From the IMG/VR virus record IMGVR_UViG_3300017971_002684, positions 1 through 53,606 of that record: a stretch of 53,606 nt of DNA, one strand, 5' to 3'. A program made the translations under genes and the position numbers. Numbering within the stretch: the first letter of the stretch is position 1; every line of letters starts with the position of its first letter. Shown piece by piece: positions 1-53,606 of the stretch. The notes under the pieces were generated by a model. That model saw only the letters and a list, made by a program, of their open reading frames with translations. It did no database searches and was not told the origin of the DNA. This DNA comes from a virus.

Positions 1-2577
1 CCGGGCATAGAGGTCTATGACCGGCAGGGGCTCATGGTTTTCACTCCAGGCGGCGGCAACACTACCGGCATTTTGTCCGGGCGCGTGAGCACGCGGCTTG
101 TGGGCTCTCCGGTGGGTTCTCCTCTCCCAGACTATGGCATTTGGCTTGGTATTCAGGTTCTTGGCTCCCCAACGGACTATGTGTTTGTGGGCTACGTCAA
201 CACCACAGGCCACCCAGCCCGCATTGTGCATGGTGAGGTGATTGCCGGCGTTGTGACCATCCATGCCTTTGTCCCTGTGCCTCCCACAACGCAAGAGGCA
301 GAGGTTGCCATCAACTATGATTCTGTGGGCTTGACCAGCACTGCCTACGTTAGCTTTTCCCCCATTGCAGAGGACTATACAGGACCGTCCTGGAGCCCCA
401 TTGGACCACCTGTGGCGCTGGGACCAGCTTGGGCAGGGGTTCCGCCTGCCGTCCCCCGCATCCATGCCACATTCCCCGCCGGAGCCTCTCCAGATGACCC
501 CCACAACATCAGTGATGTGAGGGTGGAAGTGGGCGGCGGCACATGGGAGGGAGAGGAGCAGGCGTCTTGGTTCCTGGAGACGCTGGACGGGACCAACCCG
601 GATGAGTTGGCAGGGCTTGGTGACGTGTGCCCAGATGAACTGCTTGTGTGCTGGGAGCGTGATGGGACCGGGGCTTGCCACATCACCCTTGTAGACACAG
701 ATGACCCGGCAGACCCCAAGATGTGGCGGCGGTGGAAAAACTATGGGATCTGGAAGGACTGGCAGCGCGGCGCACAGCCGCTCTGGAGCCCTGGCTGGCT
801 GGATGCTGATGAGGGATTGATTGCCATCACGCGCAACACACGCGGGCACCTGACAGGCGCGGCTCCGGGAGATGAGCAAGGGGAGATTTGGGTCTTGTCC
901 TTGCGCTGGGACCGCACCATTGTCTTCACGGTGGACGGTCTTGGGGGCTACATTGCCCTGTTTGACCAGACCACCGGGCGCGTGCTCAGGGACGTGGGAT
1001 CGTGGGGATCACGGCGCTGGTTCAACCATGAAACCTTTCAGCCACAACACCCCTATGATGGGCGCTACTCCCCCACCTCCGTCTTTGTAGGCACGCTGAA
1101 CAACCGCATTTCAGAGGACGCAGCGCCAGCCCTCACCTATGATGTGAAGGTGGGCAGGGGGGATGATGGTGAACTGTATCTTGGCTATGGGATTCAAGCC
1201 ATTCCAGCCTCCTGGCCTGGTCCAGGCAACTACTATGCTGGTGTGATCCGCATGGAGCAGGGCAACACCCCGGCAGCTTTCCCCCGGTGGATGCTACGCA
1301 AAAATGACTCCGGCTTCAACATCTGGGATGAGTCAGATGAGGCGTGGGTTGTGGTGGGGCTCTCCTATGCGCGGGCGATCTGGTGGTTGCAGGCGCGTGA
1401 GGATGGAGCCTTTGGACAGATTGAGGGAGTGCTTTGCCGCAAGGATTTCACTGGGCTGGCGGCGGACAACTTGATCACGGCTCCCTACACAGAGGACACT
1501 GCTTGGAACGCCACGGACCAGTTTGGCGGCATGGGGTTCAATCTGCACCTGATGGACTCCAGCCCGGTTGGGGATGACGTTGTGCTGGTCACTTCCGGCT
1601 TCTTTGCAAACAGCCACTTGACGGCTCTATGGTACAACAAGACAACGCCTGCCATCTCTGTGATCAAGACCTTTGCGCCACCCCGCTCACTGGAGCAGGT
1701 GGGACACAACTTGAGGACCATCCCCACAGCTCAAGAGTACCCCCGGTGGTTCCACTACCTTCTGGCTGAGACAGAAGACGCCAGAAAGCTGTGCAGGATA
1801 GCCGGGAGCGGAGCCCAAGGGGCAGACTCCCAGTTGACTGTCTTGGGTGGCTTTTGGCTTGCCTACGGGCAGTGGACGGGGCTTGTAGAGCAGGGCTCCA
1901 ACCACACCATTTTGCGGGGAGCAGTGATTGACCGGGATGACTTCACGTTGACGGTCCAGGGGCGCATTGTTCCCCCCTTCAAAGCAGGCTATGGGTTCTC
2001 TGCTTTCAGCAACATGCAGGCGTCCCAACGGTTCTCCTATGAGATAGGCGTGATTGGAGAAAAGCGCACGGGTGCAGTGATCCGCATCCTGTTCACTGGG
2101 GCAACATCCATCCAGATCGCCGGAGCCATTATCTTTTTGGATGGCAGCGGCTTGCAGTCAACGGTCAATGTGGTGACAGCGCCCACGCAACTGCTTCAGC
2201 TTGGCGGGGATCTGCGGTTCAGGATCACGCGCACAGCCAACACCATCACCCTCTACTACTTTGACCCAGGGCTGTCCACATGGGTCCAGCTTGCCCAAAA
2301 AATTGCATCCCGCATCCCTCTAGTGCCCTACATGGCAGTGACCCTTGAGGATGTGGTTGGTGGCCTTGCATGTGGCATGGGAATTGAGGTAGAAAAGTTG
2401 GAGTTGACAGGGACGGCACAGCACTTCTCCAGACCCGTTGATTTTGCCACTCTGCCCTCTCAGATGGCGGGCGTGGGTGGCGGAGCGGTTTTCCGGGAAG
2501 CCATCCCCACAGACCTTGCAGGCAGCTTGGTGGCTTCTGACACCTGGCTTTTCCCCGGACTGATGCCCAGACCGTAG
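1..2577 (+). CDS. Large virion surface protein, lectin-like C-terminal domain (5' end outside window)
   Basis: The frame is open from base 1, so the 858 visible residues are probably a C-terminal part; an in-frame ATG at 34 lacks a convincing ribosome binding site. The protein is rich in Gly, Trp, Tyr and aromatic beta-strand stretches and has no catalytic motif I recognise. Residues about 660-830 resemble concanavalin/laminin-G-like jelly rolls (an 'RFRITRTANTITLYYFD' strand pattern), a common carbohydrate-binding fold in phage fibres. It sits at the head of a run of structural genes and is followed, after 18 bases, by another lectin-like gene. I infer a tail fibre or baseplate-associated adhesin; the fold is a judgement from sequence pattern only. 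Confidence 0.6.
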   Translation, partial: PGIEVYDRQGLMVFTPGGGNTTGILSGRVSTRLVGSPVGSPLPDYGIWLGIQVLGSPTDYVFVGYVNTTGHPARIVHGEVIAGVVTIHAFVPVPPTTQEAEVAINYDSVGLTSTAYVSFSPIAEDYTGPSWSPIGPPVALGPAWAGVPPAVPRIHATFPAGASPDDPHNISDVRVEVGGGTWEGEEQASWFLETLDGTNPDELAGLGDVCPDELLVCWERDGTGACHITLVDTDDPADPKMWRRWKNYGIWKDWQRGAQPLWSPGWLDADEGLIAITRNTRGHLTGAAPGDEQGEIWVLSLRWDRTIVFTVDGLGGYIALFDQTTGRVLRDVGSWGSRRWFNHETFQPQHPYDGRYSPTSVFVGTLNNRISEDAAPALTYDVKVGRGDDGELYLGYGIQAIPASWPGPGNYYAGVIRMEQGNTPAAFPRWMLRKNDSGFNIWDESDEAWVVVGLSYARAIWWLQAREDGAFGQIEGVLCRKDFTGLAADNLITAPYTEDTAWNATDQFGGMGFNLHLMDSSPVGDDVVLVTSGFFANSHLTALWYNKTTPAISVIKTFAPPRSLEQVGHNLRTIPTAQEYPRWFHYLLAETEDARKLCRIAGSGAQGADSQLTVLGGFWLAYGQWTGLVEQGSNHTILRGAVIDRDDFTLTVQGRIVPPFKAGYGFSAFSNMQASQRFSYEIGVIGEKRTGAVIRILFTGATSIQIAGAIIFLDGSGLQSTVNVVTAPTQLLQLGGDLRFRITRTANTITLYYFDPGLSTWVQLAQKIASRIPLVPYMAVTLEDVVGGLACGMGIEVEKLELTGTAQHFSRPVDFATLPSQMAGVGGGAVFREAIPTDLAGSLVASDTWLFPGLMPRP

Positions 2578-2578
2578 C

Positions 2579-2593
2579 TATTAGGAGCTAATA
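2579..2593 (+). promoter_or_regulatory. Dyad TATTAG-GAG-CTAATA overlapping a ribosome binding site
   Basis: A perfect 6-bp inverted repeat with a 3-nt centre begins one base after the upstream stop codon. Its centre contains the AGGAG (2583-2587) that is the only plausible Shine-Dalgarno for the ATG at 2596. No A-box lies 11 nt upstream. This copy is therefore placed to act on translation as well as, or instead of, transcription. Confidence 0.7.
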
Positions 2594-2595
2594 AC

Positions 2596-3189
2596 ATGCT
2601 CATCACAGACACCTTCCCCGCGCCCACCTTGGATGACGCCAAGTGGAGTGACCAGCAGACGGGCTCCGTGGGCTTGGTGATAGGCTCCCCCTCAGATGGT
2701 GTCTACCCCCAGAATGTGGATGATGACGGTGATGAGGTGGTGGTCTTGTCAGAGGGCAAAATCTCCGTGCCGGCGGGGCAGAGTTTTGACCAGAGCATCT
2801 TCTATGAAAATGTCTACACAGACCCAGACCAGTCCATTGTCCTGTTCCTGGGGTGGCGCACCTATCAGCAAGCCCCTTCAGGGAACCCTGCTTTTGGCAT
2901 AGACGCCTCTTTGGCAGTTCTCCCTGGTCCAGCCTACTACTTCCAAAAAAGGACGTTTGAGAGCGACACAGAGACGCGGGACAACATCATTGAAGATGAA
3001 CTGGAAGGGGCAGATGGTGGGTTCCGCATGGAGCGCATTGGCAGCAACTACTCCCTCTACAGGCACAACGGAGATGACTGGGAACTTCTCCAGACGGTCC
3101 ACTTCCCCCACACAGACACAGGCTATGTGATCTTTGGCGTCTTTGCCGTCAACCCCGTGCTGTCCTTCCCTTGGGTTTTGCAAACATGA
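2596..3189 (+). CDS. Lectin-like (ConA-fold) virion protein
   Basis: 197 residues beginning 'MLITDTFPAPTLDDAKW', the usual opening of ConA-like/laminin-G-like domains (a 'DxFxxxxLDxxKW' start). It continues with alternating beta strands and ends with a 'YRHNGDDWELLQTV' strand typical of the same fold. It lacks a signal peptide or membrane segment. The start is supported by AGGAG inside the upstream dyad, 8 nt before the ATG. Its position directly after the larger surface protein suggests a fibre tip or accessory adhesin that binds glycans. The function is inferred from fold resemblance and neighbours. Confidence 0.6.
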   Translation: MLITDTFPAPTLDDAKWSDQQTGSVGLVIGSPSDGVYPQNVDDDGDEVVVLSEGKISVPAGQSFDQSIFYENVYTDPDQSIVLFLGWRTYQQAPSGNPAFGIDASLAVLPGPAYYFQKRTFESDTETRDNIIEDELEGADGGFRMERIGSNYSLYRHNGDDWELLQTVHFPHTDTGYVIFGVFAVNPVLSFPWVLQT

Positions 3190-3203
3190 TGTAGGAGGCT
3201 GAG

Positions 3204-4004
3204 ATGGCTACGGAAATCTATGTGTTGCATCCAGGCGTGGGGCAGAACCGTGCGGGGGAGGGTGCAACGCTGCGGGCGGAAGAGGGCACCTCTTTCAAGT
3301 ACATGATGCAGGAGTTCCCGCCCTCTGCGGACAAGGAAACAGACCTGCACGGTGTTGTGGTCCCGCCCAACCTGCTCACAGGCGTCTCTGACAAGGTGCT
3401 GTTCCGGGCTGTCTTCAGGCAGGTCACAGCAGGCTCAGGAAACACCAACATCACGCTCAAGTGGCAGAACATAGCCCCACCAGATGGACGCCACACAGCT
3501 ACACCCAGCCCTGGAGCAGACTCCCCCCAGACATGGGCAGCGCCGGGGGCAGATGATGAAGAGGCGGTGGAGTTTGAGGAGAACGCCTCCCTGTTTGCTA
3601 CGGGGGAGGAACTGCTCTTGCAGGTGGGGCGTGAGGTGGCAGGCCAGACCTTTGCGGGCACCATTGCCCTGGTCCGGATAGACATTGAATTTCCCATTGT
3701 TGGAGGCGGGGGCGCGGGCTTGTGGACGGACGGGGGCGCTCACATCTACCCGTCCGCAGGCGCGGGCAAAGAGGTGTCCGTGGGCAAGATCACCGCACCA
3801 ACGGCTCCAGGCGCGATCATGGAGGTGGCTGGCGGGCACTTGCAGGTGGGTGGCACATGGAACGGACCCCACTTCATCATGGGCACACCACCAAATGACT
3901 GGCACTTCTGGATTGACCCCAACGTGGGGACCGGCGTGCTGCGGACAAAAAAGACTGCGCCCCTCAGTGTTTCTGATGGAGACATTGTTGGTTCCCAAAG
4001 CTGA
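3204..4004 (+). CDS. Tail fibre / virion structural protein
   Basis: 266 residues with AGGAGG 6 nt before the ATG. The N-terminal ~160 residues form a beta-rich domain; residues about 175-266 ('GLWTDGGAHIYP', 'GGHLQVGGTW') have the Gly-rich, strand-turn style of fibre shafts. The last residues, 'DGDIVGSQS', match the end of the next protein ('GWVLIGSQS'), hinting that the two chains share a C-terminal assembly motif. The gene lies in the structural cluster. The exact role (shaft, adaptor or tip) cannot be told. Confidence 0.55.
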   Translation: MATEIYVLHPGVGQNRAGEGATLRAEEGTSFKYMMQEFPPSADKETDLHGVVVPPNLLTGVSDKVLFRAVFRQVTAGSGNTNITLKWQNIAPPDGRHTATPSPGADSPQTWAAPGADDEEAVEFEENASLFATGEELLLQVGREVAGQTFAGTIALVRIDIEFPIVGGGGAGLWTDGGAHIYPSAGAGKEVSVGKITAPTAPGAIMEVAGGHLQVGGTWNGPHFIMGTPPNDWHFWIDPNVGTGVLRTKKTAPLSVSDGDIVGSQS

Positions 4005-4006
4005 GG

Positions 4007-4036
4007 TTGACAACACACCCTTCCCAGTGGCATTAT
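4007..4036 (+). promoter_or_regulatory. Possible sigma-70-type promoter
   Basis: TTGACA (4007-4012), an 18-bp spacer and CATTAT (4031-4036, 4 of 6 to consensus) precede the 1085-residue fibre gene by about 100 bases. It overlaps the downstream flank of the previous stop codon. Plausible but weak in the -10 box. Confidence 0.4.
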
Positions 4037-4067
4037 CCAGTCAGGGAAAACACATCACATCCCATCC

Positions 4068-4091
4068 GTTCTGTTCTGTTCTGTTCTGTTC
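4068..4091 (+). repeat. (GTTCT)n tandem repeat in a gene leader
   Basis: Nearly five tandem copies of GTTCT in the 130-base leader of the fibre gene at 4135. Shorter versions (GTTCTGTT) recur in the leaders at 7561, 20911, 42672 and 53361. The function is unknown; a 5-bp unit could slip and change leader length, but it lies outside coding sequence. Confidence 0.8.
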
Positions 4092-4134
4092 ATTGGAAAA
4101 AATCCTCTATCCTTGCTAGCAGGAGGAAATACTC

Positions 4135-7100
4135 ATGTCTGATTTTCTTGGAATGGGCGCCTATGCAGGCCAGACACAGTACACGGTGAGTGACCCGTAC
4201 TATTCTGGTGATCCCGGTGCCTACAATCACGGTCAAATTGCTACAGACCAAGCGCACACCGTCCATTACGGTGACGCCAACCTCCACATGGGCGCTATTG
4301 ACTCAGACCAAGCAAGCGGAACGCTCCTGATTGGTGTGGTCAACGCTGGTGCTATCCAGTTTGGCGGTGGCTCCACAACCCTTGTCTTTGCCGGTGACAT
4401 GACCGTTTCAGGCAACCTGACAGTCCAGGGCTCATCCATCACCTCCCAAGTGGAGGAAGTGGTTGTCTCTGACAATCACTTTTTCATGAACTGGGACTAC
4501 TTGGGGCTTGTGGCGGAAACAGGCGGTATGGTGGTCAACTACCTTGCCACTTCAGACCAGTCCACAGTTGTTGCTATGCCTGCGGAAGTGACGCTCACTG
4601 GAACGGTGTCCGGCACGGTGGGAACTGCGGCGATCACAGGCGTTGGCACAGCATTCACCACAGAGTACACGGTTGGTGACTGGATGGTCATTGACACAGC
4701 CGGTGACGGCAACGGGCGTGAAGCCCACATCATCCAGACCATCACGGACAACACCAACATTGTGCTTGCCTCCAACCTGTACGCCACGCACGCAGGAGAG
4801 ACGCACTCCCGCAACGTGGTCCCCGGTGGTGGGTTCATCCCTGCCGGACTGGACAACGCCTACTGTGCTCTGGACCCTAATGACTCTGAAACCTTCACCT
4901 ACTCCGCCACGGACCTTGTGGCTGTCTCCTACGCCCAGCAGTCCACCAACAACGGCTTGTATGAGGTGTTGAGCCAGACCGTTGTTGAGCTCACGCGCAC
5001 AGGCACGTTGAGCATCACCTCCGGCACGGATGCGATCACAGGCGTTGGTACAGCGTTCACCTCTGAATATCAGGAAGACGGCTGGATTGTCTTGGACGCA
5101 GATGGCGGCGGCAACGGGCGTGAGATTCACCAGATCGCTACCATCACCAATGACACCTCCATGACCCTCTATACCAACGCAACCAACAACCATGCGACAG
5201 AGGATCACTCTGAAATTTCCTCCACCTTGCAGGTCAAGGGTGTTGGGCAGACCTCCACCGTTGAGGACTTCACGGACACTGATTTTGTTGAGGAAGACGG
5301 TGTGGCGCCTGGTGGTATTCCCTTGATCGGACATGTGAATGTGTCCGTCTTGCGGGCAGGCACAGACGGGATTTGGGAGACGGGCATTGGCAACCAGACA
5401 GCCCTGTCTTTTTCCGATCTGGCCTCAGCTACGGGGATCACCCTCAACTCTGTCTACCAAAACAACGGCAACACCGTTCTCTTGGATGACGGCTCTGGCA
5501 CCATTGTCTACCGGGACAACGGGATCACCTCTCTGTACGCCACCCAGTATGAGAACACCGTCAAGGCCACCTTTGGCACGGACAACAATGACGGGCAGAT
5601 CCACTTCACCCCGGCGGGCAGCTTTTACGTTGAAACCCTTGCTCATGACGGGACGCTGGATGAGGGCTCCAAAGACCTGCACGTCCGCACGGGAGTAGTG
5701 ACCAACCCTGGCAGTAGCGCCTCTGGCTCTCTCACCATGAACACGGGTTCTGTAGGGACGGATGGAACGTCTTCCGGCGGCGTGCTCATCTACTCCGGGC
5801 TTTGTGATGGGTCTTCCCAGTCCGGCAATGTGGAAGTGTACTCTGGCAACCAACCCCAAGACAGTGTGGCGGCTTCTGGCTACATCAAACTTTACACAGG
5901 CACCTGTCAGAACGGTGACTCCGGCGTGGCTGAACTGTACTCTGGCAACGTGACGGACGGGGGCGGTTCTGCTGACTCTGGTGACATTTCTGTCTACTCT
6001 GGCACGGTCCAGGGCGGTGAGTCTGGCACGGTTGACATCTACACAGGCAATGCCTCCAACGTAGGCACCTCTGGCGCAATGACCCTGAAGACCGGGACCA
6101 CAACGGTTGGCGGCACCACGGGCAACATTGACATCTACACGGGTGACGGTGTGTCTGGGATCACGGGTAACGTGAGCATCCGCACCGGCTCCGCCTCTGG
6201 TGCAGCCAACACTGGCGATCTGTTCCTCTACACGGGCTCTGGGACCACCCCGGCGGCTGATGGTGACGCCTATCTAGAAGCCTACAACATCTACATTGGC
6301 AAAGCCAACAACCGGCTTGCTGCGGCGCTGAACAGTATTCAGATCGGAAATGACAACGCCACGGCTCCTTCTGTGACCATCTATGGACCGGACAACACTG
6401 CTGCCGCCATCACCATTGCAGAGGGTGGCGGGACCACCTACATGGTCTTTGATACCACGGACGCCAGTGAGCAGATTGAGATTGAGCAGAACACCCGCAT
6501 GGTGGACAACAAGCGGTTCTATGTTGGCACGGATCTTGACGGGTTCTGGTACACGGACAACGCCACCGCCTACTTTGCCACCAAAGCTGTGGACAGCACC
6601 AACTCCATGCCCATCTCTTCCATCACAGGCAACACCACCACCAGTGGCAACTCTGGAGCCTACACGGTTGCATCCGGCAACGCTGCAACGGCTTCTGGCG
6701 CAGTGAGTCTCTATTCTGGGACAGCTTCGGGTGGCCTGAGTGGCGCTGCCACCCTCTACACGGGCACGGGCACCACGGGCACCGGGTTGATCAACATCTA
6801 TTCTGGCAATGCTTCTGCAGGACCCAGTGGTGCGGCAACCCTGGCAACCGGCTCTGGTACAACCGGAACCGGTATCATGACCTTGGGTACAGGTAACGCT
6901 TCTGCTGGGACCAGTGGGGCGGCAGTCCTGTCTTCTGGTGGTGGTACTTCAGGGACCGGTTTGGTATCCCTCAGCTCAGGCAATGCCAGCGCGGGTGGCA
7001 GTGGTACAGCGGCGGTCTACTCCGGCAACGCAACGGGCGGCAACTCCGGTGATGTGAGCATCTACTCCGGGACGGCTGCGGGCAACACCTCTGGGGATGT

Positions 7101-7392
7101 CAACATCACATGCAGCGCAACCGCCACCACGCAGGGTGATGTGAACGTTACTGCCAACTCAGTGATCTATGCCCTTGGGGCAACTTCAGACCAGATCGTC
7201 CTGGACGCCGGCACCAACGGCTTTGTGCTGGAGTGGGAAGATGTATCAGCCAATGACCCCAACACGGACGCCCGCGTGAAGGACGCTGGCTCCATTCTCA
7301 TCTGGCGGAACGACGGCTCACGCGGTGTCTCTGTGTGGGTCAACACGGACGGCACAGGCACCGGCTGGGTCTTGATCGGGAGCCAGTCCTGA
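4135..7392 (+). CDS. Repeat-rich tail fibre protein
   Basis: 1085 residues with AGGAGG before the ATG. Residues about 157-232 and 283-358 are two diverged copies of one module ('ITGVGTAFT(T/S)EY...GDGNGRE(A/I)H'). Residues about 525-705 and 835-995 are long runs of short Gly/Ser/Thr repeats around 'YSGN/YTGT/SGAA', typical of phage fibre shafts made of repeated beta strands. The region between holds a small non-repetitive domain. The C-terminus ends 'IGSQS', as in the previous protein. No enzyme motif is visible. A trimeric fibre with a repeat-built shaft is the likely form. The repeats could allow length change by recombination. Confidence 0.7.
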   Translation: MSDFLGMGAYAGQTQYTVSDPYYSGDPGAYNHGQIATDQAHTVHYGDANLHMGAIDSDQASGTLLIGVVNAGAIQFGGGSTTLVFAGDMTVSGNLTVQGSSITSQVEEVVVSDNHFFMNWDYLGLVAETGGMVVNYLATSDQSTVVAMPAEVTLTGTVSGTVGTAAITGVGTAFTTEYTVGDWMVIDTAGDGNGREAHIIQTITDNTNIVLASNLYATHAGETHSRNVVPGGGFIPAGLDNAYCALDPNDSETFTYSATDLVAVSYAQQSTNNGLYEVLSQTVVELTRTGTLSITSGTDAITGVGTAFTSEYQEDGWIVLDADGGGNGREIHQIATITNDTSMTLYTNATNNHATEDHSEISSTLQVKGVGQTSTVEDFTDTDFVEEDGVAPGGIPLIGHVNVSVLRAGTDGIWETGIGNQTALSFSDLASATGITLNSVYQNNGNTVLLDDGSGTIVYRDNGITSLYATQYENTVKATFGTDNNDGQIHFTPAGSFYVETLAHDGTLDEGSKDLHVRTGVVTNPGSSASGSLTMNTGSVGTDGTSSGGVLIYSGLCDGSSQSGNVEVYSGNQPQDSVAASGYIKLYTGTCQNGDSGVAELYSGNVTDGGGSADSGDISVYSGTVQGGESGTVDIYTGNASNVGTSGAMTLKTGTTTVGGTTGNIDIYTGDGVSGITGNVSIRTGSASGAANTGDLFLYTGSGTTPAADGDAYLEAYNIYIGKANNRLAAALNSIQIGNDNATAPSVTIYGPDNTAAAITIAEGGGTTYMVFDTTDASEQIEIEQNTRMVDNKRFYVGTDLDGFWYTDNATAYFATKAVDSTNSMPISSITGNTTTSGNSGAYTVASGNAATASGAVSLYSGTASGGLSGAATLYTGTGTTGTGLINIYSGNASAGPSGAATLATGSGTTGTGIMTLGTGNASAGTSGAAVLSSGGGTSGTGLVSLSSGNASAGGSGTAAVYSGNATGGNSGDVSIYSGTAAGNTSGDVNITCSATATTQGDVNVTANSVIYALGATSDQIVLDAGTNGFVLEWEDVSANDPNTDARVKDAGSILIWRNDGSRGVSVWVNTDGTGTGWVLIGSQS
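5716..6250 (+). repeat. Degenerate coding repeats, first block
   Basis: Tandem imperfect repeats encoding short Tyr/Ser-Gly units (YSG, YTG, TGS) in the fibre gene. The unit length is irregular (roughly 14-20 codons). They are protein-level repeats with much diverged DNA. Confidence 0.6.
6640..7110 (+). repeat. Coding repeats, second block
   Basis: More regular tandem repeats encoding 'SGNASAG.SGAA' and 'GTTGTG' units in the fibre gene. DNA similarity between units is higher than in the first block, suggesting more recent expansion. Confidence 0.65.
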
Positions 7393-7396
7393 GCCC

Positions 7397-7411
7397 TATT
7401 AGCAACTAATA
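7397..7411 (+). promoter_or_regulatory. Dyad TATTAG-CAA-CTAATA
   Basis: A perfect dyad 4 bases after the fibre stop codon and about 200 bases upstream of the next gene. It has no A-box. It sits before a strong hairpin, unlike most copies, which are close to a start codon. Confidence 0.6.
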
Positions 7412-7443
7412 ACCCTCCTACCATTCTGCTCCTTTTCCACTGT

Positions 7444-7495
7444 GTGTGGGGGGTGTGGGAACCATCCCCCTCCCCCTACCCCACACCCCCCACAC
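7444..7495 (+). terminator. 16-bp perfect stem hairpin, probable transcription terminator
   Basis: 7444-7459 pairs perfectly with 7480-7495 (G-rich arm against C-rich arm) around a 20-nt loop, just after the fibre gene. No U-tract follows (GCCTCCTCC), so it is not a textbook intrinsic terminator. The stability and position between a stop codon and a new promoter support termination or 3'-end protection. Confidence 0.6.
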
Positions 7496-7516
7496 GCCTC
7501 CTCCTTCACTCAGCAC

Positions 7517-7546
7517 TTGCCCTTTGGGCTGTCTTTCCCCTATAAT
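7517..7546 (+). promoter_or_regulatory. Sigma-70-type promoter
   Basis: TTGCCC (7517-7522), an 18-bp spacer and a perfect TATAAT (7541-7546). It follows the hairpin and precedes the gene at 7619, giving a leader of about 65 nt. The leader contains GTTCTGTT at 7561 and a 7-bp hairpin (7574-7580 with 7586-7592). Confidence 0.6.
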
Positions 7547-7618
7547 CAGGCTTGTTTTTAGTTCTGTTGACGTTGGAGGGGCTTGCCCTCCACCCTACCC
7601 GCAAAAGGAAACACACAC

Positions 7619-8245
7619 ATGAGCAAGAAAAAGAAGAAACGCAAAGCAGGACAGCAGGCTCCCCCCTCTCCCCAAGACCAGCGCAAAATGGCGGCAATCA
7701 AGCAAAAAAAGGAGTTCATCAAGGGGCTCATGCAAGCCCAGAGCATGGTGGTCTTCACCCCTGGGCAGAACTTCAGCTTTTTTGGCATTCCCAACGAACG
7801 GCTCCTTGAGTTTTTGCTCCGGGAGGTCTATGGCTGGGACGGGCGCAATGTCATGTTCCAGAAGATTCTTGCCAAGCTGGAGGGACCAGCCCAACCGGCA
7901 CCAGACCCCGCAACCAAGGAGCTGGATGACATGCTGGAGGAGGTGGCTGGGGAGTTGGATGAAGATGATGTTGAGGACGCCACAGGCGGCGCTGAGGATG
8001 ATGAAGAGGACGGAGATGACTCAGGGGATGAAGAGGATGAAGAGGACGCTGAGAGTCCCTCTGAGCCCCCTGCAAAAGTGCTCCCCATTGACCCCAAGCA
8101 AGCCCCCCTACCCAAGCCGGTGAAGCCCGCAGGCAACGGTGACGCCCACCCCTCTCCCCAAGAGGAGATTGCCCGCCTTGAGGCGGCGCTGGCAGAGTAC
8201 AAAAAACAAGCGGCAGAGGGCACGCAAGATCCCGCCGCAGAGTGA
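7619..8245 (+). CDS. Acidic protein of unknown function
   Basis: 208 residues. The ATG at 7619 is preceded by AAAGGA and the protein opens with a Lys tract (MSKKKKKRK). Residues 40-90 form a small folded segment ('FFGIPNERLLEFLLREVYGW'). Residues about 100-160 are an extreme Asp/Glu run, followed by a Pro-rich linker and a short C-terminal helix. The basic head and acidic tail give a strongly dipolar chain. The position at the head of a structural transcription unit would fit a chaperone, scaffold or capsid-associated protein, but no family is recognised. Confidence 0.6.
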   Translation: MSKKKKKRKAGQQAPPSPQDQRKMAAIKQKKEFIKGLMQAQSMVVFTPGQNFSFFGIPNERLLEFLLREVYGWDGRNVMFQKILAKLEGPAQPAPDPATKELDDMLEEVAGELDEDDVEDATGGAEDDEEDGDDSGDEEDEEDAESPSEPPAKVLPIDPKQAPLPKPVKPAGNGDAHPSPQEEIARLEAALAEYKKQAAEGTQDPAAE

Positions 8246-8253
8246 GATGACTC

Positions 8254-10086
8254 ATGGCGTTTGTCTTCAAAAACTACTCCCTCACGTTCCCTGGGGCGGG
8301 CGTTGCCACCCCTTTGGACATCACGGTCCATGTGCAAGCCACAGACCGCTACACGGCTCTGAGAGGCGTTGCCCAGTCCGTGGTGGTCCAGATCGCCACC
8401 CCCCAGCTTCTTTTGCTCCCACTGGACTATGACGGCTTTGTGGTGGAGCGTTCTGATGACGGTGGGATCAACTGGTCCCAGGTGTCCGGCGTGGTGCGTG
8501 ACTCCTTCTTTTGGGTGGACGCGCCCGCGCCCGTGGGCACGCTGCGCTACCGCGCCCGGATGCGCGTTGCCGTGGGCACGCTGTCTTCTCCCGGCTCAGA
8601 GGTGGAAGTGGTGGTCAACCAGTGGGGAGACGCAGATGAGATGGGGCTGTCAGAGGTGGACGTTGCCAACGGCAACATCTTGACCCGGCTCCCCAGGGCA
8701 AACGCCTTTCCCGTAGGCTTTGACGGAGAGCCCCACACGGGCATGAGCGTGGCAGAAGGGTCTATGGCTGGGGGGCATGGGGAAGGTGCCTGGTACGTCC
8801 GTTCCAGGGAGTTTGAGCCCCCGCGTGTGTACGGGCACGCCCCCGCCTGTGGCACGCCAGCCGTACCCCTGCCGCTCACGGTCATCACCCTCAAGTTGCA
8901 AGACCTGCCTTACCCCACCGGGGGCTCCGGGATAGATGACACCCAGACGGTCATCTGGCTGGGCGTCACCTCCCAGTCCGGCGGCGCTCTGCTAAAGGTG
9001 CGGGACGGAGCCACCCAACCCAACGCCCCCACCATCACCTGCGCCGTGGTGCCTGGAGTGGACCCCCTGCTGGATAGGGATGTGACCATCACCGTTCCAG
9101 CCGGGTACATCAACCCCCTGGACACCGTGACGGTCAAGGTCTTTGTGGTTGACCTGGATGGCAACGTGACCACGGACCTCTGTGAGTTTGTGATGGAGTA
9201 CAGGGATGATGTCCCGCCGGTCATCAGTGATGAAGACCCGGAGTGCGGCACGGGCGTAGACGCCTCTGACAGCCGCAGGGTGCGCCGGGACACCTCCTTC
9301 TCCTTTGAGGTCACAGACCCGGACACAGGCGTTGACACAAGCACGCTGGACGTGTTCTATGGTCCCTCCTCCTCTGGACCCTGGACCCAGGTGCTCAACA
9401 ACGGCACAACGTGGCTGGGGGGCTTCACGGGCTCCATCATCCCCATCACAGATGGCTATGAGGTGACGGTCAACCGCCCGGTGGCGGACCCCCTCTGGCC
9501 TGCGGACAGCGTGGTCTGCTTCCTGATTCAGGTGGATGACAACCAGGGGAACAGCGCGGAGAAGACCTGTTGCTTCCGCACAGAGGACGTGATCCGCATC
9601 ACCCGGATCGTCCCCATAGCAGAGGACATTCTCTTTGTAGAGTTCAACGTCCCCCTCTCCAACGATCACCCCCTACGCAACGCCCAGAACTATGCCATCA
9701 GCCCCCTGGAGGCGGCGGACCCCGTGACGGTCAAAGAGGTCTTGCCCCATCAGTTTGAAGAGGCTGCGGACCCGGAAAACCCCTTCACGCGCTTGGGCGC
9801 GGGCGATCCGGCGTTCATCTACCTGCACACCACCCCGCAGACCCCGTGGGCAACCTACCAACTCAGCATCACCCCCAACGAGCTACAAGATCGCTACGGG
9901 TTGGATGTGCCCGCCCTGTCAGGGGATTTCCGTGCCAAACGCACCAAAGTTGATGAGCACCGGGACACCCACAACCAGCCCCTTGCCCGTGATGACTCTT
10001 CCCACCGGCGGCTCTTGATCGGGATAGCCCACGCGGATGAGGTGATCGGGGGCAACTTCATCTCAGATGATTTTGAGGAAGAGTGA
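8254..10086 (+). CDS. Ig/FN3-like domain virion protein
   Basis: 610 residues, eight bases after the previous stop. Residues about 10-120 look like a fibronectin-III-type module ('FVVERSDDGGINWSQV', 'LRYRARM'). Further beta-sandwich modules follow at roughly 205-320 and 325-450, and a bacterial Ig-like segment with a 'YAISPLEAADPVTV' start at 465-560. A short polar tail ends 'DDFEEE'. Such strings of Ig-like modules are usual in phage tail-tip, baseplate and decoration proteins, where they bind cell-surface glycans. No catalytic motif is seen. The assignment to the virion rests on domain style and neighbours. Confidence 0.6.
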   Translation: MAFVFKNYSLTFPGAGVATPLDITVHVQATDRYTALRGVAQSVVVQIATPQLLLLPLDYDGFVVERSDDGGINWSQVSGVVRDSFFWVDAPAPVGTLRYRARMRVAVGTLSSPGSEVEVVVNQWGDADEMGLSEVDVANGNILTRLPRANAFPVGFDGEPHTGMSVAEGSMAGGHGEGAWYVRSREFEPPRVYGHAPACGTPAVPLPLTVITLKLQDLPYPTGGSGIDDTQTVIWLGVTSQSGGALLKVRDGATQPNAPTITCAVVPGVDPLLDRDVTITVPAGYINPLDTVTVKVFVVDLDGNVTTDLCEFVMEYRDDVPPVISDEDPECGTGVDASDSRRVRRDTSFSFEVTDPDTGVDTSTLDVFYGPSSSGPWTQVLNNGTTWLGGFTGSIIPITDGYEVTVNRPVADPLWPADSVVCFLIQVDDNQGNSAEKTCCFRTEDVIRITRIVPIAEDILFVEFNVPLSNDHPLRNAQNYAISPLEAADPVTVKEVLPHQFEEAADPENPFTRLGAGDPAFIYLHTTPQTPWATYQLSITPNELQDRYGLDVPALSGDFRAKRTKVDEHRDTHNQPLARDDSSHRRLLIGIAHADEVIGGNFISDDFEEE

Positions 10087-10089
10087 TTT

Positions 10090-10104
10090 TATTAGCTTCT
10101 AATA
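10090..10104 (+). promoter_or_regulatory. Dyad TATTAG-CTT-CTAATA before the bacterioferritin gene
   Basis: A perfect dyad between the stop at 10086 and the GAGGAG ribosome binding site at 10105. It has no A-box upstream. The start codon follows 14 nt after the dyad. Confidence 0.7.
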
Positions 10105-10118
10105 GAGGAGAAAGACCC

Positions 10119-10646
10119 ATGCCCTCCTATGTGATTCTCAAAGCCCGCAACATGCCCCAGAGGCTCCAGAAAGCCCTCACGGGGCTCATCCATGATGAAT
10201 TCCATGCCCTGACTACCTACGCCCATCAGGCGTCCATCATGGAGGGCTACGGGCACCAGCGCCTTGCCCAAAAATTCCAGGAAGAGGTCCGGGAGGAACT
10301 GCACCACGCCATGCTCCTGATGGACCGGCTCAACCTCTTTGCCTCCCCGCCCAACCTCAACAAGCCCAAGCCCGTCAAGACCCTCATCTCCCCCAAGGCC
10401 ATGCTCCAACACCAGCTTGAACTGGAAGAGGAAGCCATTGCCAGCTACAACAAAGCCGTTGCCCTTGCCCGCTCCCTGGAAGACAACGCCACCAAGGATC
10501 TGCTCACCGCCATCCTACAGGATGAGGAGCACCACTATGACTGGCTGTCCGCCCAACTGGACCGTATTGCCCAGATGGGCTTGGAGAACTACCTCTCCCA
10601 CATGGGACAGCCCCACATCACCGTTGAGGTGGAAGAGGAAGACTGA
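10119..10646 (+). CDS. bfr: Bacterioferritin (ferritin-like diiron protein), heme Met replaced
   Basis: 175 residues of a four-helix ferritin-like protein; the C-terminal 'DEEHHYDWL..QL' and 'QMGLENYL' closely match bacterial bacterioferritin. All six diiron ligands are in place: E27, E60, H63, E103, E136 and H139. The axial heme ligand (Met52 in E. coli) is Leu61 here, so heme binding at the usual dimer interface is doubtful. Bacterioferritins oxidise Fe(II) and store iron in a 24-subunit shell. The ATG at 10119 has GAGGAG upstream, and the stop overlaps the start of the next gene (TGATG), coupling it to a structural protein. Host iron management, oxidative protection or incorporation in the particle are all possible; the context favours late expression. 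Confidence 0.9.
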   Translation: MPSYVILKARNMPQRLQKALTGLIHDEFHALTTYAHQASIMEGYGHQRLAQKFQEEVREELHHAMLLMDRLNLFASPPNLNKPKPVKTLISPKAMLQHQLELEEEAIASYNKAVALARSLEDNATKDLLTAILQDEEHHYDWLSAQLDRIAQMGLENYLSHMGQPHITVEVEEED

Positions 10647-13228
10647 TGCCCCTGGACATTGCCAACGTCCCCAACCCCCTGTTCACCTACAACCAACGCT
10701 CCGCCCTGGAGGCGCTCCGGCGCATGTTCCTATTGAGATGGTCCACCGGGAAGTACCTGACAGCCAACGCTGGCAACTATGGGCTCTCACGCCCTCCCCT
10801 GGGCTTTTCTGATGATGACATCTTCCGCGCCTGCGCCCAGGTCATCATGGCGCACCACAAGAACATCCTGGACCCCATCCGCCTCCTCTGTGAAATCATC
10901 CTGGGACCGGCTGAAGACCTCTGGTTCCAACTTGCCCAAAATGAGAACGCTGGCAGACCCTTCCTCCACCTCAAGCCCTACGGGCACTACTTCACCTACT
11001 CCAATCTGGTAGGCGGACCCCCCAACCCCGGAGAGCGCCTCTCCGCCACACACCCCAAAACTGGCACGGTTTTTGACATCCTTGCCGTCCACCTGGACAC
11101 CGCCCGCTCCCGCCTCTGGTTCAACTTCATCCGCTCCAAGCCCGCAGACCAACTCCTGGAGCCAGGGCTCTCCTTCACCGGAAACCAAACCGGCGTCTCA
11201 CTCAAGAACGCCTCAGAGGTCTTCCAGCGTGACCTGGACGCCCTTCCCATCTATGCTATGTTTACCCTCTACAACCCCAAACCGGCGGACCCCCTGGACC
11301 CCTCCCTGGATGCGCTGCGGGAGGACGGAATTTTCATTTCCCCTGATGCTACAAGGGGTTACGCCAGATTGAGTCAGCCCCTCACCTCCGCGCACGCCCA
11401 AGATGACCTGCTCTACATCAAAGGCGGATGCTGGGAACTGTACGCCCCAAAAGCCCGCAGCTTCTACATCAAGGTCACTTGCCCAGAACTGTACCCGTCA
11501 CAACTCCCCGGCAACTCCTACCTGCACGCTAACCCCTGGATTGCCTCTGAGACACAACGCCCCCTTGCACCGGGAGACACAAACGTCTACATCCAAAACC
11601 TTTTCACTCTCAACACGGATTTGCTAACCTTCCCAAGAATCCTTTTTATCGATCCGGATTTTGAAGCCAAAAACACACTTTCCGGGTCAAGGTTTTTGAC
11701 GGTGACAGCGTTCAATCCAACGTCACGGGTCTTCACCCTGTCTCTCCCCATCCCGGCAGGCGTCCACTATCCCAGAGGGACCAAGGTGAAGTGGCTCCAG
11801 CACTTGACAGGGCAGACCAGTGGCGTGACCTCTCCAGGGGCTCAGGTGATCGTGGCACGGCTGAATGAACCTCATCCAGAGGGTGTGTGGGTGGTGGACC
11901 CAGGGGGGGGTAGTGAGGAGAAAGTTTTTGTGGTGGGGAGTTCTTATCAGGTGCGGCGGCTGGTGGCACCGTTGGTGAGTGGTTCCAGTGTAGTGGTGGA
12001 GGTGGACAGACCGTTTGAGGATGTGGACCTGAGCCAGACCACCCACTTGGAGGTGTTGGACACCTTGGGGACTGGTGGCTTGGTACAGATTCAGAGCATC
12101 AGTGGGAGGTTCATCACGTTGACAGGGGTGGTGGGGTTCAGCATAGACACCACCACGGTCCTTGCATCCGTGGGGTTGGTGGACAGTGCGGGAGCCAGTC
12201 TCTTGACGCTGGACCCGGCAACTCCGGTGCAGGGGTTGCACGGGGGGGCAACGGCACTGGCGTACTTCTTGGGGTTGGCGGGAGGCTTGGAGCCAACGTG
12301 GGCGGACCATTTACCTGTGGCTGGGTATCCGCCCGCTACGCCGGACGGGCGGCACCCTGGACCGTACTTGTTTGAGCCCAGCCGTGACGCTGCGTACAAT
12401 GAACAGGGGAGTGGGTTGGTGCGTGCGGAGTTGGACACCACGGACCTGAATGACGGGCGGCTCTACATGGCGCGGACGCAGCTTGCGGAGCGCCTGGACC
12501 CGCAGACAGCGCCGATCTTGTTCACCGTGACGGTGGGTGGGATCAAGCATGAGATACGGGCGATCCGTGTGGTGGATGCGTCCTTGTTGCCCAGTCAGGT
12601 CATCATGAACGCTTGGAAGGTTCACCCGGACAACCCGGACCCTGGCCTGCCTATCCGTGTGGTGGTGGCGGCAGAGGGGCAATTTGGGCGCACTCCTGTC
12701 TACTACTGGGGTAAGGGGTTCAGTGTCTCTGGGACGGAGAATCTGGTCTATTTGAGCGGCGTGCAGCGCATCCACTTGGCGGGGACGGAGGTGGCAACGT
12801 ACCACACGCACCTGCCCATCAAGGCGGTGAGCCCAGCCAGCAACCCGTGGGGCGCGGACCCTGGCTTTGACACTGGGGAGGGGCAGGTTTTGGTGGACCA
12901 CGGCTTTTCTGTAGAGGAGACGGTGGAGTATGACAAGCTGAACAAGGTGAGCAACACGCAGGCCACCCTGGAGTTTGAGCGTGGCTTTGTCCCGCAGCAT
13001 GGGCATGACCCGTTCAAGGTGAGCAACCTGGAGCCCCTGATTGCCTTGGGGGTTCCGATAGTCCGGGGGGACCAGCAGGCCATCCCCAGGGTGGATGGGT
13101 TCTCTTTCCCGTTCTACTTGGGCGGCAACGCTGCCTATTTCCGTCTGCGCTTTGTGATGGATTTGGTGCGTGCTGCGGGAGTGGAGGTGACGTTGCTGGA
13201 TGACAAAGACCGTGTGATCCCCGTGTAG
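10646..13228 (+). CDS. Large virion structural protein
   Basis: 860 residues starting at the ATG that overlaps the bacterioferritin stop. Residues 1-120 are helical and Leu/Arg-rich, the rest mostly beta. No known catalytic motif was found. Near base 11700 the coding strand changes from strongly C-rich to strongly G-rich within the gene while the frame stays open, so the two halves may have different origins. The place in the cluster argues for a tail or baseplate protein. Confidence 0.55.
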   Translation: MPLDIANVPNPLFTYNQRSALEALRRMFLLRWSTGKYLTANAGNYGLSRPPLGFSDDDIFRACAQVIMAHHKNILDPIRLLCEIILGPAEDLWFQLAQNENAGRPFLHLKPYGHYFTYSNLVGGPPNPGERLSATHPKTGTVFDILAVHLDTARSRLWFNFIRSKPADQLLEPGLSFTGNQTGVSLKNASEVFQRDLDALPIYAMFTLYNPKPADPLDPSLDALREDGIFISPDATRGYARLSQPLTSAHAQDDLLYIKGGCWELYAPKARSFYIKVTCPELYPSQLPGNSYLHANPWIASETQRPLAPGDTNVYIQNLFTLNTDLLTFPRILFIDPDFEAKNTLSGSRFLTVTAFNPTSRVFTLSLPIPAGVHYPRGTKVKWLQHLTGQTSGVTSPGAQVIVARLNEPHPEGVWVVDPGGGSEEKVFVVGSSYQVRRLVAPLVSGSSVVVEVDRPFEDVDLSQTTHLEVLDTLGTGGLVQIQSISGRFITLTGVVGFSIDTTTVLASVGLVDSAGASLLTLDPATPVQGLHGGATALAYFLGLAGGLEPTWADHLPVAGYPPATPDGRHPGPYLFEPSRDAAYNEQGSGLVRAELDTTDLNDGRLYMARTQLAERLDPQTAPILFTVTVGGIKHEIRAIRVVDASLLPSQVIMNAWKVHPDNPDPGLPIRVVVAAEGQFGRTPVYYWGKGFSVSGTENLVYLSGVQRIHLAGTEVATYHTHLPIKAVSPASNPWGADPGFDTGEGQVLVDHGFSVEETVEYDKLNKVSNTQATLEFERGFVPQHGHDPFKVSNLEPLIALGVPIVRGDQQAIPRVDGFSFPFYLGGNAAYFRLRFVMDLVRAAGVEVTLLDDKDRVIPV

Positions 13229-13285
13229 CTCTTGCCTTTTTCCTCTTGACACAGAAAAGCCCTTGCAAAGACTCTCCTTTTTTTG

Positions 13286-13304
13286 CGATCAAATTTTTTG
13301 ATCG
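13286..13304 (+). terminator. Inverted repeat CGATCAAA-TTT-TTTGATCG, possible terminator
   Basis: A perfect 8-bp stem with a 3-nt loop, 58 bases after the structural gene and preceded by a T-run. No U-tract follows the stem on this strand. It may end the structural transcript or bind a protein. Confidence 0.35.
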
Positions 13305-13311
13305 GATCGTG

Positions 13312-13344
13312 AAAAAAGTGGTGGCGTGCTATTAGTTTCTAATG
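13312..13344 (+). promoter_or_regulatory. Composite element: A-box AAAAAAG-N11-TATTAG-TTT-CTAATG
   Basis: The A-box (preceded by GTG, as in most other copies) lies 11 nt from a dyad with one mismatch in the last base. It precedes a 380-base stretch with no long gene and then the nuclease gene at 13725, so a long leader or a small gene is implied. Confidence 0.65.
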
Positions 13345-13724
13345 GAGGTCATCCTGTTGGCGCGTGTTCCCTGCGTTCAGGTTTCGCTTGGCACACGCTG
13401 GCAGGAGGACAGATGTAGGAGAACCTTGACAAATGAGGAAAAGCGGCAGGTTAGGTCCAGGCAGTCCCCGGCTCCACCCCGGCGGATTTGGTGCCGGTGG
13501 TTTTGGTTTGCTGACACAGGTTGTCTGGCGTGCTCTTACAGGATGGGCTGATTTGTCAGAGGCAGTCCTGGGAAAGCTGTAGGAGCGGGGAGCCGGCGCC
13601 GTTGGCTCCGCCCCTTGATGCAACCTGCCCCTGGTGGACCTAAGTGGTTGAAAAGAGGCGTGGGGGAATTCTGACAGGCTTTTGAGAGGCATGTTTTTGG
13701 TGGCTTGACAGCAGGAGGAAAGAG
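13345..13724 (+). other. 380-base stretch without a confident gene
   Basis: Between the composite element and the nuclease gene I see only one small ORF with a fair start (13433-13582) and a GC-rich imperfect hairpin around 13583-13615. It ends with the strong ribosome binding site GCAGGAGG before 13725. It may be a long leader, a small-RNA locus or a decayed gene. Confidence 0.5.
13433..13582 (+). CDS. Possible 49-residue small protein
   Basis: An ATG at 13433 is preceded by AGGAG with an 11-nt gap. The 49 codons end in TAG. The N-terminus is basic and Gly/Pro-rich (MRKSGRLGPGSP) and the second half is amphipathic or hydrophobic (a 'GLLTQVVWRALTGW' segment). No family is recognised. Its short length and the long spacing make it doubtful. 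Confidence 0.3.
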   Translation: MRKSGRLGPGSPRLHPGGFGAGGFGLLTQVVWRALTGWADLSEAVLGKL

Positions 13725-14177
13725 ATGACACCCCAAGAGGCTGAAGCCAAGAGGTTTTTCTACCGTGGCAGAGTGCGCTCTGTCTATGATGGTGACACAG
13801 TACGCATGGACATTGACCTGGGCATGGGGGTGTGGGTCCAGAACCACAGCATCCGCCTGTGGGGGATAGACACCCCAGAGATACGGACCAAAGACCCAGA
13901 GGAGAAGAGGAGGGGCTACAACGCCCGTGATGCGCTCCGGGAGATGGTGCTGGGGGAGAAGGTCTACATTGAGACGTTCAAGGACAAGAGCGGCAAGTAT
14001 GGGCGTCTGCTGGGGGTCATTTGGGCAGACCTGGAGCCAACGCAGGAGCAGGGCTCCGGCGGGCTCCTCAACGTCAACCTGCAACTGGTGTTGTCTGGTC
14101 TGGCAGAGCCCACAGAAAAGCGTTACATTGAGGCAAAGAAAGCCCACATTGAAGTAGAGAAGGGGTTGCAGGCATGA
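13725..14177 (+). CDS. Thermonuclease (SNase-like) nuclease
   Basis: 150 residues with the SNase fold signature. 'DGDT' at 22-25 and 'RLWGIDTPE' at 44-52 supply R44, D49, T50 and E52, and 'KYGRLL' supplies R94. These match the five catalytic and Ca2+-binding residues of staphylococcal nuclease (R35, D40, T41, E43, R87). There is no signal peptide, so it acts inside the cell. Such enzymes cut DNA and RNA with little sequence specificity. Its stop overlaps the start of the cytosine methyltransferase (ATGA), so the two are co-translated. Degradation of host DNA while phage DNA is modified is a reasonable inference. Confidence 0.9.
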   Translation: MTPQEAEAKRFFYRGRVRSVYDGDTVRMDIDLGMGVWVQNHSIRLWGIDTPEIRTKDPEEKRRGYNARDALREMVLGEKVYIETFKDKSGKYGRLLGVIWADLEPTQEQGSGGLLNVNLQLVLSGLAEPTEKRYIEAKKAHIEVEKGLQA

Positions 14178-15517
14178 GGTACTTCTCAGGCTGTTCAGGG
14201 ATTGGCAGTGAGCATGTGGCATGGGACCGGCTGGGGTGGGAGTGCGCCGGGTTCTGTGAGATAGAGGAGTTTCCCTCAGCCGTGCTTGCTCACCACTATC
14301 CCAACGTCAAGAACTATGGTGATTTTACGGAGTTGACAGATGAGCAAATCCAGGGACTCAGATCCGCCGGTCCAGTTGACCTTCTTGTTGGGGGCACCCC
14401 CTGCCAAAGTTTCTCAGTTGCCGGACACAGAAGAGGACTGGATGACTACCGTGGCTCACTGGCGCTCAGATTTGTTGAGCTTGCGGATCGCCTTGGAGTC
14501 CGTTGGATTGTCTGGGAAAACGTCCCAGGAGTGCTCAGTGTTGATGAGGGACAGGCTTTTGGAGCCGTCCTTGGGAAAATGGTTCAGCGCGGGTATGGGT
14601 TCACCTACAGAGTTCTGGACGCACAGCATTTTGGAGTGCCCCAAAGACGCAGAAGAGTCTTTGTTGTCGGACATTCTGGAGGAGACTGGAGAGCATCTGC
14701 TGCGGTACTGTTTGAGTCCCAAGGCTTGCCAGGGGATACTGCGGCGGGCGGAAAAGAGGGGGCGCATCCTGCCCCCTCCGTTGGAGGCGGCTCTGAAAAT
14801 GGTGGCGGAGAGAGAGGAGGAGTGATGTCCTTTGACACCACCCAGATCACCTCTCCTGGCAACTATTCCCAGCCAGACTATGGCAAGCCCTGTCATTCAC
14901 TGGCTTCTGGAGCGCACGTCCCGTCTGTGGCTATGGCGCTGACAGCAAATGACAATGGGCGGGACGCCACAGAGAACACCTGCCCCACGGTGCGGGTTGG
15001 AGCCCAGCCTGCCGTGGTCCCAGACAAATCCTATGCCATGAATGCCAAGAGTTTCTACCAAAACCCCACGGTGGAAACCTACATCCCTTTCAATGAGCAA
15101 GCTGGCACGCTGGGCGGAGCCTCCCAAAGCGGGGGCTTCCGTACCACGGACCTGGACAACTCTGGGGCGTTTGTGCAGGCGTTTGCCATGCGCGGGCGGG
15201 ACGGGGAGAACATGCCAGAGGTGCATGGGGACGGGCAGACCACCTCTCCGGTGCGGACAGAAGGTGGGAGTGGGCGGGACTATGTGGGCTTGTTGAATCA
15301 AATCCGGCGGCTGACACCGCTTGAGTGTGAGCGGCTCCAGGGCTTGCCGGACAACCACACCAGGGTTCCATTCAAGGGCAAGGACGCCTCAATGTGTCCA
15401 GACACCCCCCGCTACAAGGCGGTGGGGAATGGCTTTGCTGTGCCCGTTGTGCGGTGGCTGGGTGAGCGCATCCAGATGTTTGAGCGGCTGGTGGCGCAGG
15501 GCAAGATCCGGCGGTGA
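14174..15517 (+). CDS. DNA (cytosine-5) methyltransferase
   Basis: 447 residues with the ordered motifs of C5 methyltransferases: I 'FSGCSGIGS' (4-12), IV 'GGTPCQSFS' with the catalytic C77, VI 'ENVPG' (E115), VIII 'QRRRRVF', and near the end 'LTPLECERLQGLPD' and motif X 'AVGNGFAVPV'. The target recognition region is the stretch of about 215-360. It transfers a methyl group from SAM to C5 of cytosine in a short site; the site cannot be read from the sequence. It overlaps the nuclease gene by 4 bases. An ORF of 161 codons lies inside it in another frame, and an internal in-frame ATG at 14825 follows that ORF's stop with its own GGAGGAG. Confidence 0.93.
   Translation: MRYFSGCSGIGSEHVAWDRLGWECAGFCEIEEFPSAVLAHHYPNVKNYGDFTELTDEQIQGLRSAGPVDLLVGGTPCQSFSVAGHRRGLDDYRGSLALRFVELADRLGVRWIVWENVPGVLSVDEGQAFGAVLGKMVQRGYGFTYRVLDAQHFGVPQRRRRVFVVGHSGGDWRASAAVLFESQGLPGDTAAGGKEGAHPAPSVGGGSENGGGERGGVMSFDTTQITSPGNYSQPDYGKPCHSLASGAHVPSVAMALTANDNGRDATENTCPTVRVGAQPAVVPDKSYAMNAKSFYQNPTVETYIPFNEQAGTLGGASQSGGFRTTDLDNSGAFVQAFAMRGRDGENMPEVHGDGQTTSPVRTEGGSGRDYVGLLNQIRRLTPLECERLQGLPDNHTRVPFKGKDASMCPDTPRYKAVGNGFAVPVVRWLGERIQMFERLVAQGKIRR
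14340..14825 (+). CDS. Out-of-frame ORF nested in the methyltransferase gene
   Basis: 161 codons in the +1 frame relative to the methyltransferase. The ATG has GGAG 7 nt upstream and the stop (TGATG) overlaps an internal in-frame methyltransferase ATG. The product ends with a 'YCLSPKACQGILRRAEKRG' segment and 'LPPPLEAALKMVAE'. From memory, similar small proteins with 'LSxxACxGILRRAxKRG' are often predicted beside or within phage C5 methyltransferase genes. That recurrence could mean a real overlapping gene or only a by-product of conserved methyltransferase codons. No function is known to me. Confidence 0.45.
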   Translation: MSKSRDSDPPVQLTFLLGAPPAKVSQLPDTEEDWMTTVAHWRSDLLSLRIALESVGLSGKTSQECSVLMRDRLLEPSLGKWFSAGMGSPTEFWTHSILECPKDAEESLLSDILEETGEHLLRYCLSPKACQGILRRAEKRGRILPPPLEAALKMVAEREEE

Positions 15518-15530
15518 TTAGAAACTAATA
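15516..15530 (+). promoter_or_regulatory. Dyad GATTAG-AAA-CTAATA next to a ribosome binding site
   Basis: The dyad overlaps the methyltransferase stop codon, with its first base changed to G. It is followed immediately by GGAGGAGG (15531-15538) and the ATG at 15540. A promoter -10 here would leave almost no leader, so this copy argues for an operator or RNA-level role. Confidence 0.6.
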
Positions 15531-15539
15531 GGAGGAGGC

Positions 15540-17075
15540 ATGGCACCCGGAACAACGGAGCCCAAGGCAACGCTCCATCTTGGTGATTGCATTGAAGTTT
15601 TGAGTGGGTTGCCCCCAGAGTGTGTGCAGGCGTGCGTCACGGACCCGCCGGCAGGCATTTCCTTCATGGAGCGGGACTGGGATGATGACAAAGGGGGAAG
15701 GGATGAGTGGATTGAATGGCTCACAAAGGTCATGCGGGAGGTCTACCGCGTGCTGGTGCCTGGAGCCCATGCCCTGGTGTGGGCTCTCCCGCGCACAAGC
15801 CACTGGACCGGCATGGCGCTGGAGAACGCAGGCTTTGAGATTAGGGACCGCATCAGCCACATCTTTGGGCAGGGCTTCCCCAAAAACCACAACGTGAGCA
15901 AGGCGCTGGACAGGATCGCCGGGGCAGAGCGTGAGGTGGTGGGGGTTGTGGCAGGAATGGGGAAACAGAACCCGGAGTGGAACGGAACGGCAGCAGGGCG
16001 GGCGGAAAACTACTTCAAGCCGGAGTATGAAGCCACAGCCCCAGCTACCCCAGAGGCAGAGCAATGGGACGGCTGGGGCACGGCGCTCAAGCCCAGCACA
16101 GAAGACTGGTGGCTTGCCCGCAAGCCCTTCAAGGGCAGCGTGGCTTCCAATGTGCTGGAGTGGGGGACCGGAGCCATCAACATTGATGGGTGTAGGATTT
16201 CACTACAGGGGCAACCATCCCCATCCGCAGAGCGCCGCAAGAGCACCCCCCTCATCAACTACAAAGACGGTGGGCGCTGGCCTGTCCGTACCAGCCCAGA
16301 AACCTTCTCCCAGGAGCGTCCCTCTGAGCAGTTGGGGCGCTGGCCTGCTCATTTCATTTTGAGCCATCACCCAGAGTGCAAGCAAGTAGGAGAAGATGAC
16401 TGGGACTGCCACCCAGATTGCCCGGTGAGGCAGCTTGGGGAGCAGACACAGGGGCAGAGATGTCAAAACCCCTCAAGGACTGGTACAGCTTTTTCCCATG
16501 ATGGTCTGTTCATGCCAGGGCAACCAGACAGGCAACCTCTCCAGCATGATGATGGTGGTGGTGCTTCCCGGTTCTTTTTGAACCTGCCCCCTGTGGACCC
16601 GGACCCTTTCTACTACTGCCCCAAGGCAAATCCAAAGGAGAAGGAGTTGGGCTGTGATGACCGGGATGAGGCGATCTGCAACGACGGGCGCAAAACCAGC
16701 ATAGACAACCCCTACCAGCGTGGTGACACCATGCGGAAAAACGTCCATCCCACCGTCAAGCCCCTGAAGTTGATGCGGTATTTGTGCAGGCTCATCACGC
16801 CCCCTGGAGGCACCGTGTTGGACCCTTTCATGGGATCTGGGAGCACAGGCATGGGGGCGCTCCAGGAGGGCTTCAGCTTCCTTGGGATTGAGCAACAAGA
16901 GGAGTTCTTGGACATTGCCCGCAAGCGGATTGCTTGGGCTCTTGAACAGGCTCCTTTTGAGGAGAAAGAGCGGACCTTGCAGGTGGTCACACAGGATGAA
17001 GACGGGCAGGAGCAGGCAGAGGTGGAGGTCAAAGAAGACCGGCGCCCTGCACAGCAGTTGTCTTTTTTCAAGTGA
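15540..17075 (+). CDS. Beta-class DNA methyltransferase (N6-adenine or N4-cytosine)
   Basis: 511 residues. Motif IV is near the N-terminus as DPPA (35-38) within 'TDPPAGISFMERDWD', a variant of DPPY found in many phage methylases. The SAM-binding motif 'LDPFMGSGST' follows near residues 427-436, with 'HPTVKPLKLMRYL' before it. This motif order (IV, recognition region, I) defines the beta class. The ~390-residue middle is the recognition domain and carries several CxxC-like pairs. The target base and site are not determinable here. It lies between the cytosine methyltransferase and the tailspike and would add a second modification to the phage DNA. The start follows GGAGGAGG. Confidence 0.88.
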   Translation: MAPGTTEPKATLHLGDCIEVLSGLPPECVQACVTDPPAGISFMERDWDDDKGGRDEWIEWLTKVMREVYRVLVPGAHALVWALPRTSHWTGMALENAGFEIRDRISHIFGQGFPKNHNVSKALDRIAGAEREVVGVVAGMGKQNPEWNGTAAGRAENYFKPEYEATAPATPEAEQWDGWGTALKPSTEDWWLARKPFKGSVASNVLEWGTGAINIDGCRISLQGQPSPSAERRKSTPLINYKDGGRWPVRTSPETFSQERPSEQLGRWPAHFILSHHPECKQVGEDDWDCHPDCPVRQLGEQTQGQRCQNPSRTGTAFSHDGLFMPGQPDRQPLQHDDGGGASRFFLNLPPVDPDPFYYCPKANPKEKELGCDDRDEAICNDGRKTSIDNPYQRGDTMRKNVHPTVKPLKLMRYLCRLITPPGGTVLDPFMGSGSTGMGALQEGFSFLGIEQQEEFLDIARKRIAWALEQAPFEEKERTLQVVTQDEDGQEQAEVEVKEDRRPAQQLSFFK

Positions 17076-17110
17076 TTGAGTAGACTGTCTGGGGAGATGG
17101 AGTTGACCTG

Positions 17111-17125
17111 TATTAGTTTCTAATA
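17111..17125 (+). promoter_or_regulatory. Dyad TATTAG-TTT-CTAATA before the tailspike gene
   Basis: A perfect dyad 21 nt upstream of the ATG at 17147. No A-box is present at the expected place. Confidence 0.7.
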
Positions 17126-17146
17126 GACCACCTTTGGGGTGATATC

Positions 17147-20100
17147 ATGGCAAAAAGACCCAACTATGTGCCCACAGAGCGGGTGGACCTGGATGATTTT
17201 CTCTACTCTGTGGCAGACTATCCCTTCAACTTGCAGTCAGACATGAACCGTGCTGTCCTGGGAGCCGGCGTCCTGGAGGGCTTCCGCGTGCGCGTTCTGG
17301 AGCAGTCCGGCGCAAACAAGGGGCGCATTGAGATATCCAACGGGCGTGCCCTGGACTGGGGCGGGCGGTTCCTCAATGCAGAGACAGGGACCATTGCAGA
17401 GCAGGTGGTGCTGTCAGGAGTGGAACAAGAGTTCTGGGTTGAAGTGGAAATCCTGTTCATTGACGCGGACAAGGACGCACGCGCCCTGTGGGATGCGCTG
17501 ATTGACAACACGGCTCCCCTGCCAGACGGGCAAGAGGTGAGCGTCCCGCGTGTGCCAACGCGCAAGATCCCCACCTGGAGGATCAAGCAACCCATCCGCT
17601 CCAACCCGGCAGACAAGAGAACGGAGTCAGGCTACAACCCGGTGGGGTTCTCCCCTTCCACAGAGCATCTGGTCCGGGTGGCTTGCATCCGTACCAACTC
17701 AAGCGGTCACATTGTCTTTGGCTCCCCAGATGATGATGAGTTTGGGAATGCCATTGTGACGCGGGCAACGGCTGAGGGTTCCTCCCGCAAGTTCATCCAG
17801 GCACCTGGGCTGGGGGAGCCCACCCAGCAGGACACCAGCGGCTTTGATCTGGTCTATGGCTACAAGCATTCAGACCAGCGCAACATGTTTTTCTCCCCCC
17901 TCCTGCCGCCCGGACCTTTGGGCTTTTCTCCCCCTGGAGACATTGCAGGCTCCATCTACAACGGCATGTGGATGAGGGACATGGGGTCTTGCCTGGACCA
18001 CTTGATGACCCAGATCGGGCAGATCAAGGACGGGGCTGGACCCACGGATTTTGGGCAGTACCATGATGGACTGGTCCAGGAGTTTGGACCCAACCTGGAG
18101 TACCTCACGCTCAAAGAGGTCTATGACAACTCTTCCTCTGGCTCCCCCTTCAATGTGGACCCAGACCAGTTCATTGGATGCACCATTCAGGTCACTAGCG
18201 GGCACTGGGCGGGCTTCTATGCAGAGATACAGAACAATGAGCGCACAGCCCTTGACGGCACCACAAAGCTGTGGCTGGGGCGCAAGAGCGGCATTCCTGA
18301 GTGGAGGGATGGCATAGCTGGCAACCCAACATGTAGGGTGGTCCAGCACAAGCAAAAGAACTGGCTGGCGCCGCCCACGCCGGACTCTGCCAACCGGGGG
18401 CTCAACGCCCTGGACACTGAGGTTGTGGGAGCCCGCACAGACTACTGGTCCAACATAGGTTTCACCTACCTACGCAACCGGCTGGATGCAGGGAAGCTGG
18501 CAACCTTGACTGTAGCGCCGGAGGACACCCCCGATCTGACAACGGGTGATCCTTCCACCGCAGGCCACCCCAGGGCGGACGTGTTCTATGACAATGCTAA
18601 CATCAGAGCCACCGTCAAGGCGGTGGCAGAGGACAAGGGAGGGCGCATCCACTTCAGGCAGGGAACCTATGACTTTGTGGACCAGGAGCCTGCCACAACT
18701 GTTTTTGAGCTCTCTGGGGCAGAGGGTGTCATCTTTGAAGGGGAGGGACCAGACAAGACCATCCTCAAGTACATCAACACTTCCAGCCCAGTGGAAACCC
18801 GGACCATCTTCAGTTTGGCAAACTGCCAGGACATCATCTTTAAGGACATGAAGTTTCATTCCACTGGCACGCCATTCCAGATGACCGGATGCAGCAGGAT
18901 CTTTTTCATCAACTGTGAGTTTGAGGGGGATTTTGTGGACGCTGACACCCCCGTTGTGGACCTGGGGAGCGCCCTGTTTTGCCTCTTTGACTCCTGCCGG
19001 TTCTATGTGGTTGGGGAGGGCTTGAGTGCCTCCTCTTTTGGTGCCAGCATGATGCGCTACTGCCGCTTTTTCCAGCGCACGGCTTTGTCTACCCAACTCA
19101 AGTACGCTGTGGATCTTGGCAAGGTGGAGTTTTCCCATGTGGAGCACAACTACTTCAGCGGGTACTCCTCAGAGGCAGGAGTGCAGTGTGAGAACTTCAC
19201 CTCTTCCCACTTCAACAACAACATCTTTGCCAGCACAGTGGCAAGCGGTGGTGACGGGCAGTTCTATGTTTGGAGCAGGGTGGAGTATTCCTTGATCGTC
19301 AACAACACCATGCGGAATGACTCCTCTGTGGCAGACAACCAGACCTTTGCCGCCATGAAGCTGAACCGGGTAGTCTACAGCAAGGTGGAGGGGCTCATCA
19401 TCACAGGGGTCAAAGGGGGTGTTTCTATCACTGACAGCTTCACCTATTCCTATATGGGCAACATCCGGGCGGCGCTGACACCGGACGCTCTGGGGATCAC
19501 TGTGGGCGGGACGTTTGAGAACAGCGTGATAGACAGGTGCTATCTGCGCCATGACGGTGGAACTTCTGCAAGGGGGATCTACCTGACAGGCAGAGTCTAC
19601 AACGGCTTTGTGGTGGGCAATGATATCCGTGGGTCCGCCAGCATTGGCAACGCCATTGAAATAGCTTCCAATGATGTGAACAACGCAGTCATCAAGGGCA
19701 ACATCATAGACACTGTGAATGGTGGGATCTACATCAACGGAGCCACCAGTGGCACGTCCCTGTTCATCCATGACAATCTGGTCCGCAACTCCAGTGTGGC
19801 GGCGTTTTATTTCAAGTTCAACACGTTCATGGAGCATGTGTCCATTGTAGGCAACAAGGCTCCAGGAGTGTCCAACCTTGGAATGGCATTTGATGTGACG
19901 GGCACAAACCTTGGGCAGTTCCTCATCAGTGGCAACACCATTGTTGCCACGGGCAGGGCGCTGGAGGTTCTGTCCACCAGTGGTGGCTACATGATTTACA
20001 GTCAGATCACCAACAACCTGTTCTCCTCTGCCAACTACAGTCCTGTGGCTATTGGAACTACTGCCACCAGTGCCGTGCCCACCTCCACAGGTGCCCCAGG

Positions 20101-20803
20101 CACCTCTTTTGAATTCCAGTCATCTCTTTTCAAACACAACATCTGTCATGCTTCTGGTTCAACCCTGGGGAACCTCTGGTTTGCGTACCTGGACAAGGCT
20201 GTGGTGGACAACAACTTGGTGGTGGGGAACCAAGTGACCCGCTCTTTGCAGGTTGTTGAGTACCTTCAAGACTCTTCCATCAGCCTCAACATGGTGCAGG
20301 CATGGACCAATCCTGCAAGCGGGATCTACCTGGAAACCAAATCAGACGGGAAAGTGCGGCTCATTGGCAACCATGTGATGGTAGAGCGGACGGGCGCGTC
20401 TGGTATCAAGGGGATCTATCTCTATGGGACTGCCACGGCGGGCGGTCATGTGGTAGCCAACAACCAGTGCTTTGGTCCAGGCCAGTCAGAGACGGGCTCC
20501 CGTGGTTTTGACCTTGCCAACATCCAAAGCAGTACCATTGTTGGGAACTATGAAGAGGACTTCCAGTCTGGCTACCATTGCCGTGACGCTGACAACTGTA
20601 TGGTGTCTGGCAACATGGCAAAGAACAATGATGACACTGTGGGCTACTATGTGTTTACAGACGCCACCCGTTGCCGTGGCGGCAGCTTGATCACAGGAGT
20701 CAGCGGTGTGCCGGCGGCTCCCACGGGCTTCTTTGGTGATCCGGGTCCGGGAGCCGGTGACGCCCGGAACAGCATCAGTCCATACAACATGTGGGCAACA
20801 TGA
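17147..20803 (+). CDS. Beta-helix tailspike protein
   Basis: 1218 residues. The N-terminal ~180 residues ('NYVPTERVDLDDFLYSVAD') resemble a virion-attachment domain. From about 480 to 1160 the chain has the short, repetitive N-rich and V/I-rich turns of a right-handed parallel beta-helix ('VIKGNIID', 'FVVGNDIRG', 'SLFIHDNLVRNSS'), as in pectate-lyase-like phage tailspikes. Such spikes bind and often cleave surface polysaccharide; the active site cannot be picked out. There is no signal peptide. The gene is followed by a strong hairpin and is preceded by GGGGTGAT. A trimeric depolymerase or adhesin is the likely role. Confidence 0.8.
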   Translation: MAKRPNYVPTERVDLDDFLYSVADYPFNLQSDMNRAVLGAGVLEGFRVRVLEQSGANKGRIEISNGRALDWGGRFLNAETGTIAEQVVLSGVEQEFWVEVEILFIDADKDARALWDALIDNTAPLPDGQEVSVPRVPTRKIPTWRIKQPIRSNPADKRTESGYNPVGFSPSTEHLVRVACIRTNSSGHIVFGSPDDDEFGNAIVTRATAEGSSRKFIQAPGLGEPTQQDTSGFDLVYGYKHSDQRNMFFSPLLPPGPLGFSPPGDIAGSIYNGMWMRDMGSCLDHLMTQIGQIKDGAGPTDFGQYHDGLVQEFGPNLEYLTLKEVYDNSSSGSPFNVDPDQFIGCTIQVTSGHWAGFYAEIQNNERTALDGTTKLWLGRKSGIPEWRDGIAGNPTCRVVQHKQKNWLAPPTPDSANRGLNALDTEVVGARTDYWSNIGFTYLRNRLDAGKLATLTVAPEDTPDLTTGDPSTAGHPRADVFYDNANIRATVKAVAEDKGGRIHFRQGTYDFVDQEPATTVFELSGAEGVIFEGEGPDKTILKYINTSSPVETRTIFSLANCQDIIFKDMKFHSTGTPFQMTGCSRIFFINCEFEGDFVDADTPVVDLGSALFCLFDSCRFYVVGEGLSASSFGASMMRYCRFFQRTALSTQLKYAVDLGKVEFSHVEHNYFSGYSSEAGVQCENFTSSHFNNNIFASTVASGGDGQFYVWSRVEYSLIVNNTMRNDSSVADNQTFAAMKLNRVVYSKVEGLIITGVKGGVSITDSFTYSYMGNIRAALTPDALGITVGGTFENSVIDRCYLRHDGGTSARGIYLTGRVYNGFVVGNDIRGSASIGNAIEIASNDVNNAVIKGNIIDTVNGGIYINGATSGTSLFIHDNLVRNSSVAAFYFKFNTFMEHVSIVGNKAPGVSNLGMAFDVTGTNLGQFLISGNTIVATGRALEVLSTSGGYMIYSQITNNLFSSANYSPVAIGTTATSAVPTSTGAPGTSFEFQSSLFKHNICHASGSTLGNLWFAYLDKAVVDNNLVVGNQVTRSLQVVEYLQDSSISLNMVQAWTNPASGIYLETKSDGKVRLIGNHVMVERTGASGIKGIYLYGTATAGGHVVANNQCFGPGQSETGSRGFDLANIQSSTIVGNYEEDFQSGYHCRDADNCMVSGNMAKNNDDTVGYYVFTDATRCRGGSLITGVSGVPAAPTGFFGDPGPGAGDARNSISPYNMWAT

Positions 20804-20869
20804 TGAAAGTGTGCTACAACAAAGGAAACCTGCTGGTTTCATCCTAAACAGGTTTCTTGTCTTGGTTTC

Positions 20870-20905
20870 AGAATGCCCACCTACCTTGCCTTTGGTGGGC
20901 ATTCT
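20870..20905 (+). terminator. Rho-independent-type terminator after the tailspike
   Basis: A 12-bp perfect stem (20870-20881 with 20894-20905) around a 12-nt loop, 66 bases after the tailspike stop and followed by a T-rich stretch (CATTTGTTCTGTT). It is well placed to end the structural transcript. Confidence 0.75.
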
Positions 20906-20929
20906 CATTTGTTCTGTTGGAGTTCTGTC

Positions 20930-21553
20930 ATGAGTGACCAAAAGAGAATCATCACGGACACTTCCCAGTCCACCCCTTCTCCCTTCCAGAAAGATCCGCC
21001 TGGTGTCATTCAGGTGCGCTCCATTCAGGGGCACACCTACTTCCTTGGGTTGCGTGAGATTATCCCAGAGGATTTGATGTGGCGCAGGCAAAACTCCAGG
21101 GTTCCTGCGCTTGTGTGCTTGCAGAAGGACAATAGCTGTGACTGTCCCTATGGGTGCGTGAAAAAGATGAGTGCCCGGTGCATCTGGCTGTTCCGGCGGC
21201 GTCCCAAGCTGAAGCAGATCATGATCTGCATCAAGCGGGAGGAGTCAGAGTTGCAGCGCCCACTCCCACCTTTCCGGCACACAATGGGGATGGTCCGCCC
21301 GTACACAGTGGAGGACATGGAGAAGGGGATCAGCCGCTACAGGCATGAGCGCATGATGCGGGAGCAGTTTGAAGACCAGTTCCAGCGCAAGGTGCCACGC
21401 ATCTGGATTGTTCGCATCCCCTCCAACTTCACTGAACAGCCACAGCCCTACACCATTTTCAGGGGCAACTATGACGGGCTGTGTCAGGCACTCAAGCCAT
21501 CATACCCAGAGGACATTCTGGTGGACGTGAGCTACTGGTCTGGTTCTTTCTGA
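20930..21553 (+). CDS. Protein of unknown function with a Cys cluster
   Basis: 207 residues. The ATG at 20930 is preferred because GGAG lies 7 nt upstream, whereas the frame is also open through the terminator hairpin. A 'CDCPYGC...C' cluster near residue 65 and a basic patch ('FRRRPKLKQ') suggest metal and nucleic-acid binding. The C-terminal half is helical then beta. No family is recognised. GTTCTGTT precedes it, as in four other leaders. It opens the replication and accessory half of the window. Confidence 0.6.
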   Translation: MSDQKRIITDTSQSTPSPFQKDPPGVIQVRSIQGHTYFLGLREIIPEDLMWRRQNSRVPALVCLQKDNSCDCPYGCVKKMSARCIWLFRRRPKLKQIMICIKREESELQRPLPPFRHTMGMVRPYTVEDMEKGISRYRHERMMREQFEDQFQRKVPRIWIVRIPSNFTEQPQPYTIFRGNYDGLCQALKPSYPEDILVDVSYWSGSF

Positions 21554-21578
21554 AAAATTGCCCTTCTGTCTACTAAGT
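21553..21578 (+). promoter_or_regulatory. Composite element, degenerate: AAAAATT-N11-TACTAAG
   Basis: The A-box begins inside the TGA stop of the preceding gene (TGAAAAATT), and the downstream half at exactly 11 nt is TACTAAG without the second dyad arm. The next ATG is at 21614. Confidence 0.6.
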
Positions 21579-21613
21579 TACTCCAGACAACAAAACCAGC
21601 ACAGGAGGTGTGC

Positions 21614-22192
21614 ATGAGTGCAAAACTTGGAGGAAAAGCTGGGGACGGGCTCCCCCAGATTGGCGGAAAATCAGGAAAAACAACAATCCCCAGAGCGGCG
21701 CCACCGCCCGTGAAGATGACAGACAAGACCCGTCCTGCCACAGTGGACCCAGCCCAGCTTGTGAACATTGATGACATTCCGGCTCTGTTCAAGACCATTG
21801 AGCGCATGATGCGGGGGTTGCGTGACCTCAACGCAGAGATGTTGCTGAGGATGGGCTCTGGGGAAGAGGTGTGGCTGGTGCCAGCGTACACACAGGAGCC
21901 AGGGGAGGACGGGCGCAAGGAAATTTCTTTTGAGGATGCTGCCAAGATCACGGTGCTCTGTGCATCCTTTGGTGGGACAGTGGAGTCCTTGCGCTTTCTG
22001 AGCCCAGAGGAGCGTGTGACGCCCCCAGAGGAGCCAGAGCAGGATGATGACGCCTCCCCGCCTCCACCGCCCCTTCCTGGAGCCTCTGCGTCCTCTGTGA
22101 AGGTTTCTGTGGAGTGTGCAGACCCGGAAGACCCCCCAAAAGACGGACCAGAGAAGGTGGACACCAAGAACCAGGGATCGCTTTTTAGCTGA
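21614..22192 (+). CDS. Protein of unknown function
   Basis: 192 residues. The ATG at 21614 is chosen over an upstream GTG because AGGAGGTG lies 5 nt before it. The N-terminal ~45 residues are flexible (Gly/Lys/Pro). Residues about 50-130 form the folded part ('NIDDIPALFKTIERMMRGLRDLN', 'ISFEDAAKITVLCASFGG'). The tail is Pro- and Asp-rich (a PPPPP run) and probably disordered. No known motif was found. It shares the transcription direction and element type with the following tagged protein. Confidence 0.6.
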   Translation: MSAKLGGKAGDGLPQIGGKSGKTTIPRAAPPPVKMTDKTRPATVDPAQLVNIDDIPALFKTIERMMRGLRDLNAEMLLRMGSGEEVWLVPAYTQEPGEDGRKEISFEDAAKITVLCASFGGTVESLRFLSPEERVTPPEEPEQDDDASPPPPPLPGASASSVKVSVECADPEDPPKDGPEKVDTKNQGSLFS

Positions 22193-22200
22193 GTCCTCTG

Positions 22201-22233
22201 AAAAATTGCCTTTGTTCGTATTAGGTTCTAATA
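22201..22233 (+). promoter_or_regulatory. Composite element: AAAAATT-N11-TATTAG-GTT-CTAATA
   Basis: A full copy with CTG before the A-box and a perfect dyad. The ATG of the next gene is 23 nt after the dyad. Confidence 0.8.
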
Positions 22234-22256
22234 GGCAAGGTAAAACGGAGGTGAAA

Positions 22257-23048
22257 ATGATTGAGCAACAACTACAGTTTTCAGAGCAAAGCGTCAAGAT
22301 GGCTTTGAGTTCCAAGAGGTTCCTGGCTGAGGCGTGTGTGGAGACGGTCCTGATGGAAGCTGACTTCCCCCACATTCTGGAGCAGGTGCGCGGGTGGGAT
22401 TTGACCCGGAAAAAGCGCACGATCATGAATGTGTTGAAGACCCACACTCCAGCAGAGTGTGTTGATTTCAGGGGCTTGCGGATGTTCTCCACCACAGAAT
22501 GGTGGATTGCCATTGTCAAGTTGACCCCCACGTTCAGCACAGGACTGCGGAAGGACCAGGACGTGTTCCTGCTTTTGCGCGGCTGGAACAACGTGCATGG
22601 CATTGCTGTGGACTGTCCGTCTTTTGGGACCAAGGACATGCTGCAAGAGGAGATGGCGGAGAAGATTGAGCCCAAGCGTGACAAGGGCTACAGGGTGATC
22701 TTTACGCTGGAGAACCTTGCTCTGGGGACGGGTGGTGTTGCTCTGCCCGCCATTCCTGGCCTTTCTGAACCAGTGCCGGACCCCACCCTTTCATCCGTTG
22801 AGGAACTGATGAAGTCTGTGGATGAGGATGAGGAGGAAGAGGTCACACTGCCGCCCAAGGCTTCCAAGAAAAAGCCCAAGGTCAAAAAGAAAAGCGCCTC
22901 CAAGAAAAAGAAGGATGAGGAGAAGGTGAAGGTGGATGAGACACCGCAGCCATCCCCAGAAGAGGCGGACACTGCCCAGGAAGAGATGGAGCGCAAGAAG
23001 CGCCTGCGGGAAAAGATGAAAAAGAAGAGGAAAGAAAGTGAGTGGTAA
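22257..23048 (+). CDS. Unknown protein with shared C-terminal SEW tag
   Basis: 263 residues starting at the ATG after GGAGGTG. Residues 1-165 are a folded domain of unknown family ('RFLAEACVETVLMEADFPHILEQV'). Residues about 185-240 are a charged, disordered linker with alternating Asp/Glu and Lys runs. The last residues, 'KKRLREKMKKKRKESEW', recur on the proteins ending at 36792 and 50113. The codons of the tag include the ribosome binding site and GTG start of the helicase gene (23038). The tag is probably a docking or localisation signal; the linker would expose it. The body shows no enzyme motif. Confidence 0.65.
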   Translation: MIEQQLQFSEQSVKMALSSKRFLAEACVETVLMEADFPHILEQVRGWDLTRKKRTIMNVLKTHTPAECVDFRGLRMFSTTEWWIAIVKLTPTFSTGLRKDQDVFLLLRGWNNVHGIAVDCPSFGTKDMLQEEMAEKIEPKRDKGYRVIFTLENLALGTGGVALPAIPGLSEPVPDPTLSSVEELMKSVDEDEEEEVTLPPKASKKKPKVKKKSASKKKKDEEKVKVDETPQPSPEEADTAQEEMERKKRLREKMKKKRKESEW

Positions 23049-24618
23049 ACTGAAACTACACATCCGCCCAGAGCGGTCTTCCATTCTGGAGGGGCTCAAC
23101 GCCAAGGCTCACAGCATTGTGAAGACCCTCTGCCGGTTCCGCCCCAAAGGGTTCCGGTTCTCTGAGAAGTACAAGAGGGGGCTCTGGGACGGGTGGATCA
23201 ATCTGGCAAAGACCTATGGCGTCAACAAGACCTACTTCCCCACGGGGCTGGCTCCGCAGGTCTACCAACTTCTGGAGAATGAGGGAGTGCGCCCCCAAGT
23301 AGAGAACCTGCGCGTCAAGCCCTCTCCTTCCCGCAAGCCTTTGGTAGATGATCTGGATGGGATCACGTTGCGTGACTACCAGGAGGAACTGGTCCTGTCT
23401 ATCACGGAGCCCACCATGATGTCAGACGGGATCTTCTCCTCCGTGGGTCCGGACTACATTCACATTTTTGATGGAACGGGGAAGCCCACGCACTACCGCA
23501 ATCCAGGGATGGGGATTTGGGACTCTGCCACCGGCTCCGGCAAGACGGAAGCTGCCGCCATGTTGGTGGGAAGACTGGCTGTCCCTACCCTCTTTCTGGT
23601 CTATGGAAATGACCTTGTGACCCAGACAGCAGAGCGGTTCCGTGCCCGCCTTGGCACCTGGATGAGGGACCAGGGTGTCCGTGTTGGAGTGACCATTGAC
23701 GGCAACCTCAACACAGGGTTCATCACCGTGGCGTCCAGTGCAACGCTGGCGGCGCTGGTCAAAAACAATGACAAAAAGACATTAAACTGGCTCAAGACAA
23801 TCCAGTTGCTCATCCTGGATGAAGCCCACCAGGGCGCAGCAGACCGGGTTCAGAACGTGGCAGGCAAGTGTCCAGCCTACTACAGGATCGGGATGAGCGG
23901 GACGCCCCTGAGCCGCTCAGACGGGCAAGACCTGAAGATTGTAGGAGCCTTTGGAGATGTGACTGTGAAGATCACCAACGCCCAGATGCTTGAGAAAGAA
24001 GTGATCCCCCCTGCCAAAATCTACCTGTTTCCAGTCAAGGGGGACATCAAAGCCCCCCGTGGGACGCCCTGGGATCGCATCTATGAGGATGGGGTGGTCT
24101 ATCATTCCCCCCGGAACCTGCTTATCATCCGGCTGGTCCAGCGTGCCTATGCAGAGGGCAAGCGTGTGCTGGTCATCTTCAAGCGGCACGCCCACGGGGA
24201 ACTGCTCTCCCAGCTTCTTTGGTGTGAGGAAGACGTGCATGGTGAGCACACATTCATCCCCCATGAGGTGTTGCAGGGCACCCCCATCCAGCATGAGCGT
24301 GTGGACGGGCGTGATGCAGAAGACCACCGGCAGGATGCGATCAAGCAGTTCCGGGCGGGGATCTTCAAGGTCTTGTTGGCTTCAGAAATTTTCAACACCG
24401 GGCTGGATATCCCGGAGGTTGACGTGTTGATCAATGCGGCTGGCTCCAAAGAAGTGATCCCGGTCAAACAGAGGCTTGGCAGGGGGCTCCGTGGTGACAG
24501 CTTGGAAATGTATGATTTTGCAGACCTACAGCACAAAACCCTTGCCTCACATGCGCGGGAGCGGCTGCGTATCTATCAGGGGGAGTCCTGCTTTGAGGTT
24601 TTGCCAGGAGAGTTGTAG
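23038..24618 (+). CDS. uvsW: Superfamily 2 helicase, UvsW-like
   Basis: 526 residues beginning at GTG (23038), which overlaps the previous gene by 11 bases, with AGAGG 7 nt upstream. Motif I 'ATGSGKT' is at about 163-169, motif II 'LDEAHQ' at 260-265, motif III 'MSGTP', and motif VI 'QRLGRGLRG' near 479-487. The N-terminal ~110 residues ('GFRFSEKYKRGLWDGWINL') match the DNA-binding head of T4 UvsW-type helicases. UvsW unwinds R-loops and branched DNA and moves the phage to recombination-dependent replication. The presence of RecA, SbcCD and SSB genes in the window fits this role. Confidence 0.88.
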   Translation: MSGKLKLHIRPERSSILEGLNAKAHSIVKTLCRFRPKGFRFSEKYKRGLWDGWINLAKTYGVNKTYFPTGLAPQVYQLLENEGVRPQVENLRVKPSPSRKPLVDDLDGITLRDYQEELVLSITEPTMMSDGIFSSVGPDYIHIFDGTGKPTHYRNPGMGIWDSATGSGKTEAAAMLVGRLAVPTLFLVYGNDLVTQTAERFRARLGTWMRDQGVRVGVTIDGNLNTGFITVASSATLAALVKNNDKKTLNWLKTIQLLILDEAHQGAADRVQNVAGKCPAYYRIGMSGTPLSRSDGQDLKIVGAFGDVTVKITNAQMLEKEVIPPAKIYLFPVKGDIKAPRGTPWDRIYEDGVVYHSPRNLLIIRLVQRAYAEGKRVLVIFKRHAHGELLSQLLWCEEDVHGEHTFIPHEVLQGTPIQHERVDGRDAEDHRQDAIKQFRAGIFKVLLASEIFNTGLDIPEVDVLINAAGSKEVIPVKQRLGRGLRGDSLEMYDFADLQHKTLASHARERLRIYQGESCFEVLPGEL

Positions 24619-24620
24619 AG

Positions 24621-25847
24621 ATGACCAAAGAAGTAGAAGGACAGCCGTTGGAAATCACCGCCGGTGCCGCCATCCTTGGGGAGAATGAGGCGGAGTCAAA
24701 GGAACTGGCGATCAAATCTGCCGCCACCATCATCATGCTGGATGAGGGGTGCAACATGGAGGAGGCGCTGGTCAAGGCGCGGCAGCAGATCACCCCCCAG
24801 ATTACTCCTCAGCCACCTCCAGAGGAGCCCCCAGTCCCACAAAATGAGGAGGTGGAGGATGCTGTGCTGATTGAGGCGGAAGAGGAGTGGGAGGAAGAGG
24901 AGTGGGAGGAAGAGGAACTGGAAGAGGAGCGCCCCCCGGTGGAGGTCTACTCCCCTGATGAATGGCAGCAGACCAGCACCGGGCACATGGCTGGGGAGCC
25001 CCTGGAACAGGCGGAAGATGACGGGCTCATTCCTGCCCAGGTTGTGGAGGCGTACAGGCCAGATCCCAAGACCCCCACCTGGGGTGTGGGCAAGCACGGT
25101 GAAGCCATCATCCTCTTTGAGGGGTGTAGCTGGCACAAGAATGAGGACCAGTGGTATTGCAATGACCTGACAGTGCCAGAGGATGAGGTTCCGCCTGTTC
25201 TGGAGGAGTTATGGGGCACAACGTCAAAGCCCGCAGAGCACAAGCCTGGAGAGCCCTGGCTTGGACCCAGCACCACCAAAAGTTCCCGCATGACCATCCA
25301 CTTTGAGGGGGAGGAGTGGTTCTACTCAAAGAAGCACATGCAGTGGTTTAGGGACGGCAAAAAGGTGGAAACAACGGAGGTGCCTGGTGTTGTGCGGGGC
25401 TATTTGGGGGCAGTCCACAAGGAAGCCAGAGCCATCCACCGGGAGAGCCCACCACCGTCCACAATGGTAGAAGAGGGGGAGTTGGAACTGGCTGGAGGGC
25501 TCCTGGAGTATGAGAAGGAGATGATTGGCAGAGCGGTAGCAAAGCCGATCCTGCCGGACTGGGTTCTGCGGACAATGGCAGTGACCTGGAGCCGGTGTCT
25601 TTCCGCCATGCAGGAGCGTGGTGAGTGGCAGGGAGCCCTGGCAAAATCCTTTCAGGCGGAAGCCTACCCTGACGGCTCCCTGATGCTCTCTCCTTTTGCT
25701 ATGCCCTCTGGTGTGGTCATTGTCACAGATGAAGACATCCGCGCCCCTTCCCGTGCTGCGGTAGCCCCCACCCCCTACACTGAGCCTGCCGCAGCGTCCA
25801 CCCCCAGCCGTGGCAAGAAAAAGCGCCGCAAGCTGTCCCTGGACTAG
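24621..25847 (+). CDS. Acidic multi-segment protein of unknown function
   Basis: 408 residues, two bases after the helicase stop. Residues 1-60 form a small helical domain, with an acidic low-complexity run ('EEEWEEEEWEEEELEEE') near 90-107 coded by 15-bp repeats. Two beta segments with matched Trp pairs follow ('FEGCSWHKNEDQWYCN' near 165 and 'FEGEEWFYSKKHMQWF' near 230), likely copies of one small domain. The C-terminus is basic (GKKKRRKLSLD). No family is recognised. It is probably co-expressed with the helicase. Confidence 0.6.
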   Translation: MTKEVEGQPLEITAGAAILGENEAESKELAIKSAATIIMLDEGCNMEEALVKARQQITPQITPQPPPEEPPVPQNEEVEDAVLIEAEEEWEEEEWEEEELEEERPPVEVYSPDEWQQTSTGHMAGEPLEQAEDDGLIPAQVVEAYRPDPKTPTWGVGKHGEAIILFEGCSWHKNEDQWYCNDLTVPEDEVPPVLEELWGTTSKPAEHKPGEPWLGPSTTKSSRMTIHFEGEEWFYSKKHMQWFRDGKKVETTEVPGVVRGYLGAVHKEARAIHRESPPPSTMVEEGELELAGGLLEYEKEMIGRAVAKPILPDWVLRTMAVTWSRCLSAMQERGEWQGALAKSFQAEAYPDGSLMLSPFAMPSGVVIVTDEDIRAPSRAAVAPTPYTEPAAASTPSRGKKKRRKLSLD

Positions 25848-25880
25848 AAAAATTCTGTCTTTTCGTATTAGATTCTAATA
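25848..25880 (+). promoter_or_regulatory. Composite element: AAAAATT-N11-TATTAG-ATT-CTAATA
   Basis: The A-box starts directly after the TAG of the preceding gene. The dyad is perfect and the next ATG lies 28 nt downstream. Confidence 0.8.
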
Positions 25881-25908
25881 GACCACCCCAAGACACAGGA
25901 GGTGAACC

Positions 25909-26367
25909 ATGCCCACTGTAGACATGGTTTTTGTGTGGCAAGATACCCCCGGAAAGATCAATGTGATCGTGCCGGTTCCCAACTCCCCCATCTGGATGAC
26001 CTGGCTGGAGAGGCAGGACGCCTCTTTGCGCCGGTGGGTTGACCCCCCTGGCTACTGGGTCTTTGATGAGTCCCTGCAACCGTCCCTCAATGAGCGGTTC
26101 ATTGCTTCCGGGTGGTTTGTGAATCACGGTCCACCAATGGGATGGTCCACCGGACCAAGCAATCACCGTGTGTTGGGTCCACCCACACTTGTCCCGGACA
26201 ACTACAAGACCCTGCACCTGCTTCCCTCTGCTCCAGAGGAAGTTGTCAAGGCGGCATACAAGGCGCTGATGAGGCTGGGGCACTCTGACAAGACCAATGG
26301 CTCAGATGAGCGGGCAAAGGCTCTCAATGAGGCGCGTGACGCCATCTACAAGGAGCGTGGTTGGTGA
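25909..26367 (+). CDS. J-domain-like protein with HSD in place of HPD
   Basis: 152 residues. Residues 1-90 are a small domain with many Trp and Pro. Residues 97-150 match a DnaJ J-domain ('NYKTLHLLPSAPEEVVKAAY', a loop, then 'ALNEARDAIY'). The signature tripeptide that triggers DnaK ATPase, HPD, is H125-S126-D127 here, so DnaK stimulation is uncertain. J-domain proteins are known in phages, where they can redirect host chaperones to replication or assembly. The ribosome binding site is AGGAGGTG. The stop overlaps the GTG of the next gene. Confidence 0.7.
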   Translation: MPTVDMVFVWQDTPGKINVIVPVPNSPIWMTWLERQDASLRRWVDPPGYWVFDESLQPSLNERFIASGWFVNHGPPMGWSTGPSNHRVLGPPTLVPDNYKTLHLLPSAPEEVVKAAYKALMRLGHSDKTNGSDERAKALNEARDAIYKERGW

Positions 26368-27029
26368 AGTGGCCTGACAAGGATGTGGTGGTTCCACAGG
26401 AGCCTCCACCCAAGAGGGAAAAGAAAAAGCGGGGGCTGTCCGTACAGGAGAGAGAAGAGGTGGTCCAGAAGGTCTGCTCCCAAGCTGTGGCGCCGCCAGC
26501 CCAGAAGCACGCCCAGCCCAGACGGGCGGCAAAGCAGGTGGCTCAACTCTACTCCCAGAAGCACGCTCTCTACCACCGGCACCGGGCAACTTCCTGGCAA
26601 AGAGCCATTGAGAACCGTGGCGTGCTGGGGTGTTGTGCCAAGGTAGTGGCGCAGGCTGATGTTCTCCAGGTTGAGGTTGAGGACTATGTGGAAGCCCAGT
26701 TCTGGTGGTTTGACACCGCTTTTGGGCGGGCTCCCAGCTACAAGGAACTGGCTGGACCAAAGGCCACCTACAGGTGGAAAGCATGGCGCGTGGCGCGTGT
26801 GCATGGAGAGGCGCACCAGAAGACTGTTCATGTGGCAACCGGCGGCACGTTCAACCCCCAGGATACTTCTGTGGCAGATGAACTGGAAGCTGAGCTGAAG
26901 ACGCTGGAGCGGCTGGTGAGGCAGTGGGGCTCAGAGGAGGAGGTCTGGAGACTCATGGGGGACCAAGGTGTGTTCTCAGATGCGTTCATGCAGACCCGCC
27001 CGCTTTGGGTGAAAATGACTGAAAAATGA
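26364..27029 (+). CDS. Basic Trp-rich protein of unknown function
   Basis: 221 residues from a GTG overlapping the previous stop, with AAGGAG upstream. The N-terminal ~70 residues are Lys/Arg/Pro-rich and probably disordered. The rest is helical with a 'FWWFDTAFGRAPSYKEL' segment and a Leu-rich end. No motif allows a function call. It is translationally coupled to the J-domain protein, so the two may act together. Confidence 0.55.
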   Translation: MKWPDKDVVVPQEPPPKREKKKRGLSVQEREEVVQKVCSQAVAPPAQKHAQPRRAAKQVAQLYSQKHALYHRHRATSWQRAIENRGVLGCCAKVVAQADVLQVEVEDYVEAQFWWFDTAFGRAPSYKELAGPKATYRWKAWRVARVHGEAHQKTVHVATGGTFNPQDTSVADELEAELKTLERLVRQWGSEEEVWRLMGDQGVFSDAFMQTRPLWVKMTEK

Positions 27030-27040
27030 GGGAGGATGAG

Positions 27041-27322
27041 ATGACCCCAGAACAGATGTTTGAGGCGGCTGATGCTGCCCGTGTTAAGCTGCAAGACGAA
27101 CTGGAAGACAAAGGAATTGACGCCTATGTGTTCCTGGAGTTGCAGGTCACACCCTATGGCTTGATCGTGGTGCCCAACTTTGATGCTCATGGGACCATGC
27201 AGCAAGCCGTTGGGTTGGTTCAACTTTTGGACCGGCAACTGACAAGTTTTTTAGGATCGGATCGCTTGTTTCAAGGGGTGATGGTGACAACCATGTTCAT
27301 TGAGAAGTGCCGGGAGGAGTAG
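27041..27322 (+). CDS. Small protein of unknown function
   Basis: 93 residues from the ATG at 27041, which has GGAGG 5 nt upstream; an earlier ATG (27026) overlaps the previous gene without such a site. Predicted helix-beta-helix with 'DAYVFLELQVTPYGLIVVPNFD' strands. It has no recognised family. Confidence 0.55.
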   Translation: MTPEQMFEAADAARVKLQDELEDKGIDAYVFLELQVTPYGLIVVPNFDAHGTMQQAVGLVQLLDRQLTSFLGSDRLFQGVMVTTMFIEKCREE

Positions 27323-27337
27323 TTGGGGAGGCATACC

Positions 27338-27583
27338 TTGACCCGGCTGGACCAAGCGGTCAACCACTTCATTGCCGTGTGCCAACAGCAGGGCTTTGGC
27401 TTCCTGGGGGACGGGAAGGGAGTGAGTGTTGGTGGCTACTACAGGAATGATGGTGGGAAGGAGATTTGGGTCTACATGGACCCACGCTGGAGCCCCCAAC
27501 AGCGGGATGATTTTGTGAGCTTTTTCATGCTTGAGGGCTTAGTGCTGGACTGGCAAGGGTTCCCCCTCAAGATTAAGAAATAG
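27338..27583 (+). CDS. Small protein of unknown function (TTG start)
   Basis: 81 residues if the TTG at 27338 is used, which has GGGGAGG 6 nt before it. A TTG at 27323 would add five residues. The sequence includes a Gly-rich beta region ('GFGFLGDGKGVSVGGYY') and an acidic-aromatic middle ('WSPQQRDDFVSFFMLEG'). No family is recognised. It lies in a chain of short, closely spaced genes. Confidence 0.5.
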   Translation: MTRLDQAVNHFIAVCQQQGFGFLGDGKGVSVGGYYRNDGGKEIWVYMDPRWSPQQRDDFVSFFMLEGLVLDWQGFPLKIKK

Positions 27584-27595
27584 GAGACAAGAGGC

Positions 27596-28231
27596 ATGGC
27601 AGAGGACCAAGACGGCAAGCGTGAGGCGCTGGGTGTGGATGACTGGGGCTGGACAAAACCCAAGATCAAGGTGCCCAACTACCGGGATCTGCAACTCTAT
27701 GGTGGTGAGGACAAGAATGTGGAGGTGGAGCCTGCTAAGAGTACAGAGCAGAAGATGGCAGCACAAATCCGGGTGTTGCAGCACAACAACACGCGCCTGG
27801 AGGCGCGTGTGGCAGAACTGGAGCAGATGCTCTATGGCAAGCCTGCCCGGTCTATCATCCAGCCAAGAGTGACCGGCTTTGGCAAGACGCATGACCTGTG
27901 GGAAGGTGATGGGGTGGTGGTGGCTTTGCCTCCAGAGGGCACACCAGAAGACAGCACCGTTGCCATGAGCAGGCAGGTTGGGCTTTGGGCGTCCCGTCAA
28001 AGATTCTCTGTTCTGGTTGGGGTGGCGTCTAAAGGTGAGGAGCACAGCAAGGTGGAAATGCCCCTGGTGCCTGGTGTTGTGCAGGAGTGGTGGGCTCATG
28101 AACACAAGCGGGGCGTTGCTGTCTACAAAAGCCCTGCTTTTTCAACTGTAGAGGAGTATGACAAAGAAGACTCCTTCCGCAGTGAAGTGCTGGGGCGTCC
28201 ATACTTTGAAGATGAGGAGGACACATCATGA
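27596..28231 (+). CDS. Coiled-coil-containing protein of unknown function
   Basis: 211 residues after TAGGAG. A heptad-like coiled coil is at about residues 50-80 ('QIRVLQHNNTRLEARVAELEQM'), followed by a beta domain and an acidic C-terminus (EDEEDTS). The coiled coil suggests a dimer. The stop overlaps the start of the membrane protein at 28228, which suggests a cytoplasmic partner for it. Confidence 0.55.
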   Translation: MAEDQDGKREALGVDDWGWTKPKIKVPNYRDLQLYGGEDKNVEVEPAKSTEQKMAAQIRVLQHNNTRLEARVAELEQMLYGKPARSIIQPRVTGFGKTHDLWEGDGVVVALPPEGTPEDSTVAMSRQVGLWASRQRFSVLVGVASKGEEHSKVEMPLVPGVVQEWWAHEHKRGVAVYKSPAFSTVEEYDKEDSFRSEVLGRPYFEDEEDTS

Positions 28232-28818
28232 TCTGGGTCTACATCAACTGGTGGCTGGTTCTGGCGCTGTTTGTGCCGTTCTGGCTTTTGCAGAACATCA
28301 TCCATGAAATATCCCACGGGCTGGTGGTGTTCAGCCGGGGCTGGGGGTTCCAAATCTACCCGGTGTTTCACTGGGCACACAGGGACAATGGGCGGGCACG
28401 CTACTTCTGGAACCCTCCCCCGCGTCAGCAACGCAAGGTGGGGGAGTGGCAGTGGTATTTTGCCCGTGTGGTCTACAAGCAGGATGAGGGGGCAAAAGAC
28501 ATCACTCCCAAGGGCTGGCTTTTGGTTGCCCTGGCTCCGCGCATCACCAACACCATGTTGATGGTAGCCATGTTTGTGGACCACCAGATGACCCGCCCAG
28601 ACTCCTCCCTCCAGACCATCTATGCACTTTGTGGAGCCTGCCAGTTGGTAGATGGTCTTGCTGGTATCCTCTCCATTTTCTGCTGGTGGGAAGACCGCAA
28701 ACACACAGACATTTGGCACATCTATGAGCGGAGTGGGCTCTCCAGGCGCACCATTCAGATCCTTGCTGCCGGGTGGTTTCTTTTGATGGCTGTGATTTTT
28801 TGCGCCCCTCTCTACTAG
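28228..28818 (+). CDS. Membrane protein with HEISH motif, site-2-protease-like
   Basis: 196 residues with a hydrophobic N-terminal helix (7-25) running straight into HEISH (26-30). Other hydrophobic segments lie near 97-117, 131-151 and 175-195. Site-2 proteases (M50) have HExxH in a membrane helix and a distant 'xLDG' supplying the third zinc ligand. Here 'QLVDG' (139-143, D142) sits in a later hydrophobic segment, and 'LAPRITN' (102-108) recalls the family's Pro/Asn motif. A membrane zinc protease is therefore a reasonable hypothesis, not a proven call. Possible targets are host anti-sigma factors or envelope proteins. The start overlaps the previous stop. Confidence 0.55.
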   Translation: MIWVYINWWLVLALFVPFWLLQNIIHEISHGLVVFSRGWGFQIYPVFHWAHRDNGRARYFWNPPPRQQRKVGEWQWYFARVVYKQDEGAKDITPKGWLLVALAPRITNTMLMVAMFVDHQMTRPDSSLQTIYALCGACQLVDGLAGILSIFCWWEDRKHTDIWHIYERSGLSRRTIQILAAGWFLLMAVIFCAPLY

Positions 28819-28838
28819 CTTCTGTCAGGAGGCTACGC

Positions 28839-29243
28839 ATGAACTACATAGAAATGATGGAGTATCTGGTGGAGGTGATGGGGCAGGCGGCAGCGCAGGC
28901 CACCGTCACCCTACCTCATTTTTGCCTGAAGGGTATTCTGGGGGCGCTCCGGGCCGACTGCCAGGAGTCTGCCCTGATTCTGGAGAATCTGCCGGAGGAC
29001 AAGCTGCGTGAGTTGATCCTGGACAATGATGAGCGCAACAAGGTGCTGACTCCCTTTTTCACAATGGTCTTTTTTGTCCGGACGTTGATGGACCTGAAGC
29101 TGGTGAAGGATGACGGGATGACGTGGTTTGCCAAGATTGTGTTCCAGATTCAGCCGCTCTTGGTGATGGCAACCCAGATGATGGCGGAAGGGATTTTGAC
29201 GGAGCCCCTCTGGGAGTACCAGACAAAGGAGTTTGAAGCATGA
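28839..29243 (+). CDS. Small helical protein of unknown function
   Basis: 134 residues from the ATG preceded by CAGGAGG. It looks all-helical, with a hydrophobic middle ('FFTMVFFVRTLMDLKLV') that may be buried rather than membrane-spanning. It overlaps the next gene by 4 bases. No family is recognised. Confidence 0.55.
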   Translation: MNYIEMMEYLVEVMGQAAAQATVTLPHFCLKGILGALRADCQESALILENLPEDKLRELILDNDERNKVLTPFFTMVFFVRTLMDLKLVKDDGMTWFAKIVFQIQPLLVMATQMMAEGILTEPLWEYQTKEFEA

Positions 29244-29431
29244 CGGTTCCTGTCAGGTTGGTAGCCCTGCTCAAGCAGATAGGCGGTGGGCAGGTCAAAC
29301 GTCCCAACAGTTTGGAGGAGTTAATCCAGGAGGCACGTCAACGGGGTTTTGATGACGTTGCCAACTGGTTGGAAGCCAACCCAGCTCAGTTTGAGTTTTG
29401 GATGGCTGCGATTGCAACCGCCCCCAAGTAG
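29240..29431 (+). CDS. Small 63-residue protein
   Basis: Starts in the ATGA overlap with the preceding gene. 'LEELIQEARQRGFDDVANWLEANPAQFEFWM' style helices fill the chain. It ends 22 bases before the replicative helicase gene, so a loader or accessory role is conceivable, but nothing in the sequence proves it. Confidence 0.55.
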   Translation: MTVPVRLVALLKQIGGGQVKRPNSLEELIQEARQRGFDDVANWLEANPAQFEFWMAAIATAPK

Positions 29432-29453
29432 GGGGCAGAGGAGTCTTTTTACT

Positions 29454-30836
29454 ATGTCAGTTCCAAGTTACCATTTGCTGGAAGAGGAGGTGCAGTTGGA
29501 CATTCTGCGCCTCATGGCAACGGACCCGGTGTTTTCCAATGCGGCGGGGCACTGGGTGGACCCGCTCTACTTCCCCCGTGATGTTCACCAGGAAGTGGCG
29601 CGGATGATGCTGGAATTCTACAAGACCTATTCCATGCCCCCCACGCACTCCCAGGTCCAGTCCATGCTGCGGGAGAGAGTCAGCTATGGGGCAATCCCCA
29701 AAGAGGACGCCAGCAGGCTGCAAGCCCTGCTCAAGCGCATCTATGATGAGCCCCTCTCTGGAGCCCGTGAGTACACCCTGGACACCATTCAACGCTTTGC
29801 CCGCCACCGCTCTTGGGAGCAGGCCATTGAAGCCAGTCTGCCCTTCCTGGAGGCTGGTGAGTATGACAAGGTGGATGAGGTTATGCTGGGGGCTCAGTCT
29901 GCTGTGGTGGACATGGACGCTGGGGGCTACTGGTTTTTTGAGGCTCAAGAGGAACGCCAGCGCCGGCGGGGCACGGAGGATGAAAAGAAGGTCTACCCCA
30001 CGGGCATTCTGGAGATTGACTTTCACCTGCGCCGGGGTGGATTGGTCTACCCAGAGGTGGGGATCTTCATGGCTCCCAAAGGGAAAGGCAAGAGCATTGG
30101 ACTGGGGCAGGTGGCGCGGCGTGCCATCTTTGAGGGTGGCAAGGTGGCGTTTTACAGCTTTGAGATGGCAACGGACCAGTGTGCAGACCGCATGGACTCA
30201 GGCTTCACGGGCGTACCCATGTGGGAGTTGAAGCAGGATGAGGAGACGCTGCAAGAGCGGCTTTCCACCATAGGGCAGCGGTTCCCCATGTCATTGATGA
30301 TCAAAGAGTATCCCACCAAGAGCAGGACCATTGATGATATCCGGCGTCACCTCAAGACCCTGGAGCGGGTCCACAGGTGGAAGCCAGACATGATTGTGGT
30401 GGACTATGCTGGGATCGTCAAGCCCAAGGTGTTCCGGGACCAGCGCCACATTGAGTTGCAGGAAATCATTGAGGACTTCCGTGGGCTCTGCGGGGAAATG
30501 CAGTGTGTGGGGTGGACTGCCGCCCAGATCAACCGGAGCGGAGCCAAGAAGGAGACTGCGGATGGCACAGATGCAGCGGCAAGCTGGGACCAGTTAGCCA
30601 CGGCAGACTATGTGTTTGTGATCAACCAGACCCGTGAGGAGCGCACCAGGGATGAACTGCGCCTGTTTGTGGACAAGGCGCGGGATGGGCGCAGTGAGAT
30701 CACCATTGGACCGCTCCAGTGTGATTTTGCCCGGATGACACTTGCCCGCAGGAGCGGAAAGACCCCCAAGCAGTTGCGTGCAGAGTACAAGAGGCGGAAG
30801 GAGGAAGCACGGCTGAAAAAAGAGGAAAAGAAGTGA
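29454..30836 (+). CDS. dnaB: Replicative DNA helicase, DnaB-like (SF4)
   Basis: 460 residues. The N-terminal ~150 residues are helical, like the DnaB N-domain. The RecA-like core has Walker A 'APKGKGKS' near 206-213, 'FYSFEM' (motif 1a), the DnaB-type Walker B 'PDMIVVDYAGI' near 311-321, 'WTAAQINRSGAKK', and a C-terminal basic Arg/Lys tail. DnaB-family hexamers unwind the fork in the 5'-3' direction. The start at 29454 follows GAGGAG with an 11-nt gap. A primase gene follows directly, as in many phages. No DNA polymerase is seen in this window. Confidence 0.85.
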   Translation: MSVPSYHLLEEEVQLDILRLMATDPVFSNAAGHWVDPLYFPRDVHQEVARMMLEFYKTYSMPPTHSQVQSMLRERVSYGAIPKEDASRLQALLKRIYDEPLSGAREYTLDTIQRFARHRSWEQAIEASLPFLEAGEYDKVDEVMLGAQSAVVDMDAGGYWFFEAQEERQRRRGTEDEKKVYPTGILEIDFHLRRGGLVYPEVGIFMAPKGKGKSIGLGQVARRAIFEGGKVAFYSFEMATDQCADRMDSGFTGVPMWELKQDEETLQERLSTIGQRFPMSLMIKEYPTKSRTIDDIRRHLKTLERVHRWKPDMIVVDYAGIVKPKVFRDQRHIELQEIIEDFRGLCGEMQCVGWTAAQINRSGAKKETADGTDAAASWDQLATADYVFVINQTREERTRDELRLFVDKARDGRSEITIGPLQCDFARMTLARRSGKTPKQLRAEYKRRKEEARLKKEEKK

Positions 30837-30868
30837 AAATTTGCCCGTGAGTCTATTAGTTTCTAATA
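30836..30868 (+). promoter_or_regulatory. Composite element: AAAATTT-N11-TATTAG-TTT-CTAATA
   Basis: The A-box overlaps the TGA of the helicase gene. The dyad is perfect and the primase ATG lies 15 nt downstream, with AAAGGG/AAAGG as the ribosome binding region. Confidence 0.8.
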
Positions 30869-30883
30869 GAAAGGGCAAAGGAA

Positions 30884-31927
30884 ATGAGTTTTGACGCACG
30901 TTCATTTTTGGCTGCACACGGCATTCCTTACAAGCTGTCACAGGGCGGGAGCGGAGATGAAGCCCGTATGCCTTGCCCAGTCTGTGGCGGCTCCAAAAAT
31001 CCTTTTGCAATCAACTTCTCCAAGGGCACGGCTGTCTGCTACAGGTGCCAGTGGGTTCCCAAAGACCCCAAGGATCTGGTCCAGCAGTTGACCCACTGCA
31101 ATCCATTCCAAGCAGAGGTGATCGCCCACAAGTTCCGTGGGGACAGGGGGCGCTCCGGCGGCTCCTTCACTGCGGCGGTGCGCTCCCGGCTCTCTGGGGG
31201 AAAGATGCGTGGGCAGATACCCTCAGCCCAGGAGCCGGTCCATGTGGAAGAGAAACCCCCCTTGGAGTGGCCTGCCAGCTACTACCCACTTGGACACCCG
31301 GATATCCCAACTGTGAACGCCTATGCCTTTTCACGGGGCTTTTCAATGAAGCTGATGGTGCGGCTGAGGTTTGGGGGGTGTCTCTTTGGCAGGTATGCAG
31401 GTTGCTTGGTGATCCCAGCTATGCACGGGGATGAGCTGATGTTCTGGCAGGCGCGTGATGCGCTCAACCGGGAGAACTTCCCCAAGTACCGCTCTCCCAA
31501 AGGGTACTCACCGGCGGTCTGCCTGTTCAACCTGGATGAAGCCACAACCTACCCGGAGACGGTGATCTGTGAGGGTGTTTTCTCAGCCATGAGGGTGGGG
31601 CAGGATGCGGTTGCCTGCTTTGGCAACAAAATCAGCAGGCACCAGATCAAATTGCTGATGGACCGTGGCGTGACCAGGGTGGTTTTGTGTTTTGACCCGG
31701 ACACATGGACACTTCCAAGGGCAGTCATTGAGCGGGGAATTGTGGGGATGAAGCCCCCCATCTACAATGCTATGATGTTCTTGATGGACGCCTTTGAGCA
31801 GGTGCGTGTGGTGAAGCTGAAGGACGGTGATCCTGATGACACAGGCCACCCCAAAATGCGGGAACTGATTGACAACGCCCCAGTGGTAAAAACACGCGCA
31901 GACATGGCGCGTTTGATGATGTCTTGA
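30884..31927 (+). CDS. DNA primase (zinc finger + TOPRIM)
   Basis: 347 residues. The N-terminal zinc ribbon has C31/C34 and C52/C55 ('CPVC', 'CYRC'). The TOPRIM catalytic Glu lies in 'VICEGVFSAM' (about 225-234), and the acidic pair is in 'LCFDPD' (D272, D274). The enzyme makes short RNA primers for lagging-strand synthesis. It is shorter than bacterial DnaG (about 580 residues) and lacks a helicase-binding C-domain. It lies between the helicase and the clamp, a replisome cluster. Confidence 0.85.
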   Translation: MSFDARSFLAAHGIPYKLSQGGSGDEARMPCPVCGGSKNPFAINFSKGTAVCYRCQWVPKDPKDLVQQLTHCNPFQAEVIAHKFRGDRGRSGGSFTAAVRSRLSGGKMRGQIPSAQEPVHVEEKPPLEWPASYYPLGHPDIPTVNAYAFSRGFSMKLMVRLRFGGCLFGRYAGCLVIPAMHGDELMFWQARDALNRENFPKYRSPKGYSPAVCLFNLDEATTYPETVICEGVFSAMRVGQDAVACFGNKISRHQIKLLMDRGVTRVVLCFDPDTWTLPRAVIERGIVGMKPPIYNAMMFLMDAFEQVRVVKLKDGDPDDTGHPKMRELIDNAPVVKTRADMARLMMS

Positions 31928-31937
31928 GGAGGATGTG

Positions 31938-33209
31938 ATGGGATTGGAATTGACGGCAGAAAGGGACCGGCTCATGGAAATTTCGGCTCTTGCCGGCGGC
32001 ATAATTGTGAAGCAAGAGGACAGCCTGTTTTCCAGGGTATTGCTCAAAAAGGAGGACGGAGCCCTGCGTTTGGAGGCGGGGAATGTTGAGTTGTTTCACC
32101 AGGCTACACTCCTGGGAGAGGATGTGGAGTCCACAGAAGGGGAGGTGGCAATCCTCTACAAGGATTTCATGAGCGTGGTCAACTCCATGCCCAAGGGCAA
32201 GGTCAAGGTCTTGGAGCAGGGGAAAGAGGTGCGGGGCAAGCCCGTGCTGACAGTGAAGGGACCAAAGCGGATCAAGTTCAACCTTGTCTACCAGCCAGAA
32301 AAGAAGCCCGCCCTGGGCTTCCCCAGTTTTGACTCTGTGCAGACCTTTGGTGATTTTTCAGTGGATTTTCTGCGGACCCTGCTGGAGATTCTGAGCCCAG
32401 TGACCCAGAAGGGAAAAGAGGACTACAAGCGGTTTGGGGTCCGGGTGGAGCGGGTTGACGGGGGGCGCCACCTGCGGATGGTGCTGACAGATGGGCACCG
32501 GCTCATCCTGGTGGATGGTGATGCTTCTGCGCCAGAGGAAGACCCCTTGACGGATGGGATCATCTTTCCCCCGTCCTTTGTCACCCAGCTACAACGGATC
32601 TGCCAGGTGCTCCCTCCAGATGAGACACTGGGGCTGTTCCTTGGGCGTGAAGGAGGGCAGAAGTTCTTTGTCATAGAGTACAAGGCAGAAGGGCTCTGCT
32701 ACTTCACAGCGTGCCTTGAGAATGAAGCCTCAGCTTTTCCGGAATACAAATCCATCTCCTTCAGCCAGGTGGGGCGCTACCACGTTCTTGATTGCAGAGG
32801 GTTGCAGGAAGCTGTGGGACGCCTGACACCGTTGACCAACGTGGGGGATTTGACCTTTGTCCCTGAAGAGGACGGGGGCTATGTGGCAGTGCAAGGGGTC
32901 CGCAGCAGGGCACTGTTCAGCCGGGAAGAGGTGGAGATGGAGCGCACGTTGGGAGCGCAAAGGGGCACCTACAGCTTGGTTGAACTGGAGGAGGCGGAGC
33001 AACTGCGGATGGGAGTGGACCTGGGCTACTTTGCAGACGCCCTGAAGACGCTCCACACGCCCAAGGTTGCCCTGGGGATGACCTCACCCCTGGAGCCTCT
33101 CTTTGTCATTCCTTATGTGGACGCTGCGGCAAACCTGCCGGGTTTTGTGCAGAACCACATCCATGTCATCATGCCTGTGAGGGCTGACTGGAACCAGGAG
33201 GAGCCATGA
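31938..33209 (+). CDS. dnaN: DNA polymerase III beta-type sliding clamp
   Basis: 423 residues (E. coli DnaN is 366) with the three-fold clamp organisation. Recognisable pieces are 'VLTDGHRLILVDG' in the second domain and 'FVQNHIHVIMPVR' at the C-terminus, which matches the bacterial 'xxxxVxMPMR' ending. The clamp encircles DNA and tethers polymerases. A phage with a bacterial-type clamp, rather than the gp45 type of T4, is less common. The ATG at 31938 has GAGGAGG 5 nt upstream; a GTG directly before it is less likely. It overlaps the next gene by 4 bases. Confidence 0.85.
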   Translation: MGLELTAERDRLMEISALAGGIIVKQEDSLFSRVLLKKEDGALRLEAGNVELFHQATLLGEDVESTEGEVAILYKDFMSVVNSMPKGKVKVLEQGKEVRGKPVLTVKGPKRIKFNLVYQPEKKPALGFPSFDSVQTFGDFSVDFLRTLLEILSPVTQKGKEDYKRFGVRVERVDGGRHLRMVLTDGHRLILVDGDASAPEEDPLTDGIIFPPSFVTQLQRICQVLPPDETLGLFLGREGGQKFFVIEYKAEGLCYFTACLENEASAFPEYKSISFSQVGRYHVLDCRGLQEAVGRLTPLTNVGDLTFVPEEDGGYVAVQGVRSRALFSREEVEMERTLGAQRGTYSLVELEEAEQLRMGVDLGYFADALKTLHTPKVALGMTSPLEPLFVIPYVDAAANLPGFVQNHIHVIMPVRADWNQEEP

Positions 33210-33640
33210 TTTGCCCAGTCTGTGGAGCGTTGATGTTTACCCCTGAGCCTGCCTACCTCTTCAAAGACAAAGAGTTCAATGTCCCAGAAGACAAGGTGCT
33301 GTCTGGCTGTCTGTGCTGGGTTCAGGTGGAGGAACTGGAGAACGCCTATCAGGTGGTGAAGGAGACGTTGGCAAGGACCGTGAGGGAGCACCTCTATGGG
33401 GAGACGTGGGATGAGATTTTGGAGGAGGTGGGGCAGATGGCTCCAGGCACACCCATCCGGGAGTTTGTCTTGCGGAAGCGGACCCTGCTCACGCGGGCGC
33501 GTGACAAGATTCAGGAGTTGCGCGGCAAGGAAGCTGAAACCCGCCATGTTGCTCAGGCAAAGAAGACCGCCCGCAAAAAAGGCATTAGTGGCAAAGAGTT
33601 GAGCCTGCGGGAGTTCATGGACAGCTTTGATCCCAAGTGA
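33206..33640 (+). CDS. Zinc-binding protein of unknown function
   Basis: 144 residues. The N-terminus has 'CPVCGA' and a later 'CLC' (about 34-36), suggesting a zinc knuckle. The rest is helical and basic (RKRTLLTRARDKIQEL, 'AKKTARKKG'). The ATG overlaps the clamp stop. A clamp- or DNA-associated adaptor is a guess based on that coupling. Confidence 0.55.
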   Translation: MICPVCGALMFTPEPAYLFKDKEFNVPEDKVLSGCLCWVQVEELENAYQVVKETLARTVREHLYGETWDEILEEVGQMAPGTPIREFVLRKRTLLTRARDKIQELRGKEAETRHVAQAKKTARKKGISGKELSLREFMDSFDPK

Positions 33641-33643
33641 GCA

Positions 33644-33669
33644 AAAAATCCCCGTTGCTTGTCTCTAAG
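33644..33669 (+). promoter_or_regulatory. Composite element, degenerate: AAAAATC-N11-TCTCTAAG before the tRNA-like gene
   Basis: The A-box starts 3 nt after the preceding stop codon; the downstream half ends 9 nt before the tRNA-like gene begins (33679). A -10 box in this position would start RNA at the 5' end of the tRNA, which supports the promoter reading of the whole element family. Confidence 0.65.
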
Positions 33670-33678
33670 AGTGGCAGA

Positions 33679-33808
33679 CGGCTGGTAGCTCAATGGGAAA
33701 CAAGAGCGCCACTGCATCAGGACGCTGGTAGGTTACTCCAGCGTGATGGCGCCCATGCTGGAGCGGCTGAAGAGGTGGCAGATGCGGGTTCGACTCCCGT
33801 CCAGCCGG
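33679..33808 (+). tRNA. tRNA-like gene with a 53-nt insertion in the anticodon arm (Phe-GAA if spliced)
   Basis: A perfect 7-bp acceptor stem pairs 33679-33685 with 33801-33807. T8-A9 follow, then a 4-bp D-stem (GCTC/GAGC) with a GG-containing loop. The T-arm is GCGGG-TTCGACT-CCCGT (33784-33800). The anticodon stem fits CCACT (33709-33713) with GGTGG (33774-33778), giving a canonical 5-nt variable loop, but 60 nt lie between. Removing 33714-33766 would leave loop CTGAAGA, a normal Phe (GAA) loop. CCA is not encoded. The insertion is too short for a group I intron and is itself able to form stems. Without tools I cannot tell a spliced tRNA from a decayed or altered one. Confidence 0.75.
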
Positions 33809-33843
33809 AAAGACCATGACCCAACACAAAGGAGACAAAATCA

Positions 33844-34134
33844 ATGCGTGACCCCTTTGCCAACTATGACGCTTGGAAGACAGCCTGCCCCCCAGAACCC
33901 CCGGAGCCCCCAGAGCAAACCTTCACCTACAATGAAGAGGATGAGGTCTGGGAATGGACCTGTGAGGACGGCTCCTCTGGCACCGTTTACCTGCTCCCGG
34001 AAGCTGATGAGGATGCTCTGCTGGAAGCCAGCTATGATGACTGGCTGGGACAGGCCAGTGCTGCGGCAGAGGAAGAGTATGAGCGGGAAGCAGAGGGCAT
34101 GTATGAAGACTGGGAAGAGTGGGGGAGCAAATGA
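33844..34134 (+). CDS. Small acidic Trp-rich protein
   Basis: 96 residues after AAAGGAG. Asp, Glu and Trp dominate ('EEDEVWEWTCEDG', 'YEDWEEWGSK'). Strongly acidic small proteins of phages often mimic DNA or bind host regulators. No family is recognised. The stop overlaps the next ATG. Confidence 0.6.
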   Translation: MRDPFANYDAWKTACPPEPPEPPEQTFTYNEEDEVWEWTCEDGSSGTVYLLPEADEDALLEASYDDWLGQASAAAEEEYEREAEGMYEDWEEWGSK

Positions 34135-34580
34135 AGCCAAAGATGTTGATGGTTGAGCATTCTGGCTGCATGACCCAGTTGGTGGGGCATGAGGGGATGG
34201 GCAAGACAGAGATGTGGACAAGGATACTTGCACAAGCAAAAGGAGAAGACGTGAGCGGGAAAAGCAACGGCTCCAATGACCCCTGGATGAGTTACCTGAC
34301 AGAAAACTGCCCCCCGGAGACGGAGGAAGATCGCGCCTTGACGGAAGCAGAGGAGAAGGAGTGGTTGGACAAAGTGGAAGCTGATGCGGACGCTGAGATG
34401 GAACACCTCTTCAAGACATTGAAGTTTTCCAGCTTGCAGTGGGATGCTGAAGAGGAAGCATGGTACTTCTATGAAGAGACGCACGGCATAGAGGGCTGGG
34501 CGCGGGCTCCCCTGGCGTGCTCCCAAGAGGAATTGCTGGAAGCCTGCAAGAAAGAGTGGGTGGAGTGCCAGATCCCCTGA
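34131..34580 (+). CDS. Small acidic protein, possible dual start
   Basis: 149 residues from ATG 34131 (overlapping the previous stop). A GTG at 34251 has AAAGGAG 6 nt upstream and would give a 109-residue shorter form. The extra N-terminus contains 'GHEGMGKT', which fits the GxxGxGKT P-loop pattern but is followed by too little sequence for an NTPase fold. The shared part is acidic with a 'WDAEEEAWYFYEET' motif like its neighbour. Function unknown. Confidence 0.5.
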   Translation: MKPKMLMVEHSGCMTQLVGHEGMGKTEMWTRILAQAKGEDVSGKSNGSNDPWMSYLTENCPPETEEDRALTEAEEKEWLDKVEADADAEMEHLFKTLKFSSLQWDAEEEAWYFYEETHGIEGWARAPLACSQEELLEACKKEWVECQIP

Positions 34581-34600
34581 GCCCCTGACAAGCCCTACCA

Positions 34601-34615
34601 GATCCGATCCGATCC
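34601..34615 (+). repeat. Three tandem GATCC units
   Basis: A short perfect 5-bp repeat (three copies) in the intergenic region. It may be chance; the function is unknown. Confidence 0.5.
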
Positions 34616-34637
34616 TGCTACTTCCAAACAAATCCCA

Positions 34638-34663
34638 AAAAATCCCGGTTCCTCAATTCTAAG
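34638..34663 (+). promoter_or_regulatory. Composite element, degenerate: AAAAATC-N11-ATTCTAAG
   Basis: The same 11-nt spacing; the spacer CCGGTTCCTCA is identical to that of the copy at 35000. It precedes the membrane-protein gene at 34710. Confidence 0.55.
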
Positions 34664-34709
34664 TCTTAGCGAACCTGACACCAAGACAAGACATGGAGGT
34701 CAAAACATA

Positions 34710-35000
34710 ATGTATCTTGGAACTTGTATCATCACTGTGATTCTTTTTTGGGTGATCCGCAAGGTTCGCTATGATGCTTCTTGCCCGTTGCAGACCGGCG
34801 CTGGGCTCTCTGTCCTTTTGATTGTCCTTCTGCCAGTCAGCCACCTTCTTGGGCACGTCCTTGATCTTCCCCTGGTGGGAATGGACCTGCTCTGCATCAG
34901 CATCCTGGGGCTGGTAGCCATCATCAAATCTGTCAAGCAAGGTCCGGTTCTCCTGACTGTTCCCGCAGCTTGGCACCTTCTCTTCTGGACTACAATCTAA
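34710..35000 (+). CDS. Small membrane protein
   Basis: 96 residues with GGAGG 9-10 nt before the ATG. Three hydrophobic segments lie at about 2-16, 31-55 and 58-75, with a short basic loop between. No signal for cleavage is seen. It could be a superinfection-exclusion, holin-like or host-envelope-modifying protein; the sequence does not decide. Confidence 0.55.
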   Translation: MYLGTCIITVILFWVIRKVRYDASCPLQTGAGLSVLLIVLLPVSHLLGHVLDLPLVGMDLLCISILGLVAIIKSVKQGPVLLTVPAAWHLLFWTTI

Positions 35001-35025
35001 AAAATCCCGGTTCCTCATCTCTAAA
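35000..35025 (+). promoter_or_regulatory. Composite element, degenerate: AAAAATC-N11-TCTCTAAA
   Basis: The A-box overlaps the TAA of the preceding gene; the 11-nt spacer is identical to that of the copy at 34638. The next ATG is at 35059. Confidence 0.55.
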
Positions 35026-35058
35026 CACAAGGCAGAACAACCATTTTTGGAGAAAGAC

Positions 35059-35418
35059 ATGGACCCCCAAGCAATACTTGAAGCCATAGGCAACTACCAA
35101 GAGACTGGCAACCCCTTGGATTTTGAAGTGACCCCCCGCGTGGTGCTGGCTCTTGCCAAACACCTGCACAAGCTGGAGCGGGAAGACCGCACCCTCACCT
35201 TCTGTGACTGCTGCTTCATTGAGAACCCCAAGGTGCGGGCGGTGGGCTACAGTGACGGTGTTTCCTTCCATGTGGAAGATGATGAGACGCTGTGTTGTGG
35301 CGGCGCTGTCCGTGATGGCAGCGGGCTTGTGTGCCACTTGGAGGAAACCTACCTGGACACTGATGAACTGTGGGAAGCCTATGAACTTCTCAATGACATT
35401 GACCAAGACAACCAATAG
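35059..35418 (+). CDS. Small acidic Cys-containing protein
   Basis: 119 residues with GGAG before the ATG. A 'CDCC' (about 49-52) and 'CC' (about 79-80) suggest metal binding. It is acidic overall (pI low) with an 'ETYLDTDELWEAYELL' C-terminal helix. No known family is recognised. It is one of several small genes with individual promoters. Confidence 0.55.
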   Translation: MDPQAILEAIGNYQETGNPLDFEVTPRVVLALAKHLHKLEREDRTLTFCDCCFIENPKVRAVGYSDGVSFHVEDDETLCCGGAVRDGSGLVCHLEETYLDTDELWEAYELLNDIDQDNQ

Positions 35419-35430
35419 ACGGAGAAACCA

Positions 35431-35700
35431 ATGAAACTGAAAGACTACATGAGAAACCAGATGCTCCAAGACAGTGGAGCCCTGGATGGCATTTGCAAGG
35501 GCTGTGGCGCTGATGATGATGACCTTTGTGTGTGTGACCGCACCTTTGAGATTGAAGCCGCAGGCGTGACCGGAGAGTGCAAAGGCGTTGAGGTCTTTGC
35601 TGAGTTTGTTCCGCGCCCCCAAGAAGAGGAAGCCATCCGCAAGCTGAACGTGGGCTTTGCCTGCAAGTTTGGTGATGAGATGGTGCGCCGCACCGCCTGA
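35431..35700 (+). CDS. Small Cys-rich protein
   Basis: 89 residues with a GGAG site (ACGGAG). The 'CKGCGADDDDLCVCD' cluster (about 22-36) looks like a zinc site. The rest is mixed alpha/beta. Function unknown; it is probably co-transcribed with the gene before it. Confidence 0.55.
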   Translation: MKLKDYMRNQMLQDSGALDGICKGCGADDDDLCVCDRTFEIEAAGVTGECKGVEVFAEFVPRPQEEEAIRKLNVGFACKFGDEMVRRTA

Positions 35701-35726
35701 AAAATCCCCTTTCCCTGTCTCTAAGC
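35701..35726 (+). promoter_or_regulatory. Composite element, degenerate: AAAAATC-N11-TCTCTAAG
   Basis: The A-box follows the TGA of the preceding gene directly; the next ATG is at 35763. Confidence 0.6.
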
Positions 35727-35762
35727 GTGAGCAAGAACTTTTTCAATAGGAGAAAAAAGACT

Positions 35763-36155
35763 ATGACCACCAACGTCAACAACAATCCCCAGCCCCAAGA
35801 CGCCCCCGTTGCCGTGATGAAAGACTCCCAGCTCAACAAGCTGGCTGGCCTGCTCATGGGCTACTACAACGGCAAACCTGGAACCATTGAGATTGTGATG
35901 GATACCTGTGGCAAGTGGCCTGCCACCCGCTACTATGAGGATGTCAACCGGGTCATTAAGGCTGAGGACGCCTCCTACTTCCTGCCCCTCCTGGAGCAGA
36001 TCGGCGTCACCAACACCCAGGGTTCCCCTGTTGGACCCAAGCTGGAGCGTGCTGCCCGGTTGGTGGGGCTCCACATCAACATCCGCTACAGTGACACCAC
36101 AGGCCAGGATGAAATCCGCCTTTCCCATGACCCTGATCAATTCATTGAAGAGTGA
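35763..36155 (+). CDS. Small protein of unknown function
   Basis: 130 residues from the ATG after TAGGAG (an upstream GTG at 35727 overlaps the promoter-like element). The N-terminus is Asn/Pro-rich; the core contains 'YYNGKPGTIEIVMDTCGKWPATRYYEDVNRV'-type alpha/beta elements. No family is recognised. The stop overlaps the next A-box. Confidence 0.55.
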   Translation: MTTNVNNNPQPQDAPVAVMKDSQLNKLAGLLMGYYNGKPGTIEIVMDTCGKWPATRYYEDVNRVIKAEDASYFLPLLEQIGVTNTQGSPVGPKLERAARLVGLHINIRYSDTTGQDEIRLSHDPDQFIEE

Positions 36156-36187
36156 AAAATCCCCTTCCCGCCTATTAGATTCTAATA
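36155..36187 (+). promoter_or_regulatory. Composite element: AAAAATC-N11-TATTAG-ATT-CTAATA
   Basis: A full copy; the A-box overlaps the TGA of the gene before. The dyad is perfect, followed by AAAGGAGGTG and an ATG 20 nt downstream. Confidence 0.8.
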
Positions 36188-36207
36188 GAGAAAGGAGGTG
36201 GCTTGTC

Positions 36208-36792
36208 ATGCCAACCTTGAACCCTATGACCATTGAAGAGGCTACAGACGCCAGTTTGAGAGGGGAGAACTGGTTCCTCTACATGATTTGTGTCACAGCC
36301 AAGAGCAACAAGTTCTGGGCAACCTGGGGCAACGGTACGGAAACCAGTTTTGTGCGCTATGGTGCCCGTGGCGGGACGCCCACCACTATCATCAAAGACA
36401 AGAACTACAGCTTCAAGACTGCACTCAAGAAGATGAACCGCAAGAAGGACCACTACATCATGCCTGCGGACCCGGAGAAGGTGCTGGAGTGGGACAGCGG
36501 AACCCTCAGCTTTGAGGCGCAGCTTGCGGACCCACCCCCCCCGGCAGCTACCGCTATGGCGGCAACCCCCAAAGGGACGGTTGAGGTCAAGGCGCGGCGC
36601 AAGCGGAAGACCCGCAGGGCTGGAGGAGCGGCGGAACAGTTTGCCTACAAGCAGGGCAAGAAGGTGGAGGAGTCACTGGACCTGGACCGGGTGGTCATCA
36701 AAGATGAGCCTGCCAAGCCGGAGGAAACCCTCTCCCCAGAGGAGCGTCTGCGGCGGAAAATGAAAAAGAAACAACGGGCTTCAGAGTGGTGA
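36208..36792 (+). CDS. WGR-domain-like protein with C-terminal SEW tag
   Basis: 194 residues from the ATG after AAAGGAGGTG. Residues about 22-86 resemble a WGR domain ('KFWATWGNGTETSFVRYGARGG', then a lysine-rich helix 'SFKTALKKMNRKK'). WGR domains contact nucleic acid, as in PARP1. A Pro/Ala linker and a basic stretch (KARRKRKTRR) follow. The last residues, 'EERLRRKMKKKQRASEW', match the tag of the proteins ending at 23048 and 50113. No gene overlaps this tag, so its conservation is at protein level. Confidence 0.65.
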   Translation: MPTLNPMTIEEATDASLRGENWFLYMICVTAKSNKFWATWGNGTETSFVRYGARGGTPTTIIKDKNYSFKTALKKMNRKKDHYIMPADPEKVLEWDSGTLSFEAQLADPPPPAATAMAATPKGTVEVKARRKRKTRRAGGAAEQFAYKQGKKVEESLDLDRVVIKDEPAKPEETLSPEERLRRKMKKKQRASEW

Positions 36793-36803
36793 TCTTTTTT
36801 GTG

Positions 36804-36836
36804 AAAAATTCACCTTCCGCCTATTAGTTTCTAATA
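36804..36836 (+). promoter_or_regulatory. Composite element: AAAAATT-N11-TATTAG-TTT-CTAATA
   Basis: A full copy preceded by GTG, with a perfect dyad. The CobS-like gene begins 29 nt later. The A-box is not tied to a stop codon here, showing that GTGAAAAATT itself is conserved. Confidence 0.8.
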
Positions 36837-36865
36837 GACCAAGACAAGGCAAGATGGAGGAAACC

Positions 36866-38056
36866 ATGAGTGTGAAAAAGGAACCTGTGGCAGTTGAGCC
36901 TGCCAGCCGTGAGGATGAGAAGACCGGGGGTGTTGCAGCAGAGGTGAAGTATAGCAGTGAGGGTTTGCCCGTGTGCCGTCTGTGCGGTGAAGCCATCCGG
37001 GAGATGGCTCCCCACATTGAGAAGATGCACGGCATGTCACCAACGGACTACCAGGAACGCTATCCGGACTGGCCTTTGGAGCCCCTGACACTGGGCGCTG
37101 CCATCCGTGAGGGCTCCCTCTCCTACCTGGACCGTCCCAAAGAGCAGTACAGTGTGCTGGAAACCTTTGGGTTCTACTGGAATGAGAAAAAGAAAAAAGA
37201 CAAGATGGTGTGGGGCTACAAGAGCCCAGGACCGCTCACTCCACCCATTGATCCCACCTATGTCTTCAACCCGGAATACACGCCGGTCTTGCTCCTGGGG
37301 CTCCACAAGCGCAACAAGGTGCTGTGCTACGGTCCCTCTGGGTCCGGCAAAACGTCCATTTGGCAGCAGATCGCTGCCAGACTCAACTATAACTGTGTCC
37401 GCATCAATTTTGACGCTGGCATCAGCCGTGCAGACCTTGTGGGGCAGTGGATCGTCAAGGGCAAGGAGATGAATTTTGCCCACGGCATTCTCCCCAAAGC
37501 CATGCTCCTGCCGGGGACCATCATCATCTTTGATGAGTGGGACTCCATCTCTGAGGAGTGCAGCTTTGTGCTTCAGCGCCCCCTTGAGGAGCACAGCCAG
37601 TTGATGCTGCTTGAGAAGGGTGAAGAGGTTGTCACACTCCATGAGGACAACCTGATTGTGGCAACCGCAAACACCGCAGGGCTCGGTGATGACACCGGGC
37701 TCTACAGTGCAGGCACGCGCATCCAAAACTTTAGTCAGATCAACCGCTACCAGCTTTGTGTCATCATGGACTACCTTCCGCCGGAAGAGGAAGCCAAAAT
37801 CCTGCTCAAGCGGTTCCCTGATGATGTTGACCAGGATGAGGCAGAGATGATGGTAGCTGCCGCCAACCTCATCCGTGAGGCGTTCCAAAACAAGCAGTTG
37901 TCCACCCCCATTTCAACCCGTGACGTGGTGAACTGGGCGGAAAAGTACGCAGTGTGGGGCAATCCGCTCCGGGCGGCAACGTACTGTTTCATCAACCGCT
38001 CCCCCATTGAAGACCGTGAGACGCTGCAAAAACTCATCAAGAGGGTCATGCCATGA
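36866..38056 (+). CDS. CobS-like AAA+ ATPase with N-terminal MucR-type zinc finger
   Basis: 396 residues from the ATG at 36866 (GGAGG 5 nt before it). The N-terminal zinc finger has C37, C40, H50 and H55 with 'HGMSPTDYQERYP', as in MucR/Ros regulators. The AAA+ core has Walker A 'GPSGSGKTS' (about 156-164), 'NCVRINFDAGISRADLVG', Walker B 'IIIFDEWDS' (about 219-227) and 'ATANTAGLGDDTGLY', closely matching cobaltochelatase CobS/MoxR ATPases. No CobN is nearby. It overlaps the VWA gene (ATGA). Such pairs likely remodel a protein target, as MoxR-VWA systems do; metal chelation is less likely. Confidence 0.85.
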   Translation: MSVKKEPVAVEPASREDEKTGGVAAEVKYSSEGLPVCRLCGEAIREMAPHIEKMHGMSPTDYQERYPDWPLEPLTLGAAIREGSLSYLDRPKEQYSVLETFGFYWNEKKKKDKMVWGYKSPGPLTPPIDPTYVFNPEYTPVLLLGLHKRNKVLCYGPSGSGKTSIWQQIAARLNYNCVRINFDAGISRADLVGQWIVKGKEMNFAHGILPKAMLLPGTIIIFDEWDSISEECSFVLQRPLEEHSQLMLLEKGEEVVTLHEDNLIVATANTAGLGDDTGLYSAGTRIQNFSQINRYQLCVIMDYLPPEEEAKILLKRFPDDVDQDEAEMMVAAANLIREAFQNKQLSTPISTRDVVNWAEKYAVWGNPLRAATYCFINRSPIEDRETLQKLIKRVMP

Positions 38057-39786
38057 GGCAACAAGAGGTCTATGAGTCCAGCTTGGAGAAGGTGTCACGC
38101 ATCCTCAGTGATCGCTATGACATCCGGGTGAGCCACCACGGAGACAAGTGCTACACGGACGGGCGCAACATTGTGCTGCCAGCCATCCCAGAGGACGCCC
38201 CAGAAGGGCTCCTGGAGGCAATGGAGGGCTACCTGGACCATGAGACAGGGCATGTCATCTTTGATGACTTTGAGGTCTTGAAGCAAGTGCTGGACCCTTT
38301 TACCCGCATGTGGACCAACGCTTTCTGTGACCCCCGCATCCGTCACCAGATGGAAGACAAGTGGAGGGGGTGTGGCAAGAACTTCCGTGCTGCCGCAGAT
38401 TTTACCTTTGAAAAGCGTGTGTTGCCCAAGTGGGAGGAGTCCAGCGATCTGATGAACTTGATCCGCACTTGCATCTACTACATGGAAGAGGAAGTGGAAA
38501 AGCTCAAGACCATCCCCAACTACAAGGAATGGTTGAGGAAGATCAAGCCCCTTCAGCCAGCTTTAAAGATGGCGCGGGAGGCTGGTGACACCCTTCATTC
38601 CCTTGCGCTGGCCTGCTGGGTTGTCCGCACAATGGGCAGAGAGCCAGAACTGGGAGAGATACCAGAGCCAGAACCGGGCTTCCTTGAGGAACTGTTCAAG
38701 AAGCTGGGAGCCATGCTCCCGCCTATGGGTAGCGGCAAGGAACTGGCTGAGGAGTTTGCTGGAGCCTCTCCAGAGGAAGCTGAAGAGGTAGCAAAGGAGT
38801 TGGAGAGCGCCACGGCAGAGGCTATCAGTGAAGAGTGCGGTGGGTTCACCCACCATGATGTGCGGGGCATGACGGACTACTATGTGCCCTACTCTACCAG
38901 CCACGATCAAGTTGAAGTGGTCCCGCCTGGAGACAAGAAGGTGTTTTTGAAGGATTTGGATGAGGTCCGCAAAAACAGTGGCGTGTTGACCCGGCACCTG
39001 CGGACCACCCTTGTTGCCCGTGCCCAGTCATGTTGGGAGTATGAGAAGAGTTCTGGTCAACTGAACCCACGCGCCTTTCCGCGCCTGCTCACCCAGGGAT
39101 ACGCCAAGGTGTTCAAGCAACGGTCTGTGGGGGAGGTTCTGCACGGGAGGGCGTGCCTTTTAGTGGACCAGAGTGGCTCCATGCGGTGGGGACGCAAGTA
39201 CAAAGAAGCCCGCAGGGCGTCAACCATGTTTGGTGAGTTTCTGGACAAACTAAACATCCCTTTTGAGATTCTGGGGTTCTCCACAGTCAGCTTTGATGAT
39301 GAGGAGGAGCGGTATGCCAACGCCTCTGAGGAGGACCAGCAGAGGTACACACGCTGGGGAGACATGCGGATTGATATCTACAAGCAATTCCATGAGTCTT
39401 TCCAAAAGGTTGGGCACCGGCTCTCTCACATGAACGCCTACTGCCACAACTATGACGGAGAGGCAGTCCGGCTGGCAGGCCAGAGGCTCTTGCTTGCGCG
39501 GCGTGACCCCAAGGAGCGGCTGATTCTGTTTGTGTTCAGTGATGGACGCCCAGAGCAGGCGGTCCCTGACTACCAGCCCCACCATCAACGCTACCTGCAC
39601 CGGGTCATTGAAGACCTGACACTGCGGGGAGTTGAAACCATTGGAATAGGGATTTGTGACTCCAGCGTTGAGAACTACTACCCCAGCAACATAGTGATCA
39701 CGGACCCGGCAGACCTGATGAGCGCCCAGTTCCTCAAATTGAAGGAGGTTCTGATGGCAGGAAGAGGGGGGAGGCGGCGGAGATAA
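38053..39786 (+). CDS. CobT-like VWA-domain protein with N-terminal HETGH motif
   Basis: 577 residues overlapping the AAA+ gene. HETGH (63-67) in 'YLDHETGHVIFDDF' has the HExxH zinc-protease pattern. A helical middle carries Glu-rich stretches. The C-terminal VWA domain has the MIDAS 'DQSGS' (371-375) and 'FVFSDGRPEQAV'. The end is basic (GRGGRRRR). CobT and related VWA proteins pair with CobS/MoxR ATPases. The HExxH near the N-terminus may make it a regulated peptidase. The gene pair is likely one functional unit. Confidence 0.82.
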   Translation: MRQQEVYESSLEKVSRILSDRYDIRVSHHGDKCYTDGRNIVLPAIPEDAPEGLLEAMEGYLDHETGHVIFDDFEVLKQVLDPFTRMWTNAFCDPRIRHQMEDKWRGCGKNFRAAADFTFEKRVLPKWEESSDLMNLIRTCIYYMEEEVEKLKTIPNYKEWLRKIKPLQPALKMAREAGDTLHSLALACWVVRTMGREPELGEIPEPEPGFLEELFKKLGAMLPPMGSGKELAEEFAGASPEEAEEVAKELESATAEAISEECGGFTHHDVRGMTDYYVPYSTSHDQVEVVPPGDKKVFLKDLDEVRKNSGVLTRHLRTTLVARAQSCWEYEKSSGQLNPRAFPRLLTQGYAKVFKQRSVGEVLHGRACLLVDQSGSMRWGRKYKEARRASTMFGEFLDKLNIPFEILGFSTVSFDDEEERYANASEEDQQRYTRWGDMRIDIYKQFHESFQKVGHRLSHMNAYCHNYDGEAVRLAGQRLLLARRDPKERLILFVFSDGRPEQAVPDYQPHHQRYLHRVIEDLTLRGVETIGIGICDSSVENYYPSNIVITDPADLMSAQFLKLKEVLMAGRGGRRRR

Positions 39787-39789
39787 CAC

Positions 39790-39818
39790 TTGACTCCCTG
39801 GGGTTCTTGGAGTAGAAT
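39790..39818 (+). promoter_or_regulatory. Sigma-70-type promoter of the sigma-factor gene
   Basis: TTGACT, a 17-bp spacer, then TAGAAT, with ideal spacing. It lies 98 bases before the TTG start of the sigma-like gene, where no composite phage element is found. This suggests that the host polymerase transcribes the sigma gene. Confidence 0.75.
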
Positions 39819-39846
39819 AGGGGGGTCATTTGAAAGCAGGAATGAC

Positions 39847-39866
39847 GCAGGAAAAACACAGGAAAA
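39847..39866 (+). repeat. Leader repeat GCAGGAAAAACACAGGAAAA
   Basis: Identical 20 bases occur at 45126, and one mismatch copy is at 41671. All three lie in 5' leaders. The repeated AGGA motifs could bind a translational regulator (compare CsrA or RegA type sites). Confidence 0.7.
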
Positions 39867-39876
39867 GTTTTTAGTT

Positions 39877-39911
39877 GGTGCCTACCCTTTTTGTTCAGGC
39901 ACCTGGAGGTG
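39877..39911 (+). promoter_or_regulatory. Alternative hairpins controlling the sigma-gene ribosome binding site
   Basis: GGTGCCT (39877-39883) pairs with AGGCACC (39897-39903). The CACC of that arm (39900-39903) could instead pair with GGTG (39908-39911) of the Shine-Dalgarno GGAGGTG. The two stems exclude each other, so the leader can in principle hide or free the start site. Confidence 0.45.
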
Positions 39912-39915
39912 AAAG

Positions 39916-40614
39916 TTGCCTACCACACAAACCAAGACCACGGATCTATCCCAACCAACAAACATCACCCCAGAGGCAGCGTTCAAGCTGTTTGTGGACA
40001 AGTACGGCTTGTGGGTCAAGCGGCAAGCTGGCGTGGTGTCCCGCTCCCGTGGTGAGGACGCTGATGACGTTGAGCAAAAGCTACTCATGAAAGCATGGAA
40101 CGCTGCCCAAGACCCCAACTTTGACCCAGCCAAGGGCAAGACCCTCCTGGGGTGGATGTGGCAGAAAGTGCAGTTCTCCACAGCCAACCTTCTCCGGACC
40201 AAAGGACACTCTGAGCATGAGGTTGTGGGTGTCCAGGACCATGAGGAGATGGGAGCCTCCCTGGATGACCTTGACGGGCGGGCGTGCTGGGATCTGCTCT
40301 CCCCGTCCCGTTCTCTTTCCAGCAGACACCGGCGCCAGGAGGCTGTCAACCTGTTCCAGAAGGTGCTCCGGGTGGTGGACAAGCTGCCTGCCAAGTACCG
40401 TGCCATCATGCAGGAAATGCTGGAGCCATCTGATGCTTTCACAGAGCACATGGATGAGCGCATGGCTGATGGTGCCTACACCACGGCATGTTTTGAGATG
40501 TGTGGGCTCAGTGACCTGAAGGAGTTCACCGGCGCATCCAACTTTGACATCCGTGTTGCCATCCAACTTCTCCGGGACAAGATCCCAGAACTGCGGGAGT
40601 TTGTCAGCCGTTGA
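39916..40614 (+). CDS. Sigma-70-family-like factor
   Basis: 232 residues from a TTG with GGAGGTG upstream. Residues about 22-100 have the layout of sigma region 2: 'LFVDKYGLWVKRQAG', 'EDADDVEQKLLMKAW', 'FDPAKGKTLLGWMWQKVQFSTANLLR', much like ECF-type regions 2.1-2.4. The C-terminal half is helical but its region 4 is not clear. Sigma factors direct RNA polymerase to specific promoters. The gene lacks the composite element and has a host-type promoter, as expected for a regulator that switches on the element-bearing genes. That link is inference. Confidence 0.65.
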   Translation: MPTTQTKTTDLSQPTNITPEAAFKLFVDKYGLWVKRQAGVVSRSRGEDADDVEQKLLMKAWNAAQDPNFDPAKGKTLLGWMWQKVQFSTANLLRTKGHSEHEVVGVQDHEEMGASLDDLDGRACWDLLSPSRSLSSRHRRQEAVNLFQKVLRVVDKLPAKYRAIMQEMLEPSDAFTEHMDERMADGAYTTACFEMCGLSDLKEFTGASNFDIRVAIQLLRDKIPELREFVSR

Positions 40615-41222
40615 CCCTGAGACGCTACAAGTGCCAGTCATGTGAATTGCTCTTTGCTTCAGATGAGGTGCCGGAACTGTTCAGCACCAAGACCCATCTG
40701 TGCGCCCGGTGTCACTGGCTTCAACAAAATGACCTGCGGCGTGTGAGGTTGCCTGAGTGCTTTGGATTGAGCTATGATGGCATGGAGTTGCTTTGCACCC
40801 GCCGGTGCCTGGTCACAAAAGGCTGTTTGATTCAGTTCATAGACCAGAAAGCTGTGGGGTGGTCCCTGGACATTGACGCCCGCTACAACCGGCGCAAAAA
40901 GGCCACCCTGCAACAGCACGCAGTCTACATCCTCCGGGCGCTGGGGCGTCCCATCCATGTGCAAGACCTTGCCCCTCTCATTTACAAGGTGACTGGCGGC
41001 AAGTTTGCCTTTGGTGGTGAGACGCACTGGCGGCAGAGGCTTTCAGACCTGCTGCAAAGATGTTCTGATGTGGCACATTTGGGTGATAACTTCTTTGTGT
41101 GGGTGGCTCTTTGGGAACCCGGAAGGGACTCAGGGATGGTGGGCTACTCACAGAAAAAGCGGCGGGTTGCATTGACTCCAGTGGAGCAAATCTTTGAGGT
41201 TGAGGAACAAGAGGAGGTATAG
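40611..41222 (+). CDS. Zinc-ribbon plus HARE-HTH-like winged helix protein
   Basis: 203 residues from a TTG overlapping the sigma-gene stop by 4 bases. The N-terminus has CxxC pairs (C8/C11, C31/C34). Residues about 100-167 ('LQQHAVYILRALGRPIHVQDLAPLI ... FFVW') fit the HARE-HTH winged-helix family, which is found on RNA polymerase delta subunits and DNA-modifying proteins. A DNA-binding transcription partner of the sigma-like factor is likely. Confidence 0.6.
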   Translation: MTLRRYKCQSCELLFASDEVPELFSTKTHLCARCHWLQQNDLRRVRLPECFGLSYDGMELLCTRRCLVTKGCLIQFIDQKAVGWSLDIDARYNRRKKATLQQHAVYILRALGRPIHVQDLAPLIYKVTGGKFAFGGETHWRQRLSDLLQRCSDVAHLGDNFFVWVALWEPGRDSGMVGYSQKKRRVALTPVEQIFEVEEQEEV

Positions 41223-41642
41223 ATGGCCTGGAAGGTGTATGACTACTATTGCCATGAATGTGGCACCAAAGAGGAGCGGCTGGTCAAGGCAAACTGCATA
41301 GATGAGGAGGTCTGTGAGTCCTGTGAGGGGCTTATGGATCGGCTCCCGTGTGCGCCCGTTGGGTGGATCAAAGACCCGGCACGGACAGCCATGCAGCTCA
41401 AGAAAAGATCCCATGACCAGACCCAGCGTTGTTTGCGGAAGGGTATCCCCTTGGATGACCCCTCTTCCCTTGCCAATGTGGACCCAGAGTGGCGCAACCG
41501 GACCCGTGCCAAAAACACCAGCCGGGATACAATCAACCAGCACCGCTACGATCATCTGGGCTGGGACCAGAAGCCCACGGCTGAATTCCATCTGGGGGGT
41601 GGTGACGATCTGACAGACGTGAATCTGAAGCCAAAAGAGTGA
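41223..41642 (+). CDS. FmdB-type zinc-ribbon protein
   Basis: 139 residues directly after the previous stop, with GAGGAGG upstream. 'YDYYCHECGTKEERLVKA' and 'CESCEG' (C10/C13, C31/C34) match the FmdB-like zinc ribbon that opens many small regulatory proteins of phages. The rest is basic and polar. It is probably a transcription or nucleic-acid adaptor. Confidence 0.65.
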   Translation: MAWKVYDYYCHECGTKEERLVKANCIDEEVCESCEGLMDRLPCAPVGWIKDPARTAMQLKKRSHDQTQRCLRKGIPLDDPSSLANVDPEWRNRTRAKNTSRDTINQHRYDHLGWDQKPTAEFHLGGGDDLTDVNLKPKE

Positions 41643-41645
41643 GGC

Positions 41646-41660
41646 TATTAGGAACTAATA
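41646..41660 (+). promoter_or_regulatory. Dyad TATTAG-GAA-CTAATA
   Basis: A perfect dyad 3 bases after the previous stop and 48 nt before the next ATG. No exact A-box is present, though the upstream flank is A-rich. Confidence 0.65.
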
Positions 41661-41670
41661 CCAAGGGGGC

Positions 41671-41690
41671 GCAGGAAAATCACAGGAAAA
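41671..41690 (+). repeat. Leader repeat, one-mismatch copy
   Basis: GCAGGAAAATCACAGGAAAA, one mismatch from the copies at 39847 and 45126, in the leader of the gene at 41709. Confidence 0.7.
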
Positions 41691-41708
41691 AAAGAAGGAG
41701 ACACAGGA

Positions 41709-42659
41709 ATGCAAGAAGCACAGCAAGATTTTGAGACAAAACAGATGACGCTCTTTGCTAAGGGCAACCGCAAGAGGGCTTGTTGGGAGGCTCTCCAGCG
41801 CATGACACAGCCCAGGGACGCCCGGACCCTGGCTGGCATTTTGGACGCCCCAGAGAGCGCCGTGGCAGCGTCCCTGGGCGATCTGTACCTGTCTTTCTAC
41901 ACGCAGGGCAACATCAAGCGTGAGAAGGGGAAAGACAAGCGGATGAACTACTGGCTGGAAGACAAGACCCAAGCCTACCCTGGGCTCATCCATGCCCGCC
42001 GGGGAGAAGTTGAGGAGAAGGTGATCCGGTGGCTGGCAGATCGCGCCAGAGAGGACGTTCAGATCGGAGCCCGCCGGTGGTGGGGCATGTGGCAGATTCA
42101 GGAAGCCATCAACAACAAGAACCACTTCTCTGGCACCCAGATCAAGAAGTGGCTGGCCTGCAAATATCTGGTCCGGCGTGAAGACAAGCTGGCGTTTGGG
42201 CGCAAAGGCCAGACCATCTGGGTCTACCGTTGGGGGAGGCGTAGGGATGACGCTGGACTGCCTGAGTCCACCACTATGGCGCAGCACGGCTTTGAAAAGG
42301 CCATTGCTGCCGTGAAGCCCACAGAGGAGCAGAAGGTGGTCCCTCTGGTTCAGCCGGACAAGCGTGAGGTTGCGTCCCGTCTGCTGGAGAACAAACTCCA
42401 GAACACGGAAGCCCAGGCAGCAGAGAAGGGCAAAGCCATCAACACCTTGCAGGACCAGCTTGCAACCAAGCGCATGGAGAACCTGGCTCTTGGGGAGGAC
42501 GTTGACCGGCTGGAGAAACTGGCAGAAGCCCAGGATGCGGTTGACCAACAGCAGGAGCAAATCCTCCAGTTGACGGAAGCAAACCAGGATGAGGAGCGGC
42601 GCAAAGCTGCCCTGCTCCAGAAACAGAAGGAGTTGAAGGAGAAGTTGGGGCTCCTCTAA
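41709..42659 (+). CDS. Winged-helix and coiled-coil protein
   Basis: 316 residues with AAGGAG upstream. Residues about 20-85 and 95-180 look like two helix-turn-helix or winged-helix units ('TLAGILDAPESAVAASLGDLY', 'WQIQEAINNKNHFSGTQIKKWL', then a W-rich wing). The C-terminal ~100 residues are a long coiled coil. This architecture suits a dimeric DNA-binding regulator. The leader has both a dyad and the AGGA repeat, so its own expression seems to be controlled twice. Confidence 0.6.
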   Translation: MQEAQQDFETKQMTLFAKGNRKRACWEALQRMTQPRDARTLAGILDAPESAVAASLGDLYLSFYTQGNIKREKGKDKRMNYWLEDKTQAYPGLIHARRGEVEEKVIRWLADRAREDVQIGARRWWGMWQIQEAINNKNHFSGTQIKKWLACKYLVRREDKLAFGRKGQTIWVYRWGRRRDDAGLPESTTMAQHGFEKAIAAVKPTEEQKVVPLVQPDKREVASRLLENKLQNTEAQAAEKGKAINTLQDQLATKRMENLALGEDVDRLEKLAEAQDAVDQQQEQILQLTEANQDEERRKAALLQKQKELKEKLGLL

Positions 42660-42671
42660 CCCCCCAGCACA

Positions 42672-42685
42672 GTTCTGTTCTGTTC
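42672..42685 (+). repeat. Short GTTCT repeat in a leader
   Basis: Two GTTCT units plus GTTC, as in the leader at 4068. It is followed by AGGAG and the ATG at 42709. Confidence 0.6.
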
Positions 42686-42708
42686 ACCCACCTATCAGGA
42701 GAGTTCCC

Positions 42709-42798
42709 ATGATCAAGCTAGTTGAACCCCGTGTGGAGTTGTTGACTCCACCCACTGAGATCGCGTCCTTATCCGCTTTCTTTCCTTGTGCCTGCTGA
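42709..42798 (+). pseudogene. 29-codon ORF resembling a ThyX N-terminus (remnant or frameshifted)
   Basis: An ATG with AGGAG upstream encodes 'MIKLVEPRVELLTPP' and stops after 29 codons. The opening resembles ThyX (flavin-dependent thymidylate synthase) N-termini. The nucleotide kinase genes that follow make a thymidylate synthase plausible here. No later ThyX motif was found, so this is at most a remnant or a mis-read start of the next ORF. Confidence 0.3.
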
Positions 42799-42995
42799 AG
42801 GAACTGCATACACTGGCTCCGTGCCTTTTTGATGACCTCTTGGAAGCCTTGGACAAACTGCGCCAGAATGGGGAGGGGGTTGCCACGGCATTCATGAAGT
42901 GGGTAGAGGAGCCGGTGGACCAACCCTTGACCCTCACGGAAGCTGCCCAGGACTCCCAAGGGTTTTTGTGTGGATACAAACCCCCAAAGGAGTAG
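42786..42995 (+). CDS. Small ORF, uncertain start (possible frameshift product)
   Basis: 69 codons from a TTG with no ribosome binding site; the frame is -1 to the 29-codon ORF it overlaps. The product is helical ('LFDDLLEALDKLRQNGEGVATAFMKWVEE') and ends 4 bases before the kinase gene. It may be reached by frameshift from 42709 or by re-initiation, but no canonical slippery heptamer was found. Confidence 0.4.
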   Translation: MCLLKELHTLAPCLFDDLLEALDKLRQNGEGVATAFMKWVEEPVDQPLTLTEAAQDSQGFLCGYKPPKE

Positions 42996-42999
42996 GAAC

Positions 43000-43704
43000 A
43001 TGGAAACATCTCTCCCCCCTTGTTGGATTGACCCACCGGATGGTCCGCCCCAGCGCATCATTGTTGAGGGGCTGATTGGAGCCGGGAAGACCAGCCTTTC
43101 CAAAGCCCTGTCTGTTTTGACTGGCTACCACCTCATGGAGGAGCCCGTTGAGGACAATGAACTGCTCCCCCTCTTCTATGAAGACCCGGAGCGGTGGGGT
43201 TTTGCTATGCAGGTGAAGATGCTCACAAGCCGTCTTGCAATGGAAAAGGCGGCAACCTACATGGTCCAGGCAGGGCTGGTCCAGGGAGCCATTGCAGACC
43301 GCTCTCTGGGGGGAGACACCGTGTTTCTGGAGGTCAACTCCATCATTGGCAACATCTGTCCCCAAGAGCGTGACCTGTACCTCAACCTCTATGAGCAGAT
43401 GAAGATCACATGCCCCTACCCGGACGTGGTGCTCTATCTGCGTGTATCACCAGACGTGATCCGGGAGCGCATCCGTGACCGTGGGCGTGAGTTTGAACTG
43501 CCTTTGACGGAAATGGAGAACAACTACCTGGAACTGCTGGAAGAGGCATACTCCCGCTTTTGCTCTGCCATGACCCGCCACACAACGGTTGTCATGCTGG
43601 ACTGGGATGAGTTTTTGCCAGTGGAGGACGTGTGGTGGCAGGTGCTTGAGCAGTGGGACCAGGAGAACCAGAACCGCCACCAAAAGCGGCTCATGCGCTG
43701 GTAG
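43000..43704 (+). CDS. Deoxynucleoside kinase
   Basis: 234 residues from the ATG after AAAGGAG. P-loop 'EGLIGAGKTS' (about 23-32), the 'DRSLGGDTVF' substrate motif, and the lid 'LRVSPDVIRERIRDRGREFE' match the dCK/dGK/TK2 family. The enzyme phosphorylates deoxynucleosides with ATP; base preference cannot be read here. It starts a small salvage pathway with the next gene, raising dNTP supply during replication. Confidence 0.85.
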   Translation: METSLPPCWIDPPDGPPQRIIVEGLIGAGKTSLSKALSVLTGYHLMEEPVEDNELLPLFYEDPERWGFAMQVKMLTSRLAMEKAATYMVQAGLVQGAIADRSLGGDTVFLEVNSIIGNICPQERDLYLNLYEQMKITCPYPDVVLYLRVSPDVIRERIRDRGREFELPLTEMENNYLELLEEAYSRFCSAMTRHTTVVMLDWDEFLPVEDVWWQVLEQWDQENQNRHQKRLMRW

Positions 43705-43722
43705 GTGGCAAAGGAAAGAGCA

Positions 43723-44388
43723 GTGATCAAAAAAGGCTTCTTGTTTGAGATAGAGGGACCAGATGGTGTGGGGAAGACTACCCTGTTCCACCTGCTCCAA
43801 GAGCAAATTGACATGTGGCGCTACAAGTTTGAGAGCCACAACTCTGTGGGGGTAGTCCTGGACTCAGAGCCCACCTTTCTCCAGCGTGAGCTGTCCGCCA
43901 CGCCCAAAGAGAACTGGCTCCGCCACCTGTTCCTGTTTTGGCTCCAGCGGCGCATGGCGTTCAGCGGCAGGTGGGGAGAGATGTTGGACCGCAACAACAT
44001 CTTGCTGAAGGATCGCGGCGTGGTGTCATCCTGTGTCTACCAAGCCCTGTGTGGGGACATTGACCCCCTCTTGATTCTGGACGCCCACAGTGATGACATT
44101 GTGTTGCCTAACCTTTGCGTGCTCCTGCGTATCTCAGAGGAGACAGCCCAGCGCCGGTTGAAAGCACGGGGGAAGGTCCGCAACGGGAGTCTGGATGATT
44201 TTGACCGTGACGCCCGGTTCCAGGCACAGGTCCGGCAACTGTACCACAACATCATGGGCATTCCCCGGTTCCGCTCCTTTTGTGTGGAGGTGATGGCTGA
44301 GGACTCCCCCCAGGAGGTTTGTGATGCGGTTTGGGCAGTTGCGGAGCCACGCCTCAACAAGTGGCACAAAGACCTCTATGAAGAGTGA
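43723..44388 (+). CDS. tmk: Thymidylate kinase-like nucleotide kinase
   Basis: 221 residues from the GTG at 43723, which has AAAGGA 7 nt upstream; a GTG at 43705 has no such site. P-loop 'EGPDGVGKTT' (11-20), 'DRGVVSSCVYQ' and 'LLRISEETAQRRLKARGK' match dTMP kinase. It makes dTDP from dTMP. It is coupled in position to the deoxynucleoside kinase. Confidence 0.8.
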   Translation: MIKKGFLFEIEGPDGVGKTTLFHLLQEQIDMWRYKFESHNSVGVVLDSEPTFLQRELSATPKENWLRHLFLFWLQRRMAFSGRWGEMLDRNNILLKDRGVVSSCVYQALCGDIDPLLILDAHSDDIVLPNLCVLLRISEETAQRRLKARGKVRNGSLDDFDRDARFQAQVRQLYHNIMGIPRFRSFCVEVMAEDSPQEVCDAVWAVAEPRLNKWHKDLYEE

Positions 44389-44420
44389 AAAATTCCCTCC
44401 CTGCCTACTACATTCCTATG
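44388..44420 (+). promoter_or_regulatory. Composite element, degenerate: AAAAATT-N11-TACTAC-ATT-CCTATG
   Basis: The A-box overlaps the TGA of the kinase gene, and the downstream half is a damaged dyad. The next ATG is 28 nt further on. Confidence 0.55.
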
Positions 44421-44448
44421 AACAAGACAAGAACACGGAGGCAAGCAC

Positions 44449-45069
44449 ATGAAAGCTGAAGGATTGACCATCATCCTGGATGTGCAGGGAGAAGACATTG
44501 ACCTGAAAGCACAGCTTGATATCAATGAAGCCAACCTGATGGGGGAGTTGGCAAGCCAGCCCGCGTGGTACGCCTACTGGGCAAGCCTGCTGGCTCAAGC
44601 CAACCTGGACCTGGAGCATGAGAAGGGGGAGTTTGACAGCTTCAAGGCTGAGATTTCCGCAGAGATACGCAAGCGGCTGGTCCGTGATGAAAAGAAGGTC
44701 ACGGAGAAGATGGTGGAGACAGAGGTGTTCATGGACACCAGGATTGCTGCCAAGAAAGCCAAGTTGCTGGAGAAAAAACGGGCTGTGGCGTACCTGTCTG
44801 TGGCAGAGAAAGCCTTTTCCCAGCGCATGAAAGCCCTGGAGACAATGGGGTTTCTGGAGGGGCGCCAGAGGGACGCCTCCCGCACGCCGGGGCAGGAGAC
44901 AGCCACCGGGCGGAACAGTGTGCAGGCCACCAGCAGGCAGGAGTTGCAACGGGAACTTGACAACATGAGTAACGGCTCCAGCACGCCGGACAACCCGGAC
45001 CCGGAACTGGATTTTGTGACCGTTGATCCGGCTATCTGTCCCCATCCTGGGGGGCGCAAAAAAAAGTGA
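44449..45069 (+). CDS. UvsY-like recombination mediator candidate
   Basis: 206 residues. The N-terminal third ('LDINEANLMGELASQPAWYAYWASLLAQANLDLE') has the acidic, aromatic helical look of UvsY-type mediators in large phages, followed by long amphipathic helices and a disordered tail ending in 'GGRKKK'. UvsY loads the recombinase onto SSB-coated DNA. The neighbours, a gp32-like SSB and RecA, fit this. The match is by pattern and context, so confidence is moderate. Confidence 0.5.
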   Translation: MKAEGLTIILDVQGEDIDLKAQLDINEANLMGELASQPAWYAYWASLLAQANLDLEHEKGEFDSFKAEISAEIRKRLVRDEKKVTEKMVETEVFMDTRIAAKKAKLLEKKRAVAYLSVAEKAFSQRMKALETMGFLEGRQRDASRTPGQETATGRNSVQATSRQELQRELDNMSNGSSTPDNPDPELDFVTVDPAICPHPGGRKKK

Positions 45070-45079
45070 TCTTTTTGTG

Positions 45080-45112
45080 AAAAATTGCTCATCCCCATAC
45101 TAGATTCTAGTG
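45080..45112 (+). promoter_or_regulatory. Composite element with compensated dyad: AAAAATT-N11-TACTAG-ATT-CTAGTG
   Basis: Both arms differ from the consensus in matching places (T to C in the left arm, A to G in the right), so the inner symmetry ACTAG/CTAGT is kept. This shows that symmetry, not just sequence, is conserved. Confidence 0.75.
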
Positions 45113-45125
45113 AGCCAGGGGGGAT

Positions 45126-45145
45126 GCAGGAAAAACACAGGAAAA
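45126..45145 (+). repeat. Leader repeat GCAGGAAAAACACAGGAAAA
   Basis: Identical to 39847-39866. Further AGGAAAAAC-like units continue up to the ribosome binding site of the SSB gene at 45171. Confidence 0.75.
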
Positions 45146-45170
45146 ACCAAGGAAAAACAAAGGAGAAACC

Positions 45171-46364
45171 ATGAGTGAACATGACTTGGATTTTGTTGGT
45201 GTCAAGACTGAAGACGTTGCCCATTGGAAAAAACAGGAAAAGCCCAAAAAGAGCCAGAGCCCGGTGGCATGGATCACCCTGAAGGACGGTGATGAAATGC
45301 TCCTGCGGTTGCTGCCGCCCTGGACCTCTGAGGGTTATCACGCCCACAAGCCGCACCTGCGGACCTTCCAGCACTGGGATGTTGGTGCCAAGAAGGAACG
45401 GGTCATCTGCCCCCAGAAGGTGACAGATGACATGCCCATTGAGACGGTCCCTTGCTACATCTGTGAGCAGGTGGAAATGCTGTTCAAGACCGGCAATCCC
45501 CTGGATGAGCAGAAAGCCCGCCGGATGCGGGCAGGCCAGTCCTTCATCTACCAGTGCGTTGACCGGGATGACCCGGAGTGGACGGAGTATGATGATCAAG
45601 CCAAGGAAAAGCCGGAACTGGTAGGCACGCCCAAAATCAAGTTCCTCCGGTTGCCGTGGCAGGGACACAGCCAGATCCTTGACTTCTTTGCGGACCCGGA
45701 CTATGGGGAGATTTGCCACCCTCTGAACGGGCTGGACATCAAGGTGAGCCGCTCTGGTTCTGGGCTGGAAACAGAGTACAACATTCTGCCAAAGCGCCAC
45801 AATAGCCCCCTGCTTGCCCTTCCCAGTGGCGATCCTGACATCCCCGCCATCAAAGGCGTACTGGGCAAGATGGACCAGTTGGACGATCATCCCTTTTTCC
45901 GTTACAAGGACTATCAGCAGACCCGCGCCATCTACTTGGGCAAGACGGAAGAGGCGGGAGAGAGCACCGGGCAGGTCACTGGTGGGACCAGCCACCCTGC
46001 CCTTCCCCCGCACCAGCAAAGCGTTCCGTACAATGAATGGGTCCAAAAGGCGCAGGCTTCTGAACTGGAAGCCATGACCCATGAGCAGGTTGCAACCTGG
46101 GGCGGCTGGCAGGTAGAGCAGATCCCTGAGTGCTACGCAAAAGAGGTGAACCACACGGACTCTGGCTGCGCGGCTTGCCCCCTTCATGTTCCCTGTGCAG
46201 TGACCTACCACGCGGAGCACGGCAGCTACAGCATCAGTGCGGACCCGGTTGCCACGGGCGGGAAGCCCCTCCCCAAGATTGGTGGCAAGGCCAGCACCAA
46301 CGGTGAGGTTTCTGGTGGCGTGGCTGAGATGACCGCCATGCTGGACGCCAAAGCCAAAGAGTAA
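45171..46364 (+). CDS. gp32-like single-stranded DNA-binding protein
   Basis: 397 residues after AAAGGAG. The start has a basic/aromatic stretch ('WKKQEKPKKSQSPVAW'), then an OB-like core 'MLLRLLPPW', a Cys pair region ('ICPQKV ... PCYIC') that may bind zinc as in T4 gp32, and an N/Asp-rich middle. The C-terminus carries a second Cys cluster (CAACPLHVPC). SSBs coat single strands in replication and recombination. It has both the composite element and the AGGA leader repeat, so expression is probably titrated, as gp32 expression is in T4. Confidence 0.6.
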   Translation: MSEHDLDFVGVKTEDVAHWKKQEKPKKSQSPVAWITLKDGDEMLLRLLPPWTSEGYHAHKPHLRTFQHWDVGAKKERVICPQKVTDDMPIETVPCYICEQVEMLFKTGNPLDEQKARRMRAGQSFIYQCVDRDDPEWTEYDDQAKEKPELVGTPKIKFLRLPWQGHSQILDFFADPDYGEICHPLNGLDIKVSRSGSGLETEYNILPKRHNSPLLALPSGDPDIPAIKGVLGKMDQLDDHPFFRYKDYQQTRAIYLGKTEEAGESTGQVTGGTSHPALPPHQQSVPYNEWVQKAQASELEAMTHEQVATWGGWQVEQIPECYAKEVNHTDSGCAACPLHVPCAVTYHAEHGSYSISADPVATGGKPLPKIGGKASTNGEVSGGVAEMTAMLDAKAKE

Positions 46365-46407
46365 CCACCCCCTCTTCCTCCCAGCCCTTTTTCTCTCCCT
46401 TCCCAGA

Positions 46408-46440
46408 AAAAATTCCCCCTCTTTGTATTAGGTTCTAATA
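46408..46440 (+). promoter_or_regulatory. Composite element: AAAAATT-N11-TATTAG-GTT-CTAATA
   Basis: A full copy 43 bases after the SSB gene, followed by the recA start 25 nt after the dyad. Confidence 0.8.
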
Positions 46441-46465
46441 GACACCAAGACACAGGAGTTGCGTG

Positions 46466-47521
46466 ATGACCAAGAAAAAAGATGAACCCAAAAAAGGACT
46501 GTCAACCCTTCCGCCGGAGGATGCGCCAAAGAAGCCCCTTTCTGAGAAGGACAAAGCCATCCAACTTGCGATCACTGCCGTTGAAAAGCAGTTTGGGCGC
46601 GGGACGATCATGGACATGGGCAAGACCACCCGTGAGGAGGTGCCGGTGATCCCCTCTGGTTCCTGGGGGTTGGACCGGGCGCTGGGCATTGGTGGCTACC
46701 CGCGTGGGCGCATGATAGAGGTTTTTGGACCGGAAGCCAGCGGCAAGACCACCCTCACCCTGCACATGATCGCAGAAGCCCAGAAGACCGGCGGGCGGGC
46801 TCTCTTTGTGGACGCAGAGCACGCTCTGGACCCGGACTATGCAGAGAATGTTGGCGTCCGCATGGATGAACTGCTTTTGACCCAGCCGGACTATGGAGAG
46901 CAGGCGTTGGAGATTGTGGACCTGATGGTCCGTTCTGGTGGCTTTGACATTGTGATTGTGGACTCTGTGGCGGCGCTGGTCCCCAAGGCGGAACTGGAGG
47001 GGGACATGGGGGACACCCATGTTGGATTGCAGGCGCGGATGATGAGTCAGGCCATGCGGAAGCTGGCGTCTGTGGCAAGCCAGCACAAGACTGCTATTGT
47101 CTTCATCAACCAGCTACGCAAGAAGATCGGAGTCATGTTTGGCAACCCGGAGACAACCACCGGCGGTGAGGCGCTCAAGTTCTACTCCTCTGTGAGGTTG
47201 GATATCCGCAAGATTGGAACCATCAAGCGGCGGGATGAGGTGATCGGATCGCAGGTGCGCGTGAAGGTGGTCAAAAACAAGCTGTTTCCACCGTTCAAGA
47301 CCGCAGAGTTTGACATCATCTGGGGCAAAGGGGTCAACCGGGTGGGGGAGGTTTTTGACCTGGCCTGCCAGTTTGACATCATTGAGAAAAGAGGCTCCCA
47401 CTACAAGTTTGGCACGGATGCGCTGGGGCAGGGCAGGGACAACGTGTGTGCCGCCTTGCAGGAGGAGCCTGACATGCTGGAGCAGATTGAGAAATCTGTC
47501 AAAGAGAAACTGGAGGAGTGA
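46466..47521 (+). CDS. recA: RecA recombinase, bacterial type
   Basis: 351 residues, near the bacterial RecA length. The ATG at 46466 has CAGGAG 7 nt upstream. Walker A 'GPEASGKTT' (88-96), '[10 protein letters not shown]', the L2-loop region '[22 protein letters not shown]', and the C-domain are all present. It catalyses strand exchange on single-stranded DNA. T4-like phages carry UvsX instead; a full bacterial-type RecA beside UvsY-like and gp32-like genes is unusual. The stop overlaps the SbcD start (TGATG). Confidence 0.97.
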
Positions 47522-48684
47522 TGAAAGCAAAATCTGCCCGCTTTTTGGTGCTCAGTGACCTGCACGCCCACACCCACAAGCGGTTCTCTCACGTCAACCA
47601 AGAGGGAAACAATAGCCGGTTGCAGGTAGCCCTGGACGTGTTGCGCTACATCCCCCAGCTTGCAAAGCGCCTGGGCGTGCGGGATGTGTTCTTTGCCGGT
47701 GATCTGTTTGAAACCAAGGGGCGTGTGCCGGTCAAGGTGATGAACGCAGTCTACAGGGAACTGTACCAGTGGGGGGAGGCAGACCTGCGCCTTGTGATGA
47801 TACCAGGCAACCACGATCTGGCGGTGCGTGACGGCTCAGAAACAGCCATACAGGTCTTTGGAGCCCTCAAGGGTGTCAGCACCTACGTTGCGCCCCATTC
47901 AACGCTCTGGGGGCTCTCCCGTGAGCCACAGGTGGCATTGCGGTGCGTACCCTACCGGGACCATTTCACAGAAGAGGATTTTGCTGTGCCAGAGTTTGCA
48001 CCGGGCACTCCCCGCATTTGTCTGGCTCACGGGCTGGTGCGTGGGAGCCGGTTCATGCCCCATGATGAGACACCAAAAGAGGTTTGGGAAAAGGCACATG
48101 GGCAGATCCGTCCATCCTGGCTGGACGGTTTTGACGCTGCCATTGTGGGTCATGTTCACCTTCCACAAGTGCTGGGAGCCCGTCAACACATTCTGGTCCC
48201 AGGACAGCCATACCAACAACACCCCTATGATGCAGGACAGCGCCGCAGTGCGTGGCTTGTGGAAGTAGAGGGGGGCAGGGTGAAGTTCACCCCTCACCCC
48301 ATCCCCTGTCTTCCTGAGTTCTTTCTTGCTAAATTAACAGGTGATTGTTCCTTGGAGTGTCCCGTTGACCTGGAGATCAATGGGAACATCATTCTGCTCC
48401 AGCCAGAGGACCACACCGTGCTGGACAGCGTGATGAAGGAAGCCAAGGAGAGGCTCAATTCTTTAGGAGCGGCGCATGTATCAATCACACCCCCAGCATT
48501 GGTTGACCCCTTGGGTGAGCAAGCTCATGAAATTAGGCTTGAAATGGATACCAACCAACTACCTCAAGACGTTCTGGGCAACGTGCTGTCTTCAGGTCTT
48601 GTTCCGCTTAGAGGGTTTGCCCCACAAGAACTTCAAAGTGAGGGTGAAGAGATACTGAAGGAGGCTGCACAGGAGGATCAATGA
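47521..48684 (+). CDS. sbcD: SbcD/gp47-like nuclease subunit
   Basis: 387 residues with the calcineurin-like phosphoesterase motifs in order: 'DLHAH' (13-17), 'FAGDLFE', 'PGNHD' and 'GHVHLPQ'. With SbcC it forms the Mre11-Rad50-type complex that resects DNA ends for recombination-dependent replication. It overlaps recA by one base and the next gene by 4. Its ATPase partner is coded 1.9 kb downstream. Confidence 0.92.
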   Translation: MKAKSARFLVLSDLHAHTHKRFSHVNQEGNNSRLQVALDVLRYIPQLAKRLGVRDVFFAGDLFETKGRVPVKVMNAVYRELYQWGEADLRLVMIPGNHDLAVRDGSETAIQVFGALKGVSTYVAPHSTLWGLSREPQVALRCVPYRDHFTEEDFAVPEFAPGTPRICLAHGLVRGSRFMPHDETPKEVWEKAHGQIRPSWLDGFDAAIVGHVHLPQVLGARQHILVPGQPYQQHPYDAGQRRSAWLVEVEGGRVKFTPHPIPCLPEFFLAKLTGDCSLECPVDLEINGNIILLQPEDHTVLDSVMKEAKERLNSLGAAHVSITPPALVDPLGEQAHEIRLEMDTNQLPQDVLGNVLSSGLVPLRGFAPQELQSEGEEILKEAAQEDQ

Positions 48685-49220
48685 GTGACAAGGACCAATC
48701 TTCAGTTCCCCTCTTCCGTGAAATCATGGAGGATCTGGAGAAAAAAGGAGAAAAGGATATGCAAGAGAAAGAGCGTCCGGCGGTCAAGCCACCGTTGGAG
48801 CCAGAGACAGAAGAAACCCCCGTCAACTTGGACAATGTGCCCGCAGTGGTGGAGATAGACTGGGATGAGGATGATGGCAGCACCAGTGGGATCATCCTCT
48901 ACCGTGATGGGTCTGTGCAAACCAAGGGCAGCTACACACCTGGGCGGGCGGCGCAGGAGTTTTTTGAGGCACTGAGTGACCAGCATCCCTTCAAGTTGTT
49001 CAGCGCCCAACTTGAGGCTGTGCCCGCAGACTGCCCCATCCTGCTGGTCAAAGACCCTGGGGGTGTCTATTCCGGTGAGGACATGGAACTGCTGGGCACC
49101 TATTTGGCAAGCAAACACCCAGAGATGACCATCCTCTTTGTTCCCGCAGATGTGACCATTGAGGCTCTCTCAGAAGAGACAATGGAGTTTGCAGGCTGGC
49201 AAAAAAAGCCCGTCCAGTAG
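48681..49220 (+). CDS. Protein of unknown function between sbcD and sbcC
   Basis: 179 residues from the ATG overlapping the SbcD stop. Residues 1-60 are charged and disordered; the rest is alpha/beta ('AVVEIDWDEDDGSTSGIILYRDGS'). No family is recognised. The operon position suggests a partner of the end-resection complex. Confidence 0.55.
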   Translation: MSDKDQSSVPLFREIMEDLEKKGEKDMQEKERPAVKPPLEPETEETPVNLDNVPAVVEIDWDEDDGSTSGIILYRDGSVQTKGSYTPGRAAQEFFEALSDQHPFKLFSAQLEAVPADCPILLVKDPGGVYSGEDMELLGTYLASKHPEMTILFVPADVTIEALSEETMEFAGWQKKPVQ

Positions 49221-49231
49221 CCATCCCCGTG

Positions 49232-49264
49232 AAAAATTCAAAATCAGCGTATTAGCTTCTAACA
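49232..49264 (+). promoter_or_regulatory. Composite element: AAAAATT-N11-TATTAG-CTT-CTAACA
   Basis: One base in the right arm differs. It is preceded by GTG, as in the full copies. Confidence 0.7.
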
Positions 49265-49269
49265 GGAGA

Positions 49270-49318
49270 GGTCTGCCTGCCGCAGAGCAAACAGGAGTAG
49301 CAGGGCAGCAGGCAGACC
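49270..49318 (+). promoter_or_regulatory. 11-bp perfect stem in the leader of the tagged gene at 49343
   Basis: GGTCTGCCTGC (49270-49280) pairs with GCAGGCAGACC (49308-49318) around a 27-nt loop, between the composite element and the ribosome binding site. It may control read-through or translation. No U-tract follows directly. Confidence 0.55.
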
Positions 49319-49342
49319 ACAACTTTGTTTCAGGAGGAGGTG

Positions 49343-50113
49343 ATGACTGTACCAACGGATGACCTGATGGTGTTTAGAACCCTTGGGTGCCCCATTGTGG
49401 ATGTTGGGATCGTGGGTCCAGAGTCAAGCGGGATGCGCGGCTCAGAGAACGGGCACCTGTTCATCTCTGTGCCTCTGGAGCATACACAGCCCAGGAGCAT
49501 ACACTGCTGGGATGGGGCTACACATCAATGGGTGGCGGTGGGGAACTACAATGAGTTTGCAGACAAGAAGCTGCGCCATGCTACGCTTGCCCGTATCCGT
49601 TGCATTCTGGAAGGGCGCCCGCCCATCTGGGCAGAGCGCACCTACCCCTACAATGGAAGTGAACTGGGACCAGCGGAGCCTCCCTCCCCGGAGCCCTCCG
49701 GTGGTGCTTTCCGCTCAGAGGGAGAGTTGTCCCCAGTGGAAGAGGAGCCCAAGCCCAAGCTGAGGCGCGGACCCCGGTTCCCCTTTGGTGCGTCTCAAGG
49801 CACCTTGTATGAAGACCCGGAGACGGGCGTGGTCTACAAAAAGGGAGGGATGGGGTGGACCCGGTGGGGGCACAAGGACGATCCACACGTTCAGCCTGGG
49901 ACCACGGAATTCACGGAGCCAATCCCCTCATGGAAGACCATTGATGAGGTGCGGGCAGAAGAGGGCTTGCCTCCACTGAAAGAGGCGTTGGGGGGACAAC
50001 AGACATTGGTGGCTGCGGGTCCGCCCCAAGTAGCCAGGGAAGACCCAGAGGTGGAGAAAAAAAAGCGCCTGAAGGAGAAGATGGCAAAGAAGAGAAAGGA
50101 GAGTGAGTGGTGA
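49343..50113 (+). CDS. Unknown protein with shared C-terminal SEW tag
   Basis: 256 residues from the ATG after AGGAGGAGGTG. Residues 1-95 are a folded domain ('LFISVPLEHTQPRSIHCWDGATHQW'); the middle is Pro/Glu-rich linker with a short 'GVVYKKGGMGWTRWGHK' element. The last residues, 'KKRLKEKMAKKRKESEW', match the tags of the proteins ending at 23048 and 36792. Its tag codons contain the ribosome binding site and GTG start of the next gene. The body has no enzyme motif. It lies just before the SbcC gene. Confidence 0.65.
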   Translation: MTVPTDDLMVFRTLGCPIVDVGIVGPESSGMRGSENGHLFISVPLEHTQPRSIHCWDGATHQWVAVGNYNEFADKKLRHATLARIRCILEGRPPIWAERTYPYNGSELGPAEPPSPEPSGGAFRSEGELSPVEEEPKPKLRRGPRFPFGASQGTLYEDPETGVVYKKGGMGWTRWGHKDDPHVQPGTTEFTEPIPSWKTIDEVRAEEGLPPLKEALGGQQTLVAAGPPQVAREDPEVEKKKRLKEKMAKKRKESEW

Positions 50114-50574
50114 GCGCACCAAAGCAAAAACAAAAGAAGATGACCAAGTGGCAGCAGTATGCAATAGACAACCCCTACCACCGGCTGACAGGAGATATCC
50201 CCAGGGGGTGTCACCGCAGGATCGGCAACTACTCTGTGCTGGTGACGGTGGACCTGTTCCCTGATTTTTCCATCATGCCGGACTGGGAAATGCCGGAACA
50301 GCCAGAGTGGCATGTGTCCCTGAGCGTGATGCTGGGGCTCATCAAGGAAGGACCATACAAGGGACTACCCATGAGCCCGCCTCTGTACGGATGGGGAGAT
50401 GAACTGTGGCACCGGGCAATCCAACAGTGCAAGGCCATCTTGCAGAAGGTGGGTGATGAAGAGGGCTCCTACTGGATGGGGGAGACGTGCTCCCTGCACT
50501 ACCGGAAGCCTCTGACGGATGGTGAGATTGCCATGATCCCACCGGAGTTGCTGTCCAAAGCAAAGCCAAACTGA
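50110..50574 (+). CDS. Protein of unknown function
   Basis: 154 residues from a GTG overlapping the SEW-tag gene; a GTG at 50107 would add one residue. Basic N-terminus (KQKQKK), then a Trp/Pro-rich body ('MPDWEMPEQPEWHVSLSVML'). No family is recognised. It is translationally coupled to the tagged protein. Confidence 0.55.
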   Translation: MSAPKQKQKKMTKWQQYAIDNPYHRLTGDIPRGCHRRIGNYSVLVTVDLFPDFSIMPDWEMPEQPEWHVSLSVMLGLIKEGPYKGLPMSPPLYGWGDELWHRAIQQCKAILQKVGDEEGSYWMGETCSLHYRKPLTDGEIAMIPPELLSKAKPN

Positions 50575-50575
50575 C

Positions 50576-50590
50576 TATTAGTTTCTAATA
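50576..50590 (+). promoter_or_regulatory. Dyad TATTAG-TTT-CTAATA before the sbcC-like gene
   Basis: A perfect dyad one base after the previous stop, followed at once by GGGAG (50591-50595) and the ATG at 50601. It has no A-box. Confidence 0.7.
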
Positions 50591-50600
50591 GGGAGCCAAG

Positions 50601-52517
50601 ATGATTCAGATCACAAAATTGTGTATTGAAAACTTTCTTTGTTTTGGCAAGGTTGAAGTTGATTTGCAAGGGGCTGGCCTGGTGGGGGTCTGCGGGATCA
50701 ATGAGGATGACCACACAGCAACTTCCAATGGCGCTGGCAAATCCTCTCTGCTGGAAGCCCTCTACTATGGACTGTATGGTCACACCATCCGCTTTGGCAA
50801 GAGCAGGCTGGCAGGGCTCATCCGCCGGGGAAAACAGCATTGCAAGGTGATGGTTCAGTTCCAGGATGAGCACAAGACCCACTATCAAGTGAGCAGGAAG
50901 AGGAGTCCCACCAGCGTTGTGACCAGCCTCAAGAGGAGCGCAGACAGCAAGGTCTGGGCAGATGTGCCCTACCAGGACAAGAAAGACCTGCAAGCCCAAC
51001 TGGTGAACATCCTGGGCGTGAGTGCAGACCTCTTCCGGCAGGTGGTCCTGTTTGGACAAGGGGGGATGCCCAGGTTCAGTGAGTTGTCAGACAGTGCCAA
51101 AAAAGAGCTCATAGAGGAGATTCTGGGGCTCCACATCTATGACCGGGCTCTGGCTATCAGCCGGGAGAAAGAGCGGCAAGAAAGGCGGGAGAAGGACTCC
51201 CTGGAGGGCAAACTGGCGCAGTTCACTGGCATTGCCCGCAACTCCCAGGAGACACTGGAGCGGCTCCGTCAAGGGAAGGGGACGTGGAAGAGGGAGAAGG
51301 AAGCCAAGCTGGTAGAGTTGGGAGCACGCCGTGCCAAACTGCAAGAGGGACTGGGAGAGGAGAAGGAGGAGGCGCGGACGGTTCTGGAGAACGCTGTGGA
51401 GGTCATAGGTAAGGAAATTGTTAGCAGACAGGAGGAGATTGACCAGATCACAGCCCAGCGTGAGAAAGCCCTCCAAGCCTTTCAGGAGTCCCACCAGGAA
51501 TTGACCAACGTGAAAGCCAAACAGGACGCCCGCTATGCCTTTTTGCAGCAGGAGCATGAGCGCATGGACCGCCTGCGGTTTGATGGCATTTGCCCCACCT
51601 GCAAACGCTCCACAGAAGGGCTGGAGATTGAGGGGGAGGAGGACATTCAGCAAGCCCTGCTATCAGCCCGCCATGATGTCAGCCAGACCAAGCAACGCAT
51701 TTCCGATCTGGAGCAGGCATGGAAGGTCTTCTCCAGCCGTGAGGATGCAAAGAAAAAGGAACTGGGGCAACAGGTCCGGGAGTACCAGGAGCGGCTCCAG
51801 AGGGTCCAGAAGGAACTGTCTCTGTCTGCCTCCAAAGAGGTGATCCGGCGCCATCTGCAAGATGTTGGAATGGAGATTCAGGAGTTGCGCGGCAAAGGGT
51901 TCCCCCAGAGTGAGTTGCTTGAAGCCAATGAGGAGAGCCTCTTGAAGTGGAAAGAAAAGAAAGAGGTTTTGCAAAAGGAGATTGACCAGGCACAGCTTTC
52001 CATCAACCGGCTCAAGGTGCTGCAAGAAGTGTTCACCACAACCCGGTCACTGCTGCTTGAGAATCTGCTGGGGGAGGTGAACCAACGGCTGGCAGAGTAT
52101 TGCTACACCCTCACACATGGGGAACTGTCCGCCACCATCTCCGCCCAGAGTGAGACAACCTCTGGGGAGAAGAGGGAGAAGGTGTCCGTGCAGGTGAGCC
52201 ACGCCACCGGGGGAGAGGACTATGTGTCTTGTAGTAGTGGTGAGCGGCGGCGGCTGGACCTGCCTATTGCTCTGGCTCTGCAAGATTTGGCAGCACGCCG
52301 GGGGCTGGGGGTGGGCTTGACCCTGCTGGATGAGGTCTTTGAGAATGTGGACGCAGCAGGGGCGGAAGGAATGAGGGAACTGGTCCTGGAAGCCAGCCAG
52401 CGCCCACACTCTCCCACGGTCCTTGTCATCAGCCACAATGAATCACTCATGGAAGGGTTCCCATCTTTCTGGTATGTTACCAAGAGGGATGGGAAGACAC
52501 AGGTGGAGGTATCATGA
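50601..52517 (+). CDS. sbcC: SbcC/gp46-like ATPase subunit
   Basis: 638 residues. Walker A 'NGAGKSSLLEALYYG' (about 43-57), long coiled coils at 190-320 and 345-490, the zinc hook 'CPTC' near 330, then 'CSSGERRRLDLPIALAL' (signature) and Walker B/D-loop 'LLDEVFENVD' (about 574-583). This is the Rad50-type partner of the SbcD-like protein and about the size of T4 gp46. The complex tethers and processes DNA ends. It overlaps the next gene by 4 bases. Confidence 0.93.
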   Translation: MIQITKLCIENFLCFGKVEVDLQGAGLVGVCGINEDDHTATSNGAGKSSLLEALYYGLYGHTIRFGKSRLAGLIRRGKQHCKVMVQFQDEHKTHYQVSRKRSPTSVVTSLKRSADSKVWADVPYQDKKDLQAQLVNILGVSADLFRQVVLFGQGGMPRFSELSDSAKKELIEEILGLHIYDRALAISREKERQERREKDSLEGKLAQFTGIARNSQETLERLRQGKGTWKREKEAKLVELGARRAKLQEGLGEEKEEARTVLENAVEVIGKEIVSRQEEIDQITAQREKALQAFQESHQELTNVKAKQDARYAFLQQEHERMDRLRFDGICPTCKRSTEGLEIEGEEDIQQALLSARHDVSQTKQRISDLEQAWKVFSSREDAKKKELGQQVREYQERLQRVQKELSLSASKEVIRRHLQDVGMEIQELRGKGFPQSELLEANEESLLKWKEKKEVLQKEIDQAQLSINRLKVLQEVFTTTRSLLLENLLGEVNQRLAEYCYTLTHGELSATISAQSETTSGEKREKVSVQVSHATGGEDYVSCSSGERRRLDLPIALALQDLAARRGLGVGLTLLDEVFENVDAAGAEGMRELVLEASQRPHSPTVLVISHNESLMEGFPSFWYVTKRDGKTQVEVS

Positions 52518-53299
52518 CAACAAAGTATTTGGGATCACATCAACTGGTCACTGAAATAGGCGGCTTCATTCAGCTTGGGGAGGAGTTTGATCTGGAGGGG
52601 CACAGGTTTGCTCCAGGCACGGTTGGCAAGGTGGCGCAAATCTATGGACAAAGGGCAGGCAGGACAGAGTGCCGCATTGTCATCACTGAGGGACGCATCC
52701 TACCAGAGAACGGGCAGTTTTCTCACTATGGAGGGCATGAGGTTGGGCACAAGGACATCAACCCCGGCGTAGTGGGGGAGGAAGACCCCAACGCTGCCCC
52801 CCTGGACACCCGCAGCGCCAAGGAACGCTTTGAGATGGGGCATGAGGCTGTCCAGCAACAAGGCGGGCGGGATTTTGTGGATCGTGACCCGCGCCCGCGC
52901 ACGGGCAGGAACAGCGCCCCTGTGAACAGCCAGTTGCCTCTGGTGGACCCGCGCATGGGCTCACAAGGGAGCCGCATCATCACGCGGGACCAAATGCCAG
53001 CCCCCAACCCAACCACCGTGGCTATGAGGATGAGCTTTCCTACACCCCAGCGGCAAGCGGGTGATGTGATCGCCACGGAGGAGTTTGCCCAAGCAATGGG
53101 GCGGCAGATTGATCATTCAGGAGAGGCAGAGATACCCATCCCACAGGGGCGCAAGCGCAGGGGCATGTTCAGGGGGATGAGCGTTGCCCGTCCCAACCCG
53201 CATGACGCAACCACCCAAGCGCGGCTGCAAGATGACCATGTGCGGGGGATAGGCAAAGGGGTTTCTGTAGACATCACCGATCCATCACGGAACACTTGA
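52514..53299 (+). CDS. Protein of unknown function
   Basis: 261 residues overlapping the SbcC stop. An N-terminal beta barrel-like part ('GKVAQIYGQRAGRTECRIVITEGRI', about 37-62) resembles small SH3-type folds. The remainder is polar, Gly/Arg/Pro-rich and probably disordered. No family is recognised. The stop codon lies in the -35 box of the next promoter. Confidence 0.55.
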   Translation: MTTKYLGSHQLVTEIGGFIQLGEEFDLEGHRFAPGTVGKVAQIYGQRAGRTECRIVITEGRILPENGQFSHYGGHEVGHKDINPGVVGEEDPNAAPLDTRSAKERFEMGHEAVQQQGGRDFVDRDPRPRTGRNSAPVNSQLPLVDPRMGSQGSRIITRDQMPAPNPTTVAMRMSFPTPQRQAGDVIATEEFAQAMGRQIDHSGEAEIPIPQGRKRRGMFRGMSVARPNPHDATTQARLQDDHVRGIGKGVSVDITDPSRNT

Positions 53300-53324
53300 G
53301 TTTTTGCAGTGGTGTGGGTATAGT
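53296..53324 (+). promoter_or_regulatory. Sigma-70-type promoter before the RusA-like gene
   Basis: TTGAGT (53296-53301), a 17-bp spacer and TATAGT (53319-53324). The -35 box overlaps the preceding stop codon. A 13-bp operator-like dyad lies about 20 bp downstream. Confidence 0.6.
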
Positions 53325-53343
53325 GGTGGGAGATTCAGTTGAG

Positions 53344-53356
53344 TCACCAATGGTGA
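53344..53356 (+). promoter_or_regulatory. Operator-like dyad TCACCA-A-TGGTGA
   Basis: A perfect 6-bp inverted repeat with a 1-bp centre just downstream of the expected transcription start. It could bind a repressor or form a leader hairpin. It differs from the TATTAG family. Confidence 0.5.
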
Positions 53357-53378
53357 TGTTGTTCTGTTAGAGGTCAAA

Positions 53379-53606
53379 ATGCGATTCACTATCTACATAG
53401 ATCCCCAAGCCAAAGAGCGTCCCCGGTTCAACCCCTTCTCTAAGCAGGTCACAGCCTACACGCCCAAGAAGACCACGGAGTTTCAGGAAGAGGTCCGGCG
53501 GGTGGTGACGCTGGAATTCAGCAAGACCAGAGAGTTTCCCATCTACCCTGGTGGTGTTCCTCTTGAGGTGAATGTGGATTTGGTCTTCAAACGCATTGGT
53601 AAGTTC
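53379..53606 (+). CDS. rusA: RusA-like Holliday-junction resolvase (3' end outside window)
   Basis: The first 76 residues are visible. 'IYIDPQAKERPRF' and 'AYTPKKTTEFQEEVRRVV' match the start of RusA-family resolvases ('PxxKxRPR' then 'YTPxxT'). The conserved catalytic Asp residues expected further on are outside the window. RusA cleaves four-way junctions made by recombination. The start follows AGAGG. It closes the recombination cluster. Confidence 0.75.
   Translation, partial: MRFTIYIDPQAKERPRFNPFSKQVTAYTPKKTTEFQEEVRRVVTLEFSKTREFPIYPGGVPLEVNVDLVFKRIGKF

Follow-up and report, generated by a model that had tools for sequence, protein, structure and literature searches.

A phage bacterioferritin with an intact diiron site and a lost heme pocket, and ferritin genes in or beside phage head cassettes

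Why would a phage carry a bacterioferritin (Bfr) that retains its ferroxidase site and has lost its heme ligand, and is such a protein made together with the virion? These questions are raised by a gene at 10119-10646 (plus strand) of an IMG/VR virus record, a fragment of 53,606 bases that is called the window here. The first-pass annotation had read the gene as a phage bacterioferritin, and comparison with Pfam, PDB and TIGR00754 places it in the Bfr family. The 175-aa product has five predicted helices, matches Pfam Ferritin (PF00210, 2.1e-26), and shows ~31-36% identity to solved bacterioferritins in PDB (E down to 1.4e-20). The AlphaFold2 model, built from a 24-row alignment, has a pLDDT of 89.5; its best structural match is P. 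aeruginosa BfrB (Z 24.7, rmsd 1.0 Å over 153 residues), and E. coli Bfr variants and hetero-Bfr chains rank close behind. Pfam and the predicted model agree on the ferritin four-helix fold with a short fifth helix. The fold, the length, the six diiron ligands and Tyr25 are shared with E. coli Bfr and P. aeruginosa BfrB (TIGR00754, PF00210). The window protein differs from them in lacking Met52, in the change of all heme-pocket positions (19, 22, 23, 49 and 52) and of the Bfd-contact positions 68, 81 and 85, and in a 9-residue N-terminal and an acidic C-terminal extension; it scores 77 bits against the NCBIfam TIGR00754 equivalog, below the cut-off of 125.55. There is no second Bfr match in the window.

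The gene is real and belongs to the phage, because it has a Shine-Dalgarno site, codon periodicity and phage-like codon usage. The motif GAGGAG lies at 10105-10110 (plus strand), 8 nt 5' of the ATG, and GC by codon position is 0.66/0.31/0.78, a normal periodicity. Measured against the remainder of the phage, its codon usage scores 0.205, the highest of the window genes compared, with 0.203 for the 610-aa neighbor. This neighbor ends 32 bases before the bfr start, both neighbors are codirectional with bfr, and the bfr stop and the start of an 860-aa ORF share one nucleotide at 10646 (TGATG), as the overlap had been annotated.

Residues were mapped by ungapped alignment to solved Bfrs with an offset of 9. 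Glu27, Glu60, His63, Glu103, Glu136 and His139 correspond to E. coli E18, E51, H54, E94, E127 and H130, and the diiron ligands are therefore 6/6, in agreement with the earlier reading. Their codons, placed by the alignment on the plus strand, are at 10197-10199 (Glu27), 10296-10307 (Glu60-Leu61-His62-His63), 10425-10427 (Glu103) and 10524-10535 (Glu136 and His139). Leu61 occupies the position of the axial heme ligand Met52, also as annotated, and the loss extends to the whole conserved heme pocket, with none of five residues kept. The five positions scored are those which we take, from the E. coli Bfr structure, to form the pocket; each is at least 85% conserved in cells.

Relatives were searched for in IMG/VR. 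The single-protein scan returned no relative of the window Bfr, and no close relative came from it or from the two profile scans that followed; the second profile scan yielded three further phage Bfr-family genes (L192, L193 and L194). The matches L009-L011 of the first profile scan were rejected as host bfr genes beside prophages. Phage-record matches that are Salmonella and Acinetobacter chromosome pieces, and not phage bfr, were set aside in the same way, as were an actinobacterial-looking fragment taken as host DNA and the match in Pseudomonas phage Y5, whose stretch resembles the uvrA-bfrA region of P. aeruginosa. In OQ572407.1 (L002) and MT835709.1 (L003), two records labeled "phage", a host bfr gene appears to lie within bacterial chromosome DNA. 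A scan of sampled Pseudomonadota and Actinomycetota genomes, run without a positive control, gave no prophage copies at strict cut-offs.

The cellular comparison set consists of 157 different relatives from Acidobacteriota, Myxococcota, Pseudomonadota and others, chosen by nearness to the phage proteins; the nearest cellular Bfr found has at most ~40% identity to the window protein. Met52 is present in 156 of the 157, and the sole exception is the heme-free subunit of a tandem bacterial pair (L198). Among the four phage Bfrs, three lack Met52 and have Leu, Arg or Ile there, L192 being the one that retains it (Fisher p 2e-5 with 155 of the 157 cellular sequences, the sequences not being independent). 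Since nearly all cellular relatives keep Met52, the loss of the heme ligand is derived, and the closest bacterial relatives do not share it.

The loss is directed at the pocket. The number of pocket residues kept out of five is 0 in the window protein, 2 in L192, 0 in L194 and 0 in L193; L192 keeps Met52, yet has lost positions 19, 23 and 49. Summed over the four phage Bfrs, which are not independent as L192 and L194 are sisters (100/99), diiron ligands are kept at 24/24, other conserved positions at 97/144, and pocket positions at 2/20. Random sets of equally conserved positions would give about 12 of 20, and 0 of 20,000 draws were as low as 2. The tandem pair served as positive control: in the same alignment, L198 has 2/5 pocket residues and 6/6 diiron ligands, the pattern of a heme-less ferroxidase subunit, and its partner L198_2 has 5/5 and 2/6, that of a heme subunit. 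The pair shows the known hetero-Bfr split, a sign that the test picks up the intended signal. The tree neither establishes nor rules out a single clade of phage Bfrs (AU p 0.207).

Hetero-Bfrs divide labor between a heme-free ferroxidase subunit and a heme subunit (PMC12120770, PMC6529640). The window protein has the two marks of the heme-free subunit (Shewanella SoBfr1, Magnetospirillum Bfr1, L198), an intact ferroxidase site and the replacement of Met52, and the laboratory heme-free Bfr variant, M52L, carries the same change (PMC6529640). It differs in that its gene is phage-borne and no partner heme subunit is encoded in the window, which is a fragment. In the tree, the window Bfr stands apart from the L198 branch, L198 being the only bacterial heme-free subunit included and the branches being long.

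The other phages show where such genes are placed. The bfr of L192 starts at the very next base behind the portal gene; 3 bases beyond its end comes a prohead protease gene (Peptidase_S78, 6e-41), and then a major capsid gene. L194 has the portal gene, a small gene and then bfr, which overlaps the protease gene, and in L193 the major capsid gene starts 2.1 kb downstream of bfr. Of 49 viral contigs that have a related RecA and were searched, one more, G300, has a non-heme ferritin gene of the phrog_16594 type, unrelated to the Bfrs, one base 5' of the head maturation protease gene between the portal and capsid genes; this gene (L189 16388-16879, G300:56388-56879) comes after a NUDIX-domain protein and the portal region. 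L196 and L197 (10001-10489) also encode phrog_16594-type non-heme ferritins, and that of L197, a relative of the G300 ferritin, is flanked by two giant genes. Because the searches selected on protein similarity and took no account of position, they did not create the clustering of these genes in or beside head cassettes, although the number is small. In the relatives with ferritin genes so placed, virion-linked expression is likely. Separately, Foldseek with the Bfr model matched three long uncultured Caudovirales proteins named "prohead protease" (A0A6J7XDU5, A0A6J7WPK9 and A0A6J7WIS1) with probability 1.00 and rmsd 11-15 Å; these may be fusions of a ferritin with a protease, or helical parts of a scaffold may have matched by chance.

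For the window, the flanking genes had been called a virion gene and a structural gene, a claim that the searches do not confirm. The upstream 610-aa gene (8254-10086, plus strand) is without a Pfam or PHROGs match or a credible PDB match, the downstream 860-aa gene (10646-13228, plus strand) is matchless, and phage-record sequences gave no convincing match for either. No homologues of the 610-, 847- and 860-aa neighbors were found in phage records, and single-sequence prediction of the 610-aa protein gave a pLDDT of 33 and no usable fold. No head genes were recognized on the window fragment; a protein with a tail-fiber PHROG match is encoded at 4135-7392, and the genes downstream serve phage replication and recombination, among them a DnaB-like helicase, primase, processivity factor, SSB, UvsX/RecA, SbcC/SbcD and a CobS/CobT-like pair. 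Promoter and terminator scans of the window reached chance level only: a sigma70-like site (10/12) at 7517-7546 (plus strand), 5' of the gene run 7583-13228, is not above chance, with 2 such sites found and 1.3 expected. The annotated late expression with virion parts is plausible because of the tight codirectional spacing (32 bp and -1 bp) and the Bfr/ferritin genes in or beside other phages' head cassettes, but the virion role assigned to the neighbors is not supported by the searches. A "structural operon" is plausible for the window, as is virion-linked expression of its bfr.

Several other features of the window were recorded. The 1218-aa protein encoded at 17147-20803 has a NosD-like beta-helix match and is perhaps a tail spike. 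At 13725-17075, a C5-type cytosine methyltransferase and an adjacent second DNA methyltransferase were recognized by eye beside a nuclease-like gene (13725-14177). A phrog_249-type AAA ATPase and a CobT-like VWA protein form a pair at 36854-39786; such pairs are common in phages and their function is unsettled. The otherwise dissimilar products of 22116-23048, 35908-36792 and 49325-50113 have near-identical ends, RLREKMKKKRKESEW, RLRRKMKKKQRASEW and RLKEKMAKKRKESEW, a shared C-terminal tag. The contig L138/L187 (IMGVR_UViG_3300017963_002275, 17,591 bases) comes from the same or a near-identical phage, with a RecA and helicase segment 100% identical, and it contains no ferritin match.

The reading preferred here, given about an even chance, is that the window product forms a ferroxidase cage without heme, which is made along with virion proteins and acts as a one-way sink for iron. 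The product would be a heme-free Bfr-type subunit, its fold known from prediction and its ferroxidase site from sequence. Because both are kept, Fe(II) would be oxidized and then mineralized in a 24-subunit cage. The normal iron release route from Bfr requires heme and Bfd (PMC4771812). Stored iron probably could not exit by this electron route, since the window product lacks the heme pocket and its record has no gene for a Bfd-type ferredoxin; none was found in five other phage records either. Heme-free reductive iron release is possible in non-heme ferritins. In E. coli, heme-free Bfr is reported to store more iron (cited in PMC6529640). Judging from the gene spacing and the head cassettes of other phages, bfr would be translated along with its neighbors as part of one gene run, probably late. 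The cage may thus remove free Fe(II) from the infected cell during assembly and before lysis, and less free Fe(II) would limit peroxide/Fenton damage to DNA and particles while DNA is packaged.

The phage subunit could instead co-assemble with a heme-binding Bfr of the host, giving a hetero-Bfr with more ferroxidase sites or locking the host iron store; mixed dimers would be unable to hold heme because Met52 is required from both sides. Such co-assembly accords with the residue pattern of the hetero-Bfr heme-free subunit, with the lack of a partner gene in the window, and with the joint cages formed by co-expressed homo- and hetero-Bfr subunits (PMC12120770). It is nevertheless unlikely, given that hetero-Bfr dimers are homodimers (PMC12120770) and that the window protein is so far from any cellular Bfr found and is not grouped with the bacterial heme-free L198. 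Slightly more doubtful is that bfr is a common auxiliary gene taken from the host, either a passenger or a general oxidative-stress gene, that has no special virion link and whose pocket decayed by drift. Stress or iron genes of this kind are known from phages, namely Dps, ferritin and a single published bfr (PMC8008677, PMC10904782, PMC6669764), and the AU value for one clade allows separate acquisitions of the four phage Bfrs; however, general drift is disfavored because the diiron site is kept throughout while the pocket is lost, and the placement in or beside head cassettes recurs. That the locus is host DNA or an assembly chimera is hardly credible: several "phage" database matches are bacterial DNA and host bfr genes at prophage edges exist, but here the codon usage is phage-like, tightly spaced phage ORFs lie on either side, phage replication genes follow downstream, and there is no close host gene.

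Two further readings place the protein in the particle. A ferritin cage might be packed inside the capsid or particle, the viral counterpart of ferritin-like cargo in HK97-fold encapsulins. It would fit the placement of Bfr/ferritin genes in four other phages, with portal and prohead protease on either side or with the major capsid gene a short way downstream, the three Foldseek matches, and host Bfr peptides in CsCl-purified AXL1 virions (PMC9206674), although the last are possibly contamination and the high rmsd over long proteins does not establish a fusion. Encapsulin iron compartments (EncFtn, EncB, IMEF and, in a few cases, Bfr cargo; PMC8346489) share with related phage loci a ferritin-like gene beside an HK97-type capsid gene. 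They differ in that no shell gene is recognized among the window genes scanned, the window Bfr C-terminus (ITVEVEEED) is by eye without a GSL-type targeting motif, and the relatives' profile scores are far below the cut-off; with no recognized head genes in the window, virion cargo is rather improbable. The same low weight goes to a broader proposal, that tailed phages repeatedly recruited ferritins into capsid cassettes and stripped the heme site, the cage being assembled with or inside the HK97-fold head as a viral encapsulin-ferritin counterpart that shields packaged DNA from iron or brings iron into the cell on infection. The first-pass annotation had found a link to particle iron attractive, given known ideas that phage tails carry iron to exploit siderophore receptors. 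In this Trojan-horse (Ferrojan) reading, the protein would provide the tail with iron or bear it there. The tail-fiber match near by would suit it, but the predicted fold is a cage subunit without a tail domain, the published proposal is based on HxH motifs in fibers (PMC11705849), and the relatives adjoin head and not tail genes, which makes this reading highly improbable. Storage or detoxification, annotated as equally possible, is the better supported of the two.

Phage bacterioferritin as such is already known, since phage ferritins and a viral bfr have been published: Dps and manganese catalase of phages (PMC8008677), ferritin as one of the stress genes of freshwater phages (PMC6802176), a "bacterioferritin" in Flandersviridae (PMC11780533) and the bfr of a putative Bathyarchaeia virus, which is under purifying selection (PMC10904782). 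The latter is, like the window gene, a viral ferritin-superfamily gene with a proposed iron/ROS role. The same holds for the Dps of Gratiaviridae, Lactobacillus and Streptomyces phages and the phrog_16594 non-heme ferritins, but these belong to other families. The published phage and viral ferritin work, as far as it was consulted, does not discuss the heme-pocket state or head-cassette placement, and no report of either for phage Bfr was found in a literature search that covered few subscription journals. The finding matters in these two respects, the directional loss of the heme pocket and the recurrent placement in head cassettes. The heme-less versions in or beside other phages' capsid-gene clusters suggest that phages have put ferritins to a new use, as one-way traps for iron that are produced while particles assemble, and the loss of the pocket with full retention of the ferroxidase site suggests that what the phage gains is iron uptake without return. 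If the protein is made with heads or packed into them, phage assembly would be linked with iron and with oxidative damage, and encapsulin iron compartments would have a counterpart among viruses.

Follow-up and report, generated by a model that had tools for sequence, protein, structure and literature searches.

The window, by which we mean the entire 53,606-nucleotide stretch of viral DNA analyzed here (IMG/VR record IMGVR_UViG_3300017971_002684), is the contig of a bacterial-type phage encoding DnaB, a Toprim primase, a beta clamp, UvsX, SbcCD and a CobS/CobT-like pair. The predicted bacterial-type clamp, DnaB and primase argue for a bacterial host. A non-coding gap in this contig contains a tRNA-like gene whose anticodon arm is interrupted by an intron-like insertion (Table 1). 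The acceptor, D and T arms, which a preliminary description of the sequence had called near-perfect, were all recovered, and the tRNA-like anatomy of positions 33679-33808 is confirmed as real.

Table 1. Features of the interrupted tRNA-like gene and the gap that contains it (positions in the window; nt, tRNA nucleotide numbering where indicated).
Feature	Position	Strand	Basis and remarks
Non-coding gap around the element, 203 nt	33641..33843	.	ORF end at 33640, next ORF start at 33844
Acceptor stem, 5' strand CGGCTGG	33679..33685	+	7/7 Watson-Crick pairs with 33801-33807; fold
D arm	33688..33707	+	stem GCTC/GAGC, 4/4 pairs; loop of 12 nt, unusually long; sequence and fold
Anticodon stem, 5' strand CCACT (nt 27-31)	33709..33713	+	5/5 pairs (one G-U) with 33774-33778
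Intron-like insertion, 53 nt, between nt 31 and 32	33714..33766	+	sole strict split solution; fold
Anticodon loop CTGAAGA, anticodon GAA (Phe)	33767..33773	+	split test
Anticodon stem, 3' strand GGTGG	33774..33778	+	split test
T arm GCGGG-TTCGACT-CCCGT	33784..33800	+	consensus T loop, one G-U; partial RF00005 match, 15.3 bits
Acceptor stem, 3' strand CCAGCCG, and discriminator G73	33801..33808	+	CCA not encoded

A search pattern composed of a D arm, a long gap and a T arm matched once in the window and in 0/100 shuffled versions of it. Run in intron mode, ARAGORN called a single gene in the window, namely this element, as Phe(gaa), and across 100 shuffled windows it made 2 calls. With its default settings it called nothing at the element, and neither did Rfam at the gathering score; the 15.3-bit RF00005 match was obtained in a relaxed Rfam search. 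It is very improbable that the resemblance arose by chance in a coding or random region: although a 60-codon frame (33637-33819) is open through the element, the pattern did not occur in the shuffles, no PHROG match was found there, and the codon score lies far below that of real genes, all six frames of the 203-nt gap falling below their 5th percentile. A coding origin of the element was rejected on this score.

The insertion was delimited by a split test, in which all internal deletions that keep 22-24 nt between the D and T arms were evaluated under a strict rule requiring a 5/5 anticodon stem, U33 and a purine at position 37, with a limit on nucleotide 32. This exhaustive test returned one strict solution in the window, after nucleotide 31 (CCACT CTGAAGA GGTGG, Phe GAA), and it is the very removal of 33714-33766 that had earlier been proposed to restore a 5-bp anticodon stem with the loop CTGAAGA; strict solutions were found in 0.5% of shuffled cores (a rate of 0.005). 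The exact junction of the insertion is likely rather than certain, because a neighboring split after nucleotide 32 (loop GTGAAGA) also passes a looser rule and because ARAGORN scores a 40-nt deletion equally (116.7 versus 116.5 for the 53-nt deletion); the 40-nt deletion yields a class-II-like tRNA whose anticodon stem is mismatched. As the stem pairs across the insertion in any event, we estimate that a plausible loop would lie beside it by accident in about 2-9% of cases. Together with the dozens of similarly built viral tRNA genes described below, the single strict solution supports reading the element as a split tRNA gene.

Both hairpins previously suggested for the insertion are present in the sequence. 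The first pairs ACGCTGG (33722-33728) with CCAGCGT (33738-33744), and the second spans 33738-33761 (CCAGC-GTG-ATGG-CGC-CCAT-GCTGG); as CCAGC is common to both, the two are mutually exclusive. For the spliced 77-mer, the fold obtained is a cloverleaf (z -3.0), and the unspliced 130-mer keeps a full cloverleaf with an anticodon helix extended over 13 positions (MFE -59 kcal/mol, z -2.5). Because the unspliced RNA retains this stable cloverleaf with its long arm, a non-decoding RNA is possible: the element could encode a stable tRNA-like molecule whose long anticodon arm is itself functional and which never decodes; it might lure tRNA-binding enzymes or nucleases as a decoy, or mark a site for processing by RNase P or RNase Z. 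Such a role would also suit an element that stands alone in its contig, and other lone phage tRNA-like genes without a normal anticodon arm exist, as in Mycobacterium phage Whirlwind with its arm of about 11 nt. It would leave the restorable Phe loop unexplained, however, and the insertion folded alone is only mildly better than chance (z -1.7), and no conservation was found that would point to selection on the long arm; we therefore consider an unspliced product somewhat unlikely.

Judging from its anticodon and loop, the element is probably a tRNA-Phe(GAA) gene, yet it carries G73, where A73 is a bacterial identity element, and a 12-nt D loop; with the C1-G72 pair, these features are poor for tRNA-Phe. 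G37 is also present in 38 of the 79 tRNA-Phe genes among the collected loci. The atypical D loop and G73, the solitary state of the gene and its want of relatives would all fit a tRNA gene in decay, broken by an insertion or an internal duplication and now drifting, as would the recurrence within the insertion of GCTGGTAG from the 5' end of the tRNA itself, although by our estimate so short a repeat has about a 5% likelihood of arising by accident. That decay does happen among phage tRNA genes is suggested by the remnant-like, unannotated Whirlwind element, which the inspected relatives do not retain at its position. In the window, by contrast, the stems are all intact without a mismatch, a pairing that a drifting gene would soon lose, and this argues against advanced decay; we regard this explanation as unlikely.

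Several isolated phages carry comparable fragments. Mycobacterium phage Whirlwind (L266:560-633) has an unannotated tRNA-like gene in which the acceptor and T arms are good and the anticodon arm is stunted, and similar unannotated stunted-arm genes are present in Curtobacterium phage Yappy (L271, about 365-430) and Roseobacter phage DSS3P8 (L270, about 365-430). In Xanthomonas phage DoCa6 (L267, about 545-632), the terminase gene is closely followed by the 3' half of a tRNA-like structure that includes a long anticodon hairpin (CCACCT...AGGTGG); no acceptor partner for it was found.

Short introns in the anticodon arm are characteristic of archaeal and eukaryal tRNAs, where a bulge-helix-bulge is processed by EndA or TSEN, and the preliminary description had raised this comparison. 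The archaeal introns are similar in length to the insertion, and the element's CUGAAGA loop with G37 occurs in archaeal tRNA-Phe too. Archaeal and eukaryal introns, however, lie at 37/38 with a bulge-helix-bulge, whereas the window's insertion lies at 31/32 of a gene in a bacterial-type phage. The motif was defined as a 4-bp helix flanked at the splice sites by two bulges of 3 nt each, at 37/38 or elsewhere. The window forms 2/4 central pairs at 31/32, while 18/20 archaeal controls form 3-4 at 37/38, these controls having been drawn from the matches of a GC-rich pattern in genome contigs, which were mostly archaeal bulge-helix-bulge introns with some bacterial loci. With the wrong position, no bulge-helix-bulge and bacterial-type replication genes (DnaB, Toprim primase, beta clamp), an archaeal-type intron in a virus of archaea is highly improbable.

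Group I introns occur in bacterial and phage tRNA genes (PMC3984707), and like them the insertion interrupts the anticodon region, follows a 5' exon ending in U and itself ends in G. Its 53 nt, however, are far below the size of a catalytic core. The earlier judgment that it is too short for a group I intron is supported: up to an E value of 10, Rfam gave no match to a group I intron or ribozyme, and only tRNA and mascRNA fragments were listed. Bacterial 23S rRNA intervening sequences, which are removed by RNase III and not religated, offer another parallel as short hairpin insertions open to cleavage by a host RNase; the difference is that a tRNA, once cleaved in the anticodon arm, would need religation.

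Viral contigs were searched with general and further tRNA patterns, and genes with long anticodon regions were collected, yielding 109 unique long tRNA-like genes in which the acceptor, D and T arms are all perfect. Removal of one block leaves a perfect anticodon arm in 57/109, versus 2.7% of shuffled cores; as the loci were chosen by tRNA patterns, 57/109 is not a natural frequency. The insertions are 36-77 nt long, a range that includes the 53 nt of the window, and the anticodons are varied (Thr, Asn, Ile, Lys, Pro, Phe, Ser). Stem sequences vary across the set, yet stay paired across the insertion. Some of these genes are interrupted at 31/32, or keep the anticodon loop intact on the 3' side, like the window, and most carriers encode several to dozens of tRNAs. 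Short intron-like insertions are thus not rare in phage tRNA genes.

These viral insertions fall mostly into three types. Type A, with about 40 genes, consists of a hairpin followed by ACAGCAA (or ACTGCAA), is roughly 40-60 nt long and mostly splits the tRNA after nucleotide 28/29; excision gives perfect stems of varied sequence in most genes, and a strict solution is absent in some. Its carriers include L005, L012, L033, L038, L044, L046, L063, L081, L104, L110, L125, L139, L194, L198, L213, L219 and L222, among others. Type D insertions, found in L010, L020, L034, L036, L040, L108 and L162, end in GUUACUU(C) or a similar sequence right before the 3' exon, often after nucleotide 28. In type B, a T-arm hairpin is nested in the anticodon loop, as seen in Lak-A1 itself. 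No published description of types A and D was found in open-access text. Interrupted tRNA genes were also observed in bacterial assemblies, namely a Lachnospiraceae MAG (L231), L229, L238 (Nostoc) and L251 (Myxococcales); these resemble the phage families and may lie in prophage or phage contigs. In a separate group of tRNA-His(GTG)-like genes, the variable region is greatly expanded and structured, a feature conserved in several records (L050, L061, L062, L082, L083, L085, L113).

Introns in the tRNA genes of Lak megaphages were published in 2019 and reported as enigmatic (Devoto et al., PMC6784885), so the earlier suggestion that a short intron would be new in a phage does not stand. As in Lak, the window has a short anticodon-arm insertion in a phage tRNA gene, its removal restores a tRNA, and it belongs to no recognized intron class. 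In the wide sense, it is a candidate short phage tRNA intron, given that removing one block yields a canonical arm with the acceptor, D and T arms intact. The Lak-A1 gene (L277), however, carries, nested in its anticodon loop, a tRNA-like hairpin that includes a T arm, and belongs to a phage with many tRNAs, whereas the window's insertion is GC-rich and has neither a nested T arm nor many tRNAs beside it; a TTCRANY hairpin of the Lak kind is absent from 33714-33766. Type A insertions resemble it in length and in leaving the loop whole 3' of the insertion, and some members insert near nucleotides 31-33; most, unlike the window, insert after nucleotide 28/29 and consist of a hairpin and then ACAGCAA. 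Read directly from the sequence, the insertion has no ACAGCAA motif and splits the tRNA after nucleotide 31. With the signatures of types A, B and D all absent, it belongs to none of the three recurrent families and stands alone. Short phage tRNA introns are already known, and what is new is the GC-rich, isolated form in the window, a singleton variant of a known, poorly understood kind.

Our preferred reading, to which we assign a probability of roughly one half, is that the element is an interrupted phage tRNA gene whose 53-nt insertion is cut from the RNA by a route other than bulge-helix-bulge or group I splicing. In this scheme the transcript would form a cloverleaf with a lengthened anticodon arm, after which some activity of the host or the phage would excise the 53 nt and ligate the two halves into a 77-nt tRNA. 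Neither a group I ribozyme nor archaeal splicing endonuclease would be responsible. Three steps here are inferred: production of the RNA, removal of the insertion and use of the resulting tRNA. Splicing is favored by the fold of the spliced form as a tRNA, the lack of coding signal in the gap and the Lak precedent; against it stand the lack of an independent relative, the missing family motifs and the lone tRNA in the contig. More tentatively, the insertion might be the first example to be seen of a distinct, GC-rich class of very short tRNA introns, belonging to a wider and largely undescribed set in phage tRNA genes; excision and religation would then take place in a bacterial cell, through neither the bulge-helix-bulge nor the group I pathway. 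We hold this reading as possible but less likely than not. Splicing of short tRNA introns is not known from bacteria. Frequent interruption of phage tRNA genes, if followed by maturation in bacterial cells, would imply a new RNA splicing route, based on a very small ribozyme or on a pair of enzymes; phage tRNA counts would then be too low, because standard tools miss interrupted genes.

The sole match to the element is a contig 99.99% identical, an identity too close for that contig to inform on the insertion. Relatives sought through neighboring proteins (a 144-aa ORF, the beta clamp and DnaB) led only to the same near-identical contig, and element-specific, GC-rich and 3'-exon patterns detected no further member in viral contigs. 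No intron-less copy was found in viral contigs, nor relatives with or without the insertion, and a homologue search among isolated phages returned only T-arm matches in unannotated tRNA-like remnants. Within the contig, neither a second tRNA gene nor RtcB or a T4-type RNA ligase was found, and promoter and terminator scans gave nothing useful. RtcB was rejected as a partner of interrupted tRNA genes, being present in 2/26 records only; an Rnl2-type ligase occurs in 14/25 carriers versus 8/26 control records, a difference too small to lean on. A role of the element as an integration site was likewise rejected, a tyrosine integrase being absent from the contig.

Further features were observed downstream in the window. 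A pair of 38-bp repeats, 87% identical (36152-36189 and 36801-36838), flanks a short region upstream of an AAA gene. Adjoining genes for a CobS-like AAA ATPase and a CobT-like VWA protein occupy 36854-39786, a pair also seen in other large phages. Two tandem genes at 42970-44388 both match the thymidylate kinase PHROG 761.
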